From Oscillospiraceae bacterium (GTDB taxonomy: Bacteria > Bacillota > Clostridia > Oscillospirales > Oscillospiraceae), in assembly GCA_017436955.1 (NCBI GenBank), contig JAFSCD010000016.1, positions 62,001-126,000 of the forward strand: a DNA stretch of 64,000 bases, read 5' to 3'. The notes below the pieces were generated by a model. The model searched no databases, was not told where the DNA came from, and saw nothing but the letters and a program-made list of their open reading frames with translations. The translations under genes were made by a program, and so were the position numbers. Positions 1 to 64,000 of the stretch are shown piece by piece; within the stretch, counting starts at the first letter, position 1, and each line of letters starts with the position of its first letter.

Positions 1-2
1 TG

Positions 3-65
3 GTTGTCGGTGTGGCTGGCGCGGCTGCAGCAGTGATCCTGCTGAAGAAGAACAGCGCCCGCTAA
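3..65 (+). CDS. C-terminal end of a surface or membrane-anchored protein (5' partial)
   Basis: Only the last 20 codons are in the window. They read as a small-residue hydrophobic stretch (VVGVAGAAAAVILL) followed by KKNSAR and a TAA stop. A hydrophobic helix with a short basic tail at the very C-terminus is the pattern of the membrane part of an LPxTG sorting signal or another tail anchor. The LPxTG motif itself would lie upstream, outside the window, so the assignment is an inference. A strong terminator follows 19 bases after the stop. Confidence 0.55.
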   Translation, partial: VVGVAGAAAAVILLKKNSAR

Positions 66-84
66 TCGCGAATAACGAAATCTT

Positions 85-118
85 GGCAGGGTATGCTACG
101 GCATACCCTGCCTTTTTT
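85..118 (+). terminator. Rho-independent terminator of the upstream partial gene
   Basis: A perfect 12-bp stem, GGCAGGGTATGC / GCATACCCTGCC, closes a 4-base TACG loop and is followed by six T residues. It ends transcription of the partial gene at the window start. Confidence 0.93.
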
Positions 119-130
119 GTTAAGAAAAAA

Positions 131-330
131 TGCCGTGCCTCCTCCTTTGGGGGAGGTGGCACGGCGTGAGCCGTGACGGAGGGAGTATCGTAAATTCGAA
201 GCACACTCCCCCAGCTTCGCTTCGCTCAGCAGCCCTGCCGGCCCGCGCCCCTTTTGTCTGCTTCGCAGACATTTTCCCCGCTAACGGGGAAATCTGCCCT
301 CATAGAGGGGTCCCAGGTTGCGCAGCTTTT
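131..330. repeat. Dispersed intergenic repeat, family A
   Basis: This stretch begins with a CCTCC..GGGGGAGGTGGC palindrome, continues with GCCGTGACGGAGGGAGT and an ACACTCCCCCAG block, and ends with CCCTCATAGAGGGG. Close relatives lie at about 16404-16553 and 38206-38340, always between genes. It is translated in frame with the next gene if the first ATG is taken, which gives a spurious 85-residue N-terminus to that gene. It looks like a small non-autonomous repetitive element, and no coding function is evident. Confidence 0.75.
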
Positions 331-332
331 TC

Positions 333-360
333 TTGCAAAACCCCTCATTCGTGCTACAAT
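333..360 (+). promoter_or_regulatory. Promoter of the TIM-barrel isomerase gene
   Basis: TTGCAA at 333-338 and TACAAT at 355-360 are separated by 16 bp. They lie 24 bases upstream of the chosen TTG start and just after the repeat element. Confidence 0.75.
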
Positions 361-384
361 ATAATAAAGAAAGGGCTGATAAAA

Positions 385-1239
385 TTGCTGAAAACATCTA
401 CGGAAATTGCGTCTATTGCGGAAATCGTGGGCGAGCTGAAGGCGGTGGAGCTGGTTGCGAAGGCCGGCTTTGACGGCTATGATCTTTCGCTGTTTGAAAT
501 GGCGCGCTACGATGGCCGGCAGGTGGTGCAAAAGGGGCATTCGCTGCAATCGAAGGACGCGCTGCGCTATGTACGGGAGATCAGTCAGGTCGCTGCGGAT
601 AACGGCATCGTCTGCAATCAATCCCACGCGCCGTTTCCCGTCTACTGCCCTGAGATCCGGGATCTGATGAAAACCGCCATCGAATTCACCGCGGAAGCCG
701 GCGGTAAGATTGTGGTGATCCACCCAGATAATTACAGATCCGCGGAGGAAAACGCCGAGATGTACCTGCAGCTGCTGCCCTTTGCCAAGAGCTGCGGCGT
801 AAAGATCGCCACGGAAAATATGTGGAACTGGTATGCCGGCGATGATCACGCGTCGCCCTCTGCCTGCAGCGATCCCGAGAGCTTTCTGGCGCATCTGTCG
901 GCGGTAAACGACCCGGATTTTGTTGCCTGCCTGGACATAGGGCACGCTGCGATGGAAGGTATGAACACCTCACCTGCCGAGATGATCCACGCCCTTGGGC
1001 ACCATCTGCAGGCGCTGCACATCCACGATAACGATTGCCGCGGCGACCATCATCAGCTGCCCTTTACCATGAAGATCGACTTTGACGCGGTGGTGGGGGC
1101 GCTGAAGGACGTGGGCTACAGCCACTGGCTAACCCTGGAGGCGGATATGTACTGCCACGGCTGCTCCGCGGACGATGTTCCGCAAAAAGTTGTTGATATG
1201 GCAAATTCTGCCAGGAAAATTGCCGAAATGATGGGCTGA
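385..1239 (+). CDS. Sugar phosphate isomerase/epimerase family TIM-barrel protein
   Basis: The 284-residue product resembles the xylose isomerase-like / AP-endonuclease 2 TIM-barrel superfamily of divalent-metal sugar isomerases and epimerases. Family-like signatures are the early AGFDGYDLSLFEM strand, VVIHPDN, KIATENMW with a likely metal-ligand Glu, CLDIGHAAMEG (Asp and His), and LHIHDND near the end. The start chosen is TTG at 385, because an AAAGGG ribosome site lies 10 bases upstream and a promoter is at 333-360. The longer ATG start at 130 would translate the repeat element. The gene stands alone between a promoter and a terminator. Its substrate cannot be told from sequence. Confidence 0.8.
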   Translation: MLKTSTEIASIAEIVGELKAVELVAKAGFDGYDLSLFEMARYDGRQVVQKGHSLQSKDALRYVREISQVAADNGIVCNQSHAPFPVYCPEIRDLMKTAIEFTAEAGGKIVVIHPDNYRSAEENAEMYLQLLPFAKSCGVKIATENMWNWYAGDDHASPSACSDPESFLAHLSAVNDPDFVACLDIGHAAMEGMNTSPAEMIHALGHHLQALHIHDNDCRGDHHQLPFTMKIDFDAVVGALKDVGYSHWLTLEADMYCHGCSADDVPQKVVDMANSARKIAEMMG

Positions 1240-1250
1240 AAATAAAATCT

Positions 1251-1294
1251 ATGCCGCAAACGCACACCGGACAGCGTTTGCGGCATATTGTTTT
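1251..1294 (+). terminator. Rho-independent terminator
   Basis: A 13-bp perfect stem (ATGCCGCAAACGC / GCGTTTGCGGCAT) with a 10-base loop is followed by ATTGTTTT. It separates the isomerase gene from the next transcription unit. Confidence 0.85.
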
Positions 1295-1308
1295 CCGGAT
1301 GGCACCTC

Positions 1309-1337
1309 TTTACAAGGTGCGGAAAAAGCGGTATAAT
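1309..1337 (+). promoter_or_regulatory. Promoter of the coiled-coil/LemA pair
   Basis: TTTACA at 1309-1314 and TATAAT at 1332-1337 are spaced 17 bp apart. A GGGGGGAG ribosome site and ATG 1357 follow directly. Confidence 0.85.
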
Positions 1338-1356
1338 GTCGAAAAGGGGGGAGAGT

Positions 1357-2964
1357 ATGACCACGGTTATTTTTAACCCGGTTGAGGAGTACGAAGGCAA
1401 GCTCCAACAGCTTCACCGGGAGAATACCACCCGATTTTTTGACAAACTGGTGGAGACCTCCGGCATTGACATCGCGCAGAACCGGGAAACCGTCCGGCTG
1501 TACGACCAATACCGGGAAAATCTTGCCAAGCTGAAGCGTAAGCTGAACTGGCTGCGGTTTTTACGGGTGCTGATGTGCATTACCCTGATACTGATCCCGC
1601 TGGTGATCTGGAAAACCACCCCCAGGATCCGGCAGCTGCGAACGGAAATTGCGGAAGCGGACCAGCGGGTCGAGCAGCTTCTGGCGGAAGCGAACAATCA
1701 AATGCTGCCCCTGAACCGCTTGTTTACAGACCGGGATGCCCTGCAGCTCATAGAAGCCACGGTTCCGCTGTTGGATTTCGCGGATTGCTTCACCGCGGCG
1801 CAGGAGGCGGATATGCGGATCAATTACGATTTCACCGGCTACGAGGACATTGAGCAATCCACGCTGGATCTGCTGGCAGGACATTACAATGAAAACCCGT
1901 TCCTTTTTGAAAACCGGCGGATACATACCATGGGAACGGAAACCTACCACGGCTACAAAACCATTCACTGGACGGAGACCTATCGCGACGAGAAGGGGCA
2001 TTTGCGCACCCGCACCCAATCCCAGACCCTGCACGCCACGGTCACGAAACCCAAGCCCTTTTACAACACCCAGGTGGTGCTGAATTACTGCAGCCAGGGC
2101 GGTCCGGAGCTTTGCTTCAGCCGGGATGCCACCCACCTGCACAGAAAGGGCGAGAAGCAGATCAAACGGATCGTCAAAAAGGGCGAGCGGAAATTGCGCC
2201 GCAAAAATGATAAAGCGCTGCGCAAAAACGAGGACTTTACCAGCATGTCCAACACCGAGTTTGAGGTGCTGTTCGATGCGCTGGATCGCACCGATGAGGT
2301 GCAGTTCCGTACGCTGTTTACGCCGCTGGCGCAGACCAATATGGTGGAGCTGCTGCTTTCCCGGGTGGGCTTCGGCGACGATTTCCATTTTATCAAGCGC
2401 AATCGCACCAACCGGATCATCTCCACCCACAGCCAGGGTCGGCAGATCAATCTGCTGCCGGGCAATTACGTTTCCTATTCCTACGATATCATTCGCGCGA
2501 ATTTTATCGGCAAGAACGAGGAATTCTTCAAGGCGGTGTATTTTGACTTCGCGCCGCTGCTGGCGATTCCCGTGTATCAGGAGCGACCGGTACATTCGCT
2601 GAAGCCAATTCCGGATTATGCCCAGCTTTACGCCCTTAAGGAGAGCGAGGCGCTGGCAAATGCGGTGGATTGCAGCTACGTGGTGCATCCTGCTACGAAG
2701 ACCCAGGCAATTCTGAAATCGTCCTTCGTGAAGAACGAAGAAGGCATCGACGAGGCCTGCATCACCGCCTATTCCTACGACATCGAGAAGCGTGTGGATA
2801 TGGTGTCGGTGCTGGGCGGCGACGGCAGGCTCCACGCCGTGCCGGTGGAATGGGATCAATATCTGCCGCTGAAGCAGGAAAATACATTCTTTATCGCAAC
2901 AAACGAGATCGCCCGGGGCAAGCAGATCTTTGCCCGGCGCAACGGTTTAAGTATATTTCATTAG
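1357..2964 (+). CDS. Single-pass membrane protein with coiled coil, partner of LemA; function unknown
   Basis: The 535-residue product has a charged N-terminal helix region (residues 10-62), one predicted membrane segment at about 66-86 (LRFLRVLMCITLILIPLVIW), an adjoining coiled coil (about 92-116) and a long soluble domain with no family I recognise. A very basic KRIVKKGERKLRRKNDKALRK stretch lies mid-protein, close to residue 270. The start at 1357 is set by the GGGGGGAG site and the promoter at 1309-1337; 23 upstream codons are discarded. It is co-transcribed with a LemA-like gene 11 bases downstream, so a joint envelope role is plausible but not shown. Confidence 0.75.
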   Translation: MTTVIFNPVEEYEGKLQQLHRENTTRFFDKLVETSGIDIAQNRETVRLYDQYRENLAKLKRKLNWLRFLRVLMCITLILIPLVIWKTTPRIRQLRTEIAEADQRVEQLLAEANNQMLPLNRLFTDRDALQLIEATVPLLDFADCFTAAQEADMRINYDFTGYEDIEQSTLDLLAGHYNENPFLFENRRIHTMGTETYHGYKTIHWTETYRDEKGHLRTRTQSQTLHATVTKPKPFYNTQVVLNYCSQGGPELCFSRDATHLHRKGEKQIKRIVKKGERKLRRKNDKALRKNEDFTSMSNTEFEVLFDALDRTDEVQFRTLFTPLAQTNMVELLLSRVGFGDDFHFIKRNRTNRIISTHSQGRQINLLPGNYVSYSYDIIRANFIGKNEEFFKAVYFDFAPLLAIPVYQERPVHSLKPIPDYAQLYALKESEALANAVDCSYVVHPATKTQAILKSSFVKNEEGIDEACITAYSYDIEKRVDMVSVLGGDGRLHAVPVEWDQYLPLKQENTFFIATNEIARGKQIFARRNGLSIFH

Positions 2965-2975
2965 GAGGAACGAAA

Positions 2976-3641
2976 ATGGCAAATCAACTGGATGAACTGA
3001 ACCCCGAAGTAAGAGAAGAAGGTCTGGACACCAATGTGATCGTGAAGAAGATCCCTGTTAAGGTGGGTGTTGGCTCCACGATTTTTGAGATCCTGCTGTG
3101 GGTCTGCGGCATTTTGCCCGGTGTGATCTTCCTGTTAGCAAAGATCAACGCCCAGAAGCATTTTGACCAGCTGCAGCAGAAGATCCAGCGCAACGCATCC
3201 CAGATCGACAATTATCTGGAGCAGCGCGTCATGGTGCTGCAGAACTGCGCGAGATTGCTGGACAAGGCCATCGACCTGGACAAGAGCACCTTCGAGAACA
3301 TCGCAAGATACCGCTCCGGCGGCGGCGACGCGGACGTTGCCCGTAACGAGATCGGCGGTCAGATCGAAACCGTTTCCCGTTCTATCAACGTGGCTGTAGA
3401 GCAGTATCCTGACCTGCAGGCACACCGGGAGATCGCCGATGCCATGCAGCAGAATATGTACCTGCAGCGCGAGATCACCGCGGCAAGAGAGCTGTACAAC
3501 GATACCATCGACCAGTGGAACAGAGATATTTTTGCCTGGCCCGCAAAGATGATCGTGGCAGCCAAGAACGGCTACACCACCCGGATCCCCTTCGTGGCAT
3601 CCCAGGAAGTGAAGGAAAAAGCAAGATCCGTATTCTTCTAA
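2976..3641 (+). CDS. lemA: LemA family membrane protein
   Basis: The 221-residue product has the LemA plan: a short N-terminus, one membrane helix at about 33-56 (GSTIFEILLWVCGILPGVIFLL) and then a long helical domain (KIQRNASQIDNYLEQRVMVLQN..YNDTIDQWNRDIFAWP..) facing away from the membrane. LemA proteins are widespread helical membrane proteins of uncertain function. The start follows a TTAGGAGGAA ribosome site. It forms a two-gene operon with the coiled-coil membrane protein and is closed by a terminator. Confidence 0.85.
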   Translation: MANQLDELNPEVREEGLDTNVIVKKIPVKVGVGSTIFEILLWVCGILPGVIFLLAKINAQKHFDQLQQKIQRNASQIDNYLEQRVMVLQNCARLLDKAIDLDKSTFENIARYRSGGGDADVARNEIGGQIETVSRSINVAVEQYPDLQAHREIADAMQQNMYLQREITAARELYNDTIDQWNRDIFAWPAKMIVAAKNGYTTRIPFVASQEVKEKARSVFF

Positions 3642-3650
3642 AAATCACAG

Positions 3651-3682
3651 AAAAAGACCTCTGGAAACCCAGAGGTCTTTTT
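3651..3682 (+). terminator. Rho-independent terminator of the lemA operon
   Basis: AGACCTCTGG / CCAGAGGTCT, a 10-bp stem around an AAAC loop, is flanked by A-rich and TTTT tracts. It lies 10 bases after the lemA stop. Confidence 0.9.
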
Positions 3683-3822
3683 ATCCGTAGGGGCAGATTT
3701 TCGATCCGCCCGTCTGTCATTCCGGGCCAGTGCGCACTACTTTCCGTGGGAATCCCTAAAATTGTCAGGGGATTGCCACGTCGCCTTCGGCTCCTCGCAA
3801 TGACATACTGGATTTTACTTAT
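3683..3822. repeat. Composite of dispersed intergenic repeats
   Basis: This non-coding stretch contains a GTAGGGGCAGATTTTCGATCCGCCC-like block and the motif GATTGCCACGTCGCC..CTCGCAATGAC. Similar GTAGGGG.. blocks recur at about 20013, 38362 and 54922. It lies between two convergent transcription units and no gene is evident. Confidence 0.55.
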
Positions 3823-3824
3823 AC

Positions 3825-3851
3825 AAAAGCCCCCTCTCACGAGGGGGCTTT
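3825..3851 (-). terminator. Terminator of the fumarate-reduction operon (bidirectional)
   Basis: AAAGCCCCCTC / GAGGGGGCTTT, an 11-bp stem with a TCAC loop, has T-rich flanks on the minus strand. It lies 8 bases beyond the last stop of the long minus-strand operon. Confidence 0.85.
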
Positions 3852-3858
3852 CAAACAT

Positions 3859-5127
3859 TTACACGGGGATAAAGGTATTGATCAGCTGGGATGCCAGTAC
3901 CACCAGCACCAGCGCGATGGGATAGGTGGACGCGTAAGCCGCAGCCACGTCATCCGTGCCGGCAACGCCGATCAGCGTGCCCAGCGCAGGTGTGGAGGTC
4001 ATACCGCCGGTGATGGAGCCCAGGTTGTTCAGCAGGGGTAGCTTGCAGATATACCGCGCGAACAGGAAACCTACGATCATGGGGATCAGCGTCATAACCA
4101 TACCGGCAGCAAAGCCGTAAACTACGATCATAATGCCGTAGCTGGAGTTTGCGATCTGCTCCACCAGTTCCACGCCGCCTTCAACGCCTGCGCCCACCAG
4201 GAACAGCATCAGACCGAATTCCCGGAAGCTCTTCAGCGCGTGCTCATCCACCTTCAGGCTGATCTTGCCGATCCGACCGAAATGCGCCAGGATCAGTCCC
4301 ATCAGCAGCGGACCGCCGGTCATACCCAGGGAGAAGCTGGCCTTGCCGCCCAGAGGGATCTTGACAGAGCCCAGCAGCACGCCCAGCGCCACCACCAGAC
4401 CAAATGCGGCGAAGCCGAATTCATCCAGCTCAATGAGCTTGCGTGCCTTCTTTTCCGTGGCAGCCTCCTCGGCGGCAACGCCGATCAGGGTGCGCTCGTG
4501 GACGATATCCGCCTTCATGATCCGGGGCATGATCTGCACGAACAGCACCACGCCGATGACACCGAAGGGATAGGCGACTGCGTGACCCAGAGAAACCAGA
4601 CCCAGCTTGGAAGCATCCACCGCTTCCACAGCGCCCTGGGCTGCGGAAAATGCCGGGGTGGAGGTCAGCGCACCGGAGAGAATACCGGTGGCATAAGCAG
4701 AGCCGATGCCGGGGATCAGCGCAAAACCCACGGTGACGGCGGCACCGATCACAATGATCAGCGCGCCCATAGGCACGTAGGACTTGGCGTTGATCTTCAG
4801 ATTGCGGAAGAACTTGGGACCGGCGATGAGACCCACGGAGGAGACAAACAGCACCAGACCGATGTTGGAAAGGAATTTGAAGCTGGAGATCTTGGCATCG
4901 CTTGCATCCGCCATATAGAACTTGCCCAAAACCGGGATGTCCTTAAGACCCGGCAGGGTGCACAGATAGCCAAACAGCAGGGCAAACAGGAACACGCCTG
5001 CGGTACCCAGATTCAGCCCCTTCACCTTGATGGCGCCGATGGCGTAGCCAACAAAGCAGATCAGGAAAACGCTCAAAAACACGGCAGGCGTCTGACCGAG
5101 GCTGATGATATTTGAAATAAAGTCCAT
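3859..5127 (-). CDS. Aspartate:alanine exchanger (AAEx)-family permease, likely C4-dicarboxylate/succinate transporter
   Basis: The 422-residue product is very hydrophobic, with about ten membrane segments. It contains the duplicated YidE/AspT half-domain signatures, such as GILSGALTSTPAFSAAQ in the first half and GSITGGMTSTPALGTLIG in the second. Classical members (AspT, SucE) are about 540-560 residues and carry cytosolic TrkA_C/RCK domains between the halves. Here only a short charged linker (about residues 205-235) joins them, so the regulatory domains are missing. It is the last gene of the operon that makes malate, fumarate and succinate, 18 bases after frdA. SucE-type members export succinate, so succinate efflux or fumarate/succinate exchange is the likely job. 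That role is inferred from context. Confidence 0.8.
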   Translation of the reverse strand: MDFISNIISLGQTPAVFLSVFLICFVGYAIGAIKVKGLNLGTAGVFLFALLFGYLCTLPGLKDIPVLGKFYMADASDAKISSFKFLSNIGLVLFVSSVGLIAGPKFFRNLKINAKSYVPMGALIIVIGAAVTVGFALIPGIGSAYATGILSGALTSTPAFSAAQGAVEAVDASKLGLVSLGHAVAYPFGVIGVVLFVQIMPRIMKADIVHERTLIGVAAEEAATEKKARKLIELDEFGFAAFGLVVALGVLLGSVKIPLGGKASFSLGMTGGPLLMGLILAHFGRIGKISLKVDEHALKSFREFGLMLFLVGAGVEGGVELVEQIANSSYGIMIVVYGFAAGMVMTLIPMIVGFLFARYICKLPLLNNLGSITGGMTSTPALGTLIGVAGTDDVAAAYASTYPIALVLVVLASQLINTFIPV

Positions 5128-5145
5128 TACGAAATTCGCCTCCGA

Positions 5146-6747
5146 TTACTTGACCTTGCGGGTATAGTCGGGAAGCAACTGGGGAGACAGCGTGTCACCG
5201 GTGACGCCGGCATCCTTGCGCTGCTGCTCAAATGCGGCAACGTGTGCCAGGGTGGCGGTGCCGGGGGTGACGGACTTGGCCTTCTCGGAAGCGTACTTGC
5301 CGGCGTTACGACCGAATACGATGATGTCCAGCAGGCTGTTGCCCATCAGACGGTTGCGACCGTGGATGCCGCCGACCACCTCACCGGCTGCGTACAGATT
5401 TTCAATGTCGGTCTGGGTATCGTCAGAGATCTTCAGACCGCCGTTCTGGTAGTGCAGCGTGGGGTAGATCAGGATGGGCTCCTTGCGGATGTCGATGCCG
5501 TGCTTGCCGAACATACGCATCATAGCGGGGATCCGCTTCTCAATGGTGCCTTCGCCGTGCTTCAGCTCGATCATAGGCGTATCCAGCCAGACGGCGTAGC
5601 CTTCCGGCGTGGGAACGCCGTTGCCGCGGTCGGAGCATTCGCGGATGATGGAAGCAGCGGAGACGTCACGGGTCTCCAGAGGATTCATAAATACCTCGCC
5701 GTTGGCGTTGACCAGCATAGCGCCTACGGAGCGGACCTTTTCGGTAACCAGAGCGCCGTAGATCTGTGCTGGGAACGCAGCGCCGGTGGGATGGTACTGC
5801 AGCGTGTCGGGATACAGCAGACGTGCGCCGGCACGGTAAGCCAGCACCAGACCGTCAGCGGTAGCGCCGTAGTGGTTGGAGGTGGGGAAGCCCTGGTAGT
5901 GCAGTCTGCCCGCACCGCCGGTGGCAAGGATCACGGTCTTCGCCCGGGCGACCAGCAACTCGCCGGTCTCCATATTCTTCAGCACAGCGCCGCAGCAGCG
6001 ATCGGCCTCGTCCTTGATCAGCTCTATGGCGGAGGTAAAGTCCACCACGGGGATCTGGCGGTTCAGCACCTCATCCCGGAGGGTACGCATAATTTCCGCG
6101 CCGGAGTAGTCCTTGGCTGCGTGCATTCTCTTGCGGGAGGTGCCGCCGCCGTGGGTGGTGACCATGGTGCCGTCGGGGGTCTTGTCGAATTCCACACCCA
6201 GCTCGCTAAGCCAGGCGATGGCTTCGGGTGCTTCGGTGACCAGCTTATACAGCAGATCCTTCTGGGCGGCAAAGTGACCGCCGCCGAAAGCATCCAGGAA
6301 ATGCTGGGCAGGGCTGTCGCCGGGCTTGTCAGCGGCCTGGATGCCGCCCTCTGCCATCATGGTGTTGGCATCGCCCATACGCAGCTTGGTAACGATCATA
6401 ACCTTCGCGCCGTTGTTGTGGGCTTCGATGGCAGCAGAGGTACCTGCGCCGCCGGCGCCGATGATCAGCACGTCGGTCTCATAGTCGGGCTTGCTCAGGT
6501 CGATATCCACGCCCAGCAGCCGGGACTGACCCTGCAGCAGCTTTGCCAGCTCCACAGGCACCTTCTGTCCGGCGTTGGGACCCATTACCAGATTCTCAAA
6601 CTGATCCTCACGGTAGTCGGGGTGATAGGTTTTCAGCAGGACGGACTTTTCCTCGGCGGTCATCCGGCGGGGATCCAGCTTCATATTGGCCTCGCGGGCA
6701 GCTTCTACCTTCCTGATAGATTCTTGCATAAAAGCATCTGTATACAT
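5146..6747 (-). CDS. frdA: Fumarate reductase/succinate dehydrogenase-type flavoprotein subunit
   Basis: The 533-residue product has an FAD dinucleotide-binding fold (VLIIGAGGAGTSAAIEA, about 93-109), the GGIQAA..HFLDAFGGG region, HGGGTSRKRMHAAKDYSGAE near 200, the capping-domain substrate motif LQYHPTGA, and a C-terminal FAD part (NLYAAGEVVGGIHGRNRLMGNSLLD). These match the FrdA/SdhA/TfrA family. The N-terminal ~90 residues precede the FAD fold and are longer than in enteric FrdA. The start is supported by GGAGGCGG. No membrane-anchor genes (frdC/frdD or cytochrome b) are present, so the enzyme is probably soluble, as in thiol:fumarate reductase. It is coupled to frdB with a 12-base gap. It should reduce fumarate to succinate. 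Confidence 0.9.
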   Translation of the reverse strand: MYTDAFMQESIRKVEAAREANMKLDPRRMTAEEKSVLLKTYHPDYREDQFENLVMGPNAGQKVPVELAKLLQGQSRLLGVDIDLSKPDYETDVLIIGAGGAGTSAAIEAHNNGAKVMIVTKLRMGDANTMMAEGGIQAADKPGDSPAQHFLDAFGGGHFAAQKDLLYKLVTEAPEAIAWLSELGVEFDKTPDGTMVTTHGGGTSRKRMHAAKDYSGAEIMRTLRDEVLNRQIPVVDFTSAIELIKDEADRCCGAVLKNMETGELLVARAKTVILATGGAGRLHYQGFPTSNHYGATADGLVLAYRAGARLLYPDTLQYHPTGAAFPAQIYGALVTEKVRSVGAMLVNANGEVFMNPLETRDVSAASIIRECSDRGNGVPTPEGYAVWLDTPMIELKHGEGTIEKRIPAMMRMFGKHGIDIRKEPILIYPTLHYQNGGLKISDDTQTDIENLYAAGEVVGGIHGRNRLMGNSLLDIIVFGRNAGKYASEKAKSVTPGTATLAHVAAFEQQRKDAGVTGDTLSPQLLPDYTRKVK

Positions 6748-6759
6748 CTTGCCGCCTCC

Positions 6760-7434
6760 TTACTTTTCGATGTCCCGATGGTTGTACAGCTCCTGCATTT
6801 CCTCAATGGGCTTGCCCATCAGGTCCTCCAGCAGCAGCTCGTACTTGCCTTCGTTGATCTCCTTGATGCGCTCATCCAGATGATCGCAGTGGGGAGCGAT
6901 GTACTTGCCGTAGAGCCGGCGGGCCAGCATAGCTACCTGGGGATGGGAGATGCCGGCAGGGCAGCGGCTGGAACAGACGCCGCACATAACGCAGTCGAAG
7001 GATTCTTCGGCGCACTTTTCATACTCGCCGCGCTGTGCGTAGGCGATGTACTGCATAACGTTCAAGCCCTGGGTACAAGCCTGGGTGCAGGCGTTGCAGC
7101 CCACGCAGGCGTAAATTTCGGGATACAGCTGCATCATGATCTGCTCGGTGGGCTTGACCTTGTTGATGTCATAAACCTCCTTCACCAGGGGGAAGAAGGG
7201 CAGGGTCGCCACGTACATATTGTCCTCCACCTTGGTGGAGCAGGCAAGGCAGGTCTTCAGCTCCCGGTCACCGGCGATGCGGTAGATGGTAGCGCAGGCA
7301 CCGCAGAAGCCGTTGCGGCAGCCGCAGCCCCGTACCAGCTGATAGCCGGCGTATTCCATAGCCTCCATAATGGTCAGGCTGGCAGGAACGCTGTATTTCT
7401 TGCCGTAAAGATAAACATTAACCATTTTTTCCAT
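6760..7434 (-). CDS. frdB: Fumarate reductase iron-sulfur subunit
   Basis: The 224-residue product has an N-terminal [2Fe-2S] domain (CGCRNGFCGAC with a later LKTCLAC, about 36-80) and a C-terminal ferredoxin domain with CVGCNACTQACTQG and CVMCGVCSSRCPAG. This is the FrdB/SdhB/TfrB layout. The TfrB of methanogens carries extra HdrB-like CCG domains; this one stops before them, and a separate hdrB lies in the same operon. The start follows AAGGAG. It should carry electrons to the FAD of FrdA, most likely from the Flx-Hdr proteins encoded just upstream. Confidence 0.9.
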   Translation of the reverse strand: MEKMVNVYLYGKKYSVPASLTIMEAMEYAGYQLVRGCGCRNGFCGACATIYRIAGDRELKTCLACSTKVEDNMYVATLPFFPLVKEVYDINKVKPTEQIMMQLYPEIYACVGCNACTQACTQGLNVMQYIAYAQRGEYEKCAEESFDCVMCGVCSSRCPAGISHPQVAMLARRLYGKYIAPHCDHLDERIKEINEGKYELLLEDLMGKPIEEMQELYNHRDIEK

Positions 7435-7446
7435 TTTCGTTTCTCC

Positions 7447-8274
7447 TTAATACTCGTCGGGCAGTTCGTCCATCTGATCCAGACGGAATACAGGACCGTC
7501 CTTGCAGACATACTTGTCGCCGATGTTGCAGCGACCGCACTTGCCCAGAGCGCACTTCATCTTCAACTCAAAGGTGGTGTAGACCTGGCTCTTTTCAAAG
7601 CCCAGCTCCATCAGACCGGCCAGTGTGAACTTGATCATAATGGGAGGTCCGCACATCAGAACGGTCTTGGAGGTGTCAAAGTTCAGCTCCTTGACGTAAT
7701 TGGGAACGAAGCCCACGTGACCGTCCCATTCCGGCTGGGGATTGTCAATGGTCAGGTGAACATTGATGCCGTCCTCCTTGCACCACTCGTCGATGATCTC
7801 GGGGAAATCCACCAGATCTGCCATACTGCGGGAACCGTAGACGATGTCGATCTTGCCGTAACGGTCACGGTAGTGGCGGCAGTAGTTGATGACGGAGTGC
7901 AGCGGCGCCAGACCGATGCCGCCGGCGATGAACAGCAGATCCTTTCCGGCAAGCTCGGTATCCACGGGGAAACCGTTGCCGTAGGGACCGCGGATGGTGA
8001 TCTGCTGACCTACCTCCATCTGGTGCAGCCAGGTGGTAACGCAGCCGCACTTTTTAATGGAGAAGTCCAGATAATCCTTTTCCGTGGGAGAGGAGGTGAT
8101 GGAAAACAGCGCCTCGCCCACACCGGGGATGGACAGCATCGCGCACTGTCCGGGAATGTGCTGGAAGGGCTTCACACCGTCAATGCCGGTGACCCGGAAG
8201 GTCTTTACATCCGGCGTGTCGGTGCGGATCATGGTCACCACGCCCAGCATAGGAATCAACGGATCGTTTCTCAT
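7447..8274 (-). CDS. flxA: FlxA-like NAD(P)H-oxidising flavoprotein (ferredoxin reductase family)
   Basis: The 275-residue product is an FNR-like flavoprotein: an FAD-binding barrel (GQCAMLSIP..LFSITSSP), a nucleotide-binding fold (LLFIAGGIGLAPLHSVI, CGPPIMI) and a C-terminal [2Fe-2S] motif (CALGKCGRCNIGDKYVC). This is the plan of FlxA and of dihydroorotate dehydrogenase electron-transfer subunits. The start at 8274 shares one base with the flxB stop (TAATG) and has AAGGAGG upstream; a longer reading from 8331 lacks a ribosome site. In FlxABCD-HdrABC of Desulfovibrio this subunit oxidises NADH. Here it lies between flxB and frdB, at the head of the electron path by inference. Confidence 0.87.
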   Translation of the reverse strand: MRNDPLIPMLGVVTMIRTDTPDVKTFRVTGIDGVKPFQHIPGQCAMLSIPGVGEALFSITSSPTEKDYLDFSIKKCGCVTTWLHQMEVGQQITIRGPYGNGFPVDTELAGKDLLFIAGGIGLAPLHSVINYCRHYRDRYGKIDIVYGSRSMADLVDFPEIIDEWCKEDGINVHLTIDNPQPEWDGHVGFVPNYVKELNFDTSKTVLMCGPPIMIKFTLAGLMELGFEKSQVYTTFELKMKCALGKCGRCNIGDKYVCKDGPVFRLDQMDELPDEY

Positions 8275-9290
8275 TACATATCCTCCTTCAGCGCTTTGGC
8301 GACCTTGACGATGTTCATATGGATGGGGCACTTCTGCAGGCAGCGACCGCAGCCGACGCAGCCGAAGATGCCGTCATTATTGTTGGGGAAATACACCAGC
8401 TTGTGCATAAACCGCTGGCGGAAGCGCTCCTTCTGGGTGGGCCGGTTGGTGCCGTGTGCCATCATAGTGAAATCGGAGTACATACAGCTGTCCCAGCAGC
8501 GGAAGCGGCGCACCTCACGGCCGTTGTCGAAATCCTGCACGTCATAGCACTGGCAGGTGGGGCACACGAAGGTGCAGGTGCCGCAGCCCAGGCAGCTTTC
8601 GGAAAGGGCTGCCCACTTGGGGCTGTTGAATACGTCCATCAGCTTCTGATCCTTGAAATCAGAAAAATCCAGACCGTTCAGCGGCAGCTTCCTGAGGATC
8701 TCACGCACGGCCTCCTGCTGTGCGGTAACGGCGCTGCCGTCGCAATCCGTCAGGTCCAGGGTGGCGGTGAGGGCTTCGCCCTTTTCCGTGTTGGCACGCC
8801 AGTAGAGGTTTTCGCCATCCATCCAGCAGGTGATATCACCGGCAGGGTTGGTTGCGTCAATGCCGAAGGTGCCGCAGAAGCAGGTCTCGGCAGGACGGGA
8901 GCAGGCCAAAGTGATCACTACGCCGTTTTCCCGGCGGGTCTGGTAGAAGGTATCCACCGGGTCGGAAAGGAATACCCGATCCAGAATGTCGAAGCTGGCA
9001 GCGTCGCAGGCACGCACGCCAAATACCACAAAGGGCTCAGTGGCGTCCCGGTTTTCGATGATCTCCAGCTTGGTGCCTTCCATCTTGAAGTTCACAAGCT
9101 GCTCGACCTGGGGGAAGAAAAGATCCTTGGCGCTGCGGACGGTATTCAGCTTGTCGGACAGCTGTACGCCCTCTGCCCAGAGTGTGAATTTGGCAGCGCC
9201 CGCGCCGTCATCGGCAGGGATGTAGAGCGCTTTCCGGGCAGCGATGGCTGCGAACAGCGTATTTAACTGGGAAATCGCAATCTTTTTCAT
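8274..9290 (-). CDS. flxB: FlxB-like 4Fe-4S dicluster subunit
   Basis: The 338-residue product has an N-terminal half like the anaerobic sulfite reductase A / hydrogenase 4Fe-4S dicluster family, then two ferredoxin motifs, CLGCGTCTFVCPTCQCYD and CVGCGRCLQKCPIHMN. ATG 9290 has GGGGAGGG upstream and comes one base after the flxC stop. Such subunits pass electrons between flavin and HdrA-bound clusters. I assign the letter from gene order, which mirrors flxABCD-hdr of Desulfovibrio, so the B/C labels could be exchanged. Confidence 0.8.
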   Translation of the reverse strand: MKKIAISQLNTLFAAIAARKALYIPADDGAGAAKFTLWAEGVQLSDKLNTVRSAKDLFFPQVEQLVNFKMEGTKLEIIENRDATEPFVVFGVRACDAASFDILDRVFLSDPVDTFYQTRRENGVVITLACSRPAETCFCGTFGIDATNPAGDITCWMDGENLYWRANTEKGEALTATLDLTDCDGSAVTAQQEAVREILRKLPLNGLDFSDFKDQKLMDVFNSPKWAALSESCLGCGTCTFVCPTCQCYDVQDFDNGREVRRFRCWDSCMYSDFTMMAHGTNRPTQKERFRQRFMHKLVYFPNNNDGIFGCVGCGRCLQKCPIHMNIVKVAKALKEDM

Positions 9291-9291
9291 C

Positions 9292-10254
9292 TTATTGCCC
9301 TCCCCGTTCATGCACGATGGACGGCTCGCAGTCGTCCACGGTGAAGTTTGTCAGCGGCGGCTTGGTGTCCATATCGGCGCCGGCCTGATAAGGCCCATAC
9401 AGCTCGTTGATATCCTTGATCAGCTTCCGGTTCAGCAGGTGCAGGGGTATGTTCTGGGGACATACCCGGCTGCATTCGCCGCAGTCGGTGCAGCGACCGG
9501 TAACGTGGAACGCCCGGATGATGTGGAACATATTTTCCTCAAAGGAGTCGGCAGCGGCCTTGTTGCGCACGCCGGAGTTGGCGTTGTCGAATACGCACTT
9601 TTCGCAGCTGCAGGCAGGACATACGTTGCGGCAGGCGTTGCAGCGGATGCAGCGGGACAGCTCGCCGCGCCAGAAATCAAAACGCTCCTCGGGGGTCATA
9701 GCCTCCAGCTTTGCTACCTCGCCGAAGCGGTCAGCTTCCGTTTCCTCGCCCTGCTCGCCGATCAGCTCATCAAAGACCACGATCTTCTTGCTCTTGCAGG
9801 TAGCGCAGCGGTCGGCGATGGCATCGGCCTTCTTTACGGTCTTTTTGCCGTACAGCGTGTCAACGGTCAGGCTCTCGCCGTCCTCCTGCACGCCCAGGAT
9901 GCCCTCACAGCCCAGCTTGGCTACGTCGCACATACCGTCGCACTGCACGCCGACCACGTAAACGTTGTCACGGAGAATGCGATGCTCCTTCAGCAGCTGC
10001 TGGAAGGAGTAGCTGTCGCAGGGCTTGATGAAGGCGGCGACCTTGCCGCCCTTGCGGCTTTCCGCGATCAGGTATTTGCTCAAATTGGCACCGGCGAACA
10101 CATTGAAAACGAAATCCTTTTCGATCTGCTCCTTGCTGGTGAATACGGCAGGCGTCAGATCGTAGAAGAATTCGCCGGCTTTCCAGCCCAGGATCCGGTC
10201 GGCAGTGCCGTTCTGGAGCAGCTCAATGGCTTTTTGCTTTAATCTTTCCTGCAT
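9292..10254 (-). CDS. flxC: FlxC-like iron-sulfur subunit
   Basis: The 320-residue product carries several Cys groups: an FrhB/FdhB-like middle region with CDGMCDVAKLGCEG and CATCKSK, then ferredoxin motifs CIRCNACRNVCPACSCEKC and CTDCGECSRVCPQNIP. The start is ATG 10254 after GGAGGATCTGAG. The flxD end overlaps the first 16 bases, so the two are translationally coupled. Its role is electron transfer within the Flx-Hdr complex, known for the family and inferred here. Confidence 0.8.
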   Translation of the reverse strand: MQERLKQKAIELLQNGTADRILGWKAGEFFYDLTPAVFTSKEQIEKDFVFNVFAGANLSKYLIAESRKGGKVAAFIKPCDSYSFQQLLKEHRILRDNVYVVGVQCDGMCDVAKLGCEGILGVQEDGESLTVDTLYGKKTVKKADAIADRCATCKSKKIVVFDELIGEQGEETEADRFGEVAKLEAMTPEERFDFWRGELSRCIRCNACRNVCPACSCEKCVFDNANSGVRNKAAADSFEENMFHIIRAFHVTGRCTDCGECSRVCPQNIPLHLLNRKLIKDINELYGPYQAGADMDTKPPLTNFTVDDCEPSIVHERGGQ

Positions 10255-10679
10255 CTCAGATCCTCCAATCTCCGGTTGGGACCCAGCTTATGGATCGTGG
10301 CGGAAAATTCATTCATAGTGGCGGCAAACTTTGCGCCTTCGGCGGCGCTGACCCATTCCACACGGGTACGCTCACGCTCGATGCCCAGGAAATCCAGCAT
10401 GGAGAACAGCAGGGTCATACGGCGACGGGCGTAGTAGTTGCCGGTGGTGTAGTGGCAGTCACCGGGGTGGCAGCCGCACAGGATCACGCCATCAGCACCC
10501 CGCTGGAATGCCCGCAGGATGAACATAGGATTCAACCGGCAGGAGCAGGGGATGCGGATGATCTTTACGTTGGCAGGGTATTGCAGACGGTTGGTGCCGG
10601 ACAGGTCAGCGCCTGCGTAGGAGCACCAGTTGCAGCAGAATGCAACGATTGTAGGCTTGAATTCTTCATTTACCGGCAT
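10239..10679 (-). CDS. flxD: FlxD / MvhD-family hydrogenase iron-sulfur subunit
   Basis: The 146-residue product shows the MvhD signatures: FCCNWCSYAGADLSG, IPCSCRLNPMFILRAFQRGADGV and CGCHPGDCHYTTGN, with conserved Cys that hold a [2Fe-2S] cluster. MvhD links the electron-donating enzyme to HdrA. ATG 10679 has a GGAGGTGG site and overlaps the last 10 bases of hdrA. The length is close to the usual ~140 residues. A longer reading to 10874 would cover the hdrA 3' end and is rejected. Confidence 0.9.
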   Translation of the reverse strand: MPVNEEFKPTIVAFCCNWCSYAGADLSGTNRLQYPANVKIIRIPCSCRLNPMFILRAFQRGADGVILCGCHPGDCHYTTGNYYARRRMTLLFSMLDFLGIERERTRVEWVSAAEGAKFAATMNEFSATIHKLGPNRRLEDLRCRKD

Positions 10680-12658
10680 ATTGCATCCACCTCCGCCATA
10701 ATTTGTTTGTTGGAGAAGCCCTTCAGGTCCATAGCACCGGAGGGGCAGGCAACGGTACAAGCGCCGCAGCCCTGGCAGACCGCGGGATTCACCTGCGCCA
10801 CCCGACGGATCAGGGTGGTGCGGTTGGGTCCGCGGAATTCCTTGTCGATATAGGTAATTGCGCCGTAGGGACAAACCTTTTCACAGCTGGAACAGCCGTT
10901 GCACATCATTTCGTCGGGCGTTGCGGTGCAGGGGTTGCAGATCAGGTGATCCTTGTTCAGCAGACCGATGACTTTTGCCGCCGCGGCAGAAGCCTGGGCA
11001 ACGGTCTCGGGGATGTCCTTGGGACCCTGGCAGGCACCGGACAGGAAGATGCCGGCGGTGGGGCTTTCCACGGGACGCAGCTTGGGGTGTGCCTCGGTGA
11101 AGAAGTCGTTGGTGTCCATAGAAGCGGTCAGCATAGTAGCCAGCGGTCTTGCGCTCTTATCCGGCTCGATGGCGGCAGCCAGAACCACCATATCGGCGTC
11201 GATATGCAGCTGCTGGTTGCCAATCAGATCGGAAGCCTGAACCTTCAGCTTGCCGTTTTCGGGAACTACCTTGCCCACCATACCCTTGACATAGTGGACG
11301 CCGTACTCTTCCACGGCTCTGCGGTAGAATTCGTCAAAATTCTTACCCGGGGTACGCACGTCGATGTAGAATACGTACACGTCGGTGTCAGGATACTTTT
11401 CCCGGCACAGCATTGCGTGCTTGGCTGTGTACATACAGCAGATCTTGGAGCAGTAGGGCTTGCCTTTGCTGTCATCGCAGCGGGAGCCGACACACTGCAC
11501 GAATACGATGGTGTGGGGATGCTGACCGTCGGAAGGACGCAGCAGCGTACCGCCGGTAGGACCGGCAGCATTCATCAGCCGCTCAAACTCCAGAGAGGTG
11601 ACTACGTCAGGGCTCTGGGAGTAGGCAAACTCATCATACTTGTCCAGCTTGATGGGATTGAAGCCGGTGGCGACCACGATGGCGCCGTATTCCTGCTCAA
11701 TGAAGGCATCCTTCTGCTGATAGTCGATGGCGCCGGCGGTGCAGACCTTGGAGCAGACACCGCACTTGCCGCTTTTCAGCATGGTGCAGTAGTCGGCGTC
11801 GATAGTGGCGACCTTCGGCACAGCCTGTGCGAAGGGGATGTAAATGGCGCGGCGGTTGTCCAGGCCCAGATTGAACAGATTGGGTACTTTCTTCTGGGGG
11901 CATTTTTCGGTGCAAAGACCGCAGCCGGTACACTTGGTCTCGTCCACAAAACGGGCCTTCTTCTTAATGGTGACCTTAAAGTTACCAACAAAGCCCCTGA
12001 CGGAGGAAACCTCGGAGTAGGAATAGATATGGATCCGCTCGTTCTGGGCGGCGTCCACCATCTTGGGGGTCAGGATACAAGCCGCACAGTCCAATGTGGG
12101 GAAGGTCTTGTCGATCTGGGTCATCTTGCCGCCGATGGTGGGCTCTTTTTCCACGATGTCCACATCAAAGCCGGCGTCGGCGATGTCCAGCGCGGTCTGG
12201 ATGCCGGCGATACCGCCGCCGATGACCAGCGCACGCTTCTTAACGGGAGAGGTGCCGGCGGTCAGCGGTGCGTTCAGATGCACCTTGGCGATGGCGGCAC
12301 GACCCAGAATGATCGCCTTTTCGGTGGCGGTGTCCTTGTCCTTGTGGATCCAGGAGCACTGCTCGCGGATATTGGCGATCTCCACCATATAGGGGTTCAG
12401 ACCTGCCTTCTCGCAGGTCTTGCGGAAGGTGTTTTCGTGCATTCTGGGGGAGCAGGAGCAGATCACAACACCGGTAAGATTGTACTTGCGGATGCTTTCC
12501 TGGATCATTTCCTGACCGGCCTGGGAGCACATATACTGATAATTGGTGGAAAAGACCACGCCGGGCTCTTTTGCCAGAACTTCGGCAACCTTTTCCACGT
12601 CTACGGTGGCGGCGATGTTACTGCCGCACCAGCAGACGAATACGCCTACACGTTGCAT
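10670..12658 (-). CDS. hdrA: HdrA, FAD-containing electron-bifurcating heterodisulfide reductase subunit
   Basis: The 662-residue product matches HdrA: an N-terminal RVGVFVCWCGSNIA motif and thioredoxin-reductase-like FAD fold (ALVIGGGIAGIQTALDIADAGFDV), the HdrA Cys region LDCAACILTPKMVDA, a ferredoxin insert (CTGCGLCTEKCPQ), and two C-terminal 4Fe-4S motifs (CNGCSSCEKVCPYGA, CQGCGACTVACPSGA). HdrA FAD is where flavin-based electron bifurcation occurs in characterised Hdr complexes. GAGGTGAAGG precedes ATG 12658. It lies between hdrC and flxD in the operon. It is expected to split electrons between ferredoxin and the HdrBC branch. Confidence 0.93.
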   Translation of the reverse strand: MQRVGVFVCWCGSNIAATVDVEKVAEVLAKEPGVVFSTNYQYMCSQAGQEMIQESIRKYNLTGVVICSCSPRMHENTFRKTCEKAGLNPYMVEIANIREQCSWIHKDKDTATEKAIILGRAAIAKVHLNAPLTAGTSPVKKRALVIGGGIAGIQTALDIADAGFDVDIVEKEPTIGGKMTQIDKTFPTLDCAACILTPKMVDAAQNERIHIYSYSEVSSVRGFVGNFKVTIKKKARFVDETKCTGCGLCTEKCPQKKVPNLFNLGLDNRRAIYIPFAQAVPKVATIDADYCTMLKSGKCGVCSKVCTAGAIDYQQKDAFIEQEYGAIVVATGFNPIKLDKYDEFAYSQSPDVVTSLEFERLMNAAGPTGGTLLRPSDGQHPHTIVFVQCVGSRCDDSKGKPYCSKICCMYTAKHAMLCREKYPDTDVYVFYIDVRTPGKNFDEFYRRAVEEYGVHYVKGMVGKVVPENGKLKVQASDLIGNQQLHIDADMVVLAAAIEPDKSARPLATMLTASMDTNDFFTEAHPKLRPVESPTAGIFLSGACQGPKDIPETVAQASAAAAKVIGLLNKDHLICNPCTATPDEMMCNGCSSCEKVCPYGAITYIDKEFRGPNRTTLIRRVAQVNPAVCQGCGACTVACPSGAMDLKGFSNKQIMAEVDAICR

Positions 12659-12669
12659 GATCCTTCACC

Positions 12670-13041
12670 TCACTTTCTGTATTTGCGGAAGGCGGCGGTG
12701 ATGGCCTGCTGCGGCAGCTCATCATCCAGCAGCGCCGGAATTTCATCGGGAGTCAGGTGCGCGCCACCCTGCTGACGGATGACCGCCAGACGGACAGCCT
12801 CGATGACCTTGGCAGGCTCCACATTTCTGGGGCAGCGCTCCACGCAGGCGAAGCAGCTTAAGCAGAAGTCGATGCCTTCGGAATTCATCAGCTCGTCAAT
12901 GCGACCGTTTTCCACCATATCCACAAACTGATGGGGATGGAACTGCATCCGGTCAAATGCCGGGCAGGAAGCGGTGCATTTGCCGCACTTCATACACTTT
13001 CTGGGATTGACGCCGGAAATGCGCTTGATGGTGTCGATCAT
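12670..13041 (-). CDS. hdrC: HdrC, heterodisulfide reductase iron-sulfur subunit
   Basis: The 123-residue product carries two 4Fe-4S motifs, CMKCGKCTASCPAF and CLSCFACVERCPRN, in the order seen in HdrC. The ATG overlaps the hdrB stop (ATGA), with GGAGGCGGC upstream inside hdrB. It passes electrons between HdrA and HdrB. It is somewhat shorter than methanogen HdrC (~180 residues), as is common in bacteria. Confidence 0.9.
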   Translation of the reverse strand: MIDTIKRISGVNPRKCMKCGKCTASCPAFDRMQFHPHQFVDMVENGRIDELMNSEGIDFCLSCFACVERCPRNVEPAKVIEAVRLAVIRQQGGAHLTPDEIPALLDDELPQQAITAAFRKYRK

Positions 13042-13829
13042 TTTGCCGCCTCCTTTACGCCCAGAGCTTCCGCGAGAAGCTCGGTGAAATATGCTACCGG
13101 GAGACCCTCGGTGGCATTTTCCTTCAGGTTATACAGACACAGCGGGCAAGCGGTGATCAATTCTTCTGCACCGCAGGCTTTGGCGTTGTCCATAATGGCA
13201 TCCACCTGTTTGGTGGCAAAGCCCTTGTCCTTAATGGTACAGTAGCCGCCGCAGCATTCGTTGCGCCGTGCGTAGATCACCGGCTCGGCACCGATGGCCC
13301 GGATGAAATCCTCCAGAATGGTGGGATTTTCGGGATCGTCAAAGCCCATTTCCTGGGCAGGACGCAGCAGCATACAGCCGTAGTAAGCGCCGATCTTGCG
13401 ACCGGTCAGGGGATTGACCACCTTTTCCTTCAGCTTGTCGAAGCCGATCTTGTCACGCAAAACCTCCAGGTAATGCAGCACATCGGTCTCGCCGGCATAG
13501 GGGGTCTCCAGCTTTAAGTAACGGGCGACCTTGTCGCGGATCGCTTCGTCGGTGCGCAGATCGTTGTTGACCCGCTTAATCACGTGGTGGCAGGCGGAGC
13601 ATAAGGTTACCAGCGCCTGACCCTTTTCGCCCGCGGCCATCAATGCCCGGACGGAGGAAAGCTTGGTGGCGATCTCATCTCTTGCCATAGGGTACACAGC
13701 ACCGCAGCACTGCCAGTCCGGCAGCTCCTCAAGGGTGAAGCCCAGAGCCTCTGCGGAGGCTCTGCCCCAGATATCCAAGTCTTTTCCTTTGGTTTTCAGG
13801 GTACAACCCGGAAAATAAGAATATGTCAT
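13038..13829 (-). CDS. hdrB: HdrB, CCG-domain heterodisulfide reductase catalytic-type subunit
   Basis: The 263-residue product has two CCG domains. The first has YFPGC, DWQCCGA and LCSACHH; the second has YYGCMLL, NECCGGYC and TACPLCLYN. These Cys ligate the noncubane 4Fe-4S clusters of HdrB. In methanogens HdrB reduces CoM-S-S-CoB, but bacteria lack that substrate. With frdAB in the same operon and no other acceptor visible, its partner here may be FrdB. It overlaps hdrC by 4 bases. Confidence 0.92.
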   Translation of the reverse strand: MTYSYFPGCTLKTKGKDLDIWGRASAEALGFTLEELPDWQCCGAVYPMARDEIATKLSSVRALMAAGEKGQALVTLCSACHHVIKRVNNDLRTDEAIRDKVARYLKLETPYAGETDVLHYLEVLRDKIGFDKLKEKVVNPLTGRKIGAYYGCMLLRPAQEMGFDDPENPTILEDFIRAIGAEPVIYARRNECCGGYCTIKDKGFATKQVDAIMDNAKACGAEELITACPLCLYNLKENATEGLPVAYFTELLAEALGVKEAAK

Positions 13830-13845
13830 AGCAATTCCTCTTTTA

Positions 13846-15222
<1,377 letters not shown>

Positions 15223-15236
15223 ACCGGGCTCCTCCT

Positions 15237-16184
15237 TTAGATCTCGATGGCGGCAATGGTTTCCTTCAGCTTGTTGGCGCTGCGCTGCAGCTTTGCCAGC
15301 TCCTCGTCGGTCAGATCGTTCTGGATTTTGCCGCGGATGCCGGTGTCGTCCACGATGCACAGGGTGCTCAGGCACACGTCGGAGATGCCGTACTCGCCCT
15401 TCATCATGGAAGAAACGGTCAGGGCGGTGCCGGAGCCGTTGAAGATGCAGCGGACGATGTGGCACACGGACATGGCAACGGCGTAGTTGGTAACGCCCTT
15501 GGCCTTGATGACCACGGCGCCGCTGGTGCGGACGTGCTCCTCGATACCCTCATAGTCACCGCAGAAGGTGATATGCTGATTCTTGGGGGCGTTCTTCTTG
15601 TAGTTGGCGATGCGGTTGTTGGAGATGGTTGCCAGGGACCAGGGCACGAAGGAGCTGTCGCCGTGCTCACCGTAAACGTGGGCGTGGACGTTCTTGGGGC
15701 TGATGTTGAACTGTCTTGCCAGCTCAGCCTGCAGACGGGCGGTGTCCAGAATGGTGCCGGAGCCGATGATGCGCTTTCTGGGAATGCCGGAGATCTTATG
15801 GAACACGTAGGTCAGCACGTCAACGGGGTTGGAAACGATGATATAGATCGCATCGGGTGCGTGCTTAACGATATTGGGGGTGATGTCCTTCAGGATGTTG
15901 ACATTGGTCTGTGCCAGCTCCAGACGGGTCTGACCCGGCTTTCTGGGCAGACCGGAGGTGATAACGACGATATCGGAGCCCTTGGCGTCCTCATAGTCAC
16001 CGCCGTAGACATTGGCAGGGGAAGCAAAGCTCAGACCCTGATAGATGTCCATCGCTTCACCGAAGGCTTTTTCCTTGTTGATGTCCACCAGAACGATCTC
16101 GGTAGCGACGTTGGTAACTGCCAGGTCGTTGGCGATGGATGCGCCGACAGAGCCGGCACCGATGATAGTGATTTTCTTGCCCAT
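15237..16184 (-). CDS. mdh: Malate dehydrogenase on an L-lactate dehydrogenase-like scaffold
   Basis: The 315-residue product is an NAD-dependent LDH/MDH family enzyme: Rossmann motif [16 protein letters not shown], the active-site segment [11 protein letters not shown] with the catalytic His, and [10 protein letters not shown]. The substrate loop reads [17 protein letters not shown] with Arg at residue 81, where true LDHs have Gln. That change is known to switch specificity from pyruvate to oxaloacetate. The rest of the sequence ([12 protein letters not shown]) is LDH-like. It opens the operon behind a strong promoter, with AAGGAGAG before ATG 16184. Context and Arg81 both favour malate dehydrogenase. 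Confidence 0.87.
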
Positions 16185-16309
16185 AATTATTACTCTCCTT
16201 GTAAAAATGTGTGGGGTTTTTCCTTATAAAATGCCGCATTTCCCAGCGGACGCGGGCGGGTTTCTGCGGCAAATGAAATGCCTGCAGCGACCCATTGTTT
16301 ACCATCGTA

Positions 16310-16338
16310 ATTGTACACGAAATTGCCGGAAAAGTCAA
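16310..16338 (-). promoter_or_regulatory. Promoter of the mdh-frd operon
   Basis: On the minus strand, TTGACT (16338-16333) and TACAAT (16315-16310) are spaced 17 bp apart. The predicted 5' leader is about 118 bases and contains an inverted repeat (TGCCGCA / TGCGGCA at about 16234-16280), so a structured leader is possible. No other good promoter was noticed within the 12.4 kb downstream, consistent with one long transcript. Confidence 0.85.
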
Positions 16339-16403
16339 CAAAATACAGGGTGGGAAAAGCCCCCAAAAACACTGCGGAAAAACTGTCATTTTTGTGAGAA
16401 AAA

Positions 16404-16553
16404 AACAGCGCTGCTACCTGCCTTGGCCCCCTCCTTGAGGGGGCTGGCACGGCGAATGCCGTGACTGGGGGAGTTTCCTTAAAGGGAACGACACTCCCTC
16501 CGGCCTTGCTAACGCAAGCCCACCTCCCCCAAAGGAGGAGGCAAGGGTGCGCT
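16404..16553. repeat. Dispersed intergenic repeat, family A
   Basis: The block runs from CCTTGGCCCCCTCCTTGAGG through GCCGTGACTGGGGGAGT and GACACTCCCTCCGG to CACCTCCCCCAAAGGAGGAGG. It is a relative of the element at 131-330 with terminal inverted character. It separates divergent promoters. The remaining intergenic bases 16339-16403 show nothing further. Confidence 0.7.
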
Positions 16554-16567
16554 GCTGGAAATAAATG

Positions 16568-16596
16568 TTGCAATCGCAATCGGTGCAGGCTATAAT
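16568..16596 (+). promoter_or_regulatory. Promoter of the hexosaminidase operon
   Basis: TTGCAA at 16568-16573 and TATAAT at 16591-16596 are spaced 17 bp apart. A GGAGG ribosome site at 16616-16620 follows. Confidence 0.88.
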
Positions 16597-16629
16597 GACC
16601 TTATCCAAAGAAAACGGAGGAAACCTGCT

Positions 16630-18252
16630 ATGGAAAAGAAATTTCGTAAGCTGGGCACGATGCTGGACTGCTCCCGGAATGCCGTGTCCACCGTTGAAGG
16701 TGTGAAAAAATGGATCGACCTGACGGCGGATATGGGCTACAACTGCCTGATGCTGTATACGGAAGATACATACGAGGTAGACGACAATCCCTATTTCGGC
16801 TATATGCGCGGTCGCTACAGCCAGGCCGAGCTGAAGGAAATGGATGCGTATGCACTTTCCAAGGGCATGGAGCTGATCCCCTGTATTCAGGTGCTGGCGC
16901 ATTTGGGCGCTATCCAGCGCTGGCCGGATTACTGGCCCCATTTTGATACCGACGATATTCTGCTCATCGGCGACGAGCGCGTTTACGAGCTGATCGAGTC
17001 TATGTTCGCCACCGTTGCCAAATGCTTCACCACCAAGACCGTACATATCGGTATGGACGAAGCCCACATGGTAGGTCGCGGTCGCTACTACGATCAGCAC
17101 GGTCATCAGGATCACTCCCAGGTGATGATCGACCATTTGAACCGGGTCTGCCAGATCGGCAAAAAGTACGGCTTCAATTTCCTGATGTGGTCGGATATGT
17201 TCATCAAGCTGGTCACCGGCGGTGAATACTACACCGACGCCGATATCAGCGACGATATCCGCAAGCAGATCCCCGAAAATGTGCAGCTGGTGTACTGGGA
17301 TTACTACTCCACCAAGAAGGAGCATTACGACGGTATGCTCCACACCCACCAGAAGATCAAGGACGGCACCTGGTTTGCCGGCGGTATCTGGACCTGGGCG
17401 GGCTTTGCGCCCCATAACGGCTATTCCATAAAGGCGATCAAGGCATCCATCGACAGCTGTGTGGAAAACGGCGTGCAGGACGTGATCTATACCATGTGGG
17501 GCGACTGGGGCGGAGAATGTTCCAAGTTCTCTCTGCTGCCGGCCACCTTCTATGCTGCCGAATATGCAAACGGCAACGAGGACGAAGAAGCCATCAAGGC
17601 AAAATTCGGGGAAAAATTCGGCGTAAGCTGGGACGATTTTATGCTGCTGGAGCTGCCCGGCACACCCAATGACGCTGCCGACTATATCTGCAACGCGGAA
17701 AAGTACCTGCTGTATAACGATTGCCTGCTGGGCATTATGGACAAGCAGGTGTTTGATGGTGAGGGCAAGCTGTTCGGTGCTTGCGCCAAGAAGCTGGAGA
17801 GGATGGCAGGTCATCCCGAATGGGGCTATCTGTTCGCCACCCAGCAGGCGCTGTGCGAAGCGCTGGAGCTGAAGGCAGAGCTGTCTGTCCGCACCCATAA
17901 GATCTATTTAAGCGGTGACAAGGCGGCAATTCCCGCATTGGTTGCCGATTATGACGAAACGGTGAAACGGGTCAAAAATTTCCTGAAGATCTACCGCAGG
18001 CAGTGGTTTACCGACAATAAGCCCCACGGCTTTGATATTCAGGATATCCGCATCGGCGGTGTAATCGCCCGGCTGGAGGCAGCCCGGGATCGTCTGCAGG
18101 GCTGGTATGACGGCGAAATCGACCGGATCGCCGAGCTGGAAGAAGAGCAGCTGGATTTCCTGGGTCGGGAGGGTGCCAAGCGGCAGCCCGATACCTGGTG
18201 GGCGATGTGGCACTGGATGACCACCCCCAATCTGATGGCGGCGATGGAGTGA
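16630..18252 (+). CDS. Glycoside hydrolase, GH20-type beta-N-acetylhexosaminidase
   Basis: The 540-residue product has a TIM-barrel catalytic region: DMGYNCLMLYTEDTYE near residue 35, ALSKGMELIPCIQVLAHL, and TVHIGMDEAHMVGRG with the adjacent Asp-Glu pair (143-144) typical of GH20 substrate-assisted catalysis. WTWAGFAPHNG and MWGDWGGE supply likely substrate-binding aromatics. There is no signal peptide, so it probably acts in the cytoplasm on imported amino-sugar oligomers. Its C-terminal half (about 340-540) is helical. A downstream hydrolase begins one base after its stop, so they form an operon. The exact substrate is unknown. Confidence 0.78.
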   Translation: MEKKFRKLGTMLDCSRNAVSTVEGVKKWIDLTADMGYNCLMLYTEDTYEVDDNPYFGYMRGRYSQAELKEMDAYALSKGMELIPCIQVLAHLGAIQRWPDYWPHFDTDDILLIGDERVYELIESMFATVAKCFTTKTVHIGMDEAHMVGRGRYYDQHGHQDHSQVMIDHLNRVCQIGKKYGFNFLMWSDMFIKLVTGGEYYTDADISDDIRKQIPENVQLVYWDYYSTKKEHYDGMLHTHQKIKDGTWFAGGIWTWAGFAPHNGYSIKAIKASIDSCVENGVQDVIYTMWGDWGGECSKFSLLPATFYAAEYANGNEDEEAIKAKFGEKFGVSWDDFMLLELPGTPNDAADYICNAEKYLLYNDCLLGIMDKQVFDGEGKLFGACAKKLERMAGHPEWGYLFATQQALCEALELKAELSVRTHKIYLSGDKAAIPALVADYDETVKRVKNFLKIYRRQWFTDNKPHGFDIQDIRIGGVIARLEAARDRLQGWYDGEIDRIAELEEEQLDFLGREGAKRQPDTWWAMWHWMTTPNLMAAME

Positions 18253-18253
18253 T

Positions 18254-19030
18254 ATGGTACAGATCCCGAAATTTTCCCACCAACCGGTGGATATCCACAG
18301 CCATTTTAATTATGGCTCGGAGCTGGATGTGGCGGATTCGCCCATCAGCTGCAGCGATATTGACTTTATCCGGCAGGGCTATGCCCGGATGGGTATTGCC
18401 TGGGGCGGTATCAGCACCCTTGCGTCGGTGTACCATCCCGATGGTGCCGGCGTGGCGGAAAGCAACCGCTGGCTGTATGATTTTGCCGCCGGGGAAAACT
18501 GGGTGCGCCAGTGGGTGGTGATCGACCCCCGTGTGGAGGAGAGCTTTCAGCAGGCAGAAATGATGCTGCGCTCGCCCAAGACCCTGGGTATCAAGCTCCA
18601 TCCTGTCTTTCATCAGTACGAGCTTGCCGAATACGGCGACAGGCTTTTCGGCTTTGCCAACGATCTGGGGGCGGTGGTGCTGATGCACCCGGTAATGACC
18701 CCGGAGGGAATGGCGCAGACGGCACATTTTGCGGACAAATATCCCAAAATGAAGCTGATCGTTGCCCATTTGTGCAGCTTGGAGCATATCGAGCTGCTGA
18801 AAAATCACGAAAATATCTATACTGACACCTCCGGCAGCGCCAGCAGCCTAAACAATGTGCTGGAATACGCGGTGGAAGCTGCCGGCGCGGAGAAGATATT
18901 GTTCGGTACCGACGGCTATTCGCCGGAGTTTCAGTTCGGTCGTGTGGCGCTGTCCCGGCTGACGATGGAAGAAAAGGAGAATATCCTTTTCAAAAATGCC
19001 CGGCGGCTGTTCCCCGGGGCATTTGCATAA
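18254..19030 (+). CDS. Amidohydrolase-family (TIM-barrel metal-dependent hydrolase) protein
   Basis: The 258-residue product has an N-terminal DIHSHF (first metal-binding His pair), LGIKLHPVFHQY, VVLMHPVMTP, LIVAHLCSLEHIELL and a late FGTDGYSP with the catalytic Asp. This is the order of metal ligands in the amidohydrolase_2 family (decarboxylase/lactonase-like). It starts one base after the hexosaminidase stop and is translationally coupled. A sugar-lactone or amide-hydrolysing step on the hexosaminidase product is possible but is inference. Confidence 0.78.
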   Translation: MVQIPKFSHQPVDIHSHFNYGSELDVADSPISCSDIDFIRQGYARMGIAWGGISTLASVYHPDGAGVAESNRWLYDFAAGENWVRQWVVIDPRVEESFQQAEMMLRSPKTLGIKLHPVFHQYELAEYGDRLFGFANDLGAVVLMHPVMTPEGMAQTAHFADKYPKMKLIVAHLCSLEHIELLKNHENIYTDTSGSASSLNNVLEYAVEAAGAEKILFGTDGYSPEFQFGRVALSRLTMEEKENILFKNARRLFPGAFA

Positions 19031-19031
19031 A

Positions 19032-19067
19032 AGCAAAGCGGGCAGGTGTACACCTGCCTGCTTTTTT
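19032..19067 (+). terminator. Rho-independent terminator of the hexosaminidase operon
   Basis: GCGGGCAGGTG and CACCTGCCTGC pair around a short loop, followed by TTTTTT. Confidence 0.9.
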
Positions 19068-19089
19068 ACTATGCGGAGCATCACGCTTT

Positions 19090-19548
19090 TTATAAGTATT
19101 TCACAATAACGTTCCCGTTGTTCCTGGCTTGGAAGGAGCGATCGTGATGAAAGCCCAATCGCTTGTAGAATTCAAGCGCATCCTCGTCATAGGTTAGAAT
19201 GAGCTTATAAATTTCCTGCTTCCTGAAATAATCCTCCGCGATTTCGATCAGCCGTTTGCCATATCCGCGCCGCCGGTATGACGGAGTTACCCAAAGCTCG
19301 CGGATAAACCCCACTGACGCTTCAAAAAAGCCGCTCTTCAGATGCTCGGGCTGAAGCATAATGAATCCTGCTAACTGTTTTCCGTCCTCCATCACGAAGG
19401 TGCGCATATTTTCCTTTTCATAGGATCGCATGATATCGTCGAATACATCCGTATCCGCTTTGAGCTTTATACCGATCTCCAGAAAATACGCACGGAAGCA
19501 TTGTGTGAATCGCTCGTCATAAAAGTTGCAAAGTTCTGAAATTGTCAT
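19090..19548 (-). CDS. GNAT family N-acetyltransferase
   Basis: The 152-residue product has the GNAT acetyl-CoA site: ELWVTPSYRRRGYGKRLIEIA (motif A, R/Q-x-x-G-x-G/A) and a C-terminal ALEFYKRLGFHHDRSF. Such enzymes acetylate an amine of a small molecule or protein; the substrate is unknown. The start at 19548 (MTISELCNFY) has AAGGAGCG upstream. A longer reading to 19611 runs through the attenuator hairpin and is rejected. The gene is preceded by a promoter, a 16-codon leader peptide and an attenuator, which suggests control by translation state, as in antibiotic-inducible resistance genes. Confidence 0.85.
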   Translation of the reverse strand: MTISELCNFYDERFTQCFRAYFLEIGIKLKADTDVFDDIMRSYEKENMRTFVMEDGKQLAGFIMLQPEHLKSGFFEASVGFIRELWVTPSYRRRGYGKRLIEIAEDYFRKQEIYKLILTYDEDALEFYKRLGFHHDRSFQARNNGNVIVKYL

Positions 19549-19556
19549 AAAAACGC

Positions 19557-19671
19557 TCCTTATCAAATAAAAAATGCCCTTGATAAAATCAAGAGCACCC
19601 ATTACCTGCATAAGGAGATTTCAAGCAACGGACAAAACGGCTTTTGATTTTATCAACCTACCAATAGTCAT
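19557..19671 (-). promoter_or_regulatory. Leader with transcription attenuator and sequestered ribosome site before the GNAT gene
   Basis: Read on the minus strand: TTGATAAAATCAA lies inside the leader peptide (19656-19644). Its exact complement TTGATTTTATCAA (19592-19580) forms the core of a terminator hairpin, GCTCTTGAttttaTCAAGGGC, followed by ATTTTTT. The first copy can therefore pair with and disrupt the terminator. In addition CTCCTTAT (19617-19610) is complementary to ATAAGGAG (19564-19557), the GNAT ribosome site. Antiterminator, terminator and anti-ribosome-site elements are thus all present downstream of a small ORF. Confidence 0.78.
19621..19671 (-). CDS. Leader peptide upstream of the GNAT gene
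   Basis: The ORF encodes MTIGRLIKSKAVLSVA then TGA. An AGGTGG ribosome site lies 6 bases before ATG 19671, and the promoter -10 is about 27 bases upstream of the ATG. Codons 6-10 overlap the antiterminator segment, so ribosome position on this ORF would decide which hairpin forms. It has no similarity I recognise. The call rests on its placement. Confidence 0.65.
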   Translation of the reverse strand: MTIGRLIKSKAVLSVA

Positions 19672-19697
19672 TTTGCCCACCTCACTTTCTTTCCTCT

Positions 19698-19726
19698 ATC
19701 ATAACAGCCGGTCGTTTGGCTGTCAA
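19698..19726 (-). promoter_or_regulatory. Promoter of the GNAT leader
   Basis: On the minus strand, a perfect TTGACA (19726-19721) and TATGAT (19703-19698) are spaced 17 bp apart. The predicted start near 19691 gives only about a 20-base gap to the leader ATG. Confidence 0.88.
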
Positions 19727-19779
19727 TAGCAAAGAGGAACCTGCTGCTTTTTTCTTATATTGCCACCGCTTGCCAACAA

Positions 19780-20060
19780 AAAGCCTCCCTCTGACGAGGG
19801 TAGCGAAGCGAATTGGATTACATGATTGCCAGTGGCAAGTGCACAACAGCCTATATGGCACGGCGTGAGCCGTGACGGGTGTGGAACGGCACAATCTTCA
19901 ACATCGAAAAAGCCTATAGATGGTGCTACTCGTAAGATCTCCGCCCGCATTCCACATCCGCCCTCGCCTTCGCTCGGGCACCTTCTCCCCGGGAGAAGGT
20001 ATAGCGCCGCCGTAGGGGCGATTCACGAATCGTCCGTTATCAAGGGAGGCTTTGTTTATT
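19780..20060. repeat. Dispersed intergenic repeat, family B, between the GNAT leader and the his operon
   Basis: The block contains GACGGGTGTGGAA, CCCGCATTCCACATCCGCCC, CACCTTCTCCCCGGGAGAAGG and GTAGGGGCGATTCACGAATCG. The same ordered blocks recur at 54920-55140. GGTGTGGAA and TTCCACATCC are arms of a larger inverted arrangement. I see no gene in 19727-20097. Confidence 0.7.
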
Positions 20061-20097
20061 GCAATAAGAATACTTCCAATTTTCTTCCACAAAGCTC

Positions 20098-20126
20098 TTG
20101 ACTTTAGCGCACTAAAGTGCTAAACT
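20098..20126 (+). promoter_or_regulatory. his operon promoter with overlapping operator
   Basis: TTGACT (20098-20103) and TAAACT (20121-20126) are spaced 17 bp apart. A 22-bp imperfect palindrome at 20103-20124 has TTTAGC/GCTAAA outer arms and an inner CACTAAAGTG. It fills the spacer and touches both promoter boxes. A repressor bound here would block polymerase. The first gene of the operon encodes a TrpR-type DNA-binding protein, the obvious candidate. Confidence 0.8.
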
Positions 20127-20155
20127 GAAGGACAAATACCGAAGGAGGAACTGCT

Positions 20156-20446
20156 ATGACCTTGCGAAGCGAAGCCATGGACACCTTGTTCAAGACCATT
20201 TTGAATCTGAAAAGCATTGACGAATGTTACGCCTATTTTGAGGATCTTTGCACCGTCAAGGAGCTGCAGGATATGGCGCAGCGGCTGGAAGCGGCTATGG
20301 CACTGTCCGAAGGCGCCAGCTATCAGGAGATCACCCAGCGCATCAGCATCAGCACCGCCACCATCGGCAGAGTCAGCAAATGTCTGAATTACGGTCGGGG
20401 CGGTTACCGTACTGCCATTGACCGGCTGAAGGAGGAAGAAAAATGA
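20156..20446 (+). CDS. TrpR/YerC-family transcriptional repressor, likely histidine-operon regulator
   Basis: The 96-residue product matches the TrpR-related YerC/YecD family: LCTVKELQDMAQRLEAAMALSEG followed by the helix-turn-helix SYQEITQRISISTATIGRVSKCLNYG. TrpR-type proteins repress amino-acid biosynthesis on binding the amino acid. It heads the his operon, its 3' end overlaps hisZ by 4 bases (ATGA), and a palindromic operator covers the promoter. Autoregulation plus histidine-dependent repression is the likely scheme; the effector is inferred. AAGGAGG supports ATG 20156. Confidence 0.88.
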   Translation: MTLRSEAMDTLFKTILNLKSIDECYAYFEDLCTVKELQDMAQRLEAAMALSEGASYQEITQRISISTATIGRVSKCLNYGRGGYRTAIDRLKEEEK

Positions 20447-21504
20447 ATCTGCCCCTTTCTATGACCGAATCCATCGCCTTCCGCCTGCGCTCGCTGTACC
20501 GCCGGTATGGTTACAGCCAGTACAAAATGAGCAAATTCGAGGAATATGACCTCTACGCCCGGAACAAGGATTTTCTGCTGTCGGAAAATGTCATTACCTT
20601 TACAGACCTCTCCGGCAAGCTGCTGGCGCTGAAGCCGGACGTAACGCTGTCCATCGTGAAGAACAGCCGTGACGACGCCGTTGGTCTGCAGAAGCTGTAC
20701 TATCACGAAAATGTGTACCGGGTGTCGAAAAATTCCCAGGGCTTCCGGGAGATCCAGCAGGTAGGTCTGGAATGTCTGGGAAACATTGACGATTACTGCA
20801 TCCTGGAAGTGTTGCAGCTGGCGCAAAAGAGTCTGGAGCAGATCTCCGGGGATTCCGTTCTGGAGGTGTCCCATCTGGGGCTGATCTCGGCACTGACCGA
20901 GAATTTGAGCGCAGACCGGAAGGCAGAGATCTTCCGCTGCGTGGGCAGCAAAAACGCCCACGAGCTGCTTGCCGTTTGCAAAGAAGCCGGCGTTGAGGAC
21001 AAAATCGCAGAGATCCTCAAAGCCCTGACCGCCATCGGCGGCGCACCGGATACGGTGCTGCCCAGGGTAAAAGCGCTGCTGACCGGCATCGTGGACACCA
21101 AGCCTTTGGCGCTGCTGGAACAGCTGAGCAGCCTTTTGGGTGGCAAGCTGCGCATTGATTTTTCCGTGGTAGACGATATTCATTATTATAACGGCATTGT
21201 TTTTAAGGGCTTTGTCCGTGGCGTGCCGGATGCGGTGCTGTCCGGCGGTCAGTACGACAAACTGATGCAAAAGCTGAAGCGCCAAAGTGCCGCCATCGGC
21301 TTTGCGGTCTATCTGGATCTTCTGGAGCGGCTGGAGCAGGCGCCGGAAGAATACGATGTGGACACCGTGCTGCTGTATACCGACGAGCCCATTTCCCAGA
21401 TCAACGCCGCCGCAAAGGCGCTGATGGAAAGCGGCAAGAGCGTTGCTGTGTACCGTCAGATCCCCGACGGTCTGCGCTATCGGGAAGCGAAAACTGTGAG
21501 GTGA
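20443..21504 (+). CDS. hisZ: ATP phosphoribosyltransferase regulatory subunit
   Basis: The 353-residue product is a class II histidyl-tRNA synthetase paralogue: the motif-2-like region KLYYHENVYRV, the QQVGLECLG segment and the VFKGFVRGVP..VLSGGQYDKL segment are kept, without the tRNA-binding domain. HisZ pairs with short-form HisG to make the first, feedback-controlled enzyme of histidine synthesis. The short HisG encoded directly downstream agrees with this. The ATG overlaps the regulator's stop. Confidence 0.9.
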   Translation: MNLPLSMTESIAFRLRSLYRRYGYSQYKMSKFEEYDLYARNKDFLLSENVITFTDLSGKLLALKPDVTLSIVKNSRDDAVGLQKLYYHENVYRVSKNSQGFREIQQVGLECLGNIDDYCILEVLQLAQKSLEQISGDSVLEVSHLGLISALTENLSADRKAEIFRCVGSKNAHELLAVCKEAGVEDKIAEILKALTAIGGAPDTVLPRVKALLTGIVDTKPLALLEQLSSLLGGKLRIDFSVVDDIHYYNGIVFKGFVRGVPDAVLSGGQYDKLMQKLKRQSAAIGFAVYLDLLERLEQAPEEYDVDTVLLYTDEPISQINAAAKALMESGKSVAVYRQIPDGLRYREAKTVR

Positions 21505-21509
21505 GACTC

Positions 21510-22151
21510 TTGAAACCGATACTGAACGTGGCACTGCCCAAGGGTCGCCTTGGTGAAAAGGTGTACACAATGATGGAAAAAGCCGGCTTTGCCTGCCCGG
21601 CGATCTATGAAAACAACCGCAAGCTGATTTTTGAGAATCCCGAAAAGGGCGTCCGCTACTTTTGGGTCAAGCCCTCGGACGTGGCCATTTACGTAGAACG
21701 CGGCACCGCCGATATCGGCATCGTAGGCAAGGACATTCTGCTGGAATACGAGCCGGATGTATACGAGCTTTTAGACCTGAATATCGGCAAATGCCGGATG
21801 GCGGTGGCAGCGCCCAAGGGTTTCCGGGACGACCCCCGGCGCACCCTTCGGGTGGCGACCAAATTCAGCAATATTGCCGCCCGGTATTACCGGGGCATTG
21901 GTCGGGACATCGACATTATTCACTTGAACGGCTCCATTGAGGTGGCGCCGATCCTGGGCTTAAGCGATGTGATCGTGGACATCGTGGAAACCGGCACGAC
22001 CCTGAAGGAAAATGATCTGGAAGTGCTGCAGACCATCGTCCCCATCAGTGCCCGGCTCATCGCCAACAAGGCAAGCTACAAATTCCAAAGCGAGACCATC
22101 GACACTGTGACCGCCAGTATTGCGGCGCAGCTGGAGGAACGAAATGATTAA
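21510..22151 (+). CDS. hisG: ATP phosphoribosyltransferase, short form
   Basis: The 213-residue product has LPKGRLGEKV, the GTADIGIVGKD phosphate site and DVIVDIVETGTTLKEN, the PRPP-binding P-loop. It lacks the C-terminal regulatory domain of long HisG, so it needs HisZ. TTG 21510 is chosen because GAGGTGAG lies 4 bases upstream; a GTG at 21501 is possible but lacks a spaced ribosome site. It catalyses the first step, ATP plus PRPP to phosphoribosyl-ATP. Confidence 0.9.
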   Translation: MKPILNVALPKGRLGEKVYTMMEKAGFACPAIYENNRKLIFENPEKGVRYFWVKPSDVAIYVERGTADIGIVGKDILLEYEPDVYELLDLNIGKCRMAVAAPKGFRDDPRRTLRVATKFSNIAARYYRGIGRDIDIIHLNGSIEVAPILGLSDVIVDIVETGTTLKENDLEVLQTIVPISARLIANKASYKFQSETIDTVTASIAAQLEERND

Positions 22152-23418
22152 GATTCTGAAATACGGGAAGGAAACAGAAGCATCCATCCTCGCCCAGCCG
22201 GAAACGGCGCAAAATATAGAAGATATCGTCGCCGATATTATTTACGATGTGCGCAAGCGTGGCGATGCCGCCCTTTTTGAATACTGCAGGTGCTTTGACA
22301 AAGCGGAGCTGACGGAGCTGGCGGTTTCCAATGCGGAGATCGACGCGGCGGTGGCTTCCGTGGAGCCCAGATTTCTGGAAATTTTGCGCAAGGCAGCGGA
22401 AAATATCCGCGCCTTCCACGCCCAGCAGAAGCGGCAAGGCTTCCAAATCGAAAAGGATGGCACCGTTGTGGGGCAGAAAATTATTCCCGTGGATCGGGCA
22501 GGTCTGTATGTTCCCGGCGGTACGGCGGCATACCCTTCCACGGTGCTGATGGATGCCATTCCTGCCAAGATCGCCGGCGTGCAGGAGGTCGTGATGGTAA
22601 CGCCGCCCCGAGCCGACGGCACCGTAAATCCGGTGATCCTGGCGGCTGCCAAAATCGCCGGTGTGGACAAGATCTTTAAGGTCGGCGGCGCCCAGGCCAT
22701 CGCCGCCCTGACCTACGGCACCGAGTCCATCCCCAAGGTGGACAAGATCGTAGGCCCCGGCAACGCATACGTTGCCGAAGCCAAAAAGCAGGTATTCGGT
22801 AAGGTGTCCATTGATATGATCGCCGGTCCCAGCGAGATCATGATCATCTGCGACGGCAAGACCGATCCCCGTTATGCGGCGGCGGACTTGCTTTCCCAGG
22901 CAGAACACGATAAAATGGCAAGTGCCATACTGGTGACCGATTCGGAAGCGTTGGCCTATGCCGTACAGGCAGAGCTGGAAAAGCAGATCCCGCAGCTAAA
23001 GCGCAGCGAAATTGCCCGGGCTTCCATCGACAGCAACGGCAAGATCATTCTGGTGGCGGATATCGATACCGCCATCACCGTTGCCAATGCCATCGCGCCG
23101 GAGCATCTGGAGCTTTGTCTGGACGAGCCTATGGCGTATCTGGACAAGATCCGTCACGCCGGCTCCGTATTTCTGGGCAGAAATTGCCCGGAGGCCCTGG
23201 GCGATTATTTCGCCGGTCCCAACCACACCCTGCCCACCTCCGGCACAGCGAAATTCTCCAGCCCGTTGAGTGTGGATGATTTTATCAAAAAGACCCAGTT
23301 TATCTACTACACCCGGGAAGCCTTGGAAAAGGTGGCAGAGGATGTTGCTTACTTTGCCGAGGCAGAGGGCTTGACTGCCCACGCAAAAAGCGCGGTGATC
23401 CGTATTCAGGAGGCGTAA
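22144..23418 (+). CDS. hisD: Histidinol dehydrogenase
   Basis: The 424-residue product carries DRAGLYVPGGTAAYPSTVLM, the family signature GPSEIMIICD and the zinc-site region around LLSQAEHDKMASAIL, plus GDYFAGPNHTLPTSG near the end. It oxidises histidinol to histidine in two NAD-dependent steps. ATG 22144 overlaps the hisG stop by 8 bases and has GGAGG upstream. The length is normal. Confidence 0.93.
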   Translation: MIKILKYGKETEASILAQPETAQNIEDIVADIIYDVRKRGDAALFEYCRCFDKAELTELAVSNAEIDAAVASVEPRFLEILRKAAENIRAFHAQQKRQGFQIEKDGTVVGQKIIPVDRAGLYVPGGTAAYPSTVLMDAIPAKIAGVQEVVMVTPPRADGTVNPVILAAAKIAGVDKIFKVGGAQAIAALTYGTESIPKVDKIVGPGNAYVAEAKKQVFGKVSIDMIAGPSEIMIICDGKTDPRYAAADLLSQAEHDKMASAILVTDSEALAYAVQAELEKQIPQLKRSEIARASIDSNGKIILVADIDTAITVANAIAPEHLELCLDEPMAYLDKIRHAGSVFLGRNCPEALGDYFAGPNHTLPTSGTAKFSSPLSVDDFIKKTQFIYYTREALEKVAEDVAYFAEAEGLTAHAKSAVIRIQEA

Positions 23419-23419
23419 T

Positions 23420-24484
23420 ATGAGCCGTTTTTTCAGCAAAAAGTATAAAGATCTGGTGCCTTACGTCCCCGGCGAGCAGCCCCAGGACAGATCCTACATT
23501 AAACTTAACACCAACGAATCTCCCTTCCAGGCTTCGCCCGGCGCGCAGGCGGCGGTGGCGGAGGCAGCGACCCGGCTGCAGCTGTATTCCGATCCGGAGT
23601 GCCGGCTGCTGCGGCAAAAGGCAGCGGCGCTTTACGGCATTTCCCCCGATGAGGTGATCTTCACCAACGGCTCCGACGAGCTGCTGAATTTTGTTATCAT
23701 GGCGTTCTGCGACGCAGACACTCCGGCAGTATTCCCGGACATCACCTACGGCTTTTACAAGGTTTTCGCCCAGCTCAACGCGGTACCTTACACGCAGATA
23801 CCGCTGATGGCGGATTTTTCCGTCAACGTCAGTGACTATATCGGCTGCAACAAGACCATCCTCATCGCCAATCCCAACGCCCCCACCGGTCTGGCGCTGT
23901 CGCTGGCAGACGTGGAGAAGATCGTGGCAGGCAACCCCGATAACCTCGTGCTGATCGACGAGGCTTACGTGGATTTCGGCGGGCAGACCGCCGTACCGCT
24001 GATCCGCAAGTATGACAATCTACTGATCGCCCAGACCTTCTCCAAGAGCCGGTCGATGGCCGGCGCAAGACTGGGTATGGCGATCGGCTGCCCGGCGCTG
24101 ATACAGGATCTGAAAAACATCCAGTTCTCCACCAATCCCTTTAACGTCAACGCCATGACTATGGCCGCCGGCGTGGGCGCGCTGGAGGATGCGGAATATT
24201 TCAAGGAAAATTGCGCAAAGATCATCGCAAACCGGCAGTGGACCATTGCCGAGCTTGACAAAATCGGCTTTACCACCGTGCCTTCCCAGACCAATTTCAT
24301 CCTGACGAAGAATCCTGCCATCGGCGGCAAGGCGCTGTATCTGGCGCTGAAGGAAAAGGGCGTTCTGGTGCGGCATTTTGATACCGACCGGCTTCGGGAC
24401 TATGTCCGGGTCACCATCGGCACGGCGGAGCAGATGGGGATTTTCGTTGCCACCGTCAAGCAGATTTTGGAGGAAAATGTATGA
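23420..24484 (+). CDS. hisC: Histidinol-phosphate aminotransferase
   Basis: The 354-residue product is a fold-type I PLP aminotransferase: NTNESPF, FTNGSDELL, the NPNAPTG motif, VLIDEAYVDF, and FSKSRSMAGARLG with the PLP lysine. It transfers an amino group to imidazole-acetol phosphate. It starts 2 bases after hisD. Confidence 0.93.
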   Translation: MSRFFSKKYKDLVPYVPGEQPQDRSYIKLNTNESPFQASPGAQAAVAEAATRLQLYSDPECRLLRQKAAALYGISPDEVIFTNGSDELLNFVIMAFCDADTPAVFPDITYGFYKVFAQLNAVPYTQIPLMADFSVNVSDYIGCNKTILIANPNAPTGLALSLADVEKIVAGNPDNLVLIDEAYVDFGGQTAVPLIRKYDNLLIAQTFSKSRSMAGARLGMAIGCPALIQDLKNIQFSTNPFNVNAMTMAAGVGALEDAEYFKENCAKIIANRQWTIAELDKIGFTTVPSQTNFILTKNPAIGGKALYLALKEKGVLVRHFDTDRLRDYVRVTIGTAEQMGIFVATVKQILEENV

Positions 24485-25068
24485 GAACGGCGAAAATAGA
24501 CAGAAAAACCAGCGAAACCGACATCCAAATATCCTTAAATCTGGACGGCACCGGAAAAAGCGATATCGCCACCGGCTGCGGTTTTCTGGATCATATGCTG
24601 ACCCTTTTGGCATCCCACGGACGGTTTGACCTGCAGGTTTCCTGCCAGGGCGACACCTACGTGGACGATCACCACACCGTTGAGGACGTGGGTATCGCGT
24701 TGGGTCAGGCTTTTTCCCGGGCGCTGGGCGATAAGAAGGGCATCTGCCGCTACGGCAATATGATCCTGCCCATGGATGAGGCGCTGATCCTCTCCGCTGT
24801 GGATCTTTCCGGCAGAAGCTATCTGGGCTATGCGCTGGATATTCCCACCGCCAAGGTGGGCAGCTTTGATACGGAGCTGGTGGAGGAATTTTTCCTGGGC
24901 TTTGTCCGCAACGCAAATTGCACTTTGCACATCCGCAAGGCTACCGGCAGCAATTCTCACCATATCATCGAGGGCGCGTTCAAGTCCGTTGCCCGCAGTC
25001 TGCGGCAGGCGGTTGCCATCGACGCTGCCTGCGCCGGCGAAATTCCGTCCACAAAGGGAGTGCTGTGA
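24481..25068 (+). CDS. hisB: Imidazoleglycerol-phosphate dehydratase
   Basis: The 195-residue product has the paired metal-binding motifs HMLTLLASHG..DDHHTVEDVG and its pseudo-repeat near residue 160 (SNSHHIIEGAFKS). It is the monofunctional HisB and lacks a fused histidinol-phosphatase domain, so that step needs another gene. The ATG overlaps the hisC stop (ATGA). Confidence 0.93.
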   Translation: MRTAKIDRKTSETDIQISLNLDGTGKSDIATGCGFLDHMLTLLASHGRFDLQVSCQGDTYVDDHHTVEDVGIALGQAFSRALGDKKGICRYGNMILPMDEALILSAVDLSGRSYLGYALDIPTAKVGSFDTELVEEFFLGFVRNANCTLHIRKATGSNSHHIIEGAFKSVARSLRQAVAIDAACAGEIPSTKGVL

Positions 25069-25691
25069 TGCTGGCGATCGTTGATTACGGCGTGGGAAAC
25101 CTCTTTTCCCTGGAATGTTCGCTGTCCGCCATTGGCGTACAGAGTGTGGTGACCGCCGACCCGGAGGTGCTGGCACGAGCCGACCAGATCATCCTGCCCG
25201 GCGTGGGTGCTTTTGGCGATGCCGTGCAGAAGCTGCGCGATACCGGGCTTGACCGGCACATCATCGCTCTGGCGAAAGCCGGCAAGCCGCTGCTGGGCAT
25301 CTGCCTGGGTATGCAGCTGCTGTTTGAGAAGGGCTTTGAGTTTGGTGAGTATGCGGGTCTGGGGCTGATCAAGGGCTGCGTGCGTCCAATGGCGCAGGTG
25401 ATTCCTGCCGGCTATAAAATTCCCCATATTGGCTGGAATTCCTTACAATTTGCCCAGGAAAACCCCTTGTTTTCCTATATTAAGGATGGCGATTTCGTAT
25501 ATTTCGTCCATTCCTTCTGCGCCACGGATTGCGAAGACTCTGTGGCGGCGACCACCGATTACGGCGCGCCGGTAACGGCGGCTGTGGTCAGCGGAAACGT
25601 ATTTGGCTGCCAGTTCCACCCGGAAAAAAGCGGTGAAGTGGGGCTGAAGATCCTGAAAGCCTTTTCGGAAAGGAGGACGTCTCAATGCTGA
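25068..25691 (+). CDS. hisH: Imidazole glycerol phosphate synthase, glutamine amidotransferase subunit
   Basis: The 207-residue product has YGVGNLFSLE, the class I amidotransferase nucleophile motif GICLGMQLLFE, and QFHPEKSGEVG with the His-Glu pair. It frees ammonia from glutamine for HisF. ATG 25068 shares a base with the hisB stop (TGATG). Confidence 0.93.
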   Translation: MLAIVDYGVGNLFSLECSLSAIGVQSVVTADPEVLARADQIILPGVGAFGDAVQKLRDTGLDRHIIALAKAGKPLLGICLGMQLLFEKGFEFGEYAGLGLIKGCVRPMAQVIPAGYKIPHIGWNSLQFAQENPLFSYIKDGDFVYFVHSFCATDCEDSVAATTDYGAPVTAAVVSGNVFGCQFHPEKSGEVGLKILKAFSERRTSQC

Positions 25692-26398
25692 TCTACCCGG
25701 CCATCGACCTGTATGAGGGCAAGGCTGTCCGCCTTTTCAAGGGCGACTACGCCCAGATGCAGATCTTCAGCGATGACCCCGTTTCCGTGGCGAAGGATTT
25801 TGCGGCGCAAGGCGCGAAGTGTATCCATATCGTGGACCTGGAGGGCGCAAAAAGCGGCACCACCCCCAATTTTGACACCGTTTGCGCCATCAAAAAGGAA
25901 ACCGGTCTTTTCTGCGAGGTAGGCGGCGGCATCCGGGATATAGCGACGGTGGACAAGTATTTGTCCGCCGGCATCGACCGGGTGATCTTAGGCACAGCAG
26001 CTGTCACCACCCCCGGTTTCGTGGAGGAAGCGACCCAAAAATACGGCGCAAAGATCGCCGTTGGCATCGACATCCGGGATGGCTTCGTCGCCATCCGGGG
26101 CTGGACGGAGCTATCTTCGGAAAACGCCTTCGCCTTCTGCGAAAAAATGGCGAAGCTGGGCGTACAGACCATGATCTGCACCGATATTTCCAAGGACGGT
26201 GCCATGCAGGGCGCAAACCACGCCCTTTATCAGGCGCTGTCTGAAACGTGCAGTATGCAGATCATCGCCTCCGGCGGCGTTTCCTCCATGGAGGATGTGA
26301 AACATCTGGCGGCCATGGATATCCACGGCGCCATTATCGGCAAGGCCTACTACACCGGCGCGATTTGCCTGAAAGACGCGATCGAGGTGGCAAAATGA
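25685..26398 (+). CDS. hisA: ProFAR isomerase
   Basis: The 237-residue product is a half-barrel-duplicated TIM barrel: IDLYEGKAVRLFKGDY near the N-terminus with the catalytic Asp, EVGGGIRD, GIDIRDGFVAIRGW and SGGVSSMED. It isomerises ProFAR to PRFAR. It overlaps hisH by 7 bases after an AGGAGG site. Confidence 0.93.
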   Translation: MLIYPAIDLYEGKAVRLFKGDYAQMQIFSDDPVSVAKDFAAQGAKCIHIVDLEGAKSGTTPNFDTVCAIKKETGLFCEVGGGIRDIATVDKYLSAGIDRVILGTAAVTTPGFVEEATQKYGAKIAVGIDIRDGFVAIRGWTELSSENAFAFCEKMAKLGVQTMICTDISKDGAMQGANHALYQALSETCSMQIIASGGVSSMEDVKHLAAMDIHGAIIGKAYYTGAICLKDAIEVAK

Positions 26399-27153
26399 TT
26401 ACAAAACGGATCATCCCCTGCCTGGATGTGAAAGACGGCAGAGTTGTAAAAGGCGTAAATTTCGACGGTCTGCAGGACATATCTTCGCCGGTGACGCTGG
26501 CGGAATTTTATACCCACAACGGCGCCGACGAGCTGGTTTTTTACGATATTACCGCCTCTGCGGAGGGCAGGAAGCTGTTCACCGATATCCTCCGGGAAGC
26601 CGCAAAACGGGTGTTCATTCCCCTGACCGTTGGCGGCGGCATCAACACCCTGGCAGATTTCGACAGAGTTCTCAAATGCGGCGCGGATAAGGTCAGCGTC
26701 AATTCCGGTGCCATCGCAAATCCCGACCTGATCGCCCAGGCTGCCAAGCGCTACGGCAGCCAATGCGTGGTGCTGTCGGCAGACGTGAAGCGGGTGGAAG
26801 GCGAATTCCGCATTTTCGCCAAAGGCGGCAGAGTGGACACCGGTATGGAGGCCATCGGCTGGATCAAGCGGTGCGTGGACAACGGCGCCGGCGAGATCGT
26901 GGTAAATTCCATCAATACCGACGGTGTGAAGCAGGGCTTTGACCTGCCGCTGCTGCGGGCGGTGTGCGATGCGGTCAGCGTGCCGGTGATCGCCTCCGGC
27001 GGCGCAGGCTGCGCGGAAGATTTTGTAACGCTGTTTGAAACCATCCCCACCATTGACGCCGGTCTCGCCGCTTCCATTTTCCACTTCGGTCAGGTGCAGA
27101 TCCCCGATCTGAAGGAGATCCTGGCACAGAAGAACATTCCCGTAAGGAGATAA
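26395..27153 (+). CDS. hisF: Imidazole glycerol phosphate synthase, cyclase subunit
   Basis: The 252-residue product begins [18 protein letters not shown] with the catalytic Asp. It continues with [35 protein letters not shown] and VIASGGAG, all classical HisF. With HisH it makes imidazole glycerol phosphate and AICAR. ATG 26395 overlaps the hisA stop (ATGA); the longer upstream reading is rejected. Confidence 0.95.
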
Positions 27154-27157
27154 GATT

Positions 27158-27808
27158 ATGCTGAATATTGACACACTTAAATTTGACGAAAAGGGTCTGA
27201 TCCCTGCCATCGTGGTGGACGCGGTTACCAAGCAGGTGCTGACCCTTGCCTATATGAGCCGGGAAAGTCTGCAGATTTCTATGGAAAAGGAGCTGACCTG
27301 CTTCTACAGCCGTTCCCGTCAGCAGCTTTGGCTCAAGGGCGAGACCAGCGGCAATTATCAGCACATCGTATCCATTACCGCTGACTGCGATAATGATGCG
27401 CTGGTGGTGATGGTGGAGCCGGAGGGTCCTGCCTGCCACAAGGGAACTGTAAGCTGCTTCCACAATCCCGTTTTTCAGAGCGAAAACCGTCACGAATTCT
27501 CCCTGGAGGGCTTGATGGCGCTGATACAGGGCAGAAAAACCGACAAAAAAGAGGGCTCTTACACCACCTACCTCTTTGAAAAGGGTCTGGATAAGATCCT
27601 GAAAAAGGTAGGCGAGGAATCCACCGAGGTCATCATCGCCGCCAAAGCCGAGGACAGAGCGGAGACCATCTATGAGATCGCCGACCTTGCTTACCACGTG
27701 ATGGTGCTGATGGCGCAGACCGGCATCTCTCTGGAGGAGATCCACAGGGAGCTTGCCTCCCGCCACGTCATTGACCATAAGGTCAAGCAGGAAAAGATGA
27801 CGAACTAA
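27158..27808 (+). CDS. hisIE: Bifunctional phosphoribosyl-AMP cyclohydrolase / phosphoribosyl-ATP pyrophosphatase
   Basis: The 216-residue product fuses HisI ([31 protein letters not shown], the zinc-binding [11 protein letters not shown] and [10 protein letters not shown]) to HisE from about residue 118 ([26 protein letters not shown]). It performs steps two and three of the pathway. It is the last gene of the operon, followed by a terminator. Confidence 0.94.
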
Positions 27809-27813
27809 AAAGC

Positions 27814-27845
27814 AAAGTGCCGTCTCACCCGAGGTGGCACTTTTT
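27814..27845 (+). terminator. Rho-independent terminator of the his operon
   Basis: AAAGTGCC and GGCAC(T) pair around a 13-base loop, followed by TTTTT. It lies 5 bases after the hisIE stop. Confidence 0.8.
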
Positions 27846-27849
27846 AATA

Positions 27850-27975
27850 AAGGCTTCTCCTGGGAGAAGCTGGCAAAAATCTATGATTTTTGACTGATGA
27901 GGGTGTTCCTTATAGCGATTATTACCCTCATCCGCCCCTTCGGGGCACCTTCCCCCAGGGGAAGGCTTTTAGACC
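27850..27975. repeat. Dispersed intergenic repeat, family C
   Basis: The block holds GGCTTCTCC..GGAGAAGC, then TGGCAAAAATC..GATTTTTGACTGATGAGGG, and ends CCCTCATCCGCCCC with a CCCCAGGGGAAGGC cap. The same ordered parts are at 35700-35870, and in inverse order at 58440-58560. Confidence 0.7.
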
Positions 27976-27989
27976 CTACATTATTCCTC

Positions 27990-28018
27990 TTGCATACGAT
28001 TCAAAAATTCGATATAAT
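27990..28018 (+). promoter_or_regulatory. Promoter of deoB-cdd
   Basis: TTGCAT (27990-27995) and TATAAT (28013-28018) are spaced 17 bp apart. An AAAGGAGG ribosome site for the TTG start of deoB follows. Confidence 0.85.
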
Positions 28019-28051
28019 AAAAGAAAAAGCTATGCAAAGGAGGCTTTTTCC

Positions 28052-29209
28052 TTGAAACGTGTATTTTTGATTGTTTTGGATTCTTTCGGCATCGGGCAGA
28101 TGCCGGACAGTGAAAATTTTGGCGATGTGGGTGTCAATACCCTGCGCGCCTGTGCCGCCACCGGCATGCTGCAGATCCCCAATATGATCGCCGCCGGTCT
28201 GGGCAATATCGACGGCGTTGACTGCCTGCCCAAATCGGAAAACGGCGCCTACGCCCGGCTGACCGAGCGCTCCATGGGCAAGGACACCACCATCGGTCAC
28301 TGGGAGATCGCCGGCATCGTATCCGACGATCCGCTGCCCACCTACCCCGACGGCTTTCCCGAGGAGATCCTGACGCCCTTCCGTGCCGCCACCGGTCGGG
28401 GCGTTCTGGCAAACGCGCCCTGGTCCGGCACCGAGGTCATTGAAAAATACGGCGCGGAGCATATCCGCACCGGCGATCTCATCGTCTACACCTCGGCGGA
28501 CTCCGTATTCCAGATCGCTGCCCACGAGGACATCGTGCCGCCGGAAAAGCTGTACGAATACTGCCGCATCGCCCGCAAGCTGCTGCAGGGTAAGCACAGC
28601 GTTGGCAGAGTCATCGCAAGACCCTTTGTCGGTGCGCCCAGCAGCTTCAAACGCACCGCAAACCGCCACGATTTCTCCCTGGAGCCGCCAAAATCCACCC
28701 TTCTGGATGTGGTGAAGGCCGCCGGAATGGCTTCCATCGGCGTGGGCAAGATCCACGATATTTTCGCCGGCAAGGGTCTGACGGAGTATGTCTACAACAA
28801 GTCCAACACCAACGGAATGGAGCACGCCCTGCACTATGCCAAGCAGGACTTTACGGGTCTGTGCTTCGTAAATCTGGTGGACTTTGATATGCAGTTCGGT
28901 CACCGCCGGGATGCGGTGGGCTATGCCAATGCGCTGAATGAATTTGATGCCTGGCTGCCCGGATTTTTGGCGCAGTTGGGTGAGGATGATATCGTGATGA
29001 TCACCGCCGACCACGGCTGCGACCCGGCGTATACCGCCACCACCGACCATACCCGTGAGTATGTGCCGCTGCTGGTACTGGGTAAGCAGGTGAAGAATGT
29101 GAACTTGGGTACACGGGCGAGCTTTGCGGATATCGCCGCCACGGCAGCGCAGCTGCTGGGCGTGCCGCTGGACACCCCGGGCAAGAGCTTTGCCGGGGAG
29201 ATCGTGTAA
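28052..29209 (+). CDS. deoB: Phosphopentomutase
   Basis: The 385-residue product starts MKRVFLIVLDSFGIGQMPD with metal-binding Asp and contains MGKDTTIGHWEI with the phospho-Thr, NLVDFDMQFGHRRD and ITADHGCDPAYTATTDHTRE. It interconverts (deoxy)ribose 1- and 5-phosphate in nucleoside salvage. TTG 28052 is chosen because AAAGGAGG ends 8 bases upstream and the promoter lies just before; the ATG at 27890 would read the repeat. It is followed by cdd 12 bases later, a common salvage pairing. Confidence 0.93.
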   Translation: MKRVFLIVLDSFGIGQMPDSENFGDVGVNTLRACAATGMLQIPNMIAAGLGNIDGVDCLPKSENGAYARLTERSMGKDTTIGHWEIAGIVSDDPLPTYPDGFPEEILTPFRAATGRGVLANAPWSGTEVIEKYGAEHIRTGDLIVYTSADSVFQIAAHEDIVPPEKLYEYCRIARKLLQGKHSVGRVIARPFVGAPSSFKRTANRHDFSLEPPKSTLLDVVKAAGMASIGVGKIHDIFAGKGLTEYVYNKSNTNGMEHALHYAKQDFTGLCFVNLVDFDMQFGHRRDAVGYANALNEFDAWLPGFLAQLGEDDIVMITADHGCDPAYTATTDHTREYVPLLVLGKQVKNVNLGTRASFADIAATAAQLLGVPLDTPGKSFAGEIV

Positions 29210-29221
29210 GGAGGACTGCCT

Positions 29222-29629
29222 ATGACACCGGAAAAGCTTTGCGAATTGGCCCGCGACGCGATGACTCGCTCCTATTCGCCATACTCTGGTTTTAAGGTTG
29301 GTGCGGCACTGCTGTGTGCCGATGGAACGGTTTATCAGGGCTGCAACATTGAAAACGCATCCTATACCCCCACAGTTTGCGCTGAGCGCACCGCCTTTTT
29401 CAAGGCCATCAGCGAGGGAAACCGGGATTTCACCGCTATTGCCATCTGCGGCGGTAAGGACGGCGTGATCACCGGCAGATTTCCGCCCTGCGGTGTGTGC
29501 CGCCAGGTAATGCGTGAGTTCTGCAGGGATGATTTCCCCGTGTATCTTGTCACCCCCGACGGCTATGAAGCGGTCACACTGGCAGATCTGCTGCCCTATA
29601 GCTTCTCGGCAGAGGCGTGTATGCAATAA
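29222..29629 (+). CDS. cdd: Cytidine deaminase
   Basis: The 135-residue product has the zinc motif TVCAERTAFFKA (Cys53, Glu55) and PPCGVCRQ (Cys90, Cys93), plus NIENASY for ribose binding. The size fits the homotetrameric short family. It deaminates cytidine and deoxycytidine. GGAGGACTGCCT precedes the ATG. Confidence 0.94.
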   Translation: MTPEKLCELARDAMTRSYSPYSGFKVGAALLCADGTVYQGCNIENASYTPTVCAERTAFFKAISEGNRDFTAIAICGGKDGVITGRFPPCGVCRQVMREFCRDDFPVYLVTPDGYEAVTLADLLPYSFSAEACMQ

Positions 29630-29662
29630 AAAAAGCCTCCCTTGTGCAGGGAGGCCTTTTTT
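29628..29662 (+). terminator. Rho-independent terminator of deoB-cdd (convergent)
   Basis: AAAAAAGCCTCCCT and AGGGAGGCCTTTTTT form a long stem with a short loop, with A and T tracts on both sides. It can act for both convergent units. Confidence 0.9.
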
Positions 29663-30089
29663 ATATTTCTTCCAAAATCCGGAGACAGCCGGCGGTGATA
29701 TCGTCCCAGGTTTGGGAGAAATCGCCGGTGTACCAGGGGTCAGCTACATCCCGGCTTAAAAGCGGCTGGCATTTTGCAGCTTTGTCGCCAAACAGACGGC
29801 GCAGATACTGGGCGTTGAGCCGATCCATATAGTAGATCTTGTCGTAATAGGCAAGATCCTGCTCCGTGATCTGCCGCGCGCGGCGGTTATCGAAGGCAAC
29901 GCCGTGACGGGCGAGCTCCCGACGGGCAGGGGGATAGATGTTGTTGCCGATCTCCTCCCGGCTGGTAGCCGCCGAGGCAATCTCAAATTCGCCGGCTCTG
30001 CCTGCCTTCGCCACCATATCCTTCAGAACAAACTCCGCCATCGGACTTCTGCAAATATTCCCGTGGCATACGAATAGTATTTTTATCAT
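29661..30089 (-). CDS. Low molecular weight protein tyrosine phosphatase, 5' end rebuilt by element insertion
   Basis: The 142-residue product has the P-loop VCHGNICRSP (Cys8, Arg14) at the N-terminus and the general-acid loop DVADPWYTGDF (Asp117) near the C-terminus, so it is intact. The start is ATG 30089 with GGAG about 9 bases upstream; the 8-codon longer reading is rejected. A mobilizable element is inserted in the P-loop codons. The sequence upstream of about 30075, including promoter, ribosome site and the first codons, therefore appears to come from the element. The original 5' end is the stub at 35594-35632. Confidence 0.92.
   Translation of the reverse strand: MIKILFVCHGNICRSPMAEFVLKDMVAKAGRAGEFEIASAATSREEIGNNIYPPARRELARHGVAFDNRRARQITEQDLAYYDKIYYMDRLNAQYLRRLFGDKAAKCQPLLSRDVADPWYTGDFSQTWDDITAGCLRILEEI
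30052..30074. other. attL-like junction in the phosphatase P-loop codons
   Basis: Read on the minus strand, it encodes the FVCHGNI segment of the phosphatase. It matches 35595-35617 at 21 of 23 positions. Confidence 0.8.
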
Positions 30090-30230
30090 CGTTGAAAACT
30101 CCAAACTATGCAAATTTATACCAAGATATGCCGCTTTTGCCAGGGAATTTGAAACATTCCCTCCACCCCGCCATCATATCTCGATGGCATACGATGGTAT
30201 AGGTTGGCATATCGTTTCTGTCAAAAGTAG

Positions 30231-30271
30231 TAAAAAAGTAGTAAAACTGAAAATCTATTCAATTTTACTAC
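30231..30271 (-). terminator. Terminator of the integrase gene
   Basis: On the minus strand GTAGTAAAATTGAA pairs with TTCAGTTTTACTAC (one mismatch) around a 6-base loop and is followed by TTTTTT. The rest of 30090-30376 has no gene. It holds two GTAGTA pairs and TGGCATA repeats (30185, 30205) that may be integrase sites. Confidence 0.7.
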
Positions 30272-30376
30272 TCGATAATTTTAAGGGTTTATCGGGTTTC
30301 CCCTGTGTTTTCACACTTTAGTGTTCAGTTTCCGCAAATGGGCGTTTATATGTCTTTTCCTGTACTACTCAAAATA

Positions 30377-31618
30377 TTATGCCGTTTTGATCAATTTGAG
30401 GCCCAATTCCTTTTGGGAGTACTCCAACTGCATCCGTTCCAGCTCATTCCACGCATCCTCAATACCCAGGTGGGTGTAGGTGTCCATCGTTACGCCAATC
30501 TCAGAATGGCCCATAAGGTATTGCAGGGTCTTTGGATTCATACCCGATTTAGCTTTATTGGTACAATAGGTATGTCTGCACACATGCGGCGTAATCAAGG
30601 GAAGCTCTTCCTTGTAAATGCTGTTGTACTTGTTCCAGGCGTGCTTGAAATAATGCTCCCAATGCATTGCCACCATAGGGCGGTCATCCTTGTCAAAGAA
30701 CAGGAAGCCAGAATAGCCATCAATGGTCGGCTCGACCAGGGGTGGCTTTCTGTTTGCCAGGATTCTCTGGAAACAGGCGTACACATCATCCTCCATAGGC
30801 AAAGTCCTTTTGCCTGCATCGGTCTTGGGGGTTTCAATGTACTTTGTGCCGTCCGATTTCCTCTGTAGCTGATGGTCAACTCGGATAGTCTTGTTCTCCA
30901 TATCCAGGTCGCTGACAGTTAACCCCACAAACTCGGAAATTCGCAAGCCAGTATGGAACAGGATATACATAGCATCGTAATACTGACAGTAGTGCTTGTC
31001 CTCTTTGACAAAGGTGAGGAACTTTCGCATTTGGTCTCTGCTGACGGCTTCCCGTGTCTGGGAATCGTTCACAACGACCTTTGCAAGCTCAAAGTCAAAG
31101 GGATTCTTGCGGATGTAGTCATCCTCCACCGCCAAAGCAAAGGCGGGGCGAAGAACGCCACGGATGCTGTGGATAGTGCTGTAGCTCCGTCCGTCTTTTT
31201 GTTGAAGCTTGACCAGGAACGCCTTGGCAATGGAGTGGCGTACCCGCTTAATCGGCAGATAGGCAAACGGCTCTTTCTCCAGGATGTTCACCACAGTTTT
31301 ATATCCCGCCTGGGTGGTCGGCTTGACTGTGATTCTAAGGGAGATATAGAGCTTGACCAATTCTAAAACGGTCTTTTCTGCTCCGCTGCTGTCCCTGCCG
31401 TCAAACTTGTCTCTTTCAACCTGGGCAATCTTCTCACGCAAGGACAGATCTTCCTTTTTACCTGCGGGGGTCTTGTCGGTCGGCACGAGCCGCCAGGAAT
31501 ACAGGAAGCGGGTCTGGTGCAGTAGGTCAATGTACTTGTAGACATATCGTCCATCGGGGCGTTGGCTTTCTCCATTGTTTAGAATGCGATTTTTGTTATC
31601 TCTGCGTTTTACACTCAT
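30377..31618 (-). CDS. int: Tyrosine recombinase, Tn916-type integrase
   Basis: The 413-residue product has an N-terminal arm-binding region, an SAM-like core-binding domain (about 100-190) and a C-terminal catalytic domain with the catalytic Arg in FHTGLRISEFVGL, HVCRHTYCT (His-x-x-Arg), LMGHSEIGVTM and the nucleophile in DTYTHLG. The length is close to Tn916 Int (405). The start is ATG 31618 with AAAGGAG; 17 upstream codons are rejected. It lies just inside the left junction, transcribed toward it. It should integrate and, with the small excisionase upstream, excise the element. Confidence 0.93.
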   Translation of the reverse strand: MSVKRRDNKNRILNNGESQRPDGRYVYKYIDLLHQTRFLYSWRLVPTDKTPAGKKEDLSLREKIAQVERDKFDGRDSSGAEKTVLELVKLYISLRITVKPTTQAGYKTVVNILEKEPFAYLPIKRVRHSIAKAFLVKLQQKDGRSYSTIHSIRGVLRPAFALAVEDDYIRKNPFDFELAKVVVNDSQTREAVSRDQMRKFLTFVKEDKHYCQYYDAMYILFHTGLRISEFVGLTVSDLDMENKTIRVDHQLQRKSDGTKYIETPKTDAGKRTLPMEDDVYACFQRILANRKPPLVEPTIDGYSGFLFFDKDDRPMVAMHWEHYFKHAWNKYNSIYKEELPLITPHVCRHTYCTNKAKSGMNPKTLQYLMGHSEIGVTMDTYTHLGIEDAWNELERMQLEYSQKELGLKLIKTA

Positions 31619-31704
31619 ATTCGTTTTTCTCCTTTCATTGAGAAAGCCCCGAACATGACATACAAACATTGTAGCACAGTTCGGGACTTATTTCCATTCC
31701 TTTT

Positions 31705-31908
31705 TTAGATTACCGAGGCTTCATTGAGGAAAGCCTCGAATTTTTGTCTTTTGATCGTATATTTCACACCGTTCTGGATGAACAGACCCAGGTGACTGTA
31801 TTCTTCAATCATATTCCGCAGCTTCTTTTCGCCAATTCCAAAATAGACGGCTGCCTCGGCTACGGTCAAGGCATACTTCTCACAAATTCGCACATCGTTT
31901 TCTTTCAA
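31705..31908 (-). CDS. xis: Tn916-type excisionase
   Basis: The 67-residue product resembles Tn916 Xis in length and plan: YALTVAEAAVYFGIGEKKLRNMI forms the winged-helix start and VKYTIKRQKFEAFLNE the wing. The start is TTG 31908 with AAAGGA about 10 bases upstream. It precedes int with an 86-base gap. Upstream, TTC(T/C)GTATCTTA occurs twice exactly 20 bp apart (31929-31939 and 31949-31959), a possible control site. Confidence 0.85.
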   Translation of the reverse strand: MKENDVRICEKYALTVAEAAVYFGIGEKKLRNMIEEYSHLGLFIQNGVKYTIKRQKFEAFLNEASVI

Positions 31909-32123
31909 TCACTCTCGTCCTTTCTAGTTCTGTATCTTAAATCTCAGTTCCGTATCTTATTCGTCCCAGGGAAAACCCGATATTCATTTTTCAAGCTTCA
32001 CGGGGCGCAATTTTGCGTACCCGTGTATAAACTAGTGAAAAATGATGGTACTTTGCGGGGCAGAGAATGTAGAAAAACGGGGCAAAAATCGGGTGGATTT
32101 TCTACGCATTTCGCCCTCCCATT

Positions 32124-32152
32124 TTGCCGTTTTTTTCGTCGTCTATGATAAT
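32124..32152 (+). promoter_or_regulatory. Candidate promoter of the large RNA
   Basis: TTGCCG (32124-32129) and GATAAT (32147-32152) are spaced 17 bp apart on the plus strand, opposite to xis. A second -10-like TATAAC follows directly. It is the best-placed promoter for the structured region downstream. Confidence 0.5.
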
Positions 32153-32158
32153 GCTATA

Positions 32159-32788
32159 ACTGAATACGGGACTTGTATTTGTGTCTTGACTGCTTGTAGG
32201 TTGAACACTTCACAGAGAATTTGATTGCATGATGACTGACTTAATTGCTGTGTTGCTTGCAGGCAATCGAGCTGCAGATAGCTAACCCTTGCCCCGATAA
32301 AAAGAGCACGCAGTATCTCTCTAAACTGCTAGGGTAGGCTCCATTGCGAAAAACCAGCCTCATGCCCTTGGTCACCCTTCCCCGTGACCTGAATAGTGTG
32401 GTTCACATGGTGTGTCAGCATGAAAAGGAAACAAAATCATGCAAATCCCCTTGAAATGGGGGAAGTTAAAGTTTTCGGTATCCATAAAGGTCGAAACCCG
32501 ATTGACAAATCTGTACGGCAGACTGGACTGTCGTATGGTAGAGTTGCCACGGTCACCATGCCGACGCTCTCGGGTGCGATGGTCGTATTGTGATAGGTAT
32601 AAGCAATGCGACGGGGCAAGCCAAACGAAAGTAGCAATCAGACGGACGATTGTAAAAAGGCTTGCACCATGCGTCGAAAGGCGCATGGCAGTAGTGGGAA
32701 GCAAAATCCCGTGTGTTGTTCCCGTAGAGAATCGGTAACACAGACGCACGGGGGATGAGGCGCTCAAAGACCCAGGGTCTTATTTTTT
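32159..32788 (+). ncRNA. Candidate large structured non-coding RNA (about 0.63 kb)
   Basis: No convincing gene lies in this stretch: the longest plus-strand frame (32439-32738) is Arg/Cys-rich with no domain. RNA-like features are plentiful: GGTCAC/GTGACC hairpin (32370-32389); a 9-bp stem CCATGCGTC-GAAA-GGCGCATGG with a GNRA tetraloop (32667-32688); ATCCCGTG / CACGGGGGAT (32706-32756) enclosing GTTCCCG / CGGTAAC (32718-32739); and an intrinsic terminator at the end. A promoter stands at 32124-32152. Size and location in a mobile element recall the large ornate RNA classes (GOLLD, ROOL, OLE), but I cannot assign one from memory. Confidence 0.5.
32767..32788 (+). terminator. Intrinsic terminator of the candidate RNA
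   Basis: AAGACCC and GGGTCTT form a tight stem followed by ATTTTTT. A second strong hairpin, TACTGCT..CTTGA-GAAA-TCAAG..AGCAGTA, follows at 32790-32821. Confidence 0.78.
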
Positions 32789-32881
32789 GTACTGCTTTCT
32801 TGAGAAATCAAGGGAGCAGTATGTCCATTTCTTCCACAACTCAAGACCCCGCACATGAGGAAAAGTCACACTTAGAAAGAT

Positions 32882-32980
32882 GGTCAAGCGTTTGCTTGGC
32901 CATTCCTTTTTGGTACACATTCGTGTCCCAATTTAGTCCCAAGTATGTGTTCCCGGATTTTTTGGGGAACACATACTTGG
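32882..32980. repeat. Two strong inverted repeats between RNA and relaxase
   Basis: GGTCAAGC-gttt-GCTTGGCC followed by ATTCCTTTTT (32882-32911) looks like a plus-strand terminator. A perfect 16-bp inverted repeat CCAAGTATGTGTTCCC / GGGAACACATACTTGG (32939-32980) encloses a 10-base loop that carries the T6 tract itself, which is unusual for a terminator. A weak 54-codon frame at 32821-32985 is not considered a gene. Confidence 0.65.
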
Positions 32981-32983
32981 CAT

Positions 32984-33020
32984 AAAAACAAGCAGGTGCG
33001 ATCTGTAGGTCGCACCTGCT
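32984..33020 (-). terminator. Terminator of the relaxase gene
   Basis: GCAGGTGCGA and TCGCACCTGC pair around an 8-base loop, followed on the minus strand by TTGTTTTT. It lies 8 bases past the relaxase stop. Confidence 0.88.
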
Positions 33021-33027
33021 GACTTGG

Positions 33028-34323
33028 TTATTCTCTTTCGTCTCGCTCTATATAATCCCGTTCTCGTTGCTTGGTGATGAAGTCCATAAAATACTCCCAA
33101 ATGGATTTACCGCTTCGGGTGGTCTGTTGCTCCATCCACTCTTGCTGTTCCCGTGCTTGCTGATGCAGATCGGCTATCTCGGCACGGGCATTTGCAAGGT
33201 TGACTTCTGCAGCTCGGGCTTCTGTCTCGGCTGATGAAACTCTCTCCTGCAGTTCTGACACTCTGCGCCTTTGGTTAAGCTCACGGGTCAGCTTTTCACC
33301 CATATGCTTTAAGTTTTCCATGGCTCTGCGAATCCATGTGGCAACTGCAGCTCGTTCCTTCAGCACGAGATAGTCTGCTTCTGCCATCGTTACCTGGGCA
33401 GGGGCCTCCTGCTTGGTGATAGGGTTTTTCTTGGCAGGGGTGTGTTGCACCTCAATTTGCAAATCTTCCTCTGCATAGGCTTCCATGACCGCTTGGGAGA
33501 GGGACTTTTGCGCCTTCAGCGTTTCGTAGCTGTCTTGAAGCTCCTCGTACTCTTTTTCTTTCTTGGCAATGTCCTGCGCCAATTCCGCTTGCTTTTCCTG
33601 TAGCTCTTGTAGCTCCTTAACCTTTTTGTAGGTGTTGGTGTCCAAATGCTCTGTGCCTCCTTTGCCACGCACCACCTCAAAGCCAGCACGGGCACAGAGG
33701 GTTGCCAGGAATTGATTTTCCCTGGCTTCCCACTGCATTTGGGCGGTATTACTTAAGCCTTGCGATTGGAAGCCTTGTTGCTCCAAGGCTCGGGACAGCG
33801 AGCTTTGGATTGTCATTCCTCGGGCAAAGCCCTCCCCGACAGGAATATAGTCTATGTGGACATGACCCACCTGTGAGCCGTTCACGCCCACAGATTCGTC
33901 GCAATGATAGTACAGACCGCAGAGCTTCAACTGCGGATTACGCCTTTCCCAGTCCTCGGCAAAAGCACGCAGAATCCGCTTGCCGTCGTTCTTGCTGCAA
34001 ATGGGTGTGCCGTCGGCTTTCTTGCCGTAAATGCCGATGATAAGCTCATAGACAGGCTTTTTCTTGCTGTCCTCGCAAATCTGCTTGTAGTAGTCGGTGA
34101 TTTGGCGGTCAGGTCGGGTTTGCTTTTCATTGTAGGCTTTGACAGCTTCCCCGAACAGCCGTTCGTAGGCTACCTTTGGGTCTTCGTCCAGCCATACCTC
34201 AAAATGCCCCTCGGGGTCTATGTGGTCTTCCTTTGAGATCACCTTGGGATTGCGGAGATTGTGCTGTCTTGCTACTTGTGAGCCGTTGTGGGTTGCTATG
34301 GTTACTTCATTTTCAATTTCCAT
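33028..34323 (-). CDS. mobV: MobV (Pre/Mob) family relaxase
   Basis: The 431-residue product has the N-terminal HN motif (VARQHNLRN), a middle segment, and the metal-binding motif GHVHIDYIPVG of the Pre/Mob relaxases, within about the first 200 residues. The C-terminal half is a coiled coil (about 220-290 and 340-410). MobV enzymes nick oriT and lead mobilization with a helper conjugation system. ATG 34323 is preferred, as AAGGAG lies 7 bases upstream; ATG 34329 is adjacent to the site. An oriT-like hairpin lies 70-110 bases upstream. Confidence 0.9.
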   Translation of the reverse strand: MEIENEVTIATHNGSQVARQHNLRNPKVISKEDHIDPEGHFEVWLDEDPKVAYERLFGEAVKAYNEKQTRPDRQITDYYKQICEDSKKKPVYELIIGIYGKKADGTPICSKNDGKRILRAFAEDWERRNPQLKLCGLYYHCDESVGVNGSQVGHVHIDYIPVGEGFARGMTIQSSLSRALEQQGFQSQGLSNTAQMQWEARENQFLATLCARAGFEVVRGKGGTEHLDTNTYKKVKELQELQEKQAELAQDIAKKEKEYEELQDSYETLKAQKSLSQAVMEAYAEEDLQIEVQHTPAKKNPITKQEAPAQVTMAEADYLVLKERAAVATWIRRAMENLKHMGEKLTRELNQRRRVSELQERVSSAETEARAAEVNLANARAEIADLHQQAREQQEWMEQQTTRSGKSIWEYFMDFITKQRERDYIERDERE

Positions 34324-34378
34324 TGTCATGCTCCTTTTTGGTAGGTTTGCCTATAGCATAGACGACCAAACAAAAGGA
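34324..34378. repeat. Inverted repeat at the relaxase start
   Basis: GCTCCTTTTTGGT (34330-34342) and ACCAAACAAAAGGAGC (34358-34380 region) are inverted around a 22-base gap, with a 3-base bulge. The left arm contains the relaxase ribosome site, so folding or protein binding here could limit relaxase synthesis. Confidence 0.5.
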
Positions 34379-34395
34379 GCTTGCCAATGGCAATA

Positions 34396-34433
34396 ACCCA
34401 ATATTACTAACGGCAGAGCCATTAGTATTGGGT
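34396..34433. other. Candidate oriT hairpin
   Basis: ACCCAATATTACTAACGGC and GCCATTAGTATTGGGT form an inverted repeat with a 3-base AGA loop and a 3-base bulge. It lies just upstream of the relaxase gene in the usual place for MobV oriT. The nick position is not known. Confidence 0.55.
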
Positions 34434-34434
34434 G

Positions 34435-34473
34435 AAAAAAGTAGCTATGTGGAGAGAACCACATAGCTACTTT
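34435..34473 (-). terminator. Terminator of the small membrane protein gene
   Basis: A perfect 12-bp stem GTAGCTATGTGG / CCACATAGCTAC (extended by AAA/TTT) has a 6-base loop and a T-run on the minus strand. It directly follows the stop at 34477. Confidence 0.9.
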
Positions 34474-34476
34474 GGA

Positions 34477-34959
34477 TTATTCTTCTGTTTCAGCAGACAT
34501 CACATAACCGCATTCTGCCAAATAGATTTGGGCAGCATCGAGCGTTCTTTTGTGCTGAATGTAATTGAGACCAACAAAAACCGCAGGAACACAGAAGAAA
34601 GCAAACAGGCCGAAAATCAAGAAGACAACAGAAAACAGTATGTCTGCAGGGAACATGGGAATTAAGAACCAGCCGACCTTTGCAAATCTAAACGCTGTTT
34701 TAATTGCTTTGAAAATTCCACCGCCAATCAAATATGCAGGAACTGCACAGATAAATGTAATTGGCATCCAATCGTTGATTTCGATGTTTCCAAAAAGGCC
34801 ATAGACGGTGGCGCCTGTGGAGATAAGGGCAAACACAAATCCGATAATAATGCGGATTAGGTCAATTTTTGCAAACTTAACCTTTCTCTTTGCCCGTTCC
34901 AGATCATCAAACTGAACAGTTTCGATCAGTTTGACCTTTTCTTTCTGTTTCTTTGCCAT
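34477..34959 (-). CDS. Small membrane protein of unknown function
   Basis: The 160-residue product has a charged N-terminus (KKQKEKVKLIETVQ..RAKRKVKFAK) and about four predicted membrane helices (about 33-55, 63-85, 97-112, 113-135). I recognise no family. It is transcribed divergently from the XRE regulator, with its own promoter, so it is likely the gene that the regulator controls. It may be a maintenance or immunity function of the element; that is speculation. Confidence 0.65.
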   Translation of the reverse strand: MAKKQKEKVKLIETVQFDDLERAKRKVKFAKIDLIRIIIGFVFALISTGATVYGLFGNIEINDWMPITFICAVPAYLIGGGIFKAIKTAFRFAKVGWFLIPMFPADILFSVVFLIFGLFAFFCVPAVFVGLNYIQHKRTLDAAQIYLAECGYVMSAETEE

Positions 34960-35003
34960 GAATGAAAAACCATCCTCTCTATAATGTGGTTAAACCCACG
35001 ACA

Positions 35004-35032
35004 ATAATACAACCATAGCATTAAAATGTCAA
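35004..35032 (-). promoter_or_regulatory. Promoter of the small membrane protein gene
   Basis: On the minus strand, TTGACA (35032-35027) and TATTAT (35009-35004) are spaced 17 bp apart. A weaker plus-strand promoter for the XRE gene (TTGATT near 35047, TATAAA near 35073) lies back to back with it. Confidence 0.82.
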
Positions 35033-35111
35033 GCATTTAGTTTTATGGTTGATTATAATTTCACGATAAATTCTATAAAATAACACTATATGGACAAAGA
35101 GGGGGGTCAAT

Positions 35112-35435
35112 ATGGGCAAGGATACATTTTTGATAAACATGGGCGTTAGAATTGCCCAACAGCGTAAGGAGCTAAAACTTACACAGGAACAGCTTGCTGA
35201 AAAAATGGGGGTTAGTCTGCAGACCATATCCTGCATTGAATTGGGAAAAAAGGCAGTTCGTCCTGAGAACCTGGCAAATCTGTGTTCATATTTGAATATT
35301 TCCTCTGACTACATTCTGTATGGCAAACGGGATTCTCAGCAGATGACAGATGTGATAACAAAATTGTCTAACCTTAAGCCTGAAGAATACCAGGCTGTGC
35401 AAACATTGATTGAATTGCTCTATAAGGAAAAATAA
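35112..35435 (+). CDS. XRE-family helix-turn-helix regulator
   Basis: The 107-residue product has an N-terminal XRE domain (RIAQQRKELKLTQEQLAEKMGVSLQTISCIELGKK, about 12-66) and a short C-terminal helical tail. Such proteins repress mobile-element operons. GAGGGGGG lies upstream of ATG 35112. It is divergent from the small membrane protein gene, 152 bases away, and closed by a terminator. Confidence 0.88.
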   Translation: MGKDTFLINMGVRIAQQRKELKLTQEQLAEKMGVSLQTISCIELGKKAVRPENLANLCSYLNISSDYILYGKRDSQQMTDVITKLSNLKPEEYQAVQTLIELLYKEK

Positions 35436-35439
35436 TTTT

Positions 35440-35473
35440 AGCCAACCGCTACGATTATAGCGGTTGGCTTTTA
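35440..35473 (+). terminator. Rho-independent terminator of the XRE gene
   Basis: AGCCAACCGCTA / TAGCGGTTGGCT, a 12-bp stem with short loop and TTTT. The 35474-35594 stretch to the right junction has no gene. It holds two GTAGTA copies (about 35511 and 35524) and TGGCATA at 35533, like the left end. Confidence 0.9.
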
Positions 35474-35593
35474 TCTGTCATGTTGGGGGCAAAATGTGGT
35501 TATTTTGAAAAGTAGTATGCGAGTAGTACAAATGGCATAAACCCGTTGCAAGGTGTGGTATAGTGTTGCATAGCTTGGTGTGCCGTTCCTGGG

Positions 35594-35632
35594 TCAAATC
35601 TTCCCGTGGCAGACGAACAAGATTTTGTGCAT
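35594..35632 (-). pseudogene. 5' stub of the low molecular weight phosphatase gene at the right junction
   Basis: The minus strand reads ATG then HKILFVCHGKI then TGA. This is the phosphatase N-terminus up to the P-loop, where the sequence changes to element DNA. It matches the intact gene's MIKILFVCHGNI. The native promoter (35670-35698) still stands upstream. It marks the gene's original 5' end, displaced 5.5 kb from its body. Confidence 0.85.
35595..35617. other. attR-like junction
   Basis: Matches 30052-30074 at 21 of 23 positions, with the shared core TTCCCGTGGCA. Confidence 0.8.
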
Positions 35633-35669
35633 ACAAACATCCCCATTTCTAGCGTGTCAATCTTTTGAA

Positions 35670-35698
35670 ATTATAGCATAAAACAAAGAGAAACGCAA
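35670..35698 (-). promoter_or_regulatory. Native promoter of the phosphatase gene, now driving only the stub
   Basis: On the minus strand, TTGCGT (35698-35693) and TATAAT (35675-35670) are spaced 17 bp apart, pointing into the 5' stub. Confidence 0.75.
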
Positions 35699-35699
35699 C

Positions 35700-35870
35700 T
35701 AAAGGCTCCCGTGTGTAAGGGGAGCTGGCAAAAATCTTTGATTTTTGTCTGATGAGGGAAATAACCGCCGAAGGCGGCAAAAAGGAACGACCCTCATCCG
35801 TCATTTGCTCGTTCCTCGCAAATGCCACCTTCCCCCGTGGGGAGGCTTTTGCTTCGGTCGCCCGTCCTGT
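35700..35870. repeat. Dispersed intergenic repeat, family C
   Basis: GGCTCCC..GGGGAGCTGGCAAAAATC, GATTTTTGTCTGATGAGGG, a GCCGCC..GGCGGC-like block, CCCTCATCCGTC and CACCTTCCCCCGTGGGGAGGC occur in order. It is the same family as 27850-27975. Confidence 0.7.
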
Positions 35871-35892
35871 GGATGCGCCATGGGTTTGGCTG

Positions 35893-35921
35893 TTGACACA
35901 GTAGTAAAAAAGGGGTAAAAT
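35893..35921 (+). promoter_or_regulatory. Promoter of the transglutaminase surface protein gene
   Basis: TTGACA (35893-35898) and TAAAAT (35916-35921) are spaced 17 bp apart. AAGGAGGAGA precedes the ATG. Confidence 0.87.
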
Positions 35922-35982
35922 ATATGTATACAGCGACAATTCCGGGCTATAAGCTTGTGTTTTGAAAGAAGGAGGAGACGGA

Positions 35983-38160
35983 ATGAATCGGAGAATTCAA
36001 AGATTACTGTGTGCGCTGCTGGTGCTGGTTGCGGTTGTTTGCATTGTACCGGTGCCTTCGGCGGCTGCCGCCTCTGCGGAGGATCGGCTGGAAAACTTTT
36101 CTGAAGAGATCTACAATTACCTGAAAGAAGAGATCAAAGCCGTTGCCAGCGGCGAAAAGACCTCCACCAGCTTCCAGATCAGCGATCCCAACGGTATCCT
36201 GAAATGGACAAAAGCGGATCTGGGCGTTTCTGCCATCGTTTCCGACGGCAACTTTACCCAGGAGGCACTGGATGCCGCTGCGGAGAAATTCAACCAGGCG
36301 TTTGATTTTAACCGTGTAACCAACACCCTGCTGGCAGAGCTGCCCTACGAGCTTTTCTGGTACGACAAGACCAAGGGCATCCAGATGATGAGCCAGAGAA
36401 GCGGTAACAGCGACGAGATCAAGATCACCAGCCTGACCTTCAGTTTTGCCGTGTCTCAGGATTACGCCAGCGGTACATACGCTACCAACCCCACCAAGAT
36501 CGCGGCGGCAAGCGGCGTGGTGAATACTGCCCAGACCATCGTTGCCCGGCACGCGGACAAAACCGACCTGGAGAAGCTGGCGGCTTACCGGGATGAGATC
36601 TGCCAGCTGGTCAGCTACAATCACACCGCGGCGGATAACAATTCCACGCCCTACAGCAATCCCTGGCAGCTCATCAACGTATTTGACGGCGACAGCACCA
36701 CCAATGTGGTCTGCGAGGGCTACGCCAAGGCCTTCAAATATCTGTGCGACCTGACGGATTTCGAAACCGATGTGGAATGTCATCTGGTGGACGGCTATAT
36801 GCAGGGCGGCACCGGCGCCGGCGGACATATGTGGAACGTGGTGGAGATCGGCGGCGGTGTGCTGCTGGTGGACGTTACCAACTGCGATTCCGGTACCGTT
36901 GGCGCACCGGATAAGCTGTTTTTGAAGGTGGGCGAGAAATCTGGCGATACCTATGTCTTTCACTGCGGCTCCCAGACCATCTATTATACCTACTCCGAAG
37001 CGGAGAAGGATCTGCATACCGACGGTTATCTGGAGCTGAAGCCCATGTCGGAGCAGCCGCCTGTGGAAAGGGAAGAGCTAACCGTCACTGCCCAGCCTGT
37101 AACGCAAAATCTTAAGGCAGGTAAAACTGCCAAATTTACGGTAGAAGCCACCGGCGAGGAACTGACCTATCAGTGGCAATCCTCCACCAACGGCACCTCC
37201 TGGAAGAACTGCTCCTCCAGCAGCGCTACCAAGGCGACCTTCAGCTTTACCTCCAAGACCTCCCACAACGGCAATTATTACCGCTGTGTGATCACGGATC
37301 ATGAAGGAAATGTTGTCTGTACCGATGCTGTACGGCTGTACGTCCTGGGTGTCACCACCCAGCCCAAGACCCAGCAGGTCAAGACCGGCACCACCGTGAA
37401 ATTTACGGTGAAGGCCACCGGCACCGGTCTGAAATACCAGTGGCAGAGCTCCTCCAACGGCACCACCTGGAAGAATTGTTCCTCCAGCTCTGCGAAGAAG
37501 GCTAGTTTCAGCTTCACATCCAAGACCTCTCACAATGGCAACTATTACCGCTGTAAGATCACGGACAGCGAAGGAAATGTGATCTATACCAATGCTGTTC
37601 GGCTGTATGTCCTGGGCGTTACCAAGCAGCCTGCAACACAGAAGGTAGCAGCAGGAAAAACGGTCAAATTTACCGTGACCGCTACCGGTTCCGGCACGGT
37701 TTACCAGTGGCAGGTATCTACCGATGGCGGCAAGACCTGGAAGAATTGCTCCTCCAGCTCTGCGAAGAAGGCAACCTTCACCTTCACCGGCAAGACCAGC
37801 CACAGCGGCAATTACTACCGTTGCCGGATCAAGGATAACGGCGGCAATACGGTCTACACCGATGCGGTGAAATTGTACGTACTGGGCATCACGGAGCAGC
37901 CGGTGAAAAAGACCGTTACCAAGGGCAAGACGGCAAAATTCACCGTGGAAGCCACCGGCGCAAGCAAGGTCTACCAGTGGCAGGTATCCACCGATGGCGG
38001 CAAGACCTGGAAGAACTGTTCCTCCAGTTCTGCAAAGAAAGCTGCCTTCAGCTTCACCGCCAAGACCTCTCACAACGGCAATTACTACCGCTGCCGTGTG
38101 AAGGACAGCGGCGGCAACACCGTCTACACCAATAAGGTGAAACTCACGGTCAAGAAATAA
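35983..38160 (+). CDS. Secreted transglutaminase-like protein with four Ig-like repeats
   Basis: The 725-residue product has a signal peptide (MNRRIQRLLCALLVLVAVVC.., cleavage near AAAA-SAE), a transglutaminase/cysteine-protease-like domain (about 150-330) with a plausible triad Cys244 (VVCEGYAKAF), His282 (GGHMWNVV) and Asp297 (LLVDVTNCD), then four Ig-like repeats of about 88 residues (about 365-725). Each repeat has TYQWQ or VYQWQ, WKNCSSSS and SHNGNYYRC. No LPxTG or membrane anchor follows, so it may be released or held by the repeats. The function may be cell-wall or surface binding with protein modification. The ATG at 35983 is set by AAGGAGGAGA. Confidence 0.85.
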   Translation: MNRRIQRLLCALLVLVAVVCIVPVPSAAAASAEDRLENFSEEIYNYLKEEIKAVASGEKTSTSFQISDPNGILKWTKADLGVSAIVSDGNFTQEALDAAAEKFNQAFDFNRVTNTLLAELPYELFWYDKTKGIQMMSQRSGNSDEIKITSLTFSFAVSQDYASGTYATNPTKIAAASGVVNTAQTIVARHADKTDLEKLAAYRDEICQLVSYNHTAADNNSTPYSNPWQLINVFDGDSTTNVVCEGYAKAFKYLCDLTDFETDVECHLVDGYMQGGTGAGGHMWNVVEIGGGVLLVDVTNCDSGTVGAPDKLFLKVGEKSGDTYVFHCGSQTIYYTYSEAEKDLHTDGYLELKPMSEQPPVEREELTVTAQPVTQNLKAGKTAKFTVEATGEELTYQWQSSTNGTSWKNCSSSSATKATFSFTSKTSHNGNYYRCVITDHEGNVVCTDAVRLYVLGVTTQPKTQQVKTGTTVKFTVKATGTGLKYQWQSSSNGTTWKNCSSSSAKKASFSFTSKTSHNGNYYRCKITDSEGNVIYTNAVRLYVLGVTKQPATQKVAAGKTVKFTVTATGSGTVYQWQVSTDGGKTWKNCSSSSAKKATFTFTGKTSHSGNYYRCRIKDNGGNTVYTDAVKLYVLGITEQPVKKTVTKGKTAKFTVEATGASKVYQWQVSTDGGKTWKNCSSSSAKKAAFSFTAKTSHNGNYYRCRVKDSGGNTVYTNKVKLTVKK

Positions 38161-38163
38161 CAC

Positions 38164-38201
38164 AAAACCCGGCAAGGAGAAAACCTCCCTGCCGGGTTTT
38201 T
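38164..38201 (+). terminator. Rho-independent terminator
   Basis: AAAACCCGGCA(A)GGAG pairs with CTCCCTGCCGGGTTTT around an AAAAC loop. It lies just after the transglutaminase gene. Confidence 0.9.
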
Positions 38202-38205
38202 ACGG

Positions 38206-38400
38206 ACGCGCCCTTGCCTCCTCCTTTGGGGGAGGTGGCCGAGCGATAGCGAGGTCGGAGGGAGTGCCGTAATTGTGAAGGACACTCCCCCAGTCAGCCT
38301 GTTCGGCTGACAGCCCCCTCATAGAAGGGGCAGAGGTTGCGTCCGCACCGAAAGATTATCTGTAGGGGACGGGTTTCCCGTCCCCGGGTGTCCGCCATCA
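38206..38400. repeat. Dispersed intergenic repeat, family A, plus a GTAGGGG palindrome
   Basis: CCTCCTCCTTTGGGGGAGGTGGC, a GGAGGGAGTGCCGTAATTG block, GACACTCCCCCAGTCAGCC and CCCTCATAGAAGGGG are nearly the same order as at 131-330. It ends with GTAGGGGACGGG..CCCGTCCCC. No gene is seen. Confidence 0.75.
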
Positions 38401-38428
38401 TCGCGGATGGGAAATTTGCAAAAAATAC

Positions 38429-38457
38429 TTGCAAAAATTTGCGGTGGACGTTATAAT
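38429..38457 (+). promoter_or_regulatory. Promoter of the dual-HTH regulator gene
   Basis: TTGCAA (38429-38434) and TATAAT (38452-38457) are spaced 17 bp apart. Confidence 0.87.
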
Positions 38458-38478
38458 GAAAACGACAAACGGCGGTTT

Positions 38479-38547
38479 TGCGAACAATATATTCAGCGCA
38501 ACTGCGAATAATATATCCGGCGTATAAACGAACAATACAATTATCGC
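38479..38547. promoter_or_regulatory. Direct repeats in the regulator's 5' leader, likely operator
   Basis: TGCGAACAATATATTCAGCG (38479-38498) is repeated as TGCGAATAATATATCCGGCG (38503-38522), a 24-bp period, with a third weaker copy at 38528-38547. They lie just downstream of the promoter and before the ribosome site. This suggests a roadblock-type binding site for autoregulation. Confidence 0.65.
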
Positions 38548-38564
38548 AGCGGAGGAACTGCAAT

Positions 38565-39800
38565 ATGGATTACCTGAAAATAGAAGAAGTGGCAGCCAAG
38601 TGGGGCATCTCCGCCCGGCGGCTGCAAACACTGTGCAACGAGGGCAAGATCAAGGGTGCCACCCGTTTCGGTCGGGCGTGGATGATCCCGAAAAACGCCC
38701 AAAAGCCCAAGGATGGCAGAACGAAAGCCGGTCGAGCTGCCGGCGCTGCCGATATGCCGATGCCGAAAAAGACCCCGTTTCTGCACCTGACGAATCTTTA
38801 CCAAACTCCCGGCTGTGCCGAAAGCGCCACCGCCGCTCTGGCGGAAAACCCGGAGGCGCAGACGCTGTTTGCGGCAGAGATCGCCTATTCCCGGGGTCAG
38901 ATCGAAAAGGTCTATGCCAGCGCCAACTATTTGCTGCAGAAGCATTCCGGCTTTTATGCGGTGCTGGCCGGCGGTATGCTGTTGGCGCAGTGTGCTATCT
39001 GGAACGGCGACCTGAGCATGTGGCGCAAGGCAAAGATCCACATCGCCGAAGCAAAGGCCGAAAGCGACAGACAGCGGGAACTCATCACGCTGTCACTATG
39101 CGCGGTAGACAGTATGCTTTACGATGTAAAGGATTTTCCGGATTGGTTTAAGATCGGCTGCTTTGAGACCCTGCATTGGGACGCGCTGCCGGCGGCAAAG
39201 GTGTATTACGCCAAGTATCTGTACGCGACGGCCCACGGTATTGCTGCCCAATCCTTTGAATTGCAGGGCGTTTCCGGTCTGGCGCTGATGGGTCTGCTGC
39301 CTGGTACCATTGAGCCGATGATCTCCCAGGCAATGGCGGACAAAACAGTGATCGCGGAGATCTATCTGCGGCTGACCTGTGCGGTCACTTACCACTACGC
39401 CAAGAATGATACCCAGGCGATCCGTCATATCGACCGGGCGCTGGCATTGGCGTTGCCGGATAAATTCTACGGTCTGCTGGCGGAATACTGCCGCACCATC
39501 GGCGGTCTGCTGGAATATCGGCTGAAGGAGCTGGACCCTGCCGCATGGGATGAGGTGAGCCTGCTGTATAAGGGCTATCTTGCCAACTGGTCAAAGCTCA
39601 ACAGCCAGATCACCGGTCGGCAGGTCATCGCCAATCTGTCCCAGCAGCAGCGCGCGGTGGCACGGCTTGCGGCATTCAAGCTGTCCGACGCGGAGATCGC
39701 CGCCAGACTCCATATGTCCATTTCCGGTGTCAAGCAGGCGATCCGCACCATTAAGCTCAAGAGCGGTCTGGAGAGAGATGCCTTTGCGGCTATCCTTTAA
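38565..39800 (+). CDS. Transcriptional regulator with N-terminal MerR/excisionase-like and C-terminal LuxR-like HTH
   Basis: The 411-residue product begins with a DNA-binding winged-helix (YLKIEEVAAKWGISARRLQTLCNEGKIKGA, residues 3-50). A helical TPR-like middle (about 80-335) follows, then a LuxR/GerE-type HTH at the C-terminus (LSQQQRAVARLAAFKLSDAEIAARLHMSISGVKQAIRTIK). Two DNA-binding ends with a sensory helical core is an unusual layout. GGAGGA supports ATG 38565. It precedes surface-protein genes transcribed in the same direction, its likely targets by position only. Confidence 0.8.
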   Translation: MDYLKIEEVAAKWGISARRLQTLCNEGKIKGATRFGRAWMIPKNAQKPKDGRTKAGRAAGAADMPMPKKTPFLHLTNLYQTPGCAESATAALAENPEAQTLFAAEIAYSRGQIEKVYASANYLLQKHSGFYAVLAGGMLLAQCAIWNGDLSMWRKAKIHIAEAKAESDRQRELITLSLCAVDSMLYDVKDFPDWFKIGCFETLHWDALPAAKVYYAKYLYATAHGIAAQSFELQGVSGLALMGLLPGTIEPMISQAMADKTVIAEIYLRLTCAVTYHYAKNDTQAIRHIDRALALALPDKFYGLLAEYCRTIGGLLEYRLKELDPAAWDEVSLLYKGYLANWSKLNSQITGRQVIANLSQQQRAVARLAAFKLSDAEIAARLHMSISGVKQAIRTIKLKSGLERDAFAAIL

Positions 39801-39993
39801 TGGCGCAAAAAGTTATATACCGCTGTCCTGGCGTATCCCGAAGCCGGCGGAAAAGTTAGGAAGCACAGGAAAAACATTGTACTTTTTTTCTTGATTTAGG
39901 TAATACCCAGGCAAAAATAAATCTGCTATGCTGTTGCTATGAAAAACAACGCATGGCAGATTTTCTTTTTCCGCTGTGTTGAAAGGAGACCTT

Positions 39994-40311
39994 ATGCTTA
40001 CGAAACCGAAGGAAGGCGACCTGTTCAAAGTGATCCGCATACATGGCAGGACCTTTGAGATCCGCTACGGCTTTTATGAGGAATGTGACCGCACCAATCG
40101 CTTCGCGGAGCCTGTGGAGATCTATCCCGATTTTATAAAGGATCCACAATATACAGATGAGGGGCTTCCTTTCGTAACCGCGATCCAAGCCCCCTGCAAA
40201 AAATTCAAAGGCGACAAAAATGAAAACAGCACTTGCGAAGAGTGCGAACACTACGAGCATTGCGAAGAACTGCTGGCCATCTGCCGATGCCCAGCCAACC
40301 GGAAACAATAA
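39994..40311 (+). CDS. Small Cys-rich protein of unknown function
   Basis: The 105-residue product is soluble and has a C-terminal cluster of Cys and His (APCKKF..STCEECEHYEHCEELLAICRC) that could bind a metal. I recognise no family. ATG 39994 follows AAAGGAGA. It lies between the regulator and the large adhesin, 31 bases upstream of the adhesin gene, so the two are probably co-transcribed. No gene is seen in 39801-39993. Confidence 0.7.
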   Translation: MLTKPKEGDLFKVIRIHGRTFEIRYGFYEECDRTNRFAEPVEIYPDFIKDPQYTDEGLPFVTAIQAPCKKFKGDKNENSTCEECEHYEHCEELLAICRCPANRKQ

Positions 40312-40342
40312 TCTGTAAAAGACGGCAAGGAGGATATACAAT

Positions 40343-43300
40343 ATGAGAAAAATTAGCTTACTGCAAAGAGTGATGGCGCTGTTCCTTTGTTTGGCATTGG
40401 TTGCCAGCCTTGCGCCCATGACCGCCCGCGCGGCAACTCCGGTTGCCCAGGCGATCGCAGAAAATACCGTTACCGATCCCAACACAGCAGATGACTGGGA
40501 GCATATGATGGGTACCGACACCGACGGCAACCGTTATGCCGGTCGTGTGTGGGCAGACCGATCTGTCTACCAGAATGGAGATACCGTTGTCCTGAACAGC
40601 AGGGGAGAGACCAACTCTTCCTTTACGGTTTCGCTGGAAGAGGATGAGGTGTTCCAGGTGATGTTCTCCGTTTTGGGCTCTACCATGACCACCACGGAGA
40701 CCGTCAGCTCCACTGGTCCTATGGATGTGGTGTTGGTTCTGGATATTTCTCCTTCTATGACGGAGAAAGTGTCCGATGGCGCTTCCCGTCTGCAGACGAC
40801 AATTGCTGCGGCCAACACACTGATCGACAATCTGCTGAAGCTGGATGATATGCGGCTGGGCATCGTCACTTACAGCCCCAGCAGCGAAGTGCTCCTGCCT
40901 CTGGCAGCCTATAATGACGGCATCGTTCTGTCTGCTGATGACACAAACTGTGTGATTACCGTCAAGAATAGCAGTGGCCAACAGTTGAAGGTGGGTCGCG
41001 GCAACGGCAGCGGCGGCACCAATCTGCAATCCGGTATTGACACCGGTATGAAAATGCTGGCCGAAGCTTCCAGCCCGAAAGACCGTATGCCGGTCCTGAT
41101 CCCCCTGACCGACGGTCAGGCAAACTACGCTGTAACAAGCAATTTCTACAATATCTCCGCAGGTTCAAGAGAATACGACGAAGATGGCAGCTCCGGTGTT
41201 GTTCTGAGCACCCTGCTGAATGCGGCATACAACAAGGTTTTGGTGGAGAAGCATTATGGCAAGGCGCCCAAAGTTTACGGCGTTACTGTGGACCTGAAAA
41301 ACAATGCTTTTGCCAATGCGCTGATGGATCCTGCCAATTCTTTCAACAGCAGCAACAGCAGCAGTGCCGTCAAAGAGGCTTATGAAGAGTTTGAAAACTG
41401 GGCTGAGGGCGACACAGTAACCATCCGGAAGGGAAGCTGGCTTACAGGATATACCACATGGACCTTTAATCACAATTTCCCCGCCAGCCCTGCTGTGACC
41501 ACTGCGGAAGTGGCAGAGAACATCAACTATGTGGATAAGCACTACGATGTTTCCAGCGACGAGTTGAATCTTGTATTTACGCAGATTTACAAGGAGCTGT
41601 CCTCCGCTGCATTCAACCCCATTACCAGCAGCACCTCCAGTGTTGGCGGTACCGGTGTGGATGATACGCCGCTGATCTATGCTGACTATATCGGCCAGTA
41701 TATGGAGATCAAGGAGATCGAGGCAGTTACCCTGTTCGGCGCGTCCTACGGCGTTACCAAGCACGCTGACGGCAGCTATACCGTTACGCAAGCCACCGGC
41801 ACCAACCCCACCACCAACGAGAGTTGGAACACTGCCGATGATATCCGTATTTATGTAACGGAGCAGGCCGACGGCACCCAGAAGCTGGAGATCCATATCA
41901 ACCAGGAGATCCTGCCCATCATTCTGGAAAAGGTGGATGCCGAAACCGTTGGCAACGTTACCACCTCCACCATCATCGAGCTGACGCAGGATCCTCTGCG
42001 GGTGTTCTACACCATCGGTTTGGATGAATCCGTTTTGCTGCCCAATGGTAAGATAGATGTTTCCAAGCTGCAGGGCTATGAGTACATTGACGATGCCAAC
42101 GGCACGGTGACGTTCTACGCCAGCCAGTTCGGCGAGGAAAATCCTGCCGACGGCGCAGGTGTGGTATACAAGGGTGACAGCCACGTTGGCTTCCAGCCCT
42201 CTAATGAGAACAGATACTACTACCATCAGGAGAACCAGGGCATTTTCATCGGCATCACCGACAGAAACGGTCAGAGCGTTTCCATCCCGGAAAACAATGA
42301 ATACGGCATCGTTTGGGATGAAGATGCGTACACGCTGGACTGGATGAGCTACGATGAGTACCTGACGATGCAGGACGGTATGACGGTCTACACCTATGTG
42401 TCCTACTACCATCCGACCCCCAGCACCACCGACGCGGCAAATGCCGCAGAGAAGGTCACCTATCTGGTATATACCGACTGGATGTATCTGAAGGAATCGG
42501 TAGCCTTCTATGACAACAATACTGGAACTTACCTCAATGACGGCAAGGTTACCTCCCAGGCCGAGGTGGAGGCATACCTGCAGGCAAATCCCAATGCGGA
42601 TATCTATGCCGTTCTGGGTGTCGGCTCCCGCCGCACCAGCCGGCTGCACAATATGATGCACGAGAAGCTCTCCAACGATACCGGCACCGCTGTGGAAAGC
42701 TACACCCCCGAGTATCTGGAGAACAAGCAGGATCATCACGGCAATGATGTGGTCATCTGGCTGGGCAACAACGGCAAGCTGACCGTGGAAGTGGAGACCG
42801 GCATCGCGCTGACCAAGCAGGTCACCGAGTCCATCGGCTCCGCGGATGATACCTACGCGCTGACCGTTACCGTGCCTGCCGGCGTTGCCGCCGAGCCTGT
42901 CGTGCTGGATGCACACGGCAACGCTGTGGCGTTTACCTACACCGGTAATGTGCTGACGGTCAACGTTAAGGCAAATGAGACCGTCTATATCTCCGGCATC
43001 CCCGGCGGTACGGTCTGCACCATTGATGAGATCATCAGCGGCGATTACTACGTTGACAGCAAGACCGACTCCGTCACCGTGCCCCTGGTAAGCCAGGCAA
43101 TCAGCAGCGGTGTGCAGTTTGTGCCGGCTACGGTTACCAACGCGCCTTACAAGTATGGCGACCTGACGGTGATCAAGGAGATCGACCACGATTTTGATTC
43201 CCTGCCCACCGCAATGGCAAACAAGGTGTTCACCTTTAAGGTGGAGCTCGATCCTTACACCGCCGGCGATCAGTACACCGTGGATAAGCTCAACGCACCC

Positions 43301-46111
43301 GGCTTTGCCGGCGATACGGTCACCGTAGGCGCGGACGGCAGCTTTACCGTGGAGCTGAAGGACAACGAGTCCGTTACCATCCTGGGTATCCCCGCCGGCA
43401 CCGGCTATACCGTGACCGAGCTGGTGAATGTACCCGGCTACAGCCCGGTACAGAGAGCGCTGTCCGGCACCATCCAGCCCGACGGCGATCACGATGCCCT
43501 CTTTGTCAACGTTTACAGCAATTCTCCCATCACCCCGGAAATCACCGTTACCGGCACCAAGACCCTGCTGGATGTCAACGGCACTTACACCGATAATGAG
43601 GACTTCATCTTCCAGCTGCATCAGTATGATCCCGGCACCGACAGCTACGACCTGCTGGCGGAAGCCACCGCCAAGGCCGGTGGAAGCTATGCCTTCCGGC
43701 TGGCGGATGTACTGAATCAGCCTTTGGGCATTGGCGACCACTTCTTCCGTGTGACGGAGGTCAGCGGAAGGACCGAAGGTATGAGCTATGATTCCTCCAG
43801 AGGTCTGTTCGCAGTACACGTCACCGACGCCGATGCCGACGGCACGCTGGAATACACCGTGGAAAATGTGGGCAATACCACCGTCAGCGGTGATACCGTC
43901 ACCAAGGATTTTGTCAACACCTACGATGTGGCAAGAACCCACGCGGACATCAAGATTGTCAAGGTCATCGGTCAGAACGATACCGGCGTGAATATTCCGC
44001 TGAATCTGTTCCACTTCCAGCTGAAAAACCTGACCTTTTCTGACAATGCACCCCCCATGACGGTCACCACTGATGCTGCAGGCAATGCGGTGATCCGCCT
44101 GCCCGAGCTGGTTCCCGGCCAGTATATCTACACCCTGACCGAGGTGGATGATGGTATGCCCGGTATGGTTTACGATACTACCCCCCGTACCGTTATCGTG
44201 ACTGTGGAAGAAGTTGGCGGCGTGCTGAGCGCTTCCGTTCAGATCGACGGTGTGGATACCGACACCGCCAATTTCCGCAACGATTATATCCTGAACAGCA
44301 CCTCCTACACCATCAGCGGCAGCAAGCTCCTGCAGGGCAGAGCGCCGGCAAACGATGAGTTCAGCTTCAGCCTGTACGAAACCGACGCCACCTTTGTGCT
44401 GGCACCCGGTACCGCACCCAGACAGACTGTAGAAAACGTGGGCGACAGCTTCTCCTTTGAAGCGATCACCTACACCCGGGTCGGTACCTATTACTACAGC
44501 GTCAAGGAAGAGAATACCTCTGTTCCCGGCGTTACTTACGATACCACCCATTACCACGTGATCGTTACCGTCAGCGCGGCGGGTGAAGATCTGGTCGTCA
44601 GCGATGTGCAGATCCACAAGATCGGTCACAACGAAGATACCTCCGGCCAGATCGTATTCGTCAACGGCTACGAAGTAACTCCCACCCAGTACACCCTGAG
44701 CGGCGTGAAGGTCCTCCACGGCCGGGCACCCAGAGCCCATGAATTCAGCTTCGGGCTGTATGAAGGCAATGTTCTGCTGCAGACCGTTACCAATAAGGCA
44801 GACGGCAGCTTCAGCTTTGAAAGCATCACCTATACGGAAGCCGGCGAGTACACCTATACCATCAAAGAGATGGAAGGCAATGTACCCGGTGTTACCTACG
44901 ACGGCGTGAATGCCCCCATTACCGTAACCGTTAACGTAACGGACCAGGGCGGCTATCTCAGCGCCAGCGCGGATGTGGAGAATGAAGCAATTGCCTTCGT
45001 GAATACCTACACCCCGGCAAATGCCAAGGTGGTATTCAATGGAGAGAAGTATCTCCACGGCAAGATTTTGGAGGACAATGCCTTTACCTTCCAGCTCTAC
45101 GTTACCGACCATACCTTTGAGATTACCGACAGCGCAGTGCAGCTGATTGATGAGGAACAGAATGTGGACGGTAAGTTCCAGTTCTCCGGCGAATTCAGTA
45201 ACCCCGGCACCTACTATTTTGCCATCGTGGAGGATACCTCCGATCCCGTGGAGGGCATCGTGTATGACCGGACCCATCACAAATTTATGGTACACGTCAC
45301 CGATAACGGCGTTGGCGATCTGCTGGCGACGGTCACCAATGTGACCACCGGCGAGAGCACCGTGGCGGATGTACTGGCAACTGCCGACGTGTCCTTCACC
45401 AACGCAACCGACGATCAGGCTGTGGAAAAGACGGTGCAGTTTGCTGATGCCACCACCAATATCGACGGTCTGAAGGTAGAAGCCGGCGACGTGCTGACCT
45501 ACTACATCGTCTACCGCAACTACACCGGTCACGATGTAGAGGTAGAGATCGAGGATACCATTCCTGCACACACCGCTTATGTGGAAGGCTCCGCTTCCCA
45601 CGGCGCTACCTTTGCCGGTCAGCACCTGAACTGGATCCTGAATGTATCCAGAGGCGGCAGTGTTACCGTATCCTTCCAGGTAGTGGTGCAGGAGCTGGAT
45701 GCGGATGATGCCATTACCAATACGGCCATCATCCGTGACGGCGAGAACAGCTATACCACCAACGAGGTCTCCAACCCGGTGGATGCGCCGGAGCCCACTG
45801 TACCTCCCACGGAGCCCACCGAGCCTACGGTCGCTCCTACCAGACCTACGGTTGCTCCCACCGCTCCCACCGAGGCACCCACCGAGCCCACCGATGCTCC
45901 TGCGGAGCCTCCCACGGAAGCACCCACCCAGCCCGGTGAGCCCTCCGAACCCGGCGAGCCGGATGCACCTCCCATTGTTCCCGACCTGCCCCAGACCGGC
46001 GACAGCCTGAACCTGCAGCTGTGGTTTGCCGTGCTGTTCGTGTGCAGCGGCGGTATGGTCATCACCGCTGTCCTCGGCAGAAAGGAAAAGAAACGCCAGC
46101 CGGTGCGTTAA
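40343..46111 (+). CDS. Very large LPxTG adhesin: VWA domain plus pilin-type isopeptide domains
   Basis: The 1922-residue product has a signal peptide (to about residue 31), a von Willebrand A domain starting near 126 with MIDAS residues in VLDISPSM (Asp134, Ser136, Ser138), a region of about 600 residues, Cna_B/SpaA-like domains (about 810-1060), then at least four FctA/Spy0128-type pilin isopeptide domains, recognisable by repeated TISGSKLLQGRAPANDEFSF / TLSGVKVLHGRAPRAHEFSF-like starts. A DUF11-type domain (about 1690-1810), a Pro/Thr-rich wall-spanning segment and a sorting signal (LPQTG near 1882, hydrophobic helix, KEKKRQPVR) follow. It is probably a sortase-anchored adhesin or pilus tip protein. 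No sortase gene is in the window. Confidence 0.9.
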   Translation: MRKISLLQRVMALFLCLALVASLAPMTARAATPVAQAIAENTVTDPNTADDWEHMMGTDTDGNRYAGRVWADRSVYQNGDTVVLNSRGETNSSFTVSLEEDEVFQVMFSVLGSTMTTTETVSSTGPMDVVLVLDISPSMTEKVSDGASRLQTTIAAANTLIDNLLKLDDMRLGIVTYSPSSEVLLPLAAYNDGIVLSADDTNCVITVKNSSGQQLKVGRGNGSGGTNLQSGIDTGMKMLAEASSPKDRMPVLIPLTDGQANYAVTSNFYNISAGSREYDEDGSSGVVLSTLLNAAYNKVLVEKHYGKAPKVYGVTVDLKNNAFANALMDPANSFNSSNSSSAVKEAYEEFENWAEGDTVTIRKGSWLTGYTTWTFNHNFPASPAVTTAEVAENINYVDKHYDVSSDELNLVFTQIYKELSSAAFNPITSSTSSVGGTGVDDTPLIYADYIGQYMEIKEIEAVTLFGASYGVTKHADGSYTVTQATGTNPTTNESWNTADDIRIYVTEQADGTQKLEIHINQEILPIILEKVDAETVGNVTTSTIIELTQDPLRVFYTIGLDESVLLPNGKIDVSKLQGYEYIDDANGTVTFYASQFGEENPADGAGVVYKGDSHVGFQPSNENRYYYHQENQGIFIGITDRNGQSVSIPENNEYGIVWDEDAYTLDWMSYDEYLTMQDGMTVYTYVSYYHPTPSTTDAANAAEKVTYLVYTDWMYLKESVAFYDNNTGTYLNDGKVTSQAEVEAYLQANPNADIYAVLGVGSRRTSRLHNMMHEKLSNDTGTAVESYTPEYLENKQDHHGNDVVIWLGNNGKLTVEVETGIALTKQVTESIGSADDTYALTVTVPAGVAAEPVVLDAHGNAVAFTYTGNVLTVNVKANETVYISGIPGGTVCTIDEIISGDYYVDSKTDSVTVPLVSQAISSGVQFVPATVTNAPYKYGDLTVIKEIDHDFDSLPTAMANKVFTFKVELDPYTAGDQYTVDKLNAPGFAGDTVTVGADGSFTVELKDNESVTILGIPAGTGYTVTELVNVPGYSPVQRALSGTIQPDGDHDALFVNVYSNSPITPEITVTGTKTLLDVNGTYTDNEDFIFQLHQYDPGTDSYDLLAEATAKAGGSYAFRLADVLNQPLGIGDHFFRVTEVSGRTEGMSYDSSRGLFAVHVTDADADGTLEYTVENVGNTTVSGDTVTKDFVNTYDVARTHADIKIVKVIGQNDTGVNIPLNLFHFQLKNLTFSDNAPPMTVTTDAAGNAVIRLPELVPGQYIYTLTEVDDGMPGMVYDTTPRTVIVTVEEVGGVLSASVQIDGVDTDTANFRNDYILNSTSYTISGSKLLQGRAPANDEFSFSLYETDATFVLAPGTAPRQTVENVGDSFSFEAITYTRVGTYYYSVKEENTSVPGVTYDTTHYHVIVTVSAAGEDLVVSDVQIHKIGHNEDTSGQIVFVNGYEVTPTQYTLSGVKVLHGRAPRAHEFSFGLYEGNVLLQTVTNKADGSFSFESITYTEAGEYTYTIKEMEGNVPGVTYDGVNAPITVTVNVTDQGGYLSASADVENEAIAFVNTYTPANAKVVFNGEKYLHGKILEDNAFTFQLYVTDHTFEITDSAVQLIDEEQNVDGKFQFSGEFSNPGTYYFAIVEDTSDPVEGIVYDRTHHKFMVHVTDNGVGDLLATVTNVTTGESTVADVLATADVSFTNATDDQAVEKTVQFADATTNIDGLKVEAGDVLTYYIVYRNYTGHDVEVEIEDTIPAHTAYVEGSASHGATFAGQHLNWILNVSRGGSVTVSFQVVVQELDADDAITNTAIIRDGENSYTTNEVSNPVDAPEPTVPPTEPTEPTVAPTRPTVAPTAPTEAPTEPTDAPAEPPTEAPTQPGEPSEPGEPDAPPIVPDLPQTGDSLNLQLWFAVLFVCSGGMVITAVLGRKEKKRQPVR

Positions 46112-46133
46112 CCGGCAGGCGTTACCCCATAAA

Positions 46134-46168
46134 AACAGCCGCTGGCAGTTGCCAGCGGCTTTGTTTTT
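46134..46168 (+). terminator. Rho-independent terminator of the adhesin gene
   Basis: AGCCGCTGGCA / TGCCAGCGGCT with a short loop, then TTGTTTTT. Confidence 0.9.
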
Positions 46169-46174
46169 GGATTA

Positions 46175-46921
46175 TCAGCTTCTTGCCAGACCGTCTACGC
46201 TCAGGACGACGCCGGTGATATAGGATGCCTCATCGGATGCCAGGAACACAAATGCGTTGGCGATGTCCTCGGGCTGACCCAGCCGGCGCAGAGGGATCTG
46301 GGCGATCATCGGCTCAATGATGGATTTGGGTACGGCCTTCATCATATCGGTCTCGGTGATGCCCGGTGCCACGGCGTTGACACGGATGCCCTTGGGACCC
46401 AACTCCCGGGCAAGGGAAAGTGTTAGACCGTTGACGGCGAATTTGGATGCCGGGTAGGCAAAACCGCTGGGCTGACCGTAAATGCTGACCATGGAAGAGG
46501 TGTTGAGGATAACGCCTGCGCCCTTTTCCGCCATATATTCCGCAGCCACGCGGCTGGCATTAAATACGCCCTTGACATTCAGATCCATAACCTTATCGAA
46601 GGTTTCTTCGGTGTAGTTCAGCAGGGGCGTGCGCTCGGAAATGCCGGCGTTGTTCACCAGAATATCCACGCTGCCGAACTGGGCTACCACTTCAGCGAAG
46701 GCTGCCTTTACGGATTCCAGGCTGGCAAGGTCGGGGCTGATGCCGCCGATTTTGGCATCGGGGTACTTTTCGCGGAGTCCGGCAACTGCCTTTTCGGCGT
46801 TTTGGGCGGAGCTGGCGGTCAGCACGACGGCTGCGCCTTCCTGCAAAAACCGCTCCACCGTGGCAAGACCGATACCGCGGCTGCCGCCGGTAACAATGGC
46901 GACCTTATCTTTCAAACGCAT
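46175..46921 (-). CDS. Short-chain dehydrogenase/reductase, FabG-like
   Basis: The 248-residue product has the Rossmann motif VTGGSRGIGLATV, NNAG (about 85), the catalytic Ser-Tyr-Lys (SSMVSIYGQPSGFAYPASK) and the C-terminal SYITGVVLSVDGL. It matches 3-oxoacyl-ACP reductase-type SDRs, but such enzymes reduce many ketones. It lies 33 bases downstream of the [FeFe]-hydrogenase-like gene, in the same direction, so they may be co-transcribed. AGGAGGTAATT precedes the ATG. Confidence 0.85.
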   Translation of the reverse strand: MRLKDKVAIVTGGSRGIGLATVERFLQEGAAVVLTASSAQNAEKAVAGLREKYPDAKIGGISPDLASLESVKAAFAEVVAQFGSVDILVNNAGISERTPLLNYTEETFDKVMDLNVKGVFNASRVAAEYMAEKGAGVILNTSSMVSIYGQPSGFAYPASKFAVNGLTLSLARELGPKGIRVNAVAPGITETDMMKAVPKSIIEPMIAQIPLRRLGQPEDIANAFVFLASDEASYITGVVLSVDGLARS

Positions 46922-46954
46922 AATAATTACCTCCTGATTTTGATTTTTGGATTG

Positions 46955-48358
46955 TTATTTTAGGCTGGTCACGGCGGCGGTGATGGAGGAATGTTCGGCT
47001 TCCTGACCATACTTGTCCACCTCCAGCTTGTTCTTTTCGCCGTGGGAGAGGCAGCCGGCGCCGTTGGTGCAGCCGCCGATGCAGGCCATTCCTTCAATGA
47101 AATTGCCGTCCAGAATACCCTTATTCAGCTTCAACAGCGCGATCTTGCAGGCTTCGATGCCGTCGCAGACAACGGGCTTCAGGTCAAATTCGATATTCTG
47201 CTCCTTCAGCGCCTGGGCGACCGCATCCGACAGACCGCCGGTACGGGCGAAAATGCGACCAAAATAGGATGCGTTGTTTAGGGGCGTTTCATCCATCTGG
47301 GAGATGAAGAAATCCCGGCTGTCAAACAGCGCCTGCAGCTCCTCAAAGGTCAGCACCGCATCCACATAGGGCTTCACTTCGGGCGTTTGCGCCTCCGCCT
47401 TCTTGGCGGTGCAGGGACCGATGAAAACCACTTTGGCGTCGGGATCCTTCTGCTTGATGTACTGCGCCAGCTTTGCCATAGGGGAGGGGCTGTGAGAGAT
47501 GTATTTCTCAAGCTGGGGGAATGCGGACTTGATATACTGCACGAATGCCGGGCAGCAGGAGCTGGTGAGCATACCCTTTTGCGCCAGCTCTCCGGCTTCC
47601 TCCAGCGCCACCATATCCGCGCCCAGAGCCGCCTCCACCACGTCCTTGAAGCCCAGCTTGTGAAGCCCCGTCACCACCTGACCCAGCCTGGCATAGCTGA
47701 ACTGGCTGGCGATGGAGGGTGCAACGATGGCATAGGCGCTGCCGCTTTTCAGTGCGGCGATGGCGTCCAGAATGTAGGATTTGTCGGTGATGGCACCGAA
47801 GGGACACTGATACACGCAGGCACCGCATTGGGTACACTTGCTTCCCTCGATGGTGGCAGACCAATCCTCGTTCATAGAAATGGCCTTGACCTTGCAGGCG
47901 CTCTGGCAGGGGCGCTTGCGGCTGACAATGGCGGTGTAGGGGCAGACCTTGATACATTGCCCACATTCCTTGCATTTGGATTTGTCGATGTGGGCAACGT
48001 GGTCACTGTCCAGATAGATGGCGCCGAAGCGGCACACGTCCTCGCAGCGGTGTGCCAGACAGCCACGGCAGGCGTTGGTGACCTCATAGCCGCCAACGGG
48101 ACATTCGTCGCAGGCAATCTCGATGACCTCGATAACGTTGGGATTCTCCTTGTCGCCGCCCATGGCGATCTTGACCCGCTCGCCTAAAATGGCGCGCTCC
48201 TTGTACACGCAGCAGCGCATAGTGGCTTCCTTGCCGGGTACAAGGGTCTGGGGAATGTCCATCAGATTCTGCAGCAGCTTGTCCTCCCAGGCCAGCCGGG
48301 CGACCTCGCGCAGGACCTTGTATTTCAAGTGCTGAATTTTGGTGTCGAATTTTCTCAT
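46955..48358 (-). CDS. [FeFe]-hydrogenase-like ferredoxin-rich protein (group B type)
   Basis: The 467-residue product has N-terminal iron-sulfur motifs (CRGCLAHRCEDVCRF, CKECGQCIKVCPYTA, CQSACKV, CTQCGACVYQCPFGA, about 90-190) and the H-cluster motifs in order: LTSSCCPAFVQY (L1), FIGPCTAKKAEA (L2) and GMACIGGCTNGAGC (L3). All four H-cluster Cys seem present. The L1 and L2 forms differ from TSCCPxW and MPCxxKxxE of the classic enzymes and resemble group B. It may produce or sense H2 using ferredoxin. No HydE/F/G maturases are in the window. AAGGTG precedes the ATG. Confidence 0.82.
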   Translation of the reverse strand: MRKFDTKIQHLKYKVLREVARLAWEDKLLQNLMDIPQTLVPGKEATMRCCVYKERAILGERVKIAMGGDKENPNVIEVIEIACDECPVGGYEVTNACRGCLAHRCEDVCRFGAIYLDSDHVAHIDKSKCKECGQCIKVCPYTAIVSRKRPCQSACKVKAISMNEDWSATIEGSKCTQCGACVYQCPFGAITDKSYILDAIAALKSGSAYAIVAPSIASQFSYARLGQVVTGLHKLGFKDVVEAALGADMVALEEAGELAQKGMLTSSCCPAFVQYIKSAFPQLEKYISHSPSPMAKLAQYIKQKDPDAKVVFIGPCTAKKAEAQTPEVKPYVDAVLTFEELQALFDSRDFFISQMDETPLNNASYFGRIFARTGGLSDAVAQALKEQNIEFDLKPVVCDGIEACKIALLKLNKGILDGNFIEGMACIGGCTNGAGCLSHGEKNKLEVDKYGQEAEHSSITAAVTSLK

Positions 48359-48369
48359 AATATCACCTT

Positions 48370-48490
48370 AAGGGTCGTGGTTATAGAAAAACGATATGTC
48401 ATTCTGAGCGAAGGCGAAGCCGGAGCCGAAGAATCTACGCATATAATTGGTGCGAAGATCCTTCCGGCTACGCACGGGATGACAAAAAGG
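48370..48490. repeat. Dispersed palindromic repeat
   Basis: TGTCATTCTGAGCGAAGGCG..GAAGAATCTACG..GAAGATCCTTC..GGATGACA: the ends TGTCATTC and GGATGACA are inverted. It is a common bacterial intergenic repeat type. No gene is seen. Confidence 0.6.
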
Positions 48491-48498
48491 AAAGGTAT

Positions 48499-49299
48499 TT
48501 AGATACCCACTTCGTCGAAGGTTTTGCCGTTCCACATACAGATGTGGTCGATGCCGTTTTGCTTCAAGATCTCCACACTTTCGTCGAAGAAGGTGGTCAA
48601 ATTGTCCGCGTGGTGGGAGTCGGCGTTCAGCAGTACCTGACCGCCGGCGGCTTTCAGCGTATCCAGCAGATACGCGCCGGGATAGGGAGTGGTGCGCCAG
48701 CCACGGGAAATGGCACCGGTGTTGACCTCAATATAGGGGCAGGCGCGGATCACCCGCTTCAGCGCTTCCCGGGCGAGCGCCTGATAGCGCGGATCTTCCT
48801 CGGGGATCAGGCTGAACTTGGTGATCAGGTCAAAGTGACCCACGAAGGTGGGCTTCCACTTCTCCACGTGTTCGCAGACCATGGTATAGTAGCACTCTGC
48901 CATCGCCAGCACGTCGCCGTTAAACGCCGTGTCGATGCAGAATTTCTGCTGCTGGGGGCTGTGGTCGATGGCGTGGCAGAAGCCGTCTTTGACGATATAG
49001 TGGACAGAAGCCAGAAAATAGTCGAATACGGTAACGTCTGTATCGGAATAATAATCCAGCTCCAGACCGGCGTAAATGGGCATCACGCCGGCATATTTTT
49101 CCTTCAGCGCGGCAATTTCCCGCAGATAGGGCGCATAATCCTCCAGTTTCATGCAGTAGCTGGTATCGCAGGCGGTAAAGCTGTGGTCGGAAAAGCCCAG
49201 AGAGCGCATATTCTTGCGGATCGCCGCCTGGATATTTTCCTCCATGGTGGATTTGCCGTCAGAATATGTGGAGTGATTGTGCAGATTGGAATAGCGCAT
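48499..49299 (-). CDS. hisJ: Histidinol-phosphatase, PHP type
   Basis: The 266-residue product has the PHP metal motifs: NLHNHSTYSDG at the N-terminus, LGFSDHSF, AGLELDYYSD, VGHFDLITKF and LNADSHHADN near the end. HisJ/HisK-type enzymes remove phosphate from histidinol phosphate, the step not encoded in the his operon 21 kb away. GGAGGT supports ATG 49299, and 13 upstream codons are rejected. Confidence 0.87.
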   Translation of the reverse strand: MRYSNLHNHSTYSDGKSTMEENIQAAIRKNMRSLGFSDHSFTACDTSYCMKLEDYAPYLREIAALKEKYAGVMPIYAGLELDYYSDTDVTVFDYFLASVHYIVKDGFCHAIDHSPQQQKFCIDTAFNGDVLAMAECYYTMVCEHVEKWKPTFVGHFDLITKFSLIPEEDPRYQALAREALKRVIRACPYIEVNTGAISRGWRTTPYPGAYLLDTLKAAGGQVLLNADSHHADNLTTFFDESVEILKQNGIDHICMWNGKTFDEVGI

Positions 49300-49364
49300 A
49301 ACGGTGACCTCCGTTTTTTGTTTATTACAGTATAGCAAAAAAAGACCATCAGCGCAACCTGGAA

Positions 49365-49400
49365 ATAAAAAGAAAAGGCATCCGTTATCCCGGATGCCTT
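49365..49400 (-). terminator. Terminator of rsmG
   Basis: AAGGCATCCG / CGGATGCCTT with a 6-base loop, then TTCTTTTT on the minus strand. Confidence 0.88.
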
Positions 49401-49405
49401 ATTGT

Positions 49406-50107
49406 TTACAGAGGGCTTTGCTTGATCTTGGCGTAGCGCCGGGGGAACTGGGGCGGTGTTTTGGCGATCTTTCGCAGGATGATGATGCTGTGGGTGGCGC
49501 CGTCAATGGTGAAATCCTTGATATCCTCCACCTTCAGCCCCAGCTTGCCCACGGCGTTTTTCGCTTCGTCCAGCTCCTGCCGTGCGGCAGCGCCCTTCAG
49601 CGCCAGGACAGCACCGCCTACGCGGACGTAGGGGGCGGTCAGCTCCAGCAGAATGTTCAGCCTTGCAACGGCACGGCTGGTGGCGTAGTCGAATTTTTCC
49701 CGATGGTCGGCGACCGCCTCTTCTGCCCGGGCGGTGATGCAGTTTGCCTGCACGCCCAGTTGGGGAAGAATGGTCTCAAGCCAGCTCATCCGCTTGCCCA
49801 GAGAGTCCAGCAGCGTCACCTTGACAGCTTCGCCGGCAATGGCCACCGGCACGCCGGGGAAACCGGCGCCGCAGCCCACATCAATGAGGCTTTTGCCCTT
49901 CAGGTCGGCGGCGGTCAGTACCGTCAGGCTGTCCAGCAGGTGCAGACGGGCAACGGCGGCAGGCTCCGTAATGGCGGTAAGATTCATCACCGCATTTTGC
50001 TCCACCACCGCGGCGCCGAAGGCGCACAGCTTGTCTACGGTTTCCCCGCCCAGGGTAAGACCCAGCGCCGGCAGCTCCGAGAGCAGGGTCTGCTTCATGG
50101 TGTTCAT
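49406..50107 (-). CDS. rsmG: 16S rRNA (guanine-N7) methyltransferase RsmG
   Basis: The 233-residue product has the SAM-binding LIDVGCGAGFPGVPVAIA, the N-terminal MNLTAITEP segment and FDYATSRAVARLNIL, all typical of RsmG/GidB, which methylates G527 of 16S rRNA. The ATG overlaps the upstream DUF3810 gene stop (ATGA) with GGAGGGG before it. Confidence 0.93.
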   Translation of the reverse strand: MNTMKQTLLSELPALGLTLGGETVDKLCAFGAAVVEQNAVMNLTAITEPAAVARLHLLDSLTVLTAADLKGKSLIDVGCGAGFPGVPVAIAGEAVKVTLLDSLGKRMSWLETILPQLGVQANCITARAEEAVADHREKFDYATSRAVARLNILLELTAPYVRVGGAVLALKGAAARQELDEAKNAVGKLGLKVEDIKDFTIDGATHSIIILRKIAKTPPQFPRRYAKIKQSPL

Positions 50108-51285
50108 TGTGTGTCCCCTCCAACAGTGGGGTTGGTGGTCAGATCCACCCAGTTCTTATCCAGAGGATCAAAGACGTCTTCCTCCTCCTTGTGGGCAGGC
50201 AGATAGATCTCCTGGATATACCAGCTCACCAGCAGGTCGGACACCTGATCGTAGGATTCGACACCGGCGTCGTCACCGCTGGCCTTGATGTAGGTATCGT
50301 TGGCGGTGTTGGCAATGGCGGTAGCGCCCTTGTCCTGATGCGCGGCGAAGAAATCGTCATATTCTGCCAGATCGGCGCGAAGCTCCGGGGTCATACCGGC
50401 GTACAGAGACTGTATAGCGGCATCGGCGGCAGTGGTGCCGACGGTTGCCAGAGCGCTGTAGCAGTAGCGGAAGGCCATGTAGTAGCCGGAATAACGGAAT
50501 ACCACATTGGAGTGGGCATCCGTTGCCAGAAATGCTGCCAGATTGGCGTCCCGCTCCAGGGAGATGCACATTCTGTGCGCCATTTCGTGGCACATTACGA
50601 AGGGAATGGTAACAGCGGGGATCTGGGGATTGACAGCGGCTTCGCCGGTCAGCGGCATGGTCATACCGGTGATGCCCATAGAGGTGTACATATCCGCCCA
50701 GCCCAGCTTCTTGACGGGCAGGGTGGAGCCGGCGAACACGGAGTAATATTTTTCATAAGCCAGGGTATTGAAGCCCTCGCCGGCCATTTCGGCCATTTCC
50801 TCAAAGGCGGGGAAATCCACGGAGCCGTCGGCATTTCTGGGCACCTCCTGGGAAAGCTCGTTGGCAATATCCCGGAAATAGGTGGTAGCCTCCACCAGCT
50901 CGGTAACGTTGTATTCGGTCACATTCAGGCGCACATCGTCTGCCAAAGGACCGGCGTAATTATTCAGACCGTAAGCGCCGGTGTGCAGGAAGAAAAGCGT
51001 AGAAACGCCGGCAAGTATCCAGCCCAGCCATTGGATAAAGTTCCACCGCAGAACGATCATCAGCACGATGGATGCCAGCAGGGCCGTCACCAGCAGCACA
51101 GCCAGGACCTGCCACAGGCAGAAATCAGCACCGCTGGACCAGGTGGCAAGGGAGGTCTGGATCAATCGGGAGGTGTAGGGATAGAACATATCAATGAGCA
51201 GGGTATGACTTTCTGCAAAGGCGGTCAGCGCTGCGGTAATGGCGGCAAGAACGCCGGCAACGATGTAGCCACGCCAATATTTCAA
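50104..51285 (-). CDS. DUF3810-family membrane protein with zinc-peptidase-like motif
   Basis: The 393-residue product has an N-terminal membrane helix, two more between about 55 and 105, then a soluble domain with a metallopeptidase-like motif VMCHEMAHRM (HExxH) and a later ERDANLAAFLA. This is the DUF3810 plan; function is unknown. The start is TTG 51285 with GGAGGGGAT upstream, and the longer reading to 51477 is rejected. It is co-transcribed with rsmG. Confidence 0.82.
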   Translation of the reverse strand: MKYWRGYIVAGVLAAITAALTAFAESHTLLIDMFYPYTSRLIQTSLATWSSGADFCLWQVLAVLLVTALLASIVLMIVLRWNFIQWLGWILAGVSTLFFLHTGAYGLNNYAGPLADDVRLNVTEYNVTELVEATTYFRDIANELSQEVPRNADGSVDFPAFEEMAEMAGEGFNTLAYEKYYSVFAGSTLPVKKLGWADMYTSMGITGMTMPLTGEAAVNPQIPAVTIPFVMCHEMAHRMCISLERDANLAAFLATDAHSNVVFRYSGYYMAFRYCYSALATVGTTAADAAIQSLYAGMTPELRADLAEYDDFFAAHQDKGATAIANTANDTYIKASGDDAGVESYDQVSDLLVSWYIQEIYLPAHKEEEDVFDPLDKNWVDLTTNPTVGGDTQ

Positions 51286-51438
51286 AGAGATCCCCTCCTT
51301 ACAGGTAGAATAAACAGCATATAGCTTTATATAGTATAGCACACTTTTTGCCGCTTGTCTGCCCCTTTTGTAAAATTTTCTTTGCATAGCGGGCAAACCT
51401 CTGCTAAAATAGAGAAAAACGGGAAAGGAGCGCATACT

Positions 51439-52308
51439 ATGAGTATTCCCATGAATGACCAGTGCTACGTCTGCCATTTGAAAAGAAATACGGAAACTGC
51501 CCGGGCGTTGGCCGGTGAAGCGGCAGCCACCGCCTTTGCCAAGGAGCTGATGCAGCGGTATCTGGATGCGCCAAAGGATAAAAGCTCACCCTGGTTCGGA
51601 CCGGCGGTTACGGAGCTTTTGGAGAAATATTGCGGTCTGAGGTCAGATCGCTTCCGGGAAGAAAAGGAAATGTCCAACCGCTTCGTGCTGCAGCGGCTGG
51701 ATGCCATCCGCAGCTGGATCCAGGGCGCGGAGGATCCTCTCTATGGGGCGCTGCAGATGGCGGTGCTGGGCAATTATATTGATTTTTCCGCGCTGAAGGG
51801 CGAGGTCAGCTTTGAAAAGCTGGAGCAGATGCTGAAAGAAGCGGAAAGCATCCAACTGGATATGCAGAATTATGAAAAGCTCCGCGCGGATCTTTCCGGG
51901 GCGAAAACGCTGCTTTACATCACCGACAACGCCGGCGAGATCGGCTTTGACCGGCTGCTGGCAGAGCAGATCGCCGCCCAATATCCGGACGTGCGGATCA
52001 CCTTCTGCGTCCGTGGCGGTCCTGCCTCCAATGATGCCACCCGGGAGGATGCCCAGGCTGTAGGAATTCCCTTCCCGGTGGTGGATAACGGCTGCACCGT
52101 AGCCGGCACGGAGATCGGGCTGCTGCCGCCGCAAACGCTGCAACTTTTCGATACTGCCGACGTGATCCTTTCCAAGGGGCAGGCAAATGTGGAGACCCTT
52201 TACGGCTGCGGACGGAATATCTACTATCTGTTTCTGATCAAATGCCTGCGCTTTCAGACGTATTTCGGCAGGGAAAAGCTGACGCCCATGCTGCTTCGCG
52301 AGCGGTAA
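51439..52308 (+). CDS. DUF89 / ARMT1-family damage-control phosphatase
   Basis: The 289-residue product has the N-terminal QCYVCHLKR, the metal-binding LLYITDNAGEIGFDRLL, VRGGPASNDATREDA and VILSKGQANVETLYG. These are the DUF89 signatures; such enzymes remove damaged phosphometabolites with Mn2+ or Ni2+. AAAGGAG supports ATG 51439. It is divergent from the DUF3810 gene. Confidence 0.87.
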   Translation: MSIPMNDQCYVCHLKRNTETARALAGEAAATAFAKELMQRYLDAPKDKSSPWFGPAVTELLEKYCGLRSDRFREEKEMSNRFVLQRLDAIRSWIQGAEDPLYGALQMAVLGNYIDFSALKGEVSFEKLEQMLKEAESIQLDMQNYEKLRADLSGAKTLLYITDNAGEIGFDRLLAEQIAAQYPDVRITFCVRGGPASNDATREDAQAVGIPFPVVDNGCTVAGTEIGLLPPQTLQLFDTADVILSKGQANVETLYGCGRNIYYLFLIKCLRFQTYFGREKLTPMLLRER

Positions 52309-52311
52309 GTG

Positions 52312-52340
52312 TTTACTTTTTGACGCAACCGTGGTAAAAT
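52312..52340 (+). promoter_or_regulatory. Promoter of alr-capA
   Basis: TTTACT (52312-52317) and TAAAAT (52335-52340) are spaced 17 bp apart, after the DUF89 stop. Confidence 0.75.
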
Positions 52341-52370
52341 AGCAAAAACGGTTTTTCAGGAGTTGATTCG

Positions 52371-53534
52371 ATGGAATTCGATCTGACCTGGCTGCAGGTG
52401 GATCTGGATGCGCTGACAGAAAATATGCGTGCTGTCCGCCGGCGGGCCGGCACCGACGTGCTGGCGGTGGTAAAGGCGGATGCCTACGGTCTGGGTGCGG
52501 TGAATGTTGCCCGGGCGCTGGAGGACACCTGCGCGTTTTTCGGCACTGCCAACATTTCCGAAGCACTGGAGCTTCGCCGCGGCGGTATTGAAAAGCCCAT
52601 TTTAATCCTGGGCAGAGTACCTGTCTACGCCCATCCCCTGGCAGTGGCGGAGGATATCCGGGTACCGATCTTTATTTATGAAGATGCCGTGGCGCTGTCG
52701 GAAGAAGCGGTGCGCCAGGGTAAGACCGCCAGATTCCACTTTGTTGTGGATACCGGTATGAGCCGCATCGGTTTTCAGGCCACAGAGGAAGCCCTGGCGA
52801 TGTGCCAGTGCATCCTTAAGCTGCCCAATCTGCAGGCAGAAGGGCTTTTCAGCCACTACGCCACCGCTGACGGTGCTGACCTGACCTCTGCCGAAGCCCA
52901 GCTTGCGCTGTTTGAAGATTTTTCCCAAAAGCTGCGGGAACGGGGTATCGAGATCCCCATCCGGCATCTGAACAATTCTGCCGGCATCATCAATTTCCCC
53001 GGCAGGCAGGATATGGTGCGCTCCGGCATCGTGCAGTACGGTATGTATCCCAGCGATGCGGTGGATCCCACGCTTTTGCCGGTGAAGCCGGTAATGGAAT
53101 GGATCGCCAAGGTGGTCTATGTAAAGACCCTTCCTGCCGGACGGCAGATCAGCTACGGCGGCTGCTACACCACCACCCGGGAAACTGTGGTCGCCACATT
53201 GCCGGTGGGCTATGCTGACGGCTACCGCAGAAGCCTGACGGACAAGGGTTACGTGCTGATCCACGGCAAAAAAGCCCCCATCATCGGCAGGATCTGTATG
53301 GATCAGATGATGGTGGATGTCACCCATATCCCCGAAGTGAAGATCGGCGACCGGGCGGTGCTGATCGGCAAAAGCGGCGATGAGCAGATCACCGCGGATG
53401 ACCTTGCCCGGCTTACCGGCACGCTGAATTATGAGATCATCTGCGGCATTTCCCGCCGCACACCCAGAGTGTACCTGCGTGGCGGCAAGCCCGTCAGCGA
53501 GGTGCATTACCTGCTGGACACCCAGAAAAAATAG
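52371..53534 (+). CDS. alr: Alanine racemase
   Basis: The 387-residue product has the PLP lysine motif AVVKADAYGLG (Lys35), FHFVVDTGMSRIGF, VRSGIVQYGMYP, the catalytic Tyr region ISYGGCYTTTRETVVATLPVGYADGY and GRICMDQMMVDV. It makes D-alanine for cell wall synthesis. AGGAG precedes ATG 52371. Confidence 0.94.
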   Translation: MEFDLTWLQVDLDALTENMRAVRRRAGTDVLAVVKADAYGLGAVNVARALEDTCAFFGTANISEALELRRGGIEKPILILGRVPVYAHPLAVAEDIRVPIFIYEDAVALSEEAVRQGKTARFHFVVDTGMSRIGFQATEEALAMCQCILKLPNLQAEGLFSHYATADGADLTSAEAQLALFEDFSQKLRERGIEIPIRHLNNSAGIINFPGRQDMVRSGIVQYGMYPSDAVDPTLLPVKPVMEWIAKVVYVKTLPAGRQISYGGCYTTTRETVVATLPVGYADGYRRSLTDKGYVLIHGKKAPIIGRICMDQMMVDVTHIPEVKIGDRAVLIGKSGDEQITADDLARLTGTLNYEIICGISRRTPRVYLRGGKPVSEVHYLLDTQKK

Positions 53535-53545
53535 AGGGAATGACT

Positions 53546-54877
53546 ATGAAAAAGATTACTTTATCCATATTGAGCGCTGTGCTACTGTGCGCTGTGCTGC
53601 TGTGCGCCTGCGCAAACACCACGCCTCCTTCGCAGGAGACAATGCCTACCACTCTTCCCACCGAGCCGCCTACGGAGCCTCCCACGGAGCCGCCCATTAC
53701 CAAGGTGGCAACGGCAACGGTATCCTCTGTAGGCGATATGCTGATGCATATGCCGGTGGTGAACACGGGCTATGACGAGCAGACCCGTACCTATGACCTG
53801 AACGCTATGTTCGACTATATTTCCGATTACACCACCTCGGCTGACCTGATGGTGGGCAATCTGGAGACCACACTGGCAGGGCTTGACAACGGCTACAAGT
53901 ACAGCGGCTATCCCCAGTTCAACTGCCCGGATTCCGTCATCGACGCTATGAAATCCGCCGGCTTTGACGTGGTACTCACCGCCAATAACCACACGTACGA
54001 CACCCGCAGCGTGGGCTTGAAGCGGACGCTGGAGGTCATTAAGGACAGAGATCTGTCCTATCTCGGCACCAAAATGGATGCGGAAGAGCCGAATTATATC
54101 ATCGCGGATTGCAACGGCATCAAGATCGGTCTGATGTGCTATACCTACGAGACCGGCACCGACAATGCCGAAACCGTAGCCCTCAACGGCATCACCCTGA
54201 CGAAAGAGGACAGCAAGCTGGTAAACACCTTCAATGAAAACGAGCTGGATACCTTCTATGCCGAAATCGAAGAAAACATCACCGATATGGAAGCAGCCGG
54301 CGCGGAAGCTGTGATGCTGTATATCCACTGGGGCTGGGAGTATAACCTGGAGCCCAATACCACCCAGAAGAATATGGCGCAGGCGCTGTGCGACCTGGGC
54401 GTGGATGTGATCGTGGGCGGTCATCCCCATGTGGTGCAGCCCGTGGAGCTGCTGACCGCTACCGATGATGAAGATCAAAAGACCCTTTGCCTGTACTCTA
54501 TGGGCAACGCCGTGTCCAACCAGCGGTTGGGAAATCTGTCCAGCGTCAAGACCGCCCATACCGAGGACGGCGCTATGCTGCAGGTCACCTTTGCCAAGTA
54601 TTCCGACGGCACGGTGATCGTGGAGTACGCGGATGTGCTGCCCTTCTGGGTGTGGATGCACTATGACGCGGATTGGAACAAGTACTATCAGCTGATGCCC
54701 CTGGACGATCAGATCGAGGATTGGCAAAATCAGTTCGGCGTGGATAACGATGTGCTGAAAAAGCTGCAGGAGTCCTATGACCGCACCACCGCACTGGTGG
54801 GCGAGGGCATTGCGGAAGCCCAGCAATACTACGAAGCCAACCAAAAGGCTGTGGAAGAAGCCCTGGGCGTCAAGTAA
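53546..54877 (+). CDS. CapA/PgsA-like lipoprotein (metallophosphatase fold)
   Basis: The 443-residue product has a lipoprotein signal with a lipobox (VLLCAC, lipidated Cys near residue 18), a Pro/Thr/Glu linker (PTEPPTEPPTEPP) and the CapA domain: SVGDMLMHMPV, VGNLETTLAG, TANNHTYDT, IHWGWEYN and GGHPHVVQP. CapA-type proteins take part in poly-gamma-glutamate capsule synthesis, but without capBC nearby a general surface role is as likely. It starts 11 bases after alr. The start chosen is the second ATG. Confidence 0.86.
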   Translation: MKKITLSILSAVLLCAVLLCACANTTPPSQETMPTTLPTEPPTEPPTEPPITKVATATVSSVGDMLMHMPVVNTGYDEQTRTYDLNAMFDYISDYTTSADLMVGNLETTLAGLDNGYKYSGYPQFNCPDSVIDAMKSAGFDVVLTANNHTYDTRSVGLKRTLEVIKDRDLSYLGTKMDAEEPNYIIADCNGIKIGLMCYTYETGTDNAETVALNGITLTKEDSKLVNTFNENELDTFYAEIEENITDMEAAGAEAVMLYIHWGWEYNLEPNTTQKNMAQALCDLGVDVIVGGHPHVVQPVELLTATDDEDQKTLCLYSMGNAVSNQRLGNLSSVKTAHTEDGAMLQVTFAKYSDGTVIVEYADVLPFWVWMHYDADWNKYYQLMPLDDQIEDWQNQFGVDNDVLKKLQESYDRTTALVGEGIAEAQQYYEANQKAVEEALGVK

Positions 54878-54887
54878 AAAATGTAGA

Positions 54888-54915
54888 AAAACCGCCTGCG
54901 ACATCGCAGGCGGTT
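54888..54915 (+). terminator. Rho-independent terminator of alr-capA
   Basis: AACCGCCTGCG / CGCAGGCGGTT with an ACAT loop, then ATCATTT. Confidence 0.82.
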
Positions 54916-54919
54916 ATCA

Positions 54920-55145
54920 TTTGTAGGGGCGACCCTTGCGGTCGCCCGAAACCCCTCTCCCGGGGAGAGGGTGGATTTTGCGAAGCAAAAGACGGGTGTG
55001 GAATGGCGTGCACTTGGATTCGGCACAAGCCTTTTGATTATGCTTGCTTGAAAATTTCTGCCCGCATTCCACATCCGCCCCAGTTTGCGAACTGGGGCAC
55101 CTTCTCCCCGGGAGAAGGGTTAAGGGGACGGCATTGCCGTCCCCT
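54920..55145. repeat. Dispersed intergenic repeat, family B
   Basis: GTAGGGGCGACC..GGTCGCCC palindrome, GGGTGTGGAATGG, CCCGCATTCCACATCCGCCC, CACCTTCTCCCCGGGAGAAGG and GGGGACGGC..GCCGTCCCC. The order matches 19780-20060. No gene is seen. Confidence 0.72.
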
Positions 55146-55150
55146 TTTAT

Positions 55151-55567
55151 TTATTCTTTTGTCGCTTGTGTCAAAAGATCTGCCAAGGTAATACCCTCGA
55201 AGAATTCGTCGATCATTTGATCCAGTTTATCCCACATCGGTTTCGTGTGGCAGCACTCGGTACGGGAGCAGGCCGCAGGGCCTTGGGAGGTACAGCTGAC
55301 GGCGTTTAAGGAGCCCTCGGTCAGCTTCAAAATGCTGCCGATGGTATAACCCTCGGGGCTGCGGTTCAGGCGGTAGCCGCCGCCCTTGCCGTGTACGGCA
55401 TCCACGAAGCCCGCTTTGCTCAGCACCGTCATAATAGATTCCAAATATTTCTGGGACATATTTTCCAGCTCTGCAATTTCCTTCAGCGGCACAAATTCCT
55501 CCCGCTGCCGCTGAGCAAGGCATACCATCACCCGCAGAGCATACCGTCCTTTTGTTGATACGATCAT
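55151..55567 (-). CDS. Rrf2/IscR-family iron-sulfur regulator
   Basis: The 138-residue product has an Rrf2 winged-helix (STKGRYALRVMVCLA, LENMSQKYLESIMTVLSKAGFV, KGGGYRLNR) and a Cys-rich loop (CTSQGPAACSRTECC) that could hold a [2Fe-2S] cluster, as in IscR. The ATG overlaps the iscU stop (ATGA). It is the last gene of the nifS-iscU operon, and paired palindromes at the operon promoter suggest autoregulation. Confidence 0.87.
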   Translation of the reverse strand: MIVSTKGRYALRVMVCLAQRQREEFVPLKEIAELENMSQKYLESIMTVLSKAGFVDAVHGKGGGYRLNRSPEGYTIGSILKLTEGSLNAVSCTSQGPAACSRTECCHTKPMWDKLDQMIDEFFEGITLADLLTQATKE

Positions 55568-55992
55568 TCGCAATGGGCGCAGTGTGCGCAATCAGGGAAC
55601 TGCTTTTCGTCGTAAGGGATGTTGTTGCGGTCAAAGTAGTCCTTTAGGGCGTTCTTGATGGCTTCTTCGGCAAGAACCGAGCAGTGCAGCTTGTGTGCAG
55701 GCAGACCGTCCAGCGCCTCGGCAACGGCCTTGTTGGTCAGCGCCATGGCTTCGTGGATGGACTTGCCCATGATCATCTCTGTTGCCATAGAGGAGGAGGC
55801 GATGGCGCTGCCGCAGCCGAAGGTCTCAAACTTTACATCCACGATGATGTCGTTCTCGATCTTCAGATAGATCTTCATAATATCGCCGCACTTGGCGTTG
55901 CCTACCTCACCGACGCCGTCGGCGTTTTCGATCACGCCCACGTTTCTGGGGTGCATAAAGTGGTCCATAACCTTTTCACTGTAAAGTGCCAT
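55564..55992 (-). CDS. iscU: Iron-sulfur cluster scaffold, IscU/NifU type
   Basis: The 142-residue product has the three scaffold Cys in NAKCGDIMK, FGCGSAIAS and LHCSVLAEEA. Its C-terminus has an extra DCAHCAHCE tail, not part of the usual scaffold. It lies between nifS and the Rrf2 regulator. It assembles Fe-S clusters with sulfur from NifS. Confidence 0.92.
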   Translation of the reverse strand: MALYSEKVMDHFMHPRNVGVIENADGVGEVGNAKCGDIMKIYLKIENDIIVDVKFETFGCGSAIASSSMATEMIMGKSIHEAMALTNKAVAEALDGLPAHKLHCSVLAEEAIKNALKDYFDRNNIPYDEKQFPDCAHCAHCE

Positions 55993-56004
55993 AGTCGATT
56001 CTCC

Positions 56005-57192
56005 TTACAAAATGTATGTTCTCTTGCCGATCTGCAGATCCCGCCATACGGGGCTCATACCCCGCAGCTGCTCTACGACAGCAGGAACGCTGGCAAGAAT
56101 GTGGTCGATCTCCGCGTCGGTATTGTAGTGGCTTAAGGAAAGCCGCAGGCTGCCGTGAGCAACGTCGTGGACTCTGCCGATGGCCAGCAGCACGTGGCTG
56201 GGATCCAGATCGCCGCTGGTGCAGGCGGAGCCGGAGGAGGCGCTGATGCCGTACATATCCAGCAGCAGCAGAAGGCTCTCGCCCTCGATGCCCTCAAAGC
56301 AGAAGCTCACGTTACCCGGCAGACGGTTAACGGCATCGCCGTTGAGCGCGCAGTGGGGGATCTGGGAAAGACCGGTGATGAGCCGATCGCGCATAGCGGT
56401 GACTTTGGCGGCGTTTTCCTCCAGATGGGCAACCGCTTCTTCCAAAGCGGCGACCATACCGCAAATGCCGGGCAGATTTTCCGTGCCGGCGCGCTTGCCG
56501 CGCTCCTGGGCGCCGCCGTCGATCAGATTCGTCAGCATCAGACCCCGGCGGCAGTACAGTGCGCCAACGCCCTTGGGACCGTGGAATTTGTGGGCGGAAA
56601 GGGAGAGCATATCAATGTTTTGCTCTTTGACGTTGATGGCGATGTGTCCCACCGCCTGCACCGCGTCGGTGTGGAAGGGAACGCCGGCTTCCTTGCAGAT
56701 CGCGCCGATCTCCGGGATGGGCAGGATGGAGCCGATCTCGTTGTTGGCGTACATAGTCGTCACCAGGCAGGTGTCCTCCCGGATGGCATCCTTCACCTGC
56801 GCGGCGGTGATGTTGTGACCTTCCTTAACGTCCAGAAGGGTGATTTCAAACCCCTCTTTTTCCAGCCGGTTCAGGGTGTGCAGTACGGCGTGATGCTCAA
56901 AAGCGGTGGAAATGATGTGCTTTTTGCCCTTGCGTGCGCCCAGCCGGGCGGCGGAAATGATGGCCTGATTGTCGGCCTCGCTGCCGCCGGAGGTGAAATA
57001 GATCTCTCTCGGCTCGCAGCCCAAAAGCGCCGCCATTCTGGAACGGGCATCCTCCAGCACCTCTTTGGCCTGCTGACCGATGCTGTGCAGGCTGGAAGGG
57101 TTGCCGTAAAACTCTTCAAAACAGGGCATCATCGCCCCGATCGCAGCCGCGCTCATCCGGGTGGTGGCGGCGTTGTCTGCGTAAACTTGCAT
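56005..57192 (-). CDS. nifS: Cysteine desulfurase, NifS/IscS type
   Basis: The 395-residue product has DNAATTRMS at the N-terminus, SGGSEADN, the PLP lysine in SAHKFHGPKG, and the catalytic Cys in SSGSACTSGDLDPS. AAGGAGG precedes ATG 57192; the 8-codon longer reading is rejected. It frees sulfur from cysteine for the scaffold encoded 12 bases downstream. With the many Fe-S proteins in the mdh-frd operon, demand for this system is high. Confidence 0.93.
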   Translation of the reverse strand: MQVYADNAATTRMSAAAIGAMMPCFEEFYGNPSSLHSIGQQAKEVLEDARSRMAALLGCEPREIYFTSGGSEADNQAIISAARLGARKGKKHIISTAFEHHAVLHTLNRLEKEGFEITLLDVKEGHNITAAQVKDAIREDTCLVTTMYANNEIGSILPIPEIGAICKEAGVPFHTDAVQAVGHIAINVKEQNIDMLSLSAHKFHGPKGVGALYCRRGLMLTNLIDGGAQERGKRAGTENLPGICGMVAALEEAVAHLEENAAKVTAMRDRLITGLSQIPHCALNGDAVNRLPGNVSFCFEGIEGESLLLLLDMYGISASSGSACTSGDLDPSHVLLAIGRVHDVAHGSLRLSLSHYNTDAEIDHILASVPAVVEQLRGMSPVWRDLQIGKRTYIL

Positions 57193-57215
57193 AGAAAATC
57201 CTCCTTGCAGGATCA

Positions 57216-57268
57216 ACCTAGTAATTCCGTAGGTAATATACCAGCATTTACCTACTTTGTCAATAGGT
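57216..57268 (-). promoter_or_regulatory. nifS operon promoter with two Rrf2-type operators
   Basis: On the minus strand, TTGACA (57263-57258) and TATATT (57240-57235) are spaced 17 bp apart. Two palindromes of the same form, ACCTA-N9-TAGGT, lie at 57216-57234 and 57250-57268. One covers the -35 box and the other lies just downstream of the -10, 34 bp apart centre to centre. Confidence 0.85.
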
Positions 57269-57398
57269 AATTAGCGTGTTTTACATTAAATTATAATAAA
57301 AAGAACGGCAGGATTTCCCTTAAATTTCGACATTTTCATCGGTTACATTTTCGCCTGCGCAGGCATATTAAGAAGGCAGACGAAATGGAGGGCTGAAA

Positions 57399-58364
57399 AT
57401 GAAAAAATTGACAAAATACACAGCGTTCCTATTGCTGTGTGCCTTATCTTTGCCGGCGAAAGTGTTTGCCCGGGAGCTGATCCCGGTGGGAAAAGTGGTG
57501 GGGCTGGAGCTTCAGGATGATACGGTGACGATCGCGGCTTTTGATGAAAATTTGGGCGCGGCGGCAAAGGCTGCCGGCGTATCGGTAGGCGATCAGATCA
57601 TCCGCATCGACGGAAGCGAGATCCGCACGTCCGAGGACGTGCGCACAGCGCTGGAGAGATCCGACGGCACCGTGGAGCTGTCGGTGTGCCGTGACGGGAA
57701 GGAAAAGCAATATTCCCTGACGCCGGAGATCACGGCTTCCGGACCGAAGCTGGGGCTTTATCTTCGTCAGGGCGTTACCGGCATCGGCACGGTGACCTAT
57801 TATGATCCGGACACCGGCAGCTTTGGAACCCTGGGCCATGGAGTCAACGATTCCGATGGGAACTTACTCAATTTGGTTCGGGGCTATGCATACGATGCCA
57901 GAGTGCTGACGGTGCGCAAGGGACGCGCCGGTGATCCCGGGCAACTGATGGGAACGGTGGACGGCGCGTCGCCTATTGGCGTTTTGAGCGCCAATACCGA
58001 GCGTGGCGTGTTTGGCACTACGCAGGAAGGCTGGCAGGGCGAAGCCATAACGGTAGCCGGCGCAGACGAGGTAAAAACCGGTGCGGCGGTGATCCGCAGC
58101 ACCGTCAGCGGTGATACGGTTCGGGAATATTCTGTGGAAATTCTGAAAATTTATCCAAAATCCAAGCAAAACGGGCGAAATCTGCTGCTTCGGGTCACAG
58201 ACCCGGCGCTTCTGGAAGCCACCGGCGGCATCGTGCAGGGGATGTCTGGCTCGCCCATCATCCAGGATGGCAAGCTCATCGGCGCAGTGACCCATGTGCT
58301 GGTCAATGACCCAACCACCGGCTACGGTATTTTCATTGAAAATATGTTAGATGCGGCAGCATAA
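57399..58364 (+). CDS. spoIVB: SpoIVB-family serine peptidase
   Basis: The 321-residue product has an N-terminal signal/membrane helix, a PDZ domain (about 45-110, AAGVSVGDQIIRIDGSEI) and an S55 peptidase domain with FGTLGHGVND (catalytic His) and GMSGSPIIQDGKLIGAVTHVL (catalytic Ser), ending NDPTTGYGIFIENML. SpoIVB signals pro-sigma-K processing during sporulation. It suggests an endospore former. GGAGGG precedes the ATG. It is a single gene, and no sigma-F or sigma-G promoter was identified. Confidence 0.88.
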   Translation: MKKLTKYTAFLLLCALSLPAKVFARELIPVGKVVGLELQDDTVTIAAFDENLGAAAKAAGVSVGDQIIRIDGSEIRTSEDVRTALERSDGTVELSVCRDGKEKQYSLTPEITASGPKLGLYLRQGVTGIGTVTYYDPDTGSFGTLGHGVNDSDGNLLNLVRGYAYDARVLTVRKGRAGDPGQLMGTVDGASPIGVLSANTERGVFGTTQEGWQGEAITVAGADEVKTGAAVIRSTVSGDTVREYSVEILKIYPKSKQNGRNLLLRVTDPALLEATGGIVQGMSGSPIIQDGKLIGAVTHVLVNDPTTGYGIFIENMLDAAA

Positions 58365-58369
58365 AAGCC

Positions 58370-58562
58370 TTCCTTGTGTAAAAGGAGGAGCCCCGCAAGG
58401 GCGGAGGGATTAAGGCTCCCTTGTGTAAAGGGAGCTGTCATATTGCCGATTTTAGGCAATATGACTGAGGGATTGTAATATATCAGCACATGTCAATCCC
58501 CCAGTCAAAAATCAAAGATTTTTGCCAGCCCCCTTTACACAAGGGGGCCTTTTCCACATCCG
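58370..58562. repeat. Dispersed intergenic repeat, family C and relatives
   Basis: GGCTCCCTTGTGTAAAGGGAGCTGTC, the palindrome CATATTGCC..GGCAATATG, CAGTCAAAAATCAAAGATTTTTGCCAG and CCCCCTTTACACAAGGGGGCC. The GATTTTTG block is the same motif as at 27880 and 35730, in inverse order. No gene is seen. Confidence 0.7.
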
Positions 58563-58574
58563 CCCGGTTTTTCC

Positions 58575-58603
58575 TTGCAGATAAAATTTTACTGTGCTAC
58601 AAT
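58575..58603 (+). promoter_or_regulatory. Promoter of the TIR-TPR gene
   Basis: TTGCAG (58575-58580) and TACAAT (58598-58603) are spaced 17 bp apart. Confidence 0.8.
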
Positions 58604-58668
58604 AGCCTTGCGAAAAATGTCGAAGGCAGCTGTTTATCTGTATATACAACACTGCGAAGGAGAACATT

Positions 58669-61146
58669 ATGGCTGAATTTCAGGTGAAAACAAAAGGCAA
58701 CGCCAGCCCCAAGGGCAAACCCAGAGTATACTTTACCTGCCATCCTGCGGATTTTGAGAAGTATTTTGAGAAGCTCTGCCAGGATATTTTCAAGACCCAC
58801 CAGTGCGCCATTTACTATACCGAGGATATGTCCGCTGTCATCGAAGAGCAGGACAAAGCCACCGACCTGGGCAGCCACAACCTGTTCATCGTGCCGGTGA
58901 CCTTTAAGCTGCTGACCCAGCCCAACCGGGCTATGGATTCGGACATCCCCTATGCGCTGCAGCAGCATATCCCGGTGCTGCCCTTTATGATGGAGCCGGG
59001 TATTGATGCGGTGTACAGCCGCCCGGATAAGTTTGGTGAGCTGCAGTATCTGAATCCCTACAGCACCGACCTGACGGAGATTTCCTACGAGGAGAAGCTG
59101 AAAAAGTATCTGGAGTCCGTGCTAATCAGCGATGAAATGGCGCAGAAGGTGCGTGCGGCTTTCGACGCTTACATATTCTTAAGCTACCGCAAGAAGGATC
59201 GCCGGCACGCCAACGAGCTGATGCGGCTGATCCACAGCCACCCGGAGCTGCGGGATATCGCCATTTGGTATGACGAATTCCTGACCCCCGGCAAGAGTTT
59301 TAAGGAGAGCATCGACCAAATGCTGGCAGACAGCGATCTGTTTGCCCTGCTGGTGACGCCTAATCTATTGGAGGAGCCGGAGGGCAAGCCCAATTTCGTG
59401 ATGGGCGAGGAGTATCCTGCGGCGAAAAAGTCCGGCATTGGCATCCTGCCTGCGGAGATGGAGGATACGGACAAGGCCGCTTTGGGCGAAAAATTCGATG
59501 GCATCCCTGCCTGTGTGAAGCCGGATGATGAGAGCTTCAAGCCCCGGCTGATGGAAGCCCTTTCCCGAATCGCCACTGCTGCCAACGATGATGACCCGAT
59601 GCACAATTACCTCATTGGCCTTGCCTACTTGGAGGGCATTGATGTGGAAACCGACCGCCAGCGTGGCCTGGAGCTGATTACGAAAGCCGCCGAAGCCAAC
59701 CTGCCGGAGGCGATGGAAAAGCTGTACGATATGTACAGAGATGGCGCAGGCGTCGCACTGGACTACAGAAAAGCCGTAAAGTGGGCAGAACGGTTGTATA
59801 ACTATCGCCGGCAACACCTGGGAGAAGAGCACCCGGACACCATCAGGACCCTGAATAATCTGGCGGGGACTTATAGCAAGCTGGGTGACCGTAGAAGGGC
59901 GCTGGAACTGGAAGAAAAGGTGTATTCCCTGCGCTGCCGCATATTAGGTGAAGAGCACCCGGATACACTTACATCCCTGAACAATCTGGCGGGGACTTAC
60001 AGTGGTTTGGGCGACCATCAAAAGGCGCTGGAACTGGAAGAAAAGGTGTATGCCCTGTATTGTCGTATATTGGGCGAAGAGCACCCGGATACACTTACAT
60101 CCCTGAATAATCTGGCGGTGACTTACAGTGATTTGGGCGACCACAAAAGGGCGCTGGAACTGGAAGAAAAGGTGTATGCCCTGCGCTGCCGCATATTGGG
60201 CGAAGAGCACCCGGATACACTTACATCCCTGAACAATCTGGCGGCAACTTACGGTGATTTGGGCAACCTTCAAAAGGCGCTGGAACTGGAAGAAAAGGTG
60301 TATTCCCTGCGCTGCCGCATATTAGGTGAAGAGCACCCGGATACACTTACATCCCTGAACAATCTGGCGGTGACTTACGGTGATTTGGGCAACCACAAAA
60401 GGGCGCTGGAACTGGAAGAAAAGGTGTATGCCCTGTATTGTCGCATATTGGGTGAGGAACACCCGGACACACTTACATCCCTGCACAATCTGGCGGTGAC
60501 TTACGGTGATTTGGGCAACCACAAAAGGGCGCTGGAACTGGAAGAAAAGGTGTATGCCCTGTATTGTCGCATATTGGGCGAGGAACACCCGGACACCCTC
60601 GGGACCCTGAATAATCTGGCGGTGACTTATAGCAAGCTGGGCGACCATCAAAAGGCACTTGAATTGAAAGAAAAGGTGTACGCCCTGCGTTGTCGCATAT
60701 TGGGCGAAGACCACCCGGACACTCTCGTGTCCCTGCACAATCTGGCGGTGACTTACAGTGATTTGGGTGACCATCAAAAGGCGCTGAAGCTAGGTGAAGA
60801 TGCGTATACTTTGTTCTGCCATGTACTAGGAGAAGAACATCCCCTTACCCTTAACTCTATGAGATTTCTGTCGGCACTCCGCAGCCTTATGAAGAAAACC
60901 CAGACATTAACTGGCGCTTCCGCACAACAGCCGAGTCAGACGGGGAAGCCGCAAAGGAACCGGCAGATGGCAGAGCTGGAATATATGCTTCTGTGCAGCA
61001 AGCTGGGCAAGGAGCATCCCAACACGCAGAAGGCGTGGGAAGCATTGCAACAGCTTTACAGAACGCTTGGTGTATGCCAGCACTGCGGTGGTGCACTTGA
61101 TGACAAGCAAAAATGCATCAAATGCGGCAAGCCCAAGGACTATTGA
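58669..61146 (+). CDS. TIR-domain protein with Sel1/TPR repeats and C-terminal zinc ribbon
   Basis: The 825-residue product has a degenerate TIR-like domain (about 18-150), a better TIR domain (about 166-300: AYIFLSYRKKDRRHANEL, IAIWYDEFLTPGKSFKESI with Glu203 at the catalytic NADase position, FALLVTP), Sel1-like repeats (about 310-380), eight near-identical 42-residue TPRs of kinesin-light-chain type (384-719, LGEEHPDTLTSLNNLA..) and a ninth degenerate one. A zinc ribbon (CQHCGG..CIKCGK) closes it. The TIR could hydrolyse NAD or act as an assembly module. A single-gene immune or stress role is possible, not shown. GAAGGAG precedes the ATG. Confidence 0.85.
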   Translation: MAEFQVKTKGNASPKGKPRVYFTCHPADFEKYFEKLCQDIFKTHQCAIYYTEDMSAVIEEQDKATDLGSHNLFIVPVTFKLLTQPNRAMDSDIPYALQQHIPVLPFMMEPGIDAVYSRPDKFGELQYLNPYSTDLTEISYEEKLKKYLESVLISDEMAQKVRAAFDAYIFLSYRKKDRRHANELMRLIHSHPELRDIAIWYDEFLTPGKSFKESIDQMLADSDLFALLVTPNLLEEPEGKPNFVMGEEYPAAKKSGIGILPAEMEDTDKAALGEKFDGIPACVKPDDESFKPRLMEALSRIATAANDDDPMHNYLIGLAYLEGIDVETDRQRGLELITKAAEANLPEAMEKLYDMYRDGAGVALDYRKAVKWAERLYNYRRQHLGEEHPDTIRTLNNLAGTYSKLGDRRRALELEEKVYSLRCRILGEEHPDTLTSLNNLAGTYSGLGDHQKALELEEKVYALYCRILGEEHPDTLTSLNNLAVTYSDLGDHKRALELEEKVYALRCRILGEEHPDTLTSLNNLAATYGDLGNLQKALELEEKVYSLRCRILGEEHPDTLTSLNNLAVTYGDLGNHKRALELEEKVYALYCRILGEEHPDTLTSLHNLAVTYGDLGNHKRALELEEKVYALYCRILGEEHPDTLGTLNNLAVTYSKLGDHQKALELKEKVYALRCRILGEDHPDTLVSLHNLAVTYSDLGDHQKALKLGEDAYTLFCHVLGEEHPLTLNSMRFLSALRSLMKKTQTLTGASAQQPSQTGKPQRNRQMAELEYMLLCSKLGKEHPNTQKAWEALQQLYRTLGVCQHCGGALDDKQKCIKCGKPKDY
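59818..60825 (+). repeat. Tandem 126-bp repeats inside the TIR-TPR gene
   Basis: Eight 126-bp units encode the 42-residue TPRs. Several units are nearly identical at the DNA level, so recent duplication or unequal crossing-over is likely, and repeat number may vary between strains. Confidence 0.9.
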
Positions 61147-61160
61147 TATTCGAAAAATGC

Positions 61161-61199
61161 AAAAAAGAGGACCAGCGGTGGCTGGTCCTCTAAATTTTT
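61161..61199. terminator. Bidirectional terminator between convergent genes
   Basis: AGAGGACCAGC / GCTGGTCCTCT with a GGTG loop is flanked by AAAAAA on the left and AAATTTTTATTT on the right. Confidence 0.9.
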
Positions 61200-61201
61200 A
61201 T

Positions 61202-63469
61202 TTACTTCAGGAAGGAAACGCGCTTGCCGGTGCTGAGGAAGTAATCGTCGGAAACCTCCTGCGCCATTTCCTCAATGCTCATCTTTTCGTAGCGCTCCAG
61301 GTCGATGGAGTAGATCTTATGCTTCAGGCTGCGCTGCGATACCGGCGGATACAGCATATAATCGCCGTAATGGGCGGTCAAATACAGCTCCCAGTTGTTC
61401 ATGACCGGCACGGTGATGCCCTCAAACTCCATATACACGGGATTGCCGTAGTATTCCACCGGGAAGCTCTCGCCCTCATAGCCGTAATCGCCGGGCAGGC
61501 ACACCCAATGGGTGGCGCTGTCGGATTGGTATTTCCGGGCGTTTTTCGTCCACTTGCGGATCATAATGGGGTAGGGGCAGAACACCTTGCGCAGGGCGCG
61601 CATAGCAACGGCCTTCCAGTTCTTGAAGCCTACGGGGAACAGCATTTTGGCTGTGTCCATCATATTCTTGCGCATACGGTCGCTGCGTGCGCCGTGCTTC
61701 AGGCGCTGCTTTTCGGTGGGTGCCACGCAGTCCAGCGGCAGAATGTCCACGAAGATATTTCTACCCTTTCTCTGCAGCGGAGCGGTGGTCCGGGGACCCA
61801 GAACCTCCAGACGGGTGAAGGTGTAGGGGTATGCGTGGGCATTCAGCACGAAACCCTCACGCAGCTGGGGCGGACAGATCTTCAGGAATTTATCGTAGTC
61901 CTTACGGGGCATAACCACGTCCAGATCGTCATCCCAGGGGATGAAGCCCTTGTGCCGGACAGCGCCCAGCAGCGTACCGCCTGCCATATAATAGCGCAGG
62001 TTATTGGCCTTGCAGATGCGGTCAAACTCGATAAAGATCTTCAAGATCAGAAGCTGCACCTTCTTGCGCATCGCCATATCGGTGTCGATATAGCTGCGGT
62101 ACAGGAAGGTGTTTCTTTCCCAGCGCTTGTAGGCCTGCATCAGCCGCTTGAGACCTCTTTTGATCTTGCCGCCCAGCCGGGTCAGGGGATAGCCCTTGCC
62201 CTTGCCCTTGGCAGCCGCGGCTCTGGCTTTTGCCCGCTTCACAATGCCGCTGCCGTTGTAGGCGGTGGCCTTGCTGAATTTGTTCATCCAGGCGTTGCTT
62301 AAGTGCTTGGCGTAGTCAATGGCACTCTTCAGTGCGGTTTCGGCAGACGTGAATTCATATTCCGCCACCGGCTTGCCCAGCAGCACATCCTCCCAGCGGT
62401 CGCCGATCTCCTTACGGGCATCGGCGTTGACAGCCTGACGGATCCGGTCGGATACGCCGTTTGTGCAGGCAGGGTCGAAGAACCGCTTCAGCTCGGCTGC
62501 GGTGGAATCGGCATCGTCGGGATTGTAGATGCGGAAGCCCTTGTTCAGACCCTTGATCTCATAATCCCGGTAGCCCTTGGCAAACAGCGTGGGCAGACCC
62601 TTGGCGATGGTAACGGAAAGAATGTTGGGGAATTCCTGGGCGTTGTCCACCAAAATGGCGCCGGCATAGCCGTCCAGCCGCTTGTGGGGCTTTTCGCACA
62701 GCTCCTCGATCACGATATTTTCCGGAAACTCCTCTGCCCACAGCGCATACTGCTCCGCGTCAGCCGCCGACAGCATCTTGCCGATAGGCACGATCCGCAG
62801 CACCTTATCCCGGAAAGTTTCGTCACTTTGCAGCAGCGCATAGAAGCTGCGCACCACAACGGTGGTACGGGGAGAGGAGCCTGCGGTCAGCAGGAGCAGC
62901 TCCCTGTCACCCAGTACGGCAGGGCTGTAGTCTACATCGGAGTAGGGGTGCAGATAGGGGATATAGGTGGTGCCGTAAATAAACGGATCCAGAGGGAAGC
63001 CGGTGATTGCGCCGTCACAAAGAGAAAGCGCATTGACGACTCTCCGCTTGGCAGCGCTGTTGGTAAAGGCTTCGTTGATGCAATCCTTGAAAAACAGGAA
63101 ACAATGCTTGCCCAGCCCGGTAATCACCTCAAAATCGCTGGCAAAGGTCTTCATTCTGGGCTCCCAGAACAGATAATGGTCGATCTCGGGGTGATCGGTC
63201 ACGAATTTTGCCAGGATCTCGGGGCGTTCAGAAGGCTTGTGGTAAGCCTTGTCCATAGAAAAGCGGTGGGCCCGCTCATCCACCAGATAGTCAAAAAAGC
63301 CCTGACGGTTGTGGGTGATGATGGTGACGTCCCAGCCTCTGTCTGCCAGCTCTACGGTCAGCAGCGACAGCATTTCTGCGCGCATGGTCTCAGCCATGGA
63401 GCTGGTGATGACAGCCAGCGTTTTTCTTCTGGGCTGATCCTGCGTATTATCCAAAAATTCGGTGTTCAA
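61202..63469 (-). CDS. Fusion of a glycosyltransferase-like domain and a LicD-family phosphotransferase
   Basis: The 755-residue product has a GT4-like N-terminal half (AVITSSMAETMRAEMLSLLTVEL.., about 15-370) and a C-terminal LicD domain (about 465-750) with YYMAGGTLLGAVRHKGFIPW and DDDLDVVMPRKDYDKF. These carry the nucleotidyltransferase-like acidic residues. LicD enzymes attach phosphocholine or similar groups to cell-surface glycans. A basic linker (RAKARAAAAKGKGKG) joins the halves. The start is TTG 63469 with GGAGGG upstream, and TATAAT lies close before it. It probably decorates a teichoic acid or polysaccharide. Confidence 0.85.
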   Translation of the reverse strand: MNTEFLDNTQDQPRRKTLAVITSSMAETMRAEMLSLLTVELADRGWDVTIITHNRQGFFDYLVDERAHRFSMDKAYHKPSERPEILAKFVTDHPEIDHYLFWEPRMKTFASDFEVITGLGKHCFLFFKDCINEAFTNSAAKRRVVNALSLCDGAITGFPLDPFIYGTTYIPYLHPYSDVDYSPAVLGDRELLLLTAGSSPRTTVVVRSFYALLQSDETFRDKVLRIVPIGKMLSAADAEQYALWAEEFPENIVIEELCEKPHKRLDGYAGAILVDNAQEFPNILSVTIAKGLPTLFAKGYRDYEIKGLNKGFRIYNPDDADSTAAELKRFFDPACTNGVSDRIRQAVNADARKEIGDRWEDVLLGKPVAEYEFTSAETALKSAIDYAKHLSNAWMNKFSKATAYNGSGIVKRAKARAAAAKGKGKGYPLTRLGGKIKRGLKRLMQAYKRWERNTFLYRSYIDTDMAMRKKVQLLILKIFIEFDRICKANNLRYYMAGGTLLGAVRHKGFIPWDDDLDVVMPRKDYDKFLKICPPQLREGFVLNAHAYPYTFTRLEVLGPRTTAPLQRKGRNIFVDILPLDCVAPTEKQRLKHGARSDRMRKNMMDTAKMLFPVGFKNWKAVAMRALRKVFCPYPIMIRKWTKNARKYQSDSATHWVCLPGDYGYEGESFPVEYYGNPVYMEFEGITVPVMNNWELYLTAHYGDYMLYPPVSQRSLKHKIYSIDLERYEKMSIEEMAQEVSDDYFLSTGKRVSFLK

Positions 63470-63589
63470 TATGAACCCTCCTTCAGTATGATGACATTAT
63501 AATGCGCCTATCATATGCATTGTAACATAGGGAAAATGCTTTGTAAAGTTGTTTCCGGCAGATAAATTGCGGAAACGGAAGGCAATTAC

Positions 63590-63619
63590 TTGCAAACCTG
63601 CCCGGCGTTGTAGTATGAT
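63590..63619 (+). promoter_or_regulatory. Promoter of the FGGY kinase gene
   Basis: TTGCAA (63590-63595) and TATGAT (63614-63619) are spaced 18 bp apart. Confidence 0.72.
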
Positions 63620-63690
63620 AGAGAAAAGTCCACACTGGGAGGGCTGCCCTGCCTGCTGCAGCCCCGACACTTTTTGAAAGGAGAAACGCT

Positions 63691-64000
63691 ATGCACGCAA
63701 TTGGTATTGATTTGGGCACCACCAGCATCTGCGGTGTGCTGATGGATACGCAGACCGGCAGGGTACTGCGTTCCCGCACGCAAAACAGCAACGCCTTCAT
63801 CGCCGGCGAATATTTCGAGCGGAAGCAATCCCCGGAGAAGATCATTTCGCTGGCGCGGGAGATTCTGGAGGATCTTCTGGATGACCAAACGCAGGCTATC
63901 GGTGTCACGGGACAGATGCACGGCATCGTCTATTATGATGCCGCCGGCAAGGCGGTGAGTCCGCTGTATACCTGGCAGGACGGCAGAGGAAATCTGCCCT
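63691..64000 (+). CDS. FGGY-family carbohydrate kinase (3' partial)
   Basis: The first 103 codons are present. They read HAIGIDLGTTSICGVLMD (phosphate-binding ATPase fold), IIGVTGQMHG-like IGVTGQMHGIVYYD and PLYTWQDGRG. These match the FGGY sugar-kinase N-terminus, closest in feel to sedoheptulokinase or xylulokinase. AAAGGAGA precedes ATG 63691. The C-terminal domain and substrate cannot be seen. Confidence 0.88.
   Translation, partial: MHAIGIDLGTTSICGVLMDTQTGRVLRSRTQNSNAFIAGEYFERKQSPEKIISLAREILEDLLDDQTQAIGVTGQMHGIVYYDAAGKAVSPLYTWQDGRGNLP

What the first reader, a model, noticed from the sequence alone, without database searches (positions are those of the whole stretch)
3859..16338. One operon joins malate dehydrogenase, fumarase, a complete Flx-Hdr bifurcation module, a soluble fumarate reductase and a dicarboxylate transporter
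Seen: twelve same-strand genes, several overlapping, behind one strong promoter and one terminator, encoding every enzyme from oxaloacetate to succinate plus HdrA/B/C, MvhD-type FlxD and FlxA/B/C. Known: Flx-Hdr proteins use NADH and HdrA bifurcates electrons; methanogen TfrB is a FrdB-like domain fused to HdrB-like CCG domains. Inference: here FrdB and HdrB are the split version of TfrB, so NADH oxidation could reduce both ferredoxin and fumarate, conserving energy without a membrane fumarate reductase. No other acceptor for HdrB is apparent in the operon.
Basis: partly seen in the sequence, partly recalled or inferred. Interest (0 to 1): 0.9.

Follow-up and report, generated by a model that had tools for sequence, protein, structure and literature searches.

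The report
Succinate operon with electron-bifurcation genes
A gut-type bacterium keeps the genes from oxaloacetate to succinate in one operon with a soluble electron-splitting module, an arrangement already proposed for another succinate producer and here found in many gut Clostridia, while its chemistry still awaits a bench test.

Summary
Twelve tightly packed minus-strand genes (window 16184-3859) run mdh-fumC-hdrB-hdrC-hdrA-flxD-flxC-flxB-flxA-frdB-frdA-transporter, ending in a strong terminator; the 'strong promoter' is a consensus match no commoner than chance. FrdA keeps six catalytic residues of E. coli FrdA but has Asn where the covalent-FAD His sits. FrdB is not a canonical FrdB: [2Fe-2S] plus two four-Cys [4Fe-4S] motifs. 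HdrB keeps both CCG motifs.

The idea is not new. A 'succinate operon' with fumarase, Flx-Hdr, fumarate reductase and putative transporter, and ferredoxin-coupled fumarate reduction, is in print for Pseudoclostridium thermosuccinogenes (PMC7282089, citing a 2019 preprint).

Added here: hdrBCA-flxDCBA-frdBA has identical order in 55 of 55 loci long enough to test, mostly gut Clostridia MAGs, one labelled Ruminococcus flavefaciens. Twelve of 12 genomes checked have a single FlpD gene, beside frdA, and lack DsrC, menD (over cut-off) and Sdh_cyt. Elsewhere in the phylum this FrdAB sits beside HdrBC alone, other Hdr modules, or (19 of 39 places) none.

Best reading: NADH bifurcated directly to fumarate and ferredoxin; plausible, untested.

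The parts
16310..16338 (-). promoter-like site TTGACT-17-TACAAT
   Evidence: count of such sites in the region equals shuffled expectation
15237..16184 (-). mdh, LDH-like malate dehydrogenase (Arg at specificity position)
13846..15222 (-). fumC, class II fumarate hydratase
13038..13829 (-). hdrB, two complete CCG non-cubane cluster motifs
12670..13041 (-). hdrC, 4Fe-4S dicluster protein
10670..12658 (-). hdrA (662 aa), FAD + multiple Fe-S, bifurcating-type subunit
   Evidence: HdrA2 model 796 bits over positions 1-640 of 777, cut-off 1100; the rest of that model matches the separate flxD
10239..10679 (-). flxD (MvhD/FlpD family)
9292..10254 (-). flxC-like Fe-S protein (named by position)
8274..9311 (-). 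flxB (Fer4_22; sulfhydrogenase-beta/AsrA-like)
7447..8274 (-). flxA (FAD/NAD-binding, DHODB-type Fe-S)
6760..7434 (-). frdB: [2Fe-2S] + two four-Cys [4Fe-4S] motifs, twelve Cys invariant in 43 aligned rows
5146..6747 (-). frdA: soluble fumarate reductase flavoprotein, six catalytic residues kept, no covalent-FAD His
3859..5127 (-). AspT/Asp-Al_Ex-family transporter, probable dicarboxylate/succinate carrier
   Evidence: substrate inferred
3825..3852 (-). intrinsic terminator hairpin

Best explanation
The operon encodes a soluble, quinone-independent succinate pathway. Mdh and FumC turn oxaloacetate into fumarate. FlxABCD takes hydride from NADH and passes pairs to the FAD of HdrA, which bifurcates: one electron goes to ferredoxin, the other through HdrC and HdrB to FrdB and on to the flavin of FrdA, which reduces fumarate to succinate. 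Net (inferred): 2 NADH + fumarate + ferredoxin(ox) -> 2 NAD+ + succinate + ferredoxin(red, 2 e-). Reduced ferredoxin then feeds an Rnf-type complex and/or [FeFe] hydrogenase, so succinate formation conserves energy without a membrane fumarate reductase. The last gene probably exports succinate or exchanges it for another dicarboxylate. Shown: gene content, order, catalytic and cluster residues, conserved synteny, single FlpD gene, absence of the alternative partners that were searched. Inferred: direct HdrBC-FrdAB contact, direction, bifurcation and stoichiometry, use of Rnf, transporter substrate.
For: Identical hdrB-hdrC-hdrA-flxD-flxC-flxB-flxA-frdB-frdA order and strand in 55 of 55 of the 80 kept loci that have at least 7.2 kb upstream; fumC in 50 of 53, mdh in 40 of 52. 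Exactly one FlpD per genome, on the frdA contig 3.5-3.6 kb from frdA, in 12 of 12 genomes. No DsrC (0 of 12), no menD over cut-off (0 of 12), no Sdh_cyt (0 of 12; positive in 7 of 14 control genomes); [FeFe] hydrogenase in 11 of 12; RnfC_N in 11 of 12, a domain that also rings in 9 of 14 controls and so is only suggestive of Rnf. Six E. coli FrdA catalytic residues map to identical residues in the window FrdA; five are identical in 40 of 40 family rows, the Thr in 39. Best fold matches of the FrdA model are E. coli FrdA. In other lineages the same FrdAB family adjoins HdrBC alone (4 of 39 places), full Flx-HdrABC (5: four with frdBA first, one in the window's order but hdrC before hdrB) and an HdrA-variant module (11, two cut by contig ends), on separate branches of the FrdA tree. 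FrdAB neighbours elsewhere include fumarase, malic enzyme and pyruvate carboxylase. Standard energetics -48.8 kJ/mol, against -40.5 for Bcd-Etf (potentials recalled). Transcripts of the corresponding operon rise about 4-fold under CO2 limitation in P. thermosuccinogenes, not significantly for every subunit.
Against: No biochemical demonstration found. FrdAB of this family stands without any Hdr gene in the fetched stretch in 19 of 39 places (L202 is cut at the contig end and L187, L190, L205 have under about 3 kb upstream), and four of those genomes (G165, G169, G393, G474) have no FlpD match at E 1e-10, so another donor can serve it. In the tubeworm symbiont, tfrAB transcripts did not follow the rest of the Hdr-Flx cluster. 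The FrdB model gives no reliable fold match (best TM 0.28) and no complex could be modelled, so contact with HdrB is untested. The own genome is a draft (82% complete), so its absences are soft; the other 11 are 86-99% complete. G060 shows no RnfC_N and G035 no [FeFe] hydrogenase; ATP-PEPCK is in only 7 of 12.
Confidence: 0.65

Rival explanations
1. Flx-Hdr and FrdAB are two separate enzymes of one pathway: Flx-Hdr reduces ferredoxin and a diffusible disulfide or protein thiol, and FrdAB takes electrons from ferredoxin or another carrier.
For: FrdAB of the same family occurs without Hdr in 19 of 39 places and without any FlpD match in four genomes; Flx-Hdr in Desulfovibrio is thought to use a thiol partner (recalled); the tubeworm model offers a DsrC-like carrier as one route, and tfrAB expression departs from the cluster there.
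Against: No DsrC in 12 of 12 genomes; fixed contiguity of nine genes in 55 of 55 loci; frdAB-hdrBC units without hdrA nearby in 4 places point to HdrBC as part of the reductase.
Confidence: 0.17
2. The whole set is a soluble NADH:fumarate reductase without bifurcation: Flx-Hdr is only a wire and all electrons go to fumarate.
For: NADH to fumarate alone is exergonic; HdrA-dependent bifurcation has, to my recollection, not been shown for this subfamily.
Against: HdrA is closest to the HdrA2 model (796 bits) with FAD and several Fe-S motifs; a plain wire should not need HdrA, and the genomes carry [FeFe] hydrogenase and RnfC_N proteins that could use reduced ferredoxin.
Confidence: 0.12
3. The complex runs backwards in vivo, oxidising succinate with reduced ferredoxin input to make NADH (confurcation).
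For: Related FrdAB loci sit beside a TPP-enzyme subunit (2-oxoacid oxidoreductase type by recalled motif) and, by start sequence, succinyl-CoA synthetase (recalled), i.e. contexts of uncertain direction.
Against: FrdA lacks the His for covalent FAD (Asn128 in the window), which favours fumarate reduction (recalled); the window operon has mdh + fumC, and PEPCK is in the genome, which suit the reductive direction; P. thermosuccinogenes produces succinate.
Confidence: 0.05

Closest known systems
'Succinate operon' of Pseudoclostridium thermosuccinogenes, CDQ83_RS03315-03365 (PMC7282089; preprint of Koendjbiharie and van Kranenburg 2019, title seen only in its reference list)
   Same: fumarase, seven Flx-Hdr locus tags, two fumarate reductase locus tags and a putative succinate transporter, in that locus-tag order; the same coupling of fumarate reduction to ferredoxin reduction is proposed
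   Different: The window operon also begins with mdh (none named in the published operon); P. thermosuccinogenes is a thermophile, the window's nearest named relatives are gut Oscillospiraceae MAGs; its sequence could not be fetched, so residue-level homology is untested
rTCA cluster of tubeworm symbionts and Thioflavicoccus (flxABCD-hdrABC interspersed with tfrAB and korABCD; PMC6315080, PMC11636981)
   Same: Flx-Hdr next to a thiol:fumarate reductase-type enzyme, direct electron hand-over proposed
   Different: Gammaproteobacterial, enzyme named TfrAB, 2-oxoglutarate:ferredoxin oxidoreductase in the cluster, carbon fixation rather than fermentation
FlxABCD-HdrABC of Desulfovibrio vulgaris (Ramos 2015, reference title seen)
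   Same: Same seven-subunit set
   Different: Involved in ethanol metabolism (title), with a presumed thiol partner and no frdAB attached (recalled)
Methanogen thiol:fumarate reductase TfrAB
   Same: Soluble FrdA-like subunit; Fer2, Fer4 and CCG domains in the partner (recalled; consistent with HMM matches)
   Different: Here the CCG part (HdrB) and Fe-S parts are separate proteins; FrdA scores 349.3 bits against a TfrA cut-off of 718
Soluble NADH-dependent bifurcating systems such as Bcd-EtfAB
   Same: NADH drives reduction of an unsaturated acid derivative and ferredoxin together
   Different: Unrelated proteins; Hdr-based rather than ETF-based (recalled)

Membership tests
Flx-Hdr-linked fumarate reductase ('succinate operon' type) | fumarase + seven Flx-Hdr genes + two fumarate reductase genes + transporter-like gene in one operon | tested here: met
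   window searches compared with the figure legend of PMC7282089 read
Flx-Hdr-linked fumarate reductase ('succinate operon' type) | sequence homology to the P. thermosuccinogenes genes | not tested
   that genome did not appear among the 80 kept loci and could not be named elsewhere
Flx-Hdr-linked fumarate reductase ('succinate operon' type) | fumarate reduction coupled to ferredoxin reduction | not testable with these tools
   needs enzymology; an assumption in the published case too
FlxABCD-HdrABC | HdrB with two CCG cluster motifs | tested here: met
   ten Cys conserved in 74 of 74 HdrB rows
FlxABCD-HdrABC | HdrA, HdrC, MvhD-type FlxD, NAD/FAD-binding FlxA, Fer4_22 FlxB | tested here: met
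   FlxC named by position only
Soluble fumarate reductase (FrdA superfamily) | catalytic residues of E. coli FrdA (His, Thr, Glu, Arg, His, Arg) | tested here: met
Soluble fumarate reductase (FrdA superfamily) | no membrane anchor or quinone route | tested here: met
   no anchor gene in the operon; Sdh_cyt 0 of 12, menD over cut-off 0 of 12 genomes; FrdC/FrdD-type anchors and the futalosine route not searched
Canonical FrdB/SdhB | dhsB-family score and three-Cys [3Fe-4S] site | tested here: not met
   31.2 bits against cut-off 88; third motif has four invariant Cys
Thiol:fumarate reductase TfrAB | TfrA and TfrB family cut-offs, fused TfrB | tested here: not met
   349.3 of 718 bits, 37 of 385 bits; FrdB and HdrB are separate ORFs

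The most novel reading that the evidence does not exclude
FrdAB plus HdrBC is a modular bacterial 'split thiol:fumarate reductase' that evolution has plugged repeatedly into different Hdr electron modules; in its Flx-HdrABC form it is a true NADH-bifurcating fumarate reductase and the general succinate-forming, energy-conserving enzyme of quinone-free gut Clostridia, Ruminococcus flavefaciens included.
Probability: 0.5. Interest if true: 0.72.

Novelty: new member of a known kind. Interest (0 to 1): 0.45.

Why it matters
Succinate is a product of many gut and rumen Clostridia that are thought to lack the menaquinone-linked fumarate reductase of E. coli or Bacteroides (recalled; in the 12 genomes checked here no menD over cut-off and no Sdh_cyt). 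If the complex bifurcates, every succinate formed also yields reduced ferredoxin for energy conservation or hydrogen, changing ATP and H2 balances in rumen and colon models. The enzyme also gives a soluble system for asking whether HdrB can hand electrons straight to another enzyme rather than to a disulfide. The breadth shown here offers many candidate hosts for purification, among them Ruminococcus flavefaciens (one MAG so labelled, L104).

Tried and rejected
Considered and rejected. (1) FrdA as L-aspartate oxidase: NadB models score lower than TfrA and sdhA_frdA (278.7 against 349.3 and 289.1 bits), and the context is fumarase/mdh. (2) mdh as lactate dehydrogenase: NCBIfam prefers LDH, but Arg stands at the recalled specificity position in the window and 38 of 40 homologues. 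(3) DsrC-type thiol carrier: absent in 12 of 12. (4) Quinone-linked enzyme: no Sdh_cyt and no menD over cut-off in 12 of 12; four genomes gave sub-cut-off menD hits (56-63 bits), read as other TPP enzymes. The futalosine menaquinone route and FrdC/FrdD-type anchors were not searched. (5) Promoter strength: no better than shuffles.

Led nowhere: the fold search of the FrdB model gave only low-TM matches; the patchiness in the genus (19 of 61 members, own included, hold a close frdA) was not explained; the 2019 preprint is not held; one P. thermosuccinogenes paper gave no hits for the terms; HdrA and HdrB were not searched genome-wide, so a second Hdr without FlpD is not excluded.

Papers: passages of PMC7282089, PMC5861303, PMC6315080, PMC6776011, PMC11636981 and PMC9044749 were read by term search; PMC6543838 had no hits; all others were seen in search listings only. 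Literature searches.


Full report
What is there. Twelve genes on the minus strand, 16184 down to 3859, are spaced by -20 to +18 bases and end in a strong hairpin terminator at 3852-3825 (-23.3 kcal/mol, z -7.3). The promoter-like site at 16338-16310 is well placed, but such sites are as frequent as in shuffled sequence (7 against 6.5 +/- 2.4). Order: mdh, fumC, hdrB, hdrC, hdrA, flxD, flxC-like, flxB, flxA, frdB, frdA, AspT-family transporter.

Identity checks. The mdh product passes NCBIfam's L-LDH cut-offs and just misses an MDH one, but it carries Arg at the position that (recalled) sets oxaloacetate against pyruvate; 38 of 40 homologues at the same place in related loci do too, 2 giving no motif match. 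FrdA matches the FrdA/SdhA/TfrA superfamily. Its AlphaFold2 model (pLDDT 84, pTM 0.89) is closest to E. coli FrdA in the PDB (TM 0.70). Aligned with E. coli FrdA, six catalytic residues are identical in the window protein; over the 40 family rows (window plus 39) five are identical in 40 and the Thr in 39. The His that binds FAD covalently in E. coli is Asn128, as expected for a soluble fumarate reductase (recalled). FrdA ends without the C-terminal domain of E. coli FrdA and has about 88 extra residues at the N-terminus. FrdB is not a family FrdB (31.2 bits, cut-off 88): it has one [2Fe-2S] and two four-Cys [4Fe-4S] motifs, all twelve Cys invariant in 43 aligned rows, so the usual three-Cys [3Fe-4S] site is replaced. 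HdrB keeps both CCG motifs, ten Cys in 74 of 74 rows.

Spread and synteny. By record title they are mostly gut MAGs of Oscillospiraceae and other Clostridia; one is labelled Ruminococcus flavefaciens (L104). Of 55 loci with at least 7.2 kb upstream, 55 have hdrB-hdrC-hdrA-flxD-flxC-flxB-flxA-frdB-frdA in this order and strand. fumC is there in 50 of 53, mdh in 40 of 52, the transporter in 39 of 64 loci long enough. The operon is patchy among near relatives: a close frdA (at least 70% identity) is in 19 of 61 genus members (own included) and 7 of 38 further order members.

Other contexts. In 398 genomes drawn evenly from the phylum, 39 (own included) hold FrdA of this family at E 1e-100. I fetched all 39 non-own places, from 38 genomes. 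Nineteen have no Hdr gene in the stretch (L202 is cut at the contig end; L187, L190 and L205 have little upstream sequence). Five have full Flx-HdrABC: four with frdBA ahead of hdr-flx, one (L184) in the window's order except that hdrC precedes hdrB. Eleven have an HdrA-variant module (two cut by contig ends). Four have hdrB and hdrC only. Of the Hdr-less genomes G165, G169, G393 and G474 have no FlpD match at all; the genomes with hdrBC only (G142, G350, G397, G459) hold several FlpD genes elsewhere. Neighbours tested by Pfam include pyruvate carboxylase (L171), malic enzyme and class I fumarase (L188) and a TPP-enzyme subunit (L176), so the fumarate reductase reading does not rest on the window alone. 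On a quick FrdA tree of 96 rows the window's operon type lies within one starred clade of 62 rows that also holds four Hdr-less rows, and the other Hdr associations lie elsewhere; the five context labels need 6 changes against 35.7 in shuffles (midpoint root, several long branches, some forks open). Hdr modules have thus joined or left this family more than once.

Genome-level partners. In twelve genomes with frdA-frdB-flxA together (own at 82% completeness plus 11 relatives at 86-99%), FlpD occurs exactly once, 3.5-3.6 kb from frdA (one search compared). DsrC is in 0 of 12, menD over cut-off in 0 of 12 with four weak sub-cut-off hits, Sdh_cyt in 0 of 12, [FeFe] hydrogenase in 11 of 12, RnfC_N in 11 of 12, ATP-PEPCK in 7 of 12, PYC_OADA in 11 of 12. 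RnfC_N also rings in 9 of 14 control genomes, so it suggests but does not prove Rnf. FlxD-type Hdr therefore has no second FlpD locus to serve in these genomes and no DsrC partner, and reduced ferredoxin has at least a hydrogenase outlet in 11.

Mechanism. The best reading is NADH -> FlxABCD -> HdrA, split between ferredoxin and HdrC/HdrB -> FrdB -> FrdA -> fumarate. With recalled standard potentials the 2 NADH + fumarate + ferredoxin reaction yields -48.8 kJ/mol, against -40.5 for Bcd-Etf. Contact between HdrB and FrdB, bifurcation and direction are inferred. The strongest results against exclusive coupling are the 19 Hdr-less places and the four FlpD-less genomes; the strongest for coupling are the fixed nine-gene block, the sole FlpD locus, and the frdAB-hdrBC units.

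Prior art. PMC7282089 (passages read) describes in P. [quoted passage not shown] PMC6315080 and PMC11636981 (passages) propose direct shuttling from Flx-Hdr to thiol:fumarate reductase in tubeworm symbionts; there tfrAB expression did not follow the rest of the cluster. My searches listed no paper on the operon's spread through gut Clostridia, its presence in R. flavefaciens, or the frdAB-hdrBC units; the library is open-access only and most listed papers were not opened.

Verdict. Real, well conserved, correctly read in outline; a new member of a known but, as far as I could read, biochemically untested kind. Interest 0.45.

Noticed in passing
window 46958-48358 (-): An [FeFe] hydrogenase (Fe_hyd_lg_C, 467 aa) lies in the same window; a second is elsewhere in the genome. 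Possible outlet for reduced ferredoxin.
   Followed up: partly
window 40343-46111 (+): A 1922-aa protein with three FctA/Spy0128-like isopeptide-domain stretches and a DUF7601 domain, perhaps a surface adhesin or pilin-like protein.
   Followed up: no
window 58669-61146 (+): An 825-aa protein with many TPR_10/TPR_12 repeats.
   Followed up: no
L175, L182, L189, L208: frdA, frdB, hdrB and hdrC together with no hdrA or flx genes in the stretch: a possible stand-alone split thiol:fumarate reductase; the genomes hold FlpD genes elsewhere.
   Followed up: partly
L176, L183, L192-L199, L203: frdAB beside an Hdr module without FlxA/FlxB; FlxD was seen in 10 of these 11, and in the three whose lengths were printed (L176, L183, L192) one HdrA-like ORF is very long (1071-1495 aa); L198 and L199 are cut by contig ends.
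   Followed up: no
L144, L147, L151, L154 and others: Many FlpD genes of the phylum hold a single in-frame TGA, as expected for selenocysteine forms; the window's FlxD has none.
   Followed up: no
L174, L186: frdB and frdA near small proteins with NapC/NrfH-like CxxCH-type stretches (recalled reading of the start sequences), hinting at a cytochrome donor in some Hdr-less lineages.
   Followed up: no
L181 (G189): A second frdA of the family in the same genome with no frdB found beside it.
   Followed up: no
L033, L083, L086: The operon on contigs labelled Bacteroidaceae, Treponema and Spirochaetaceae; mislabelled or mis-binned MAGs, or transfer.
   Followed up: no
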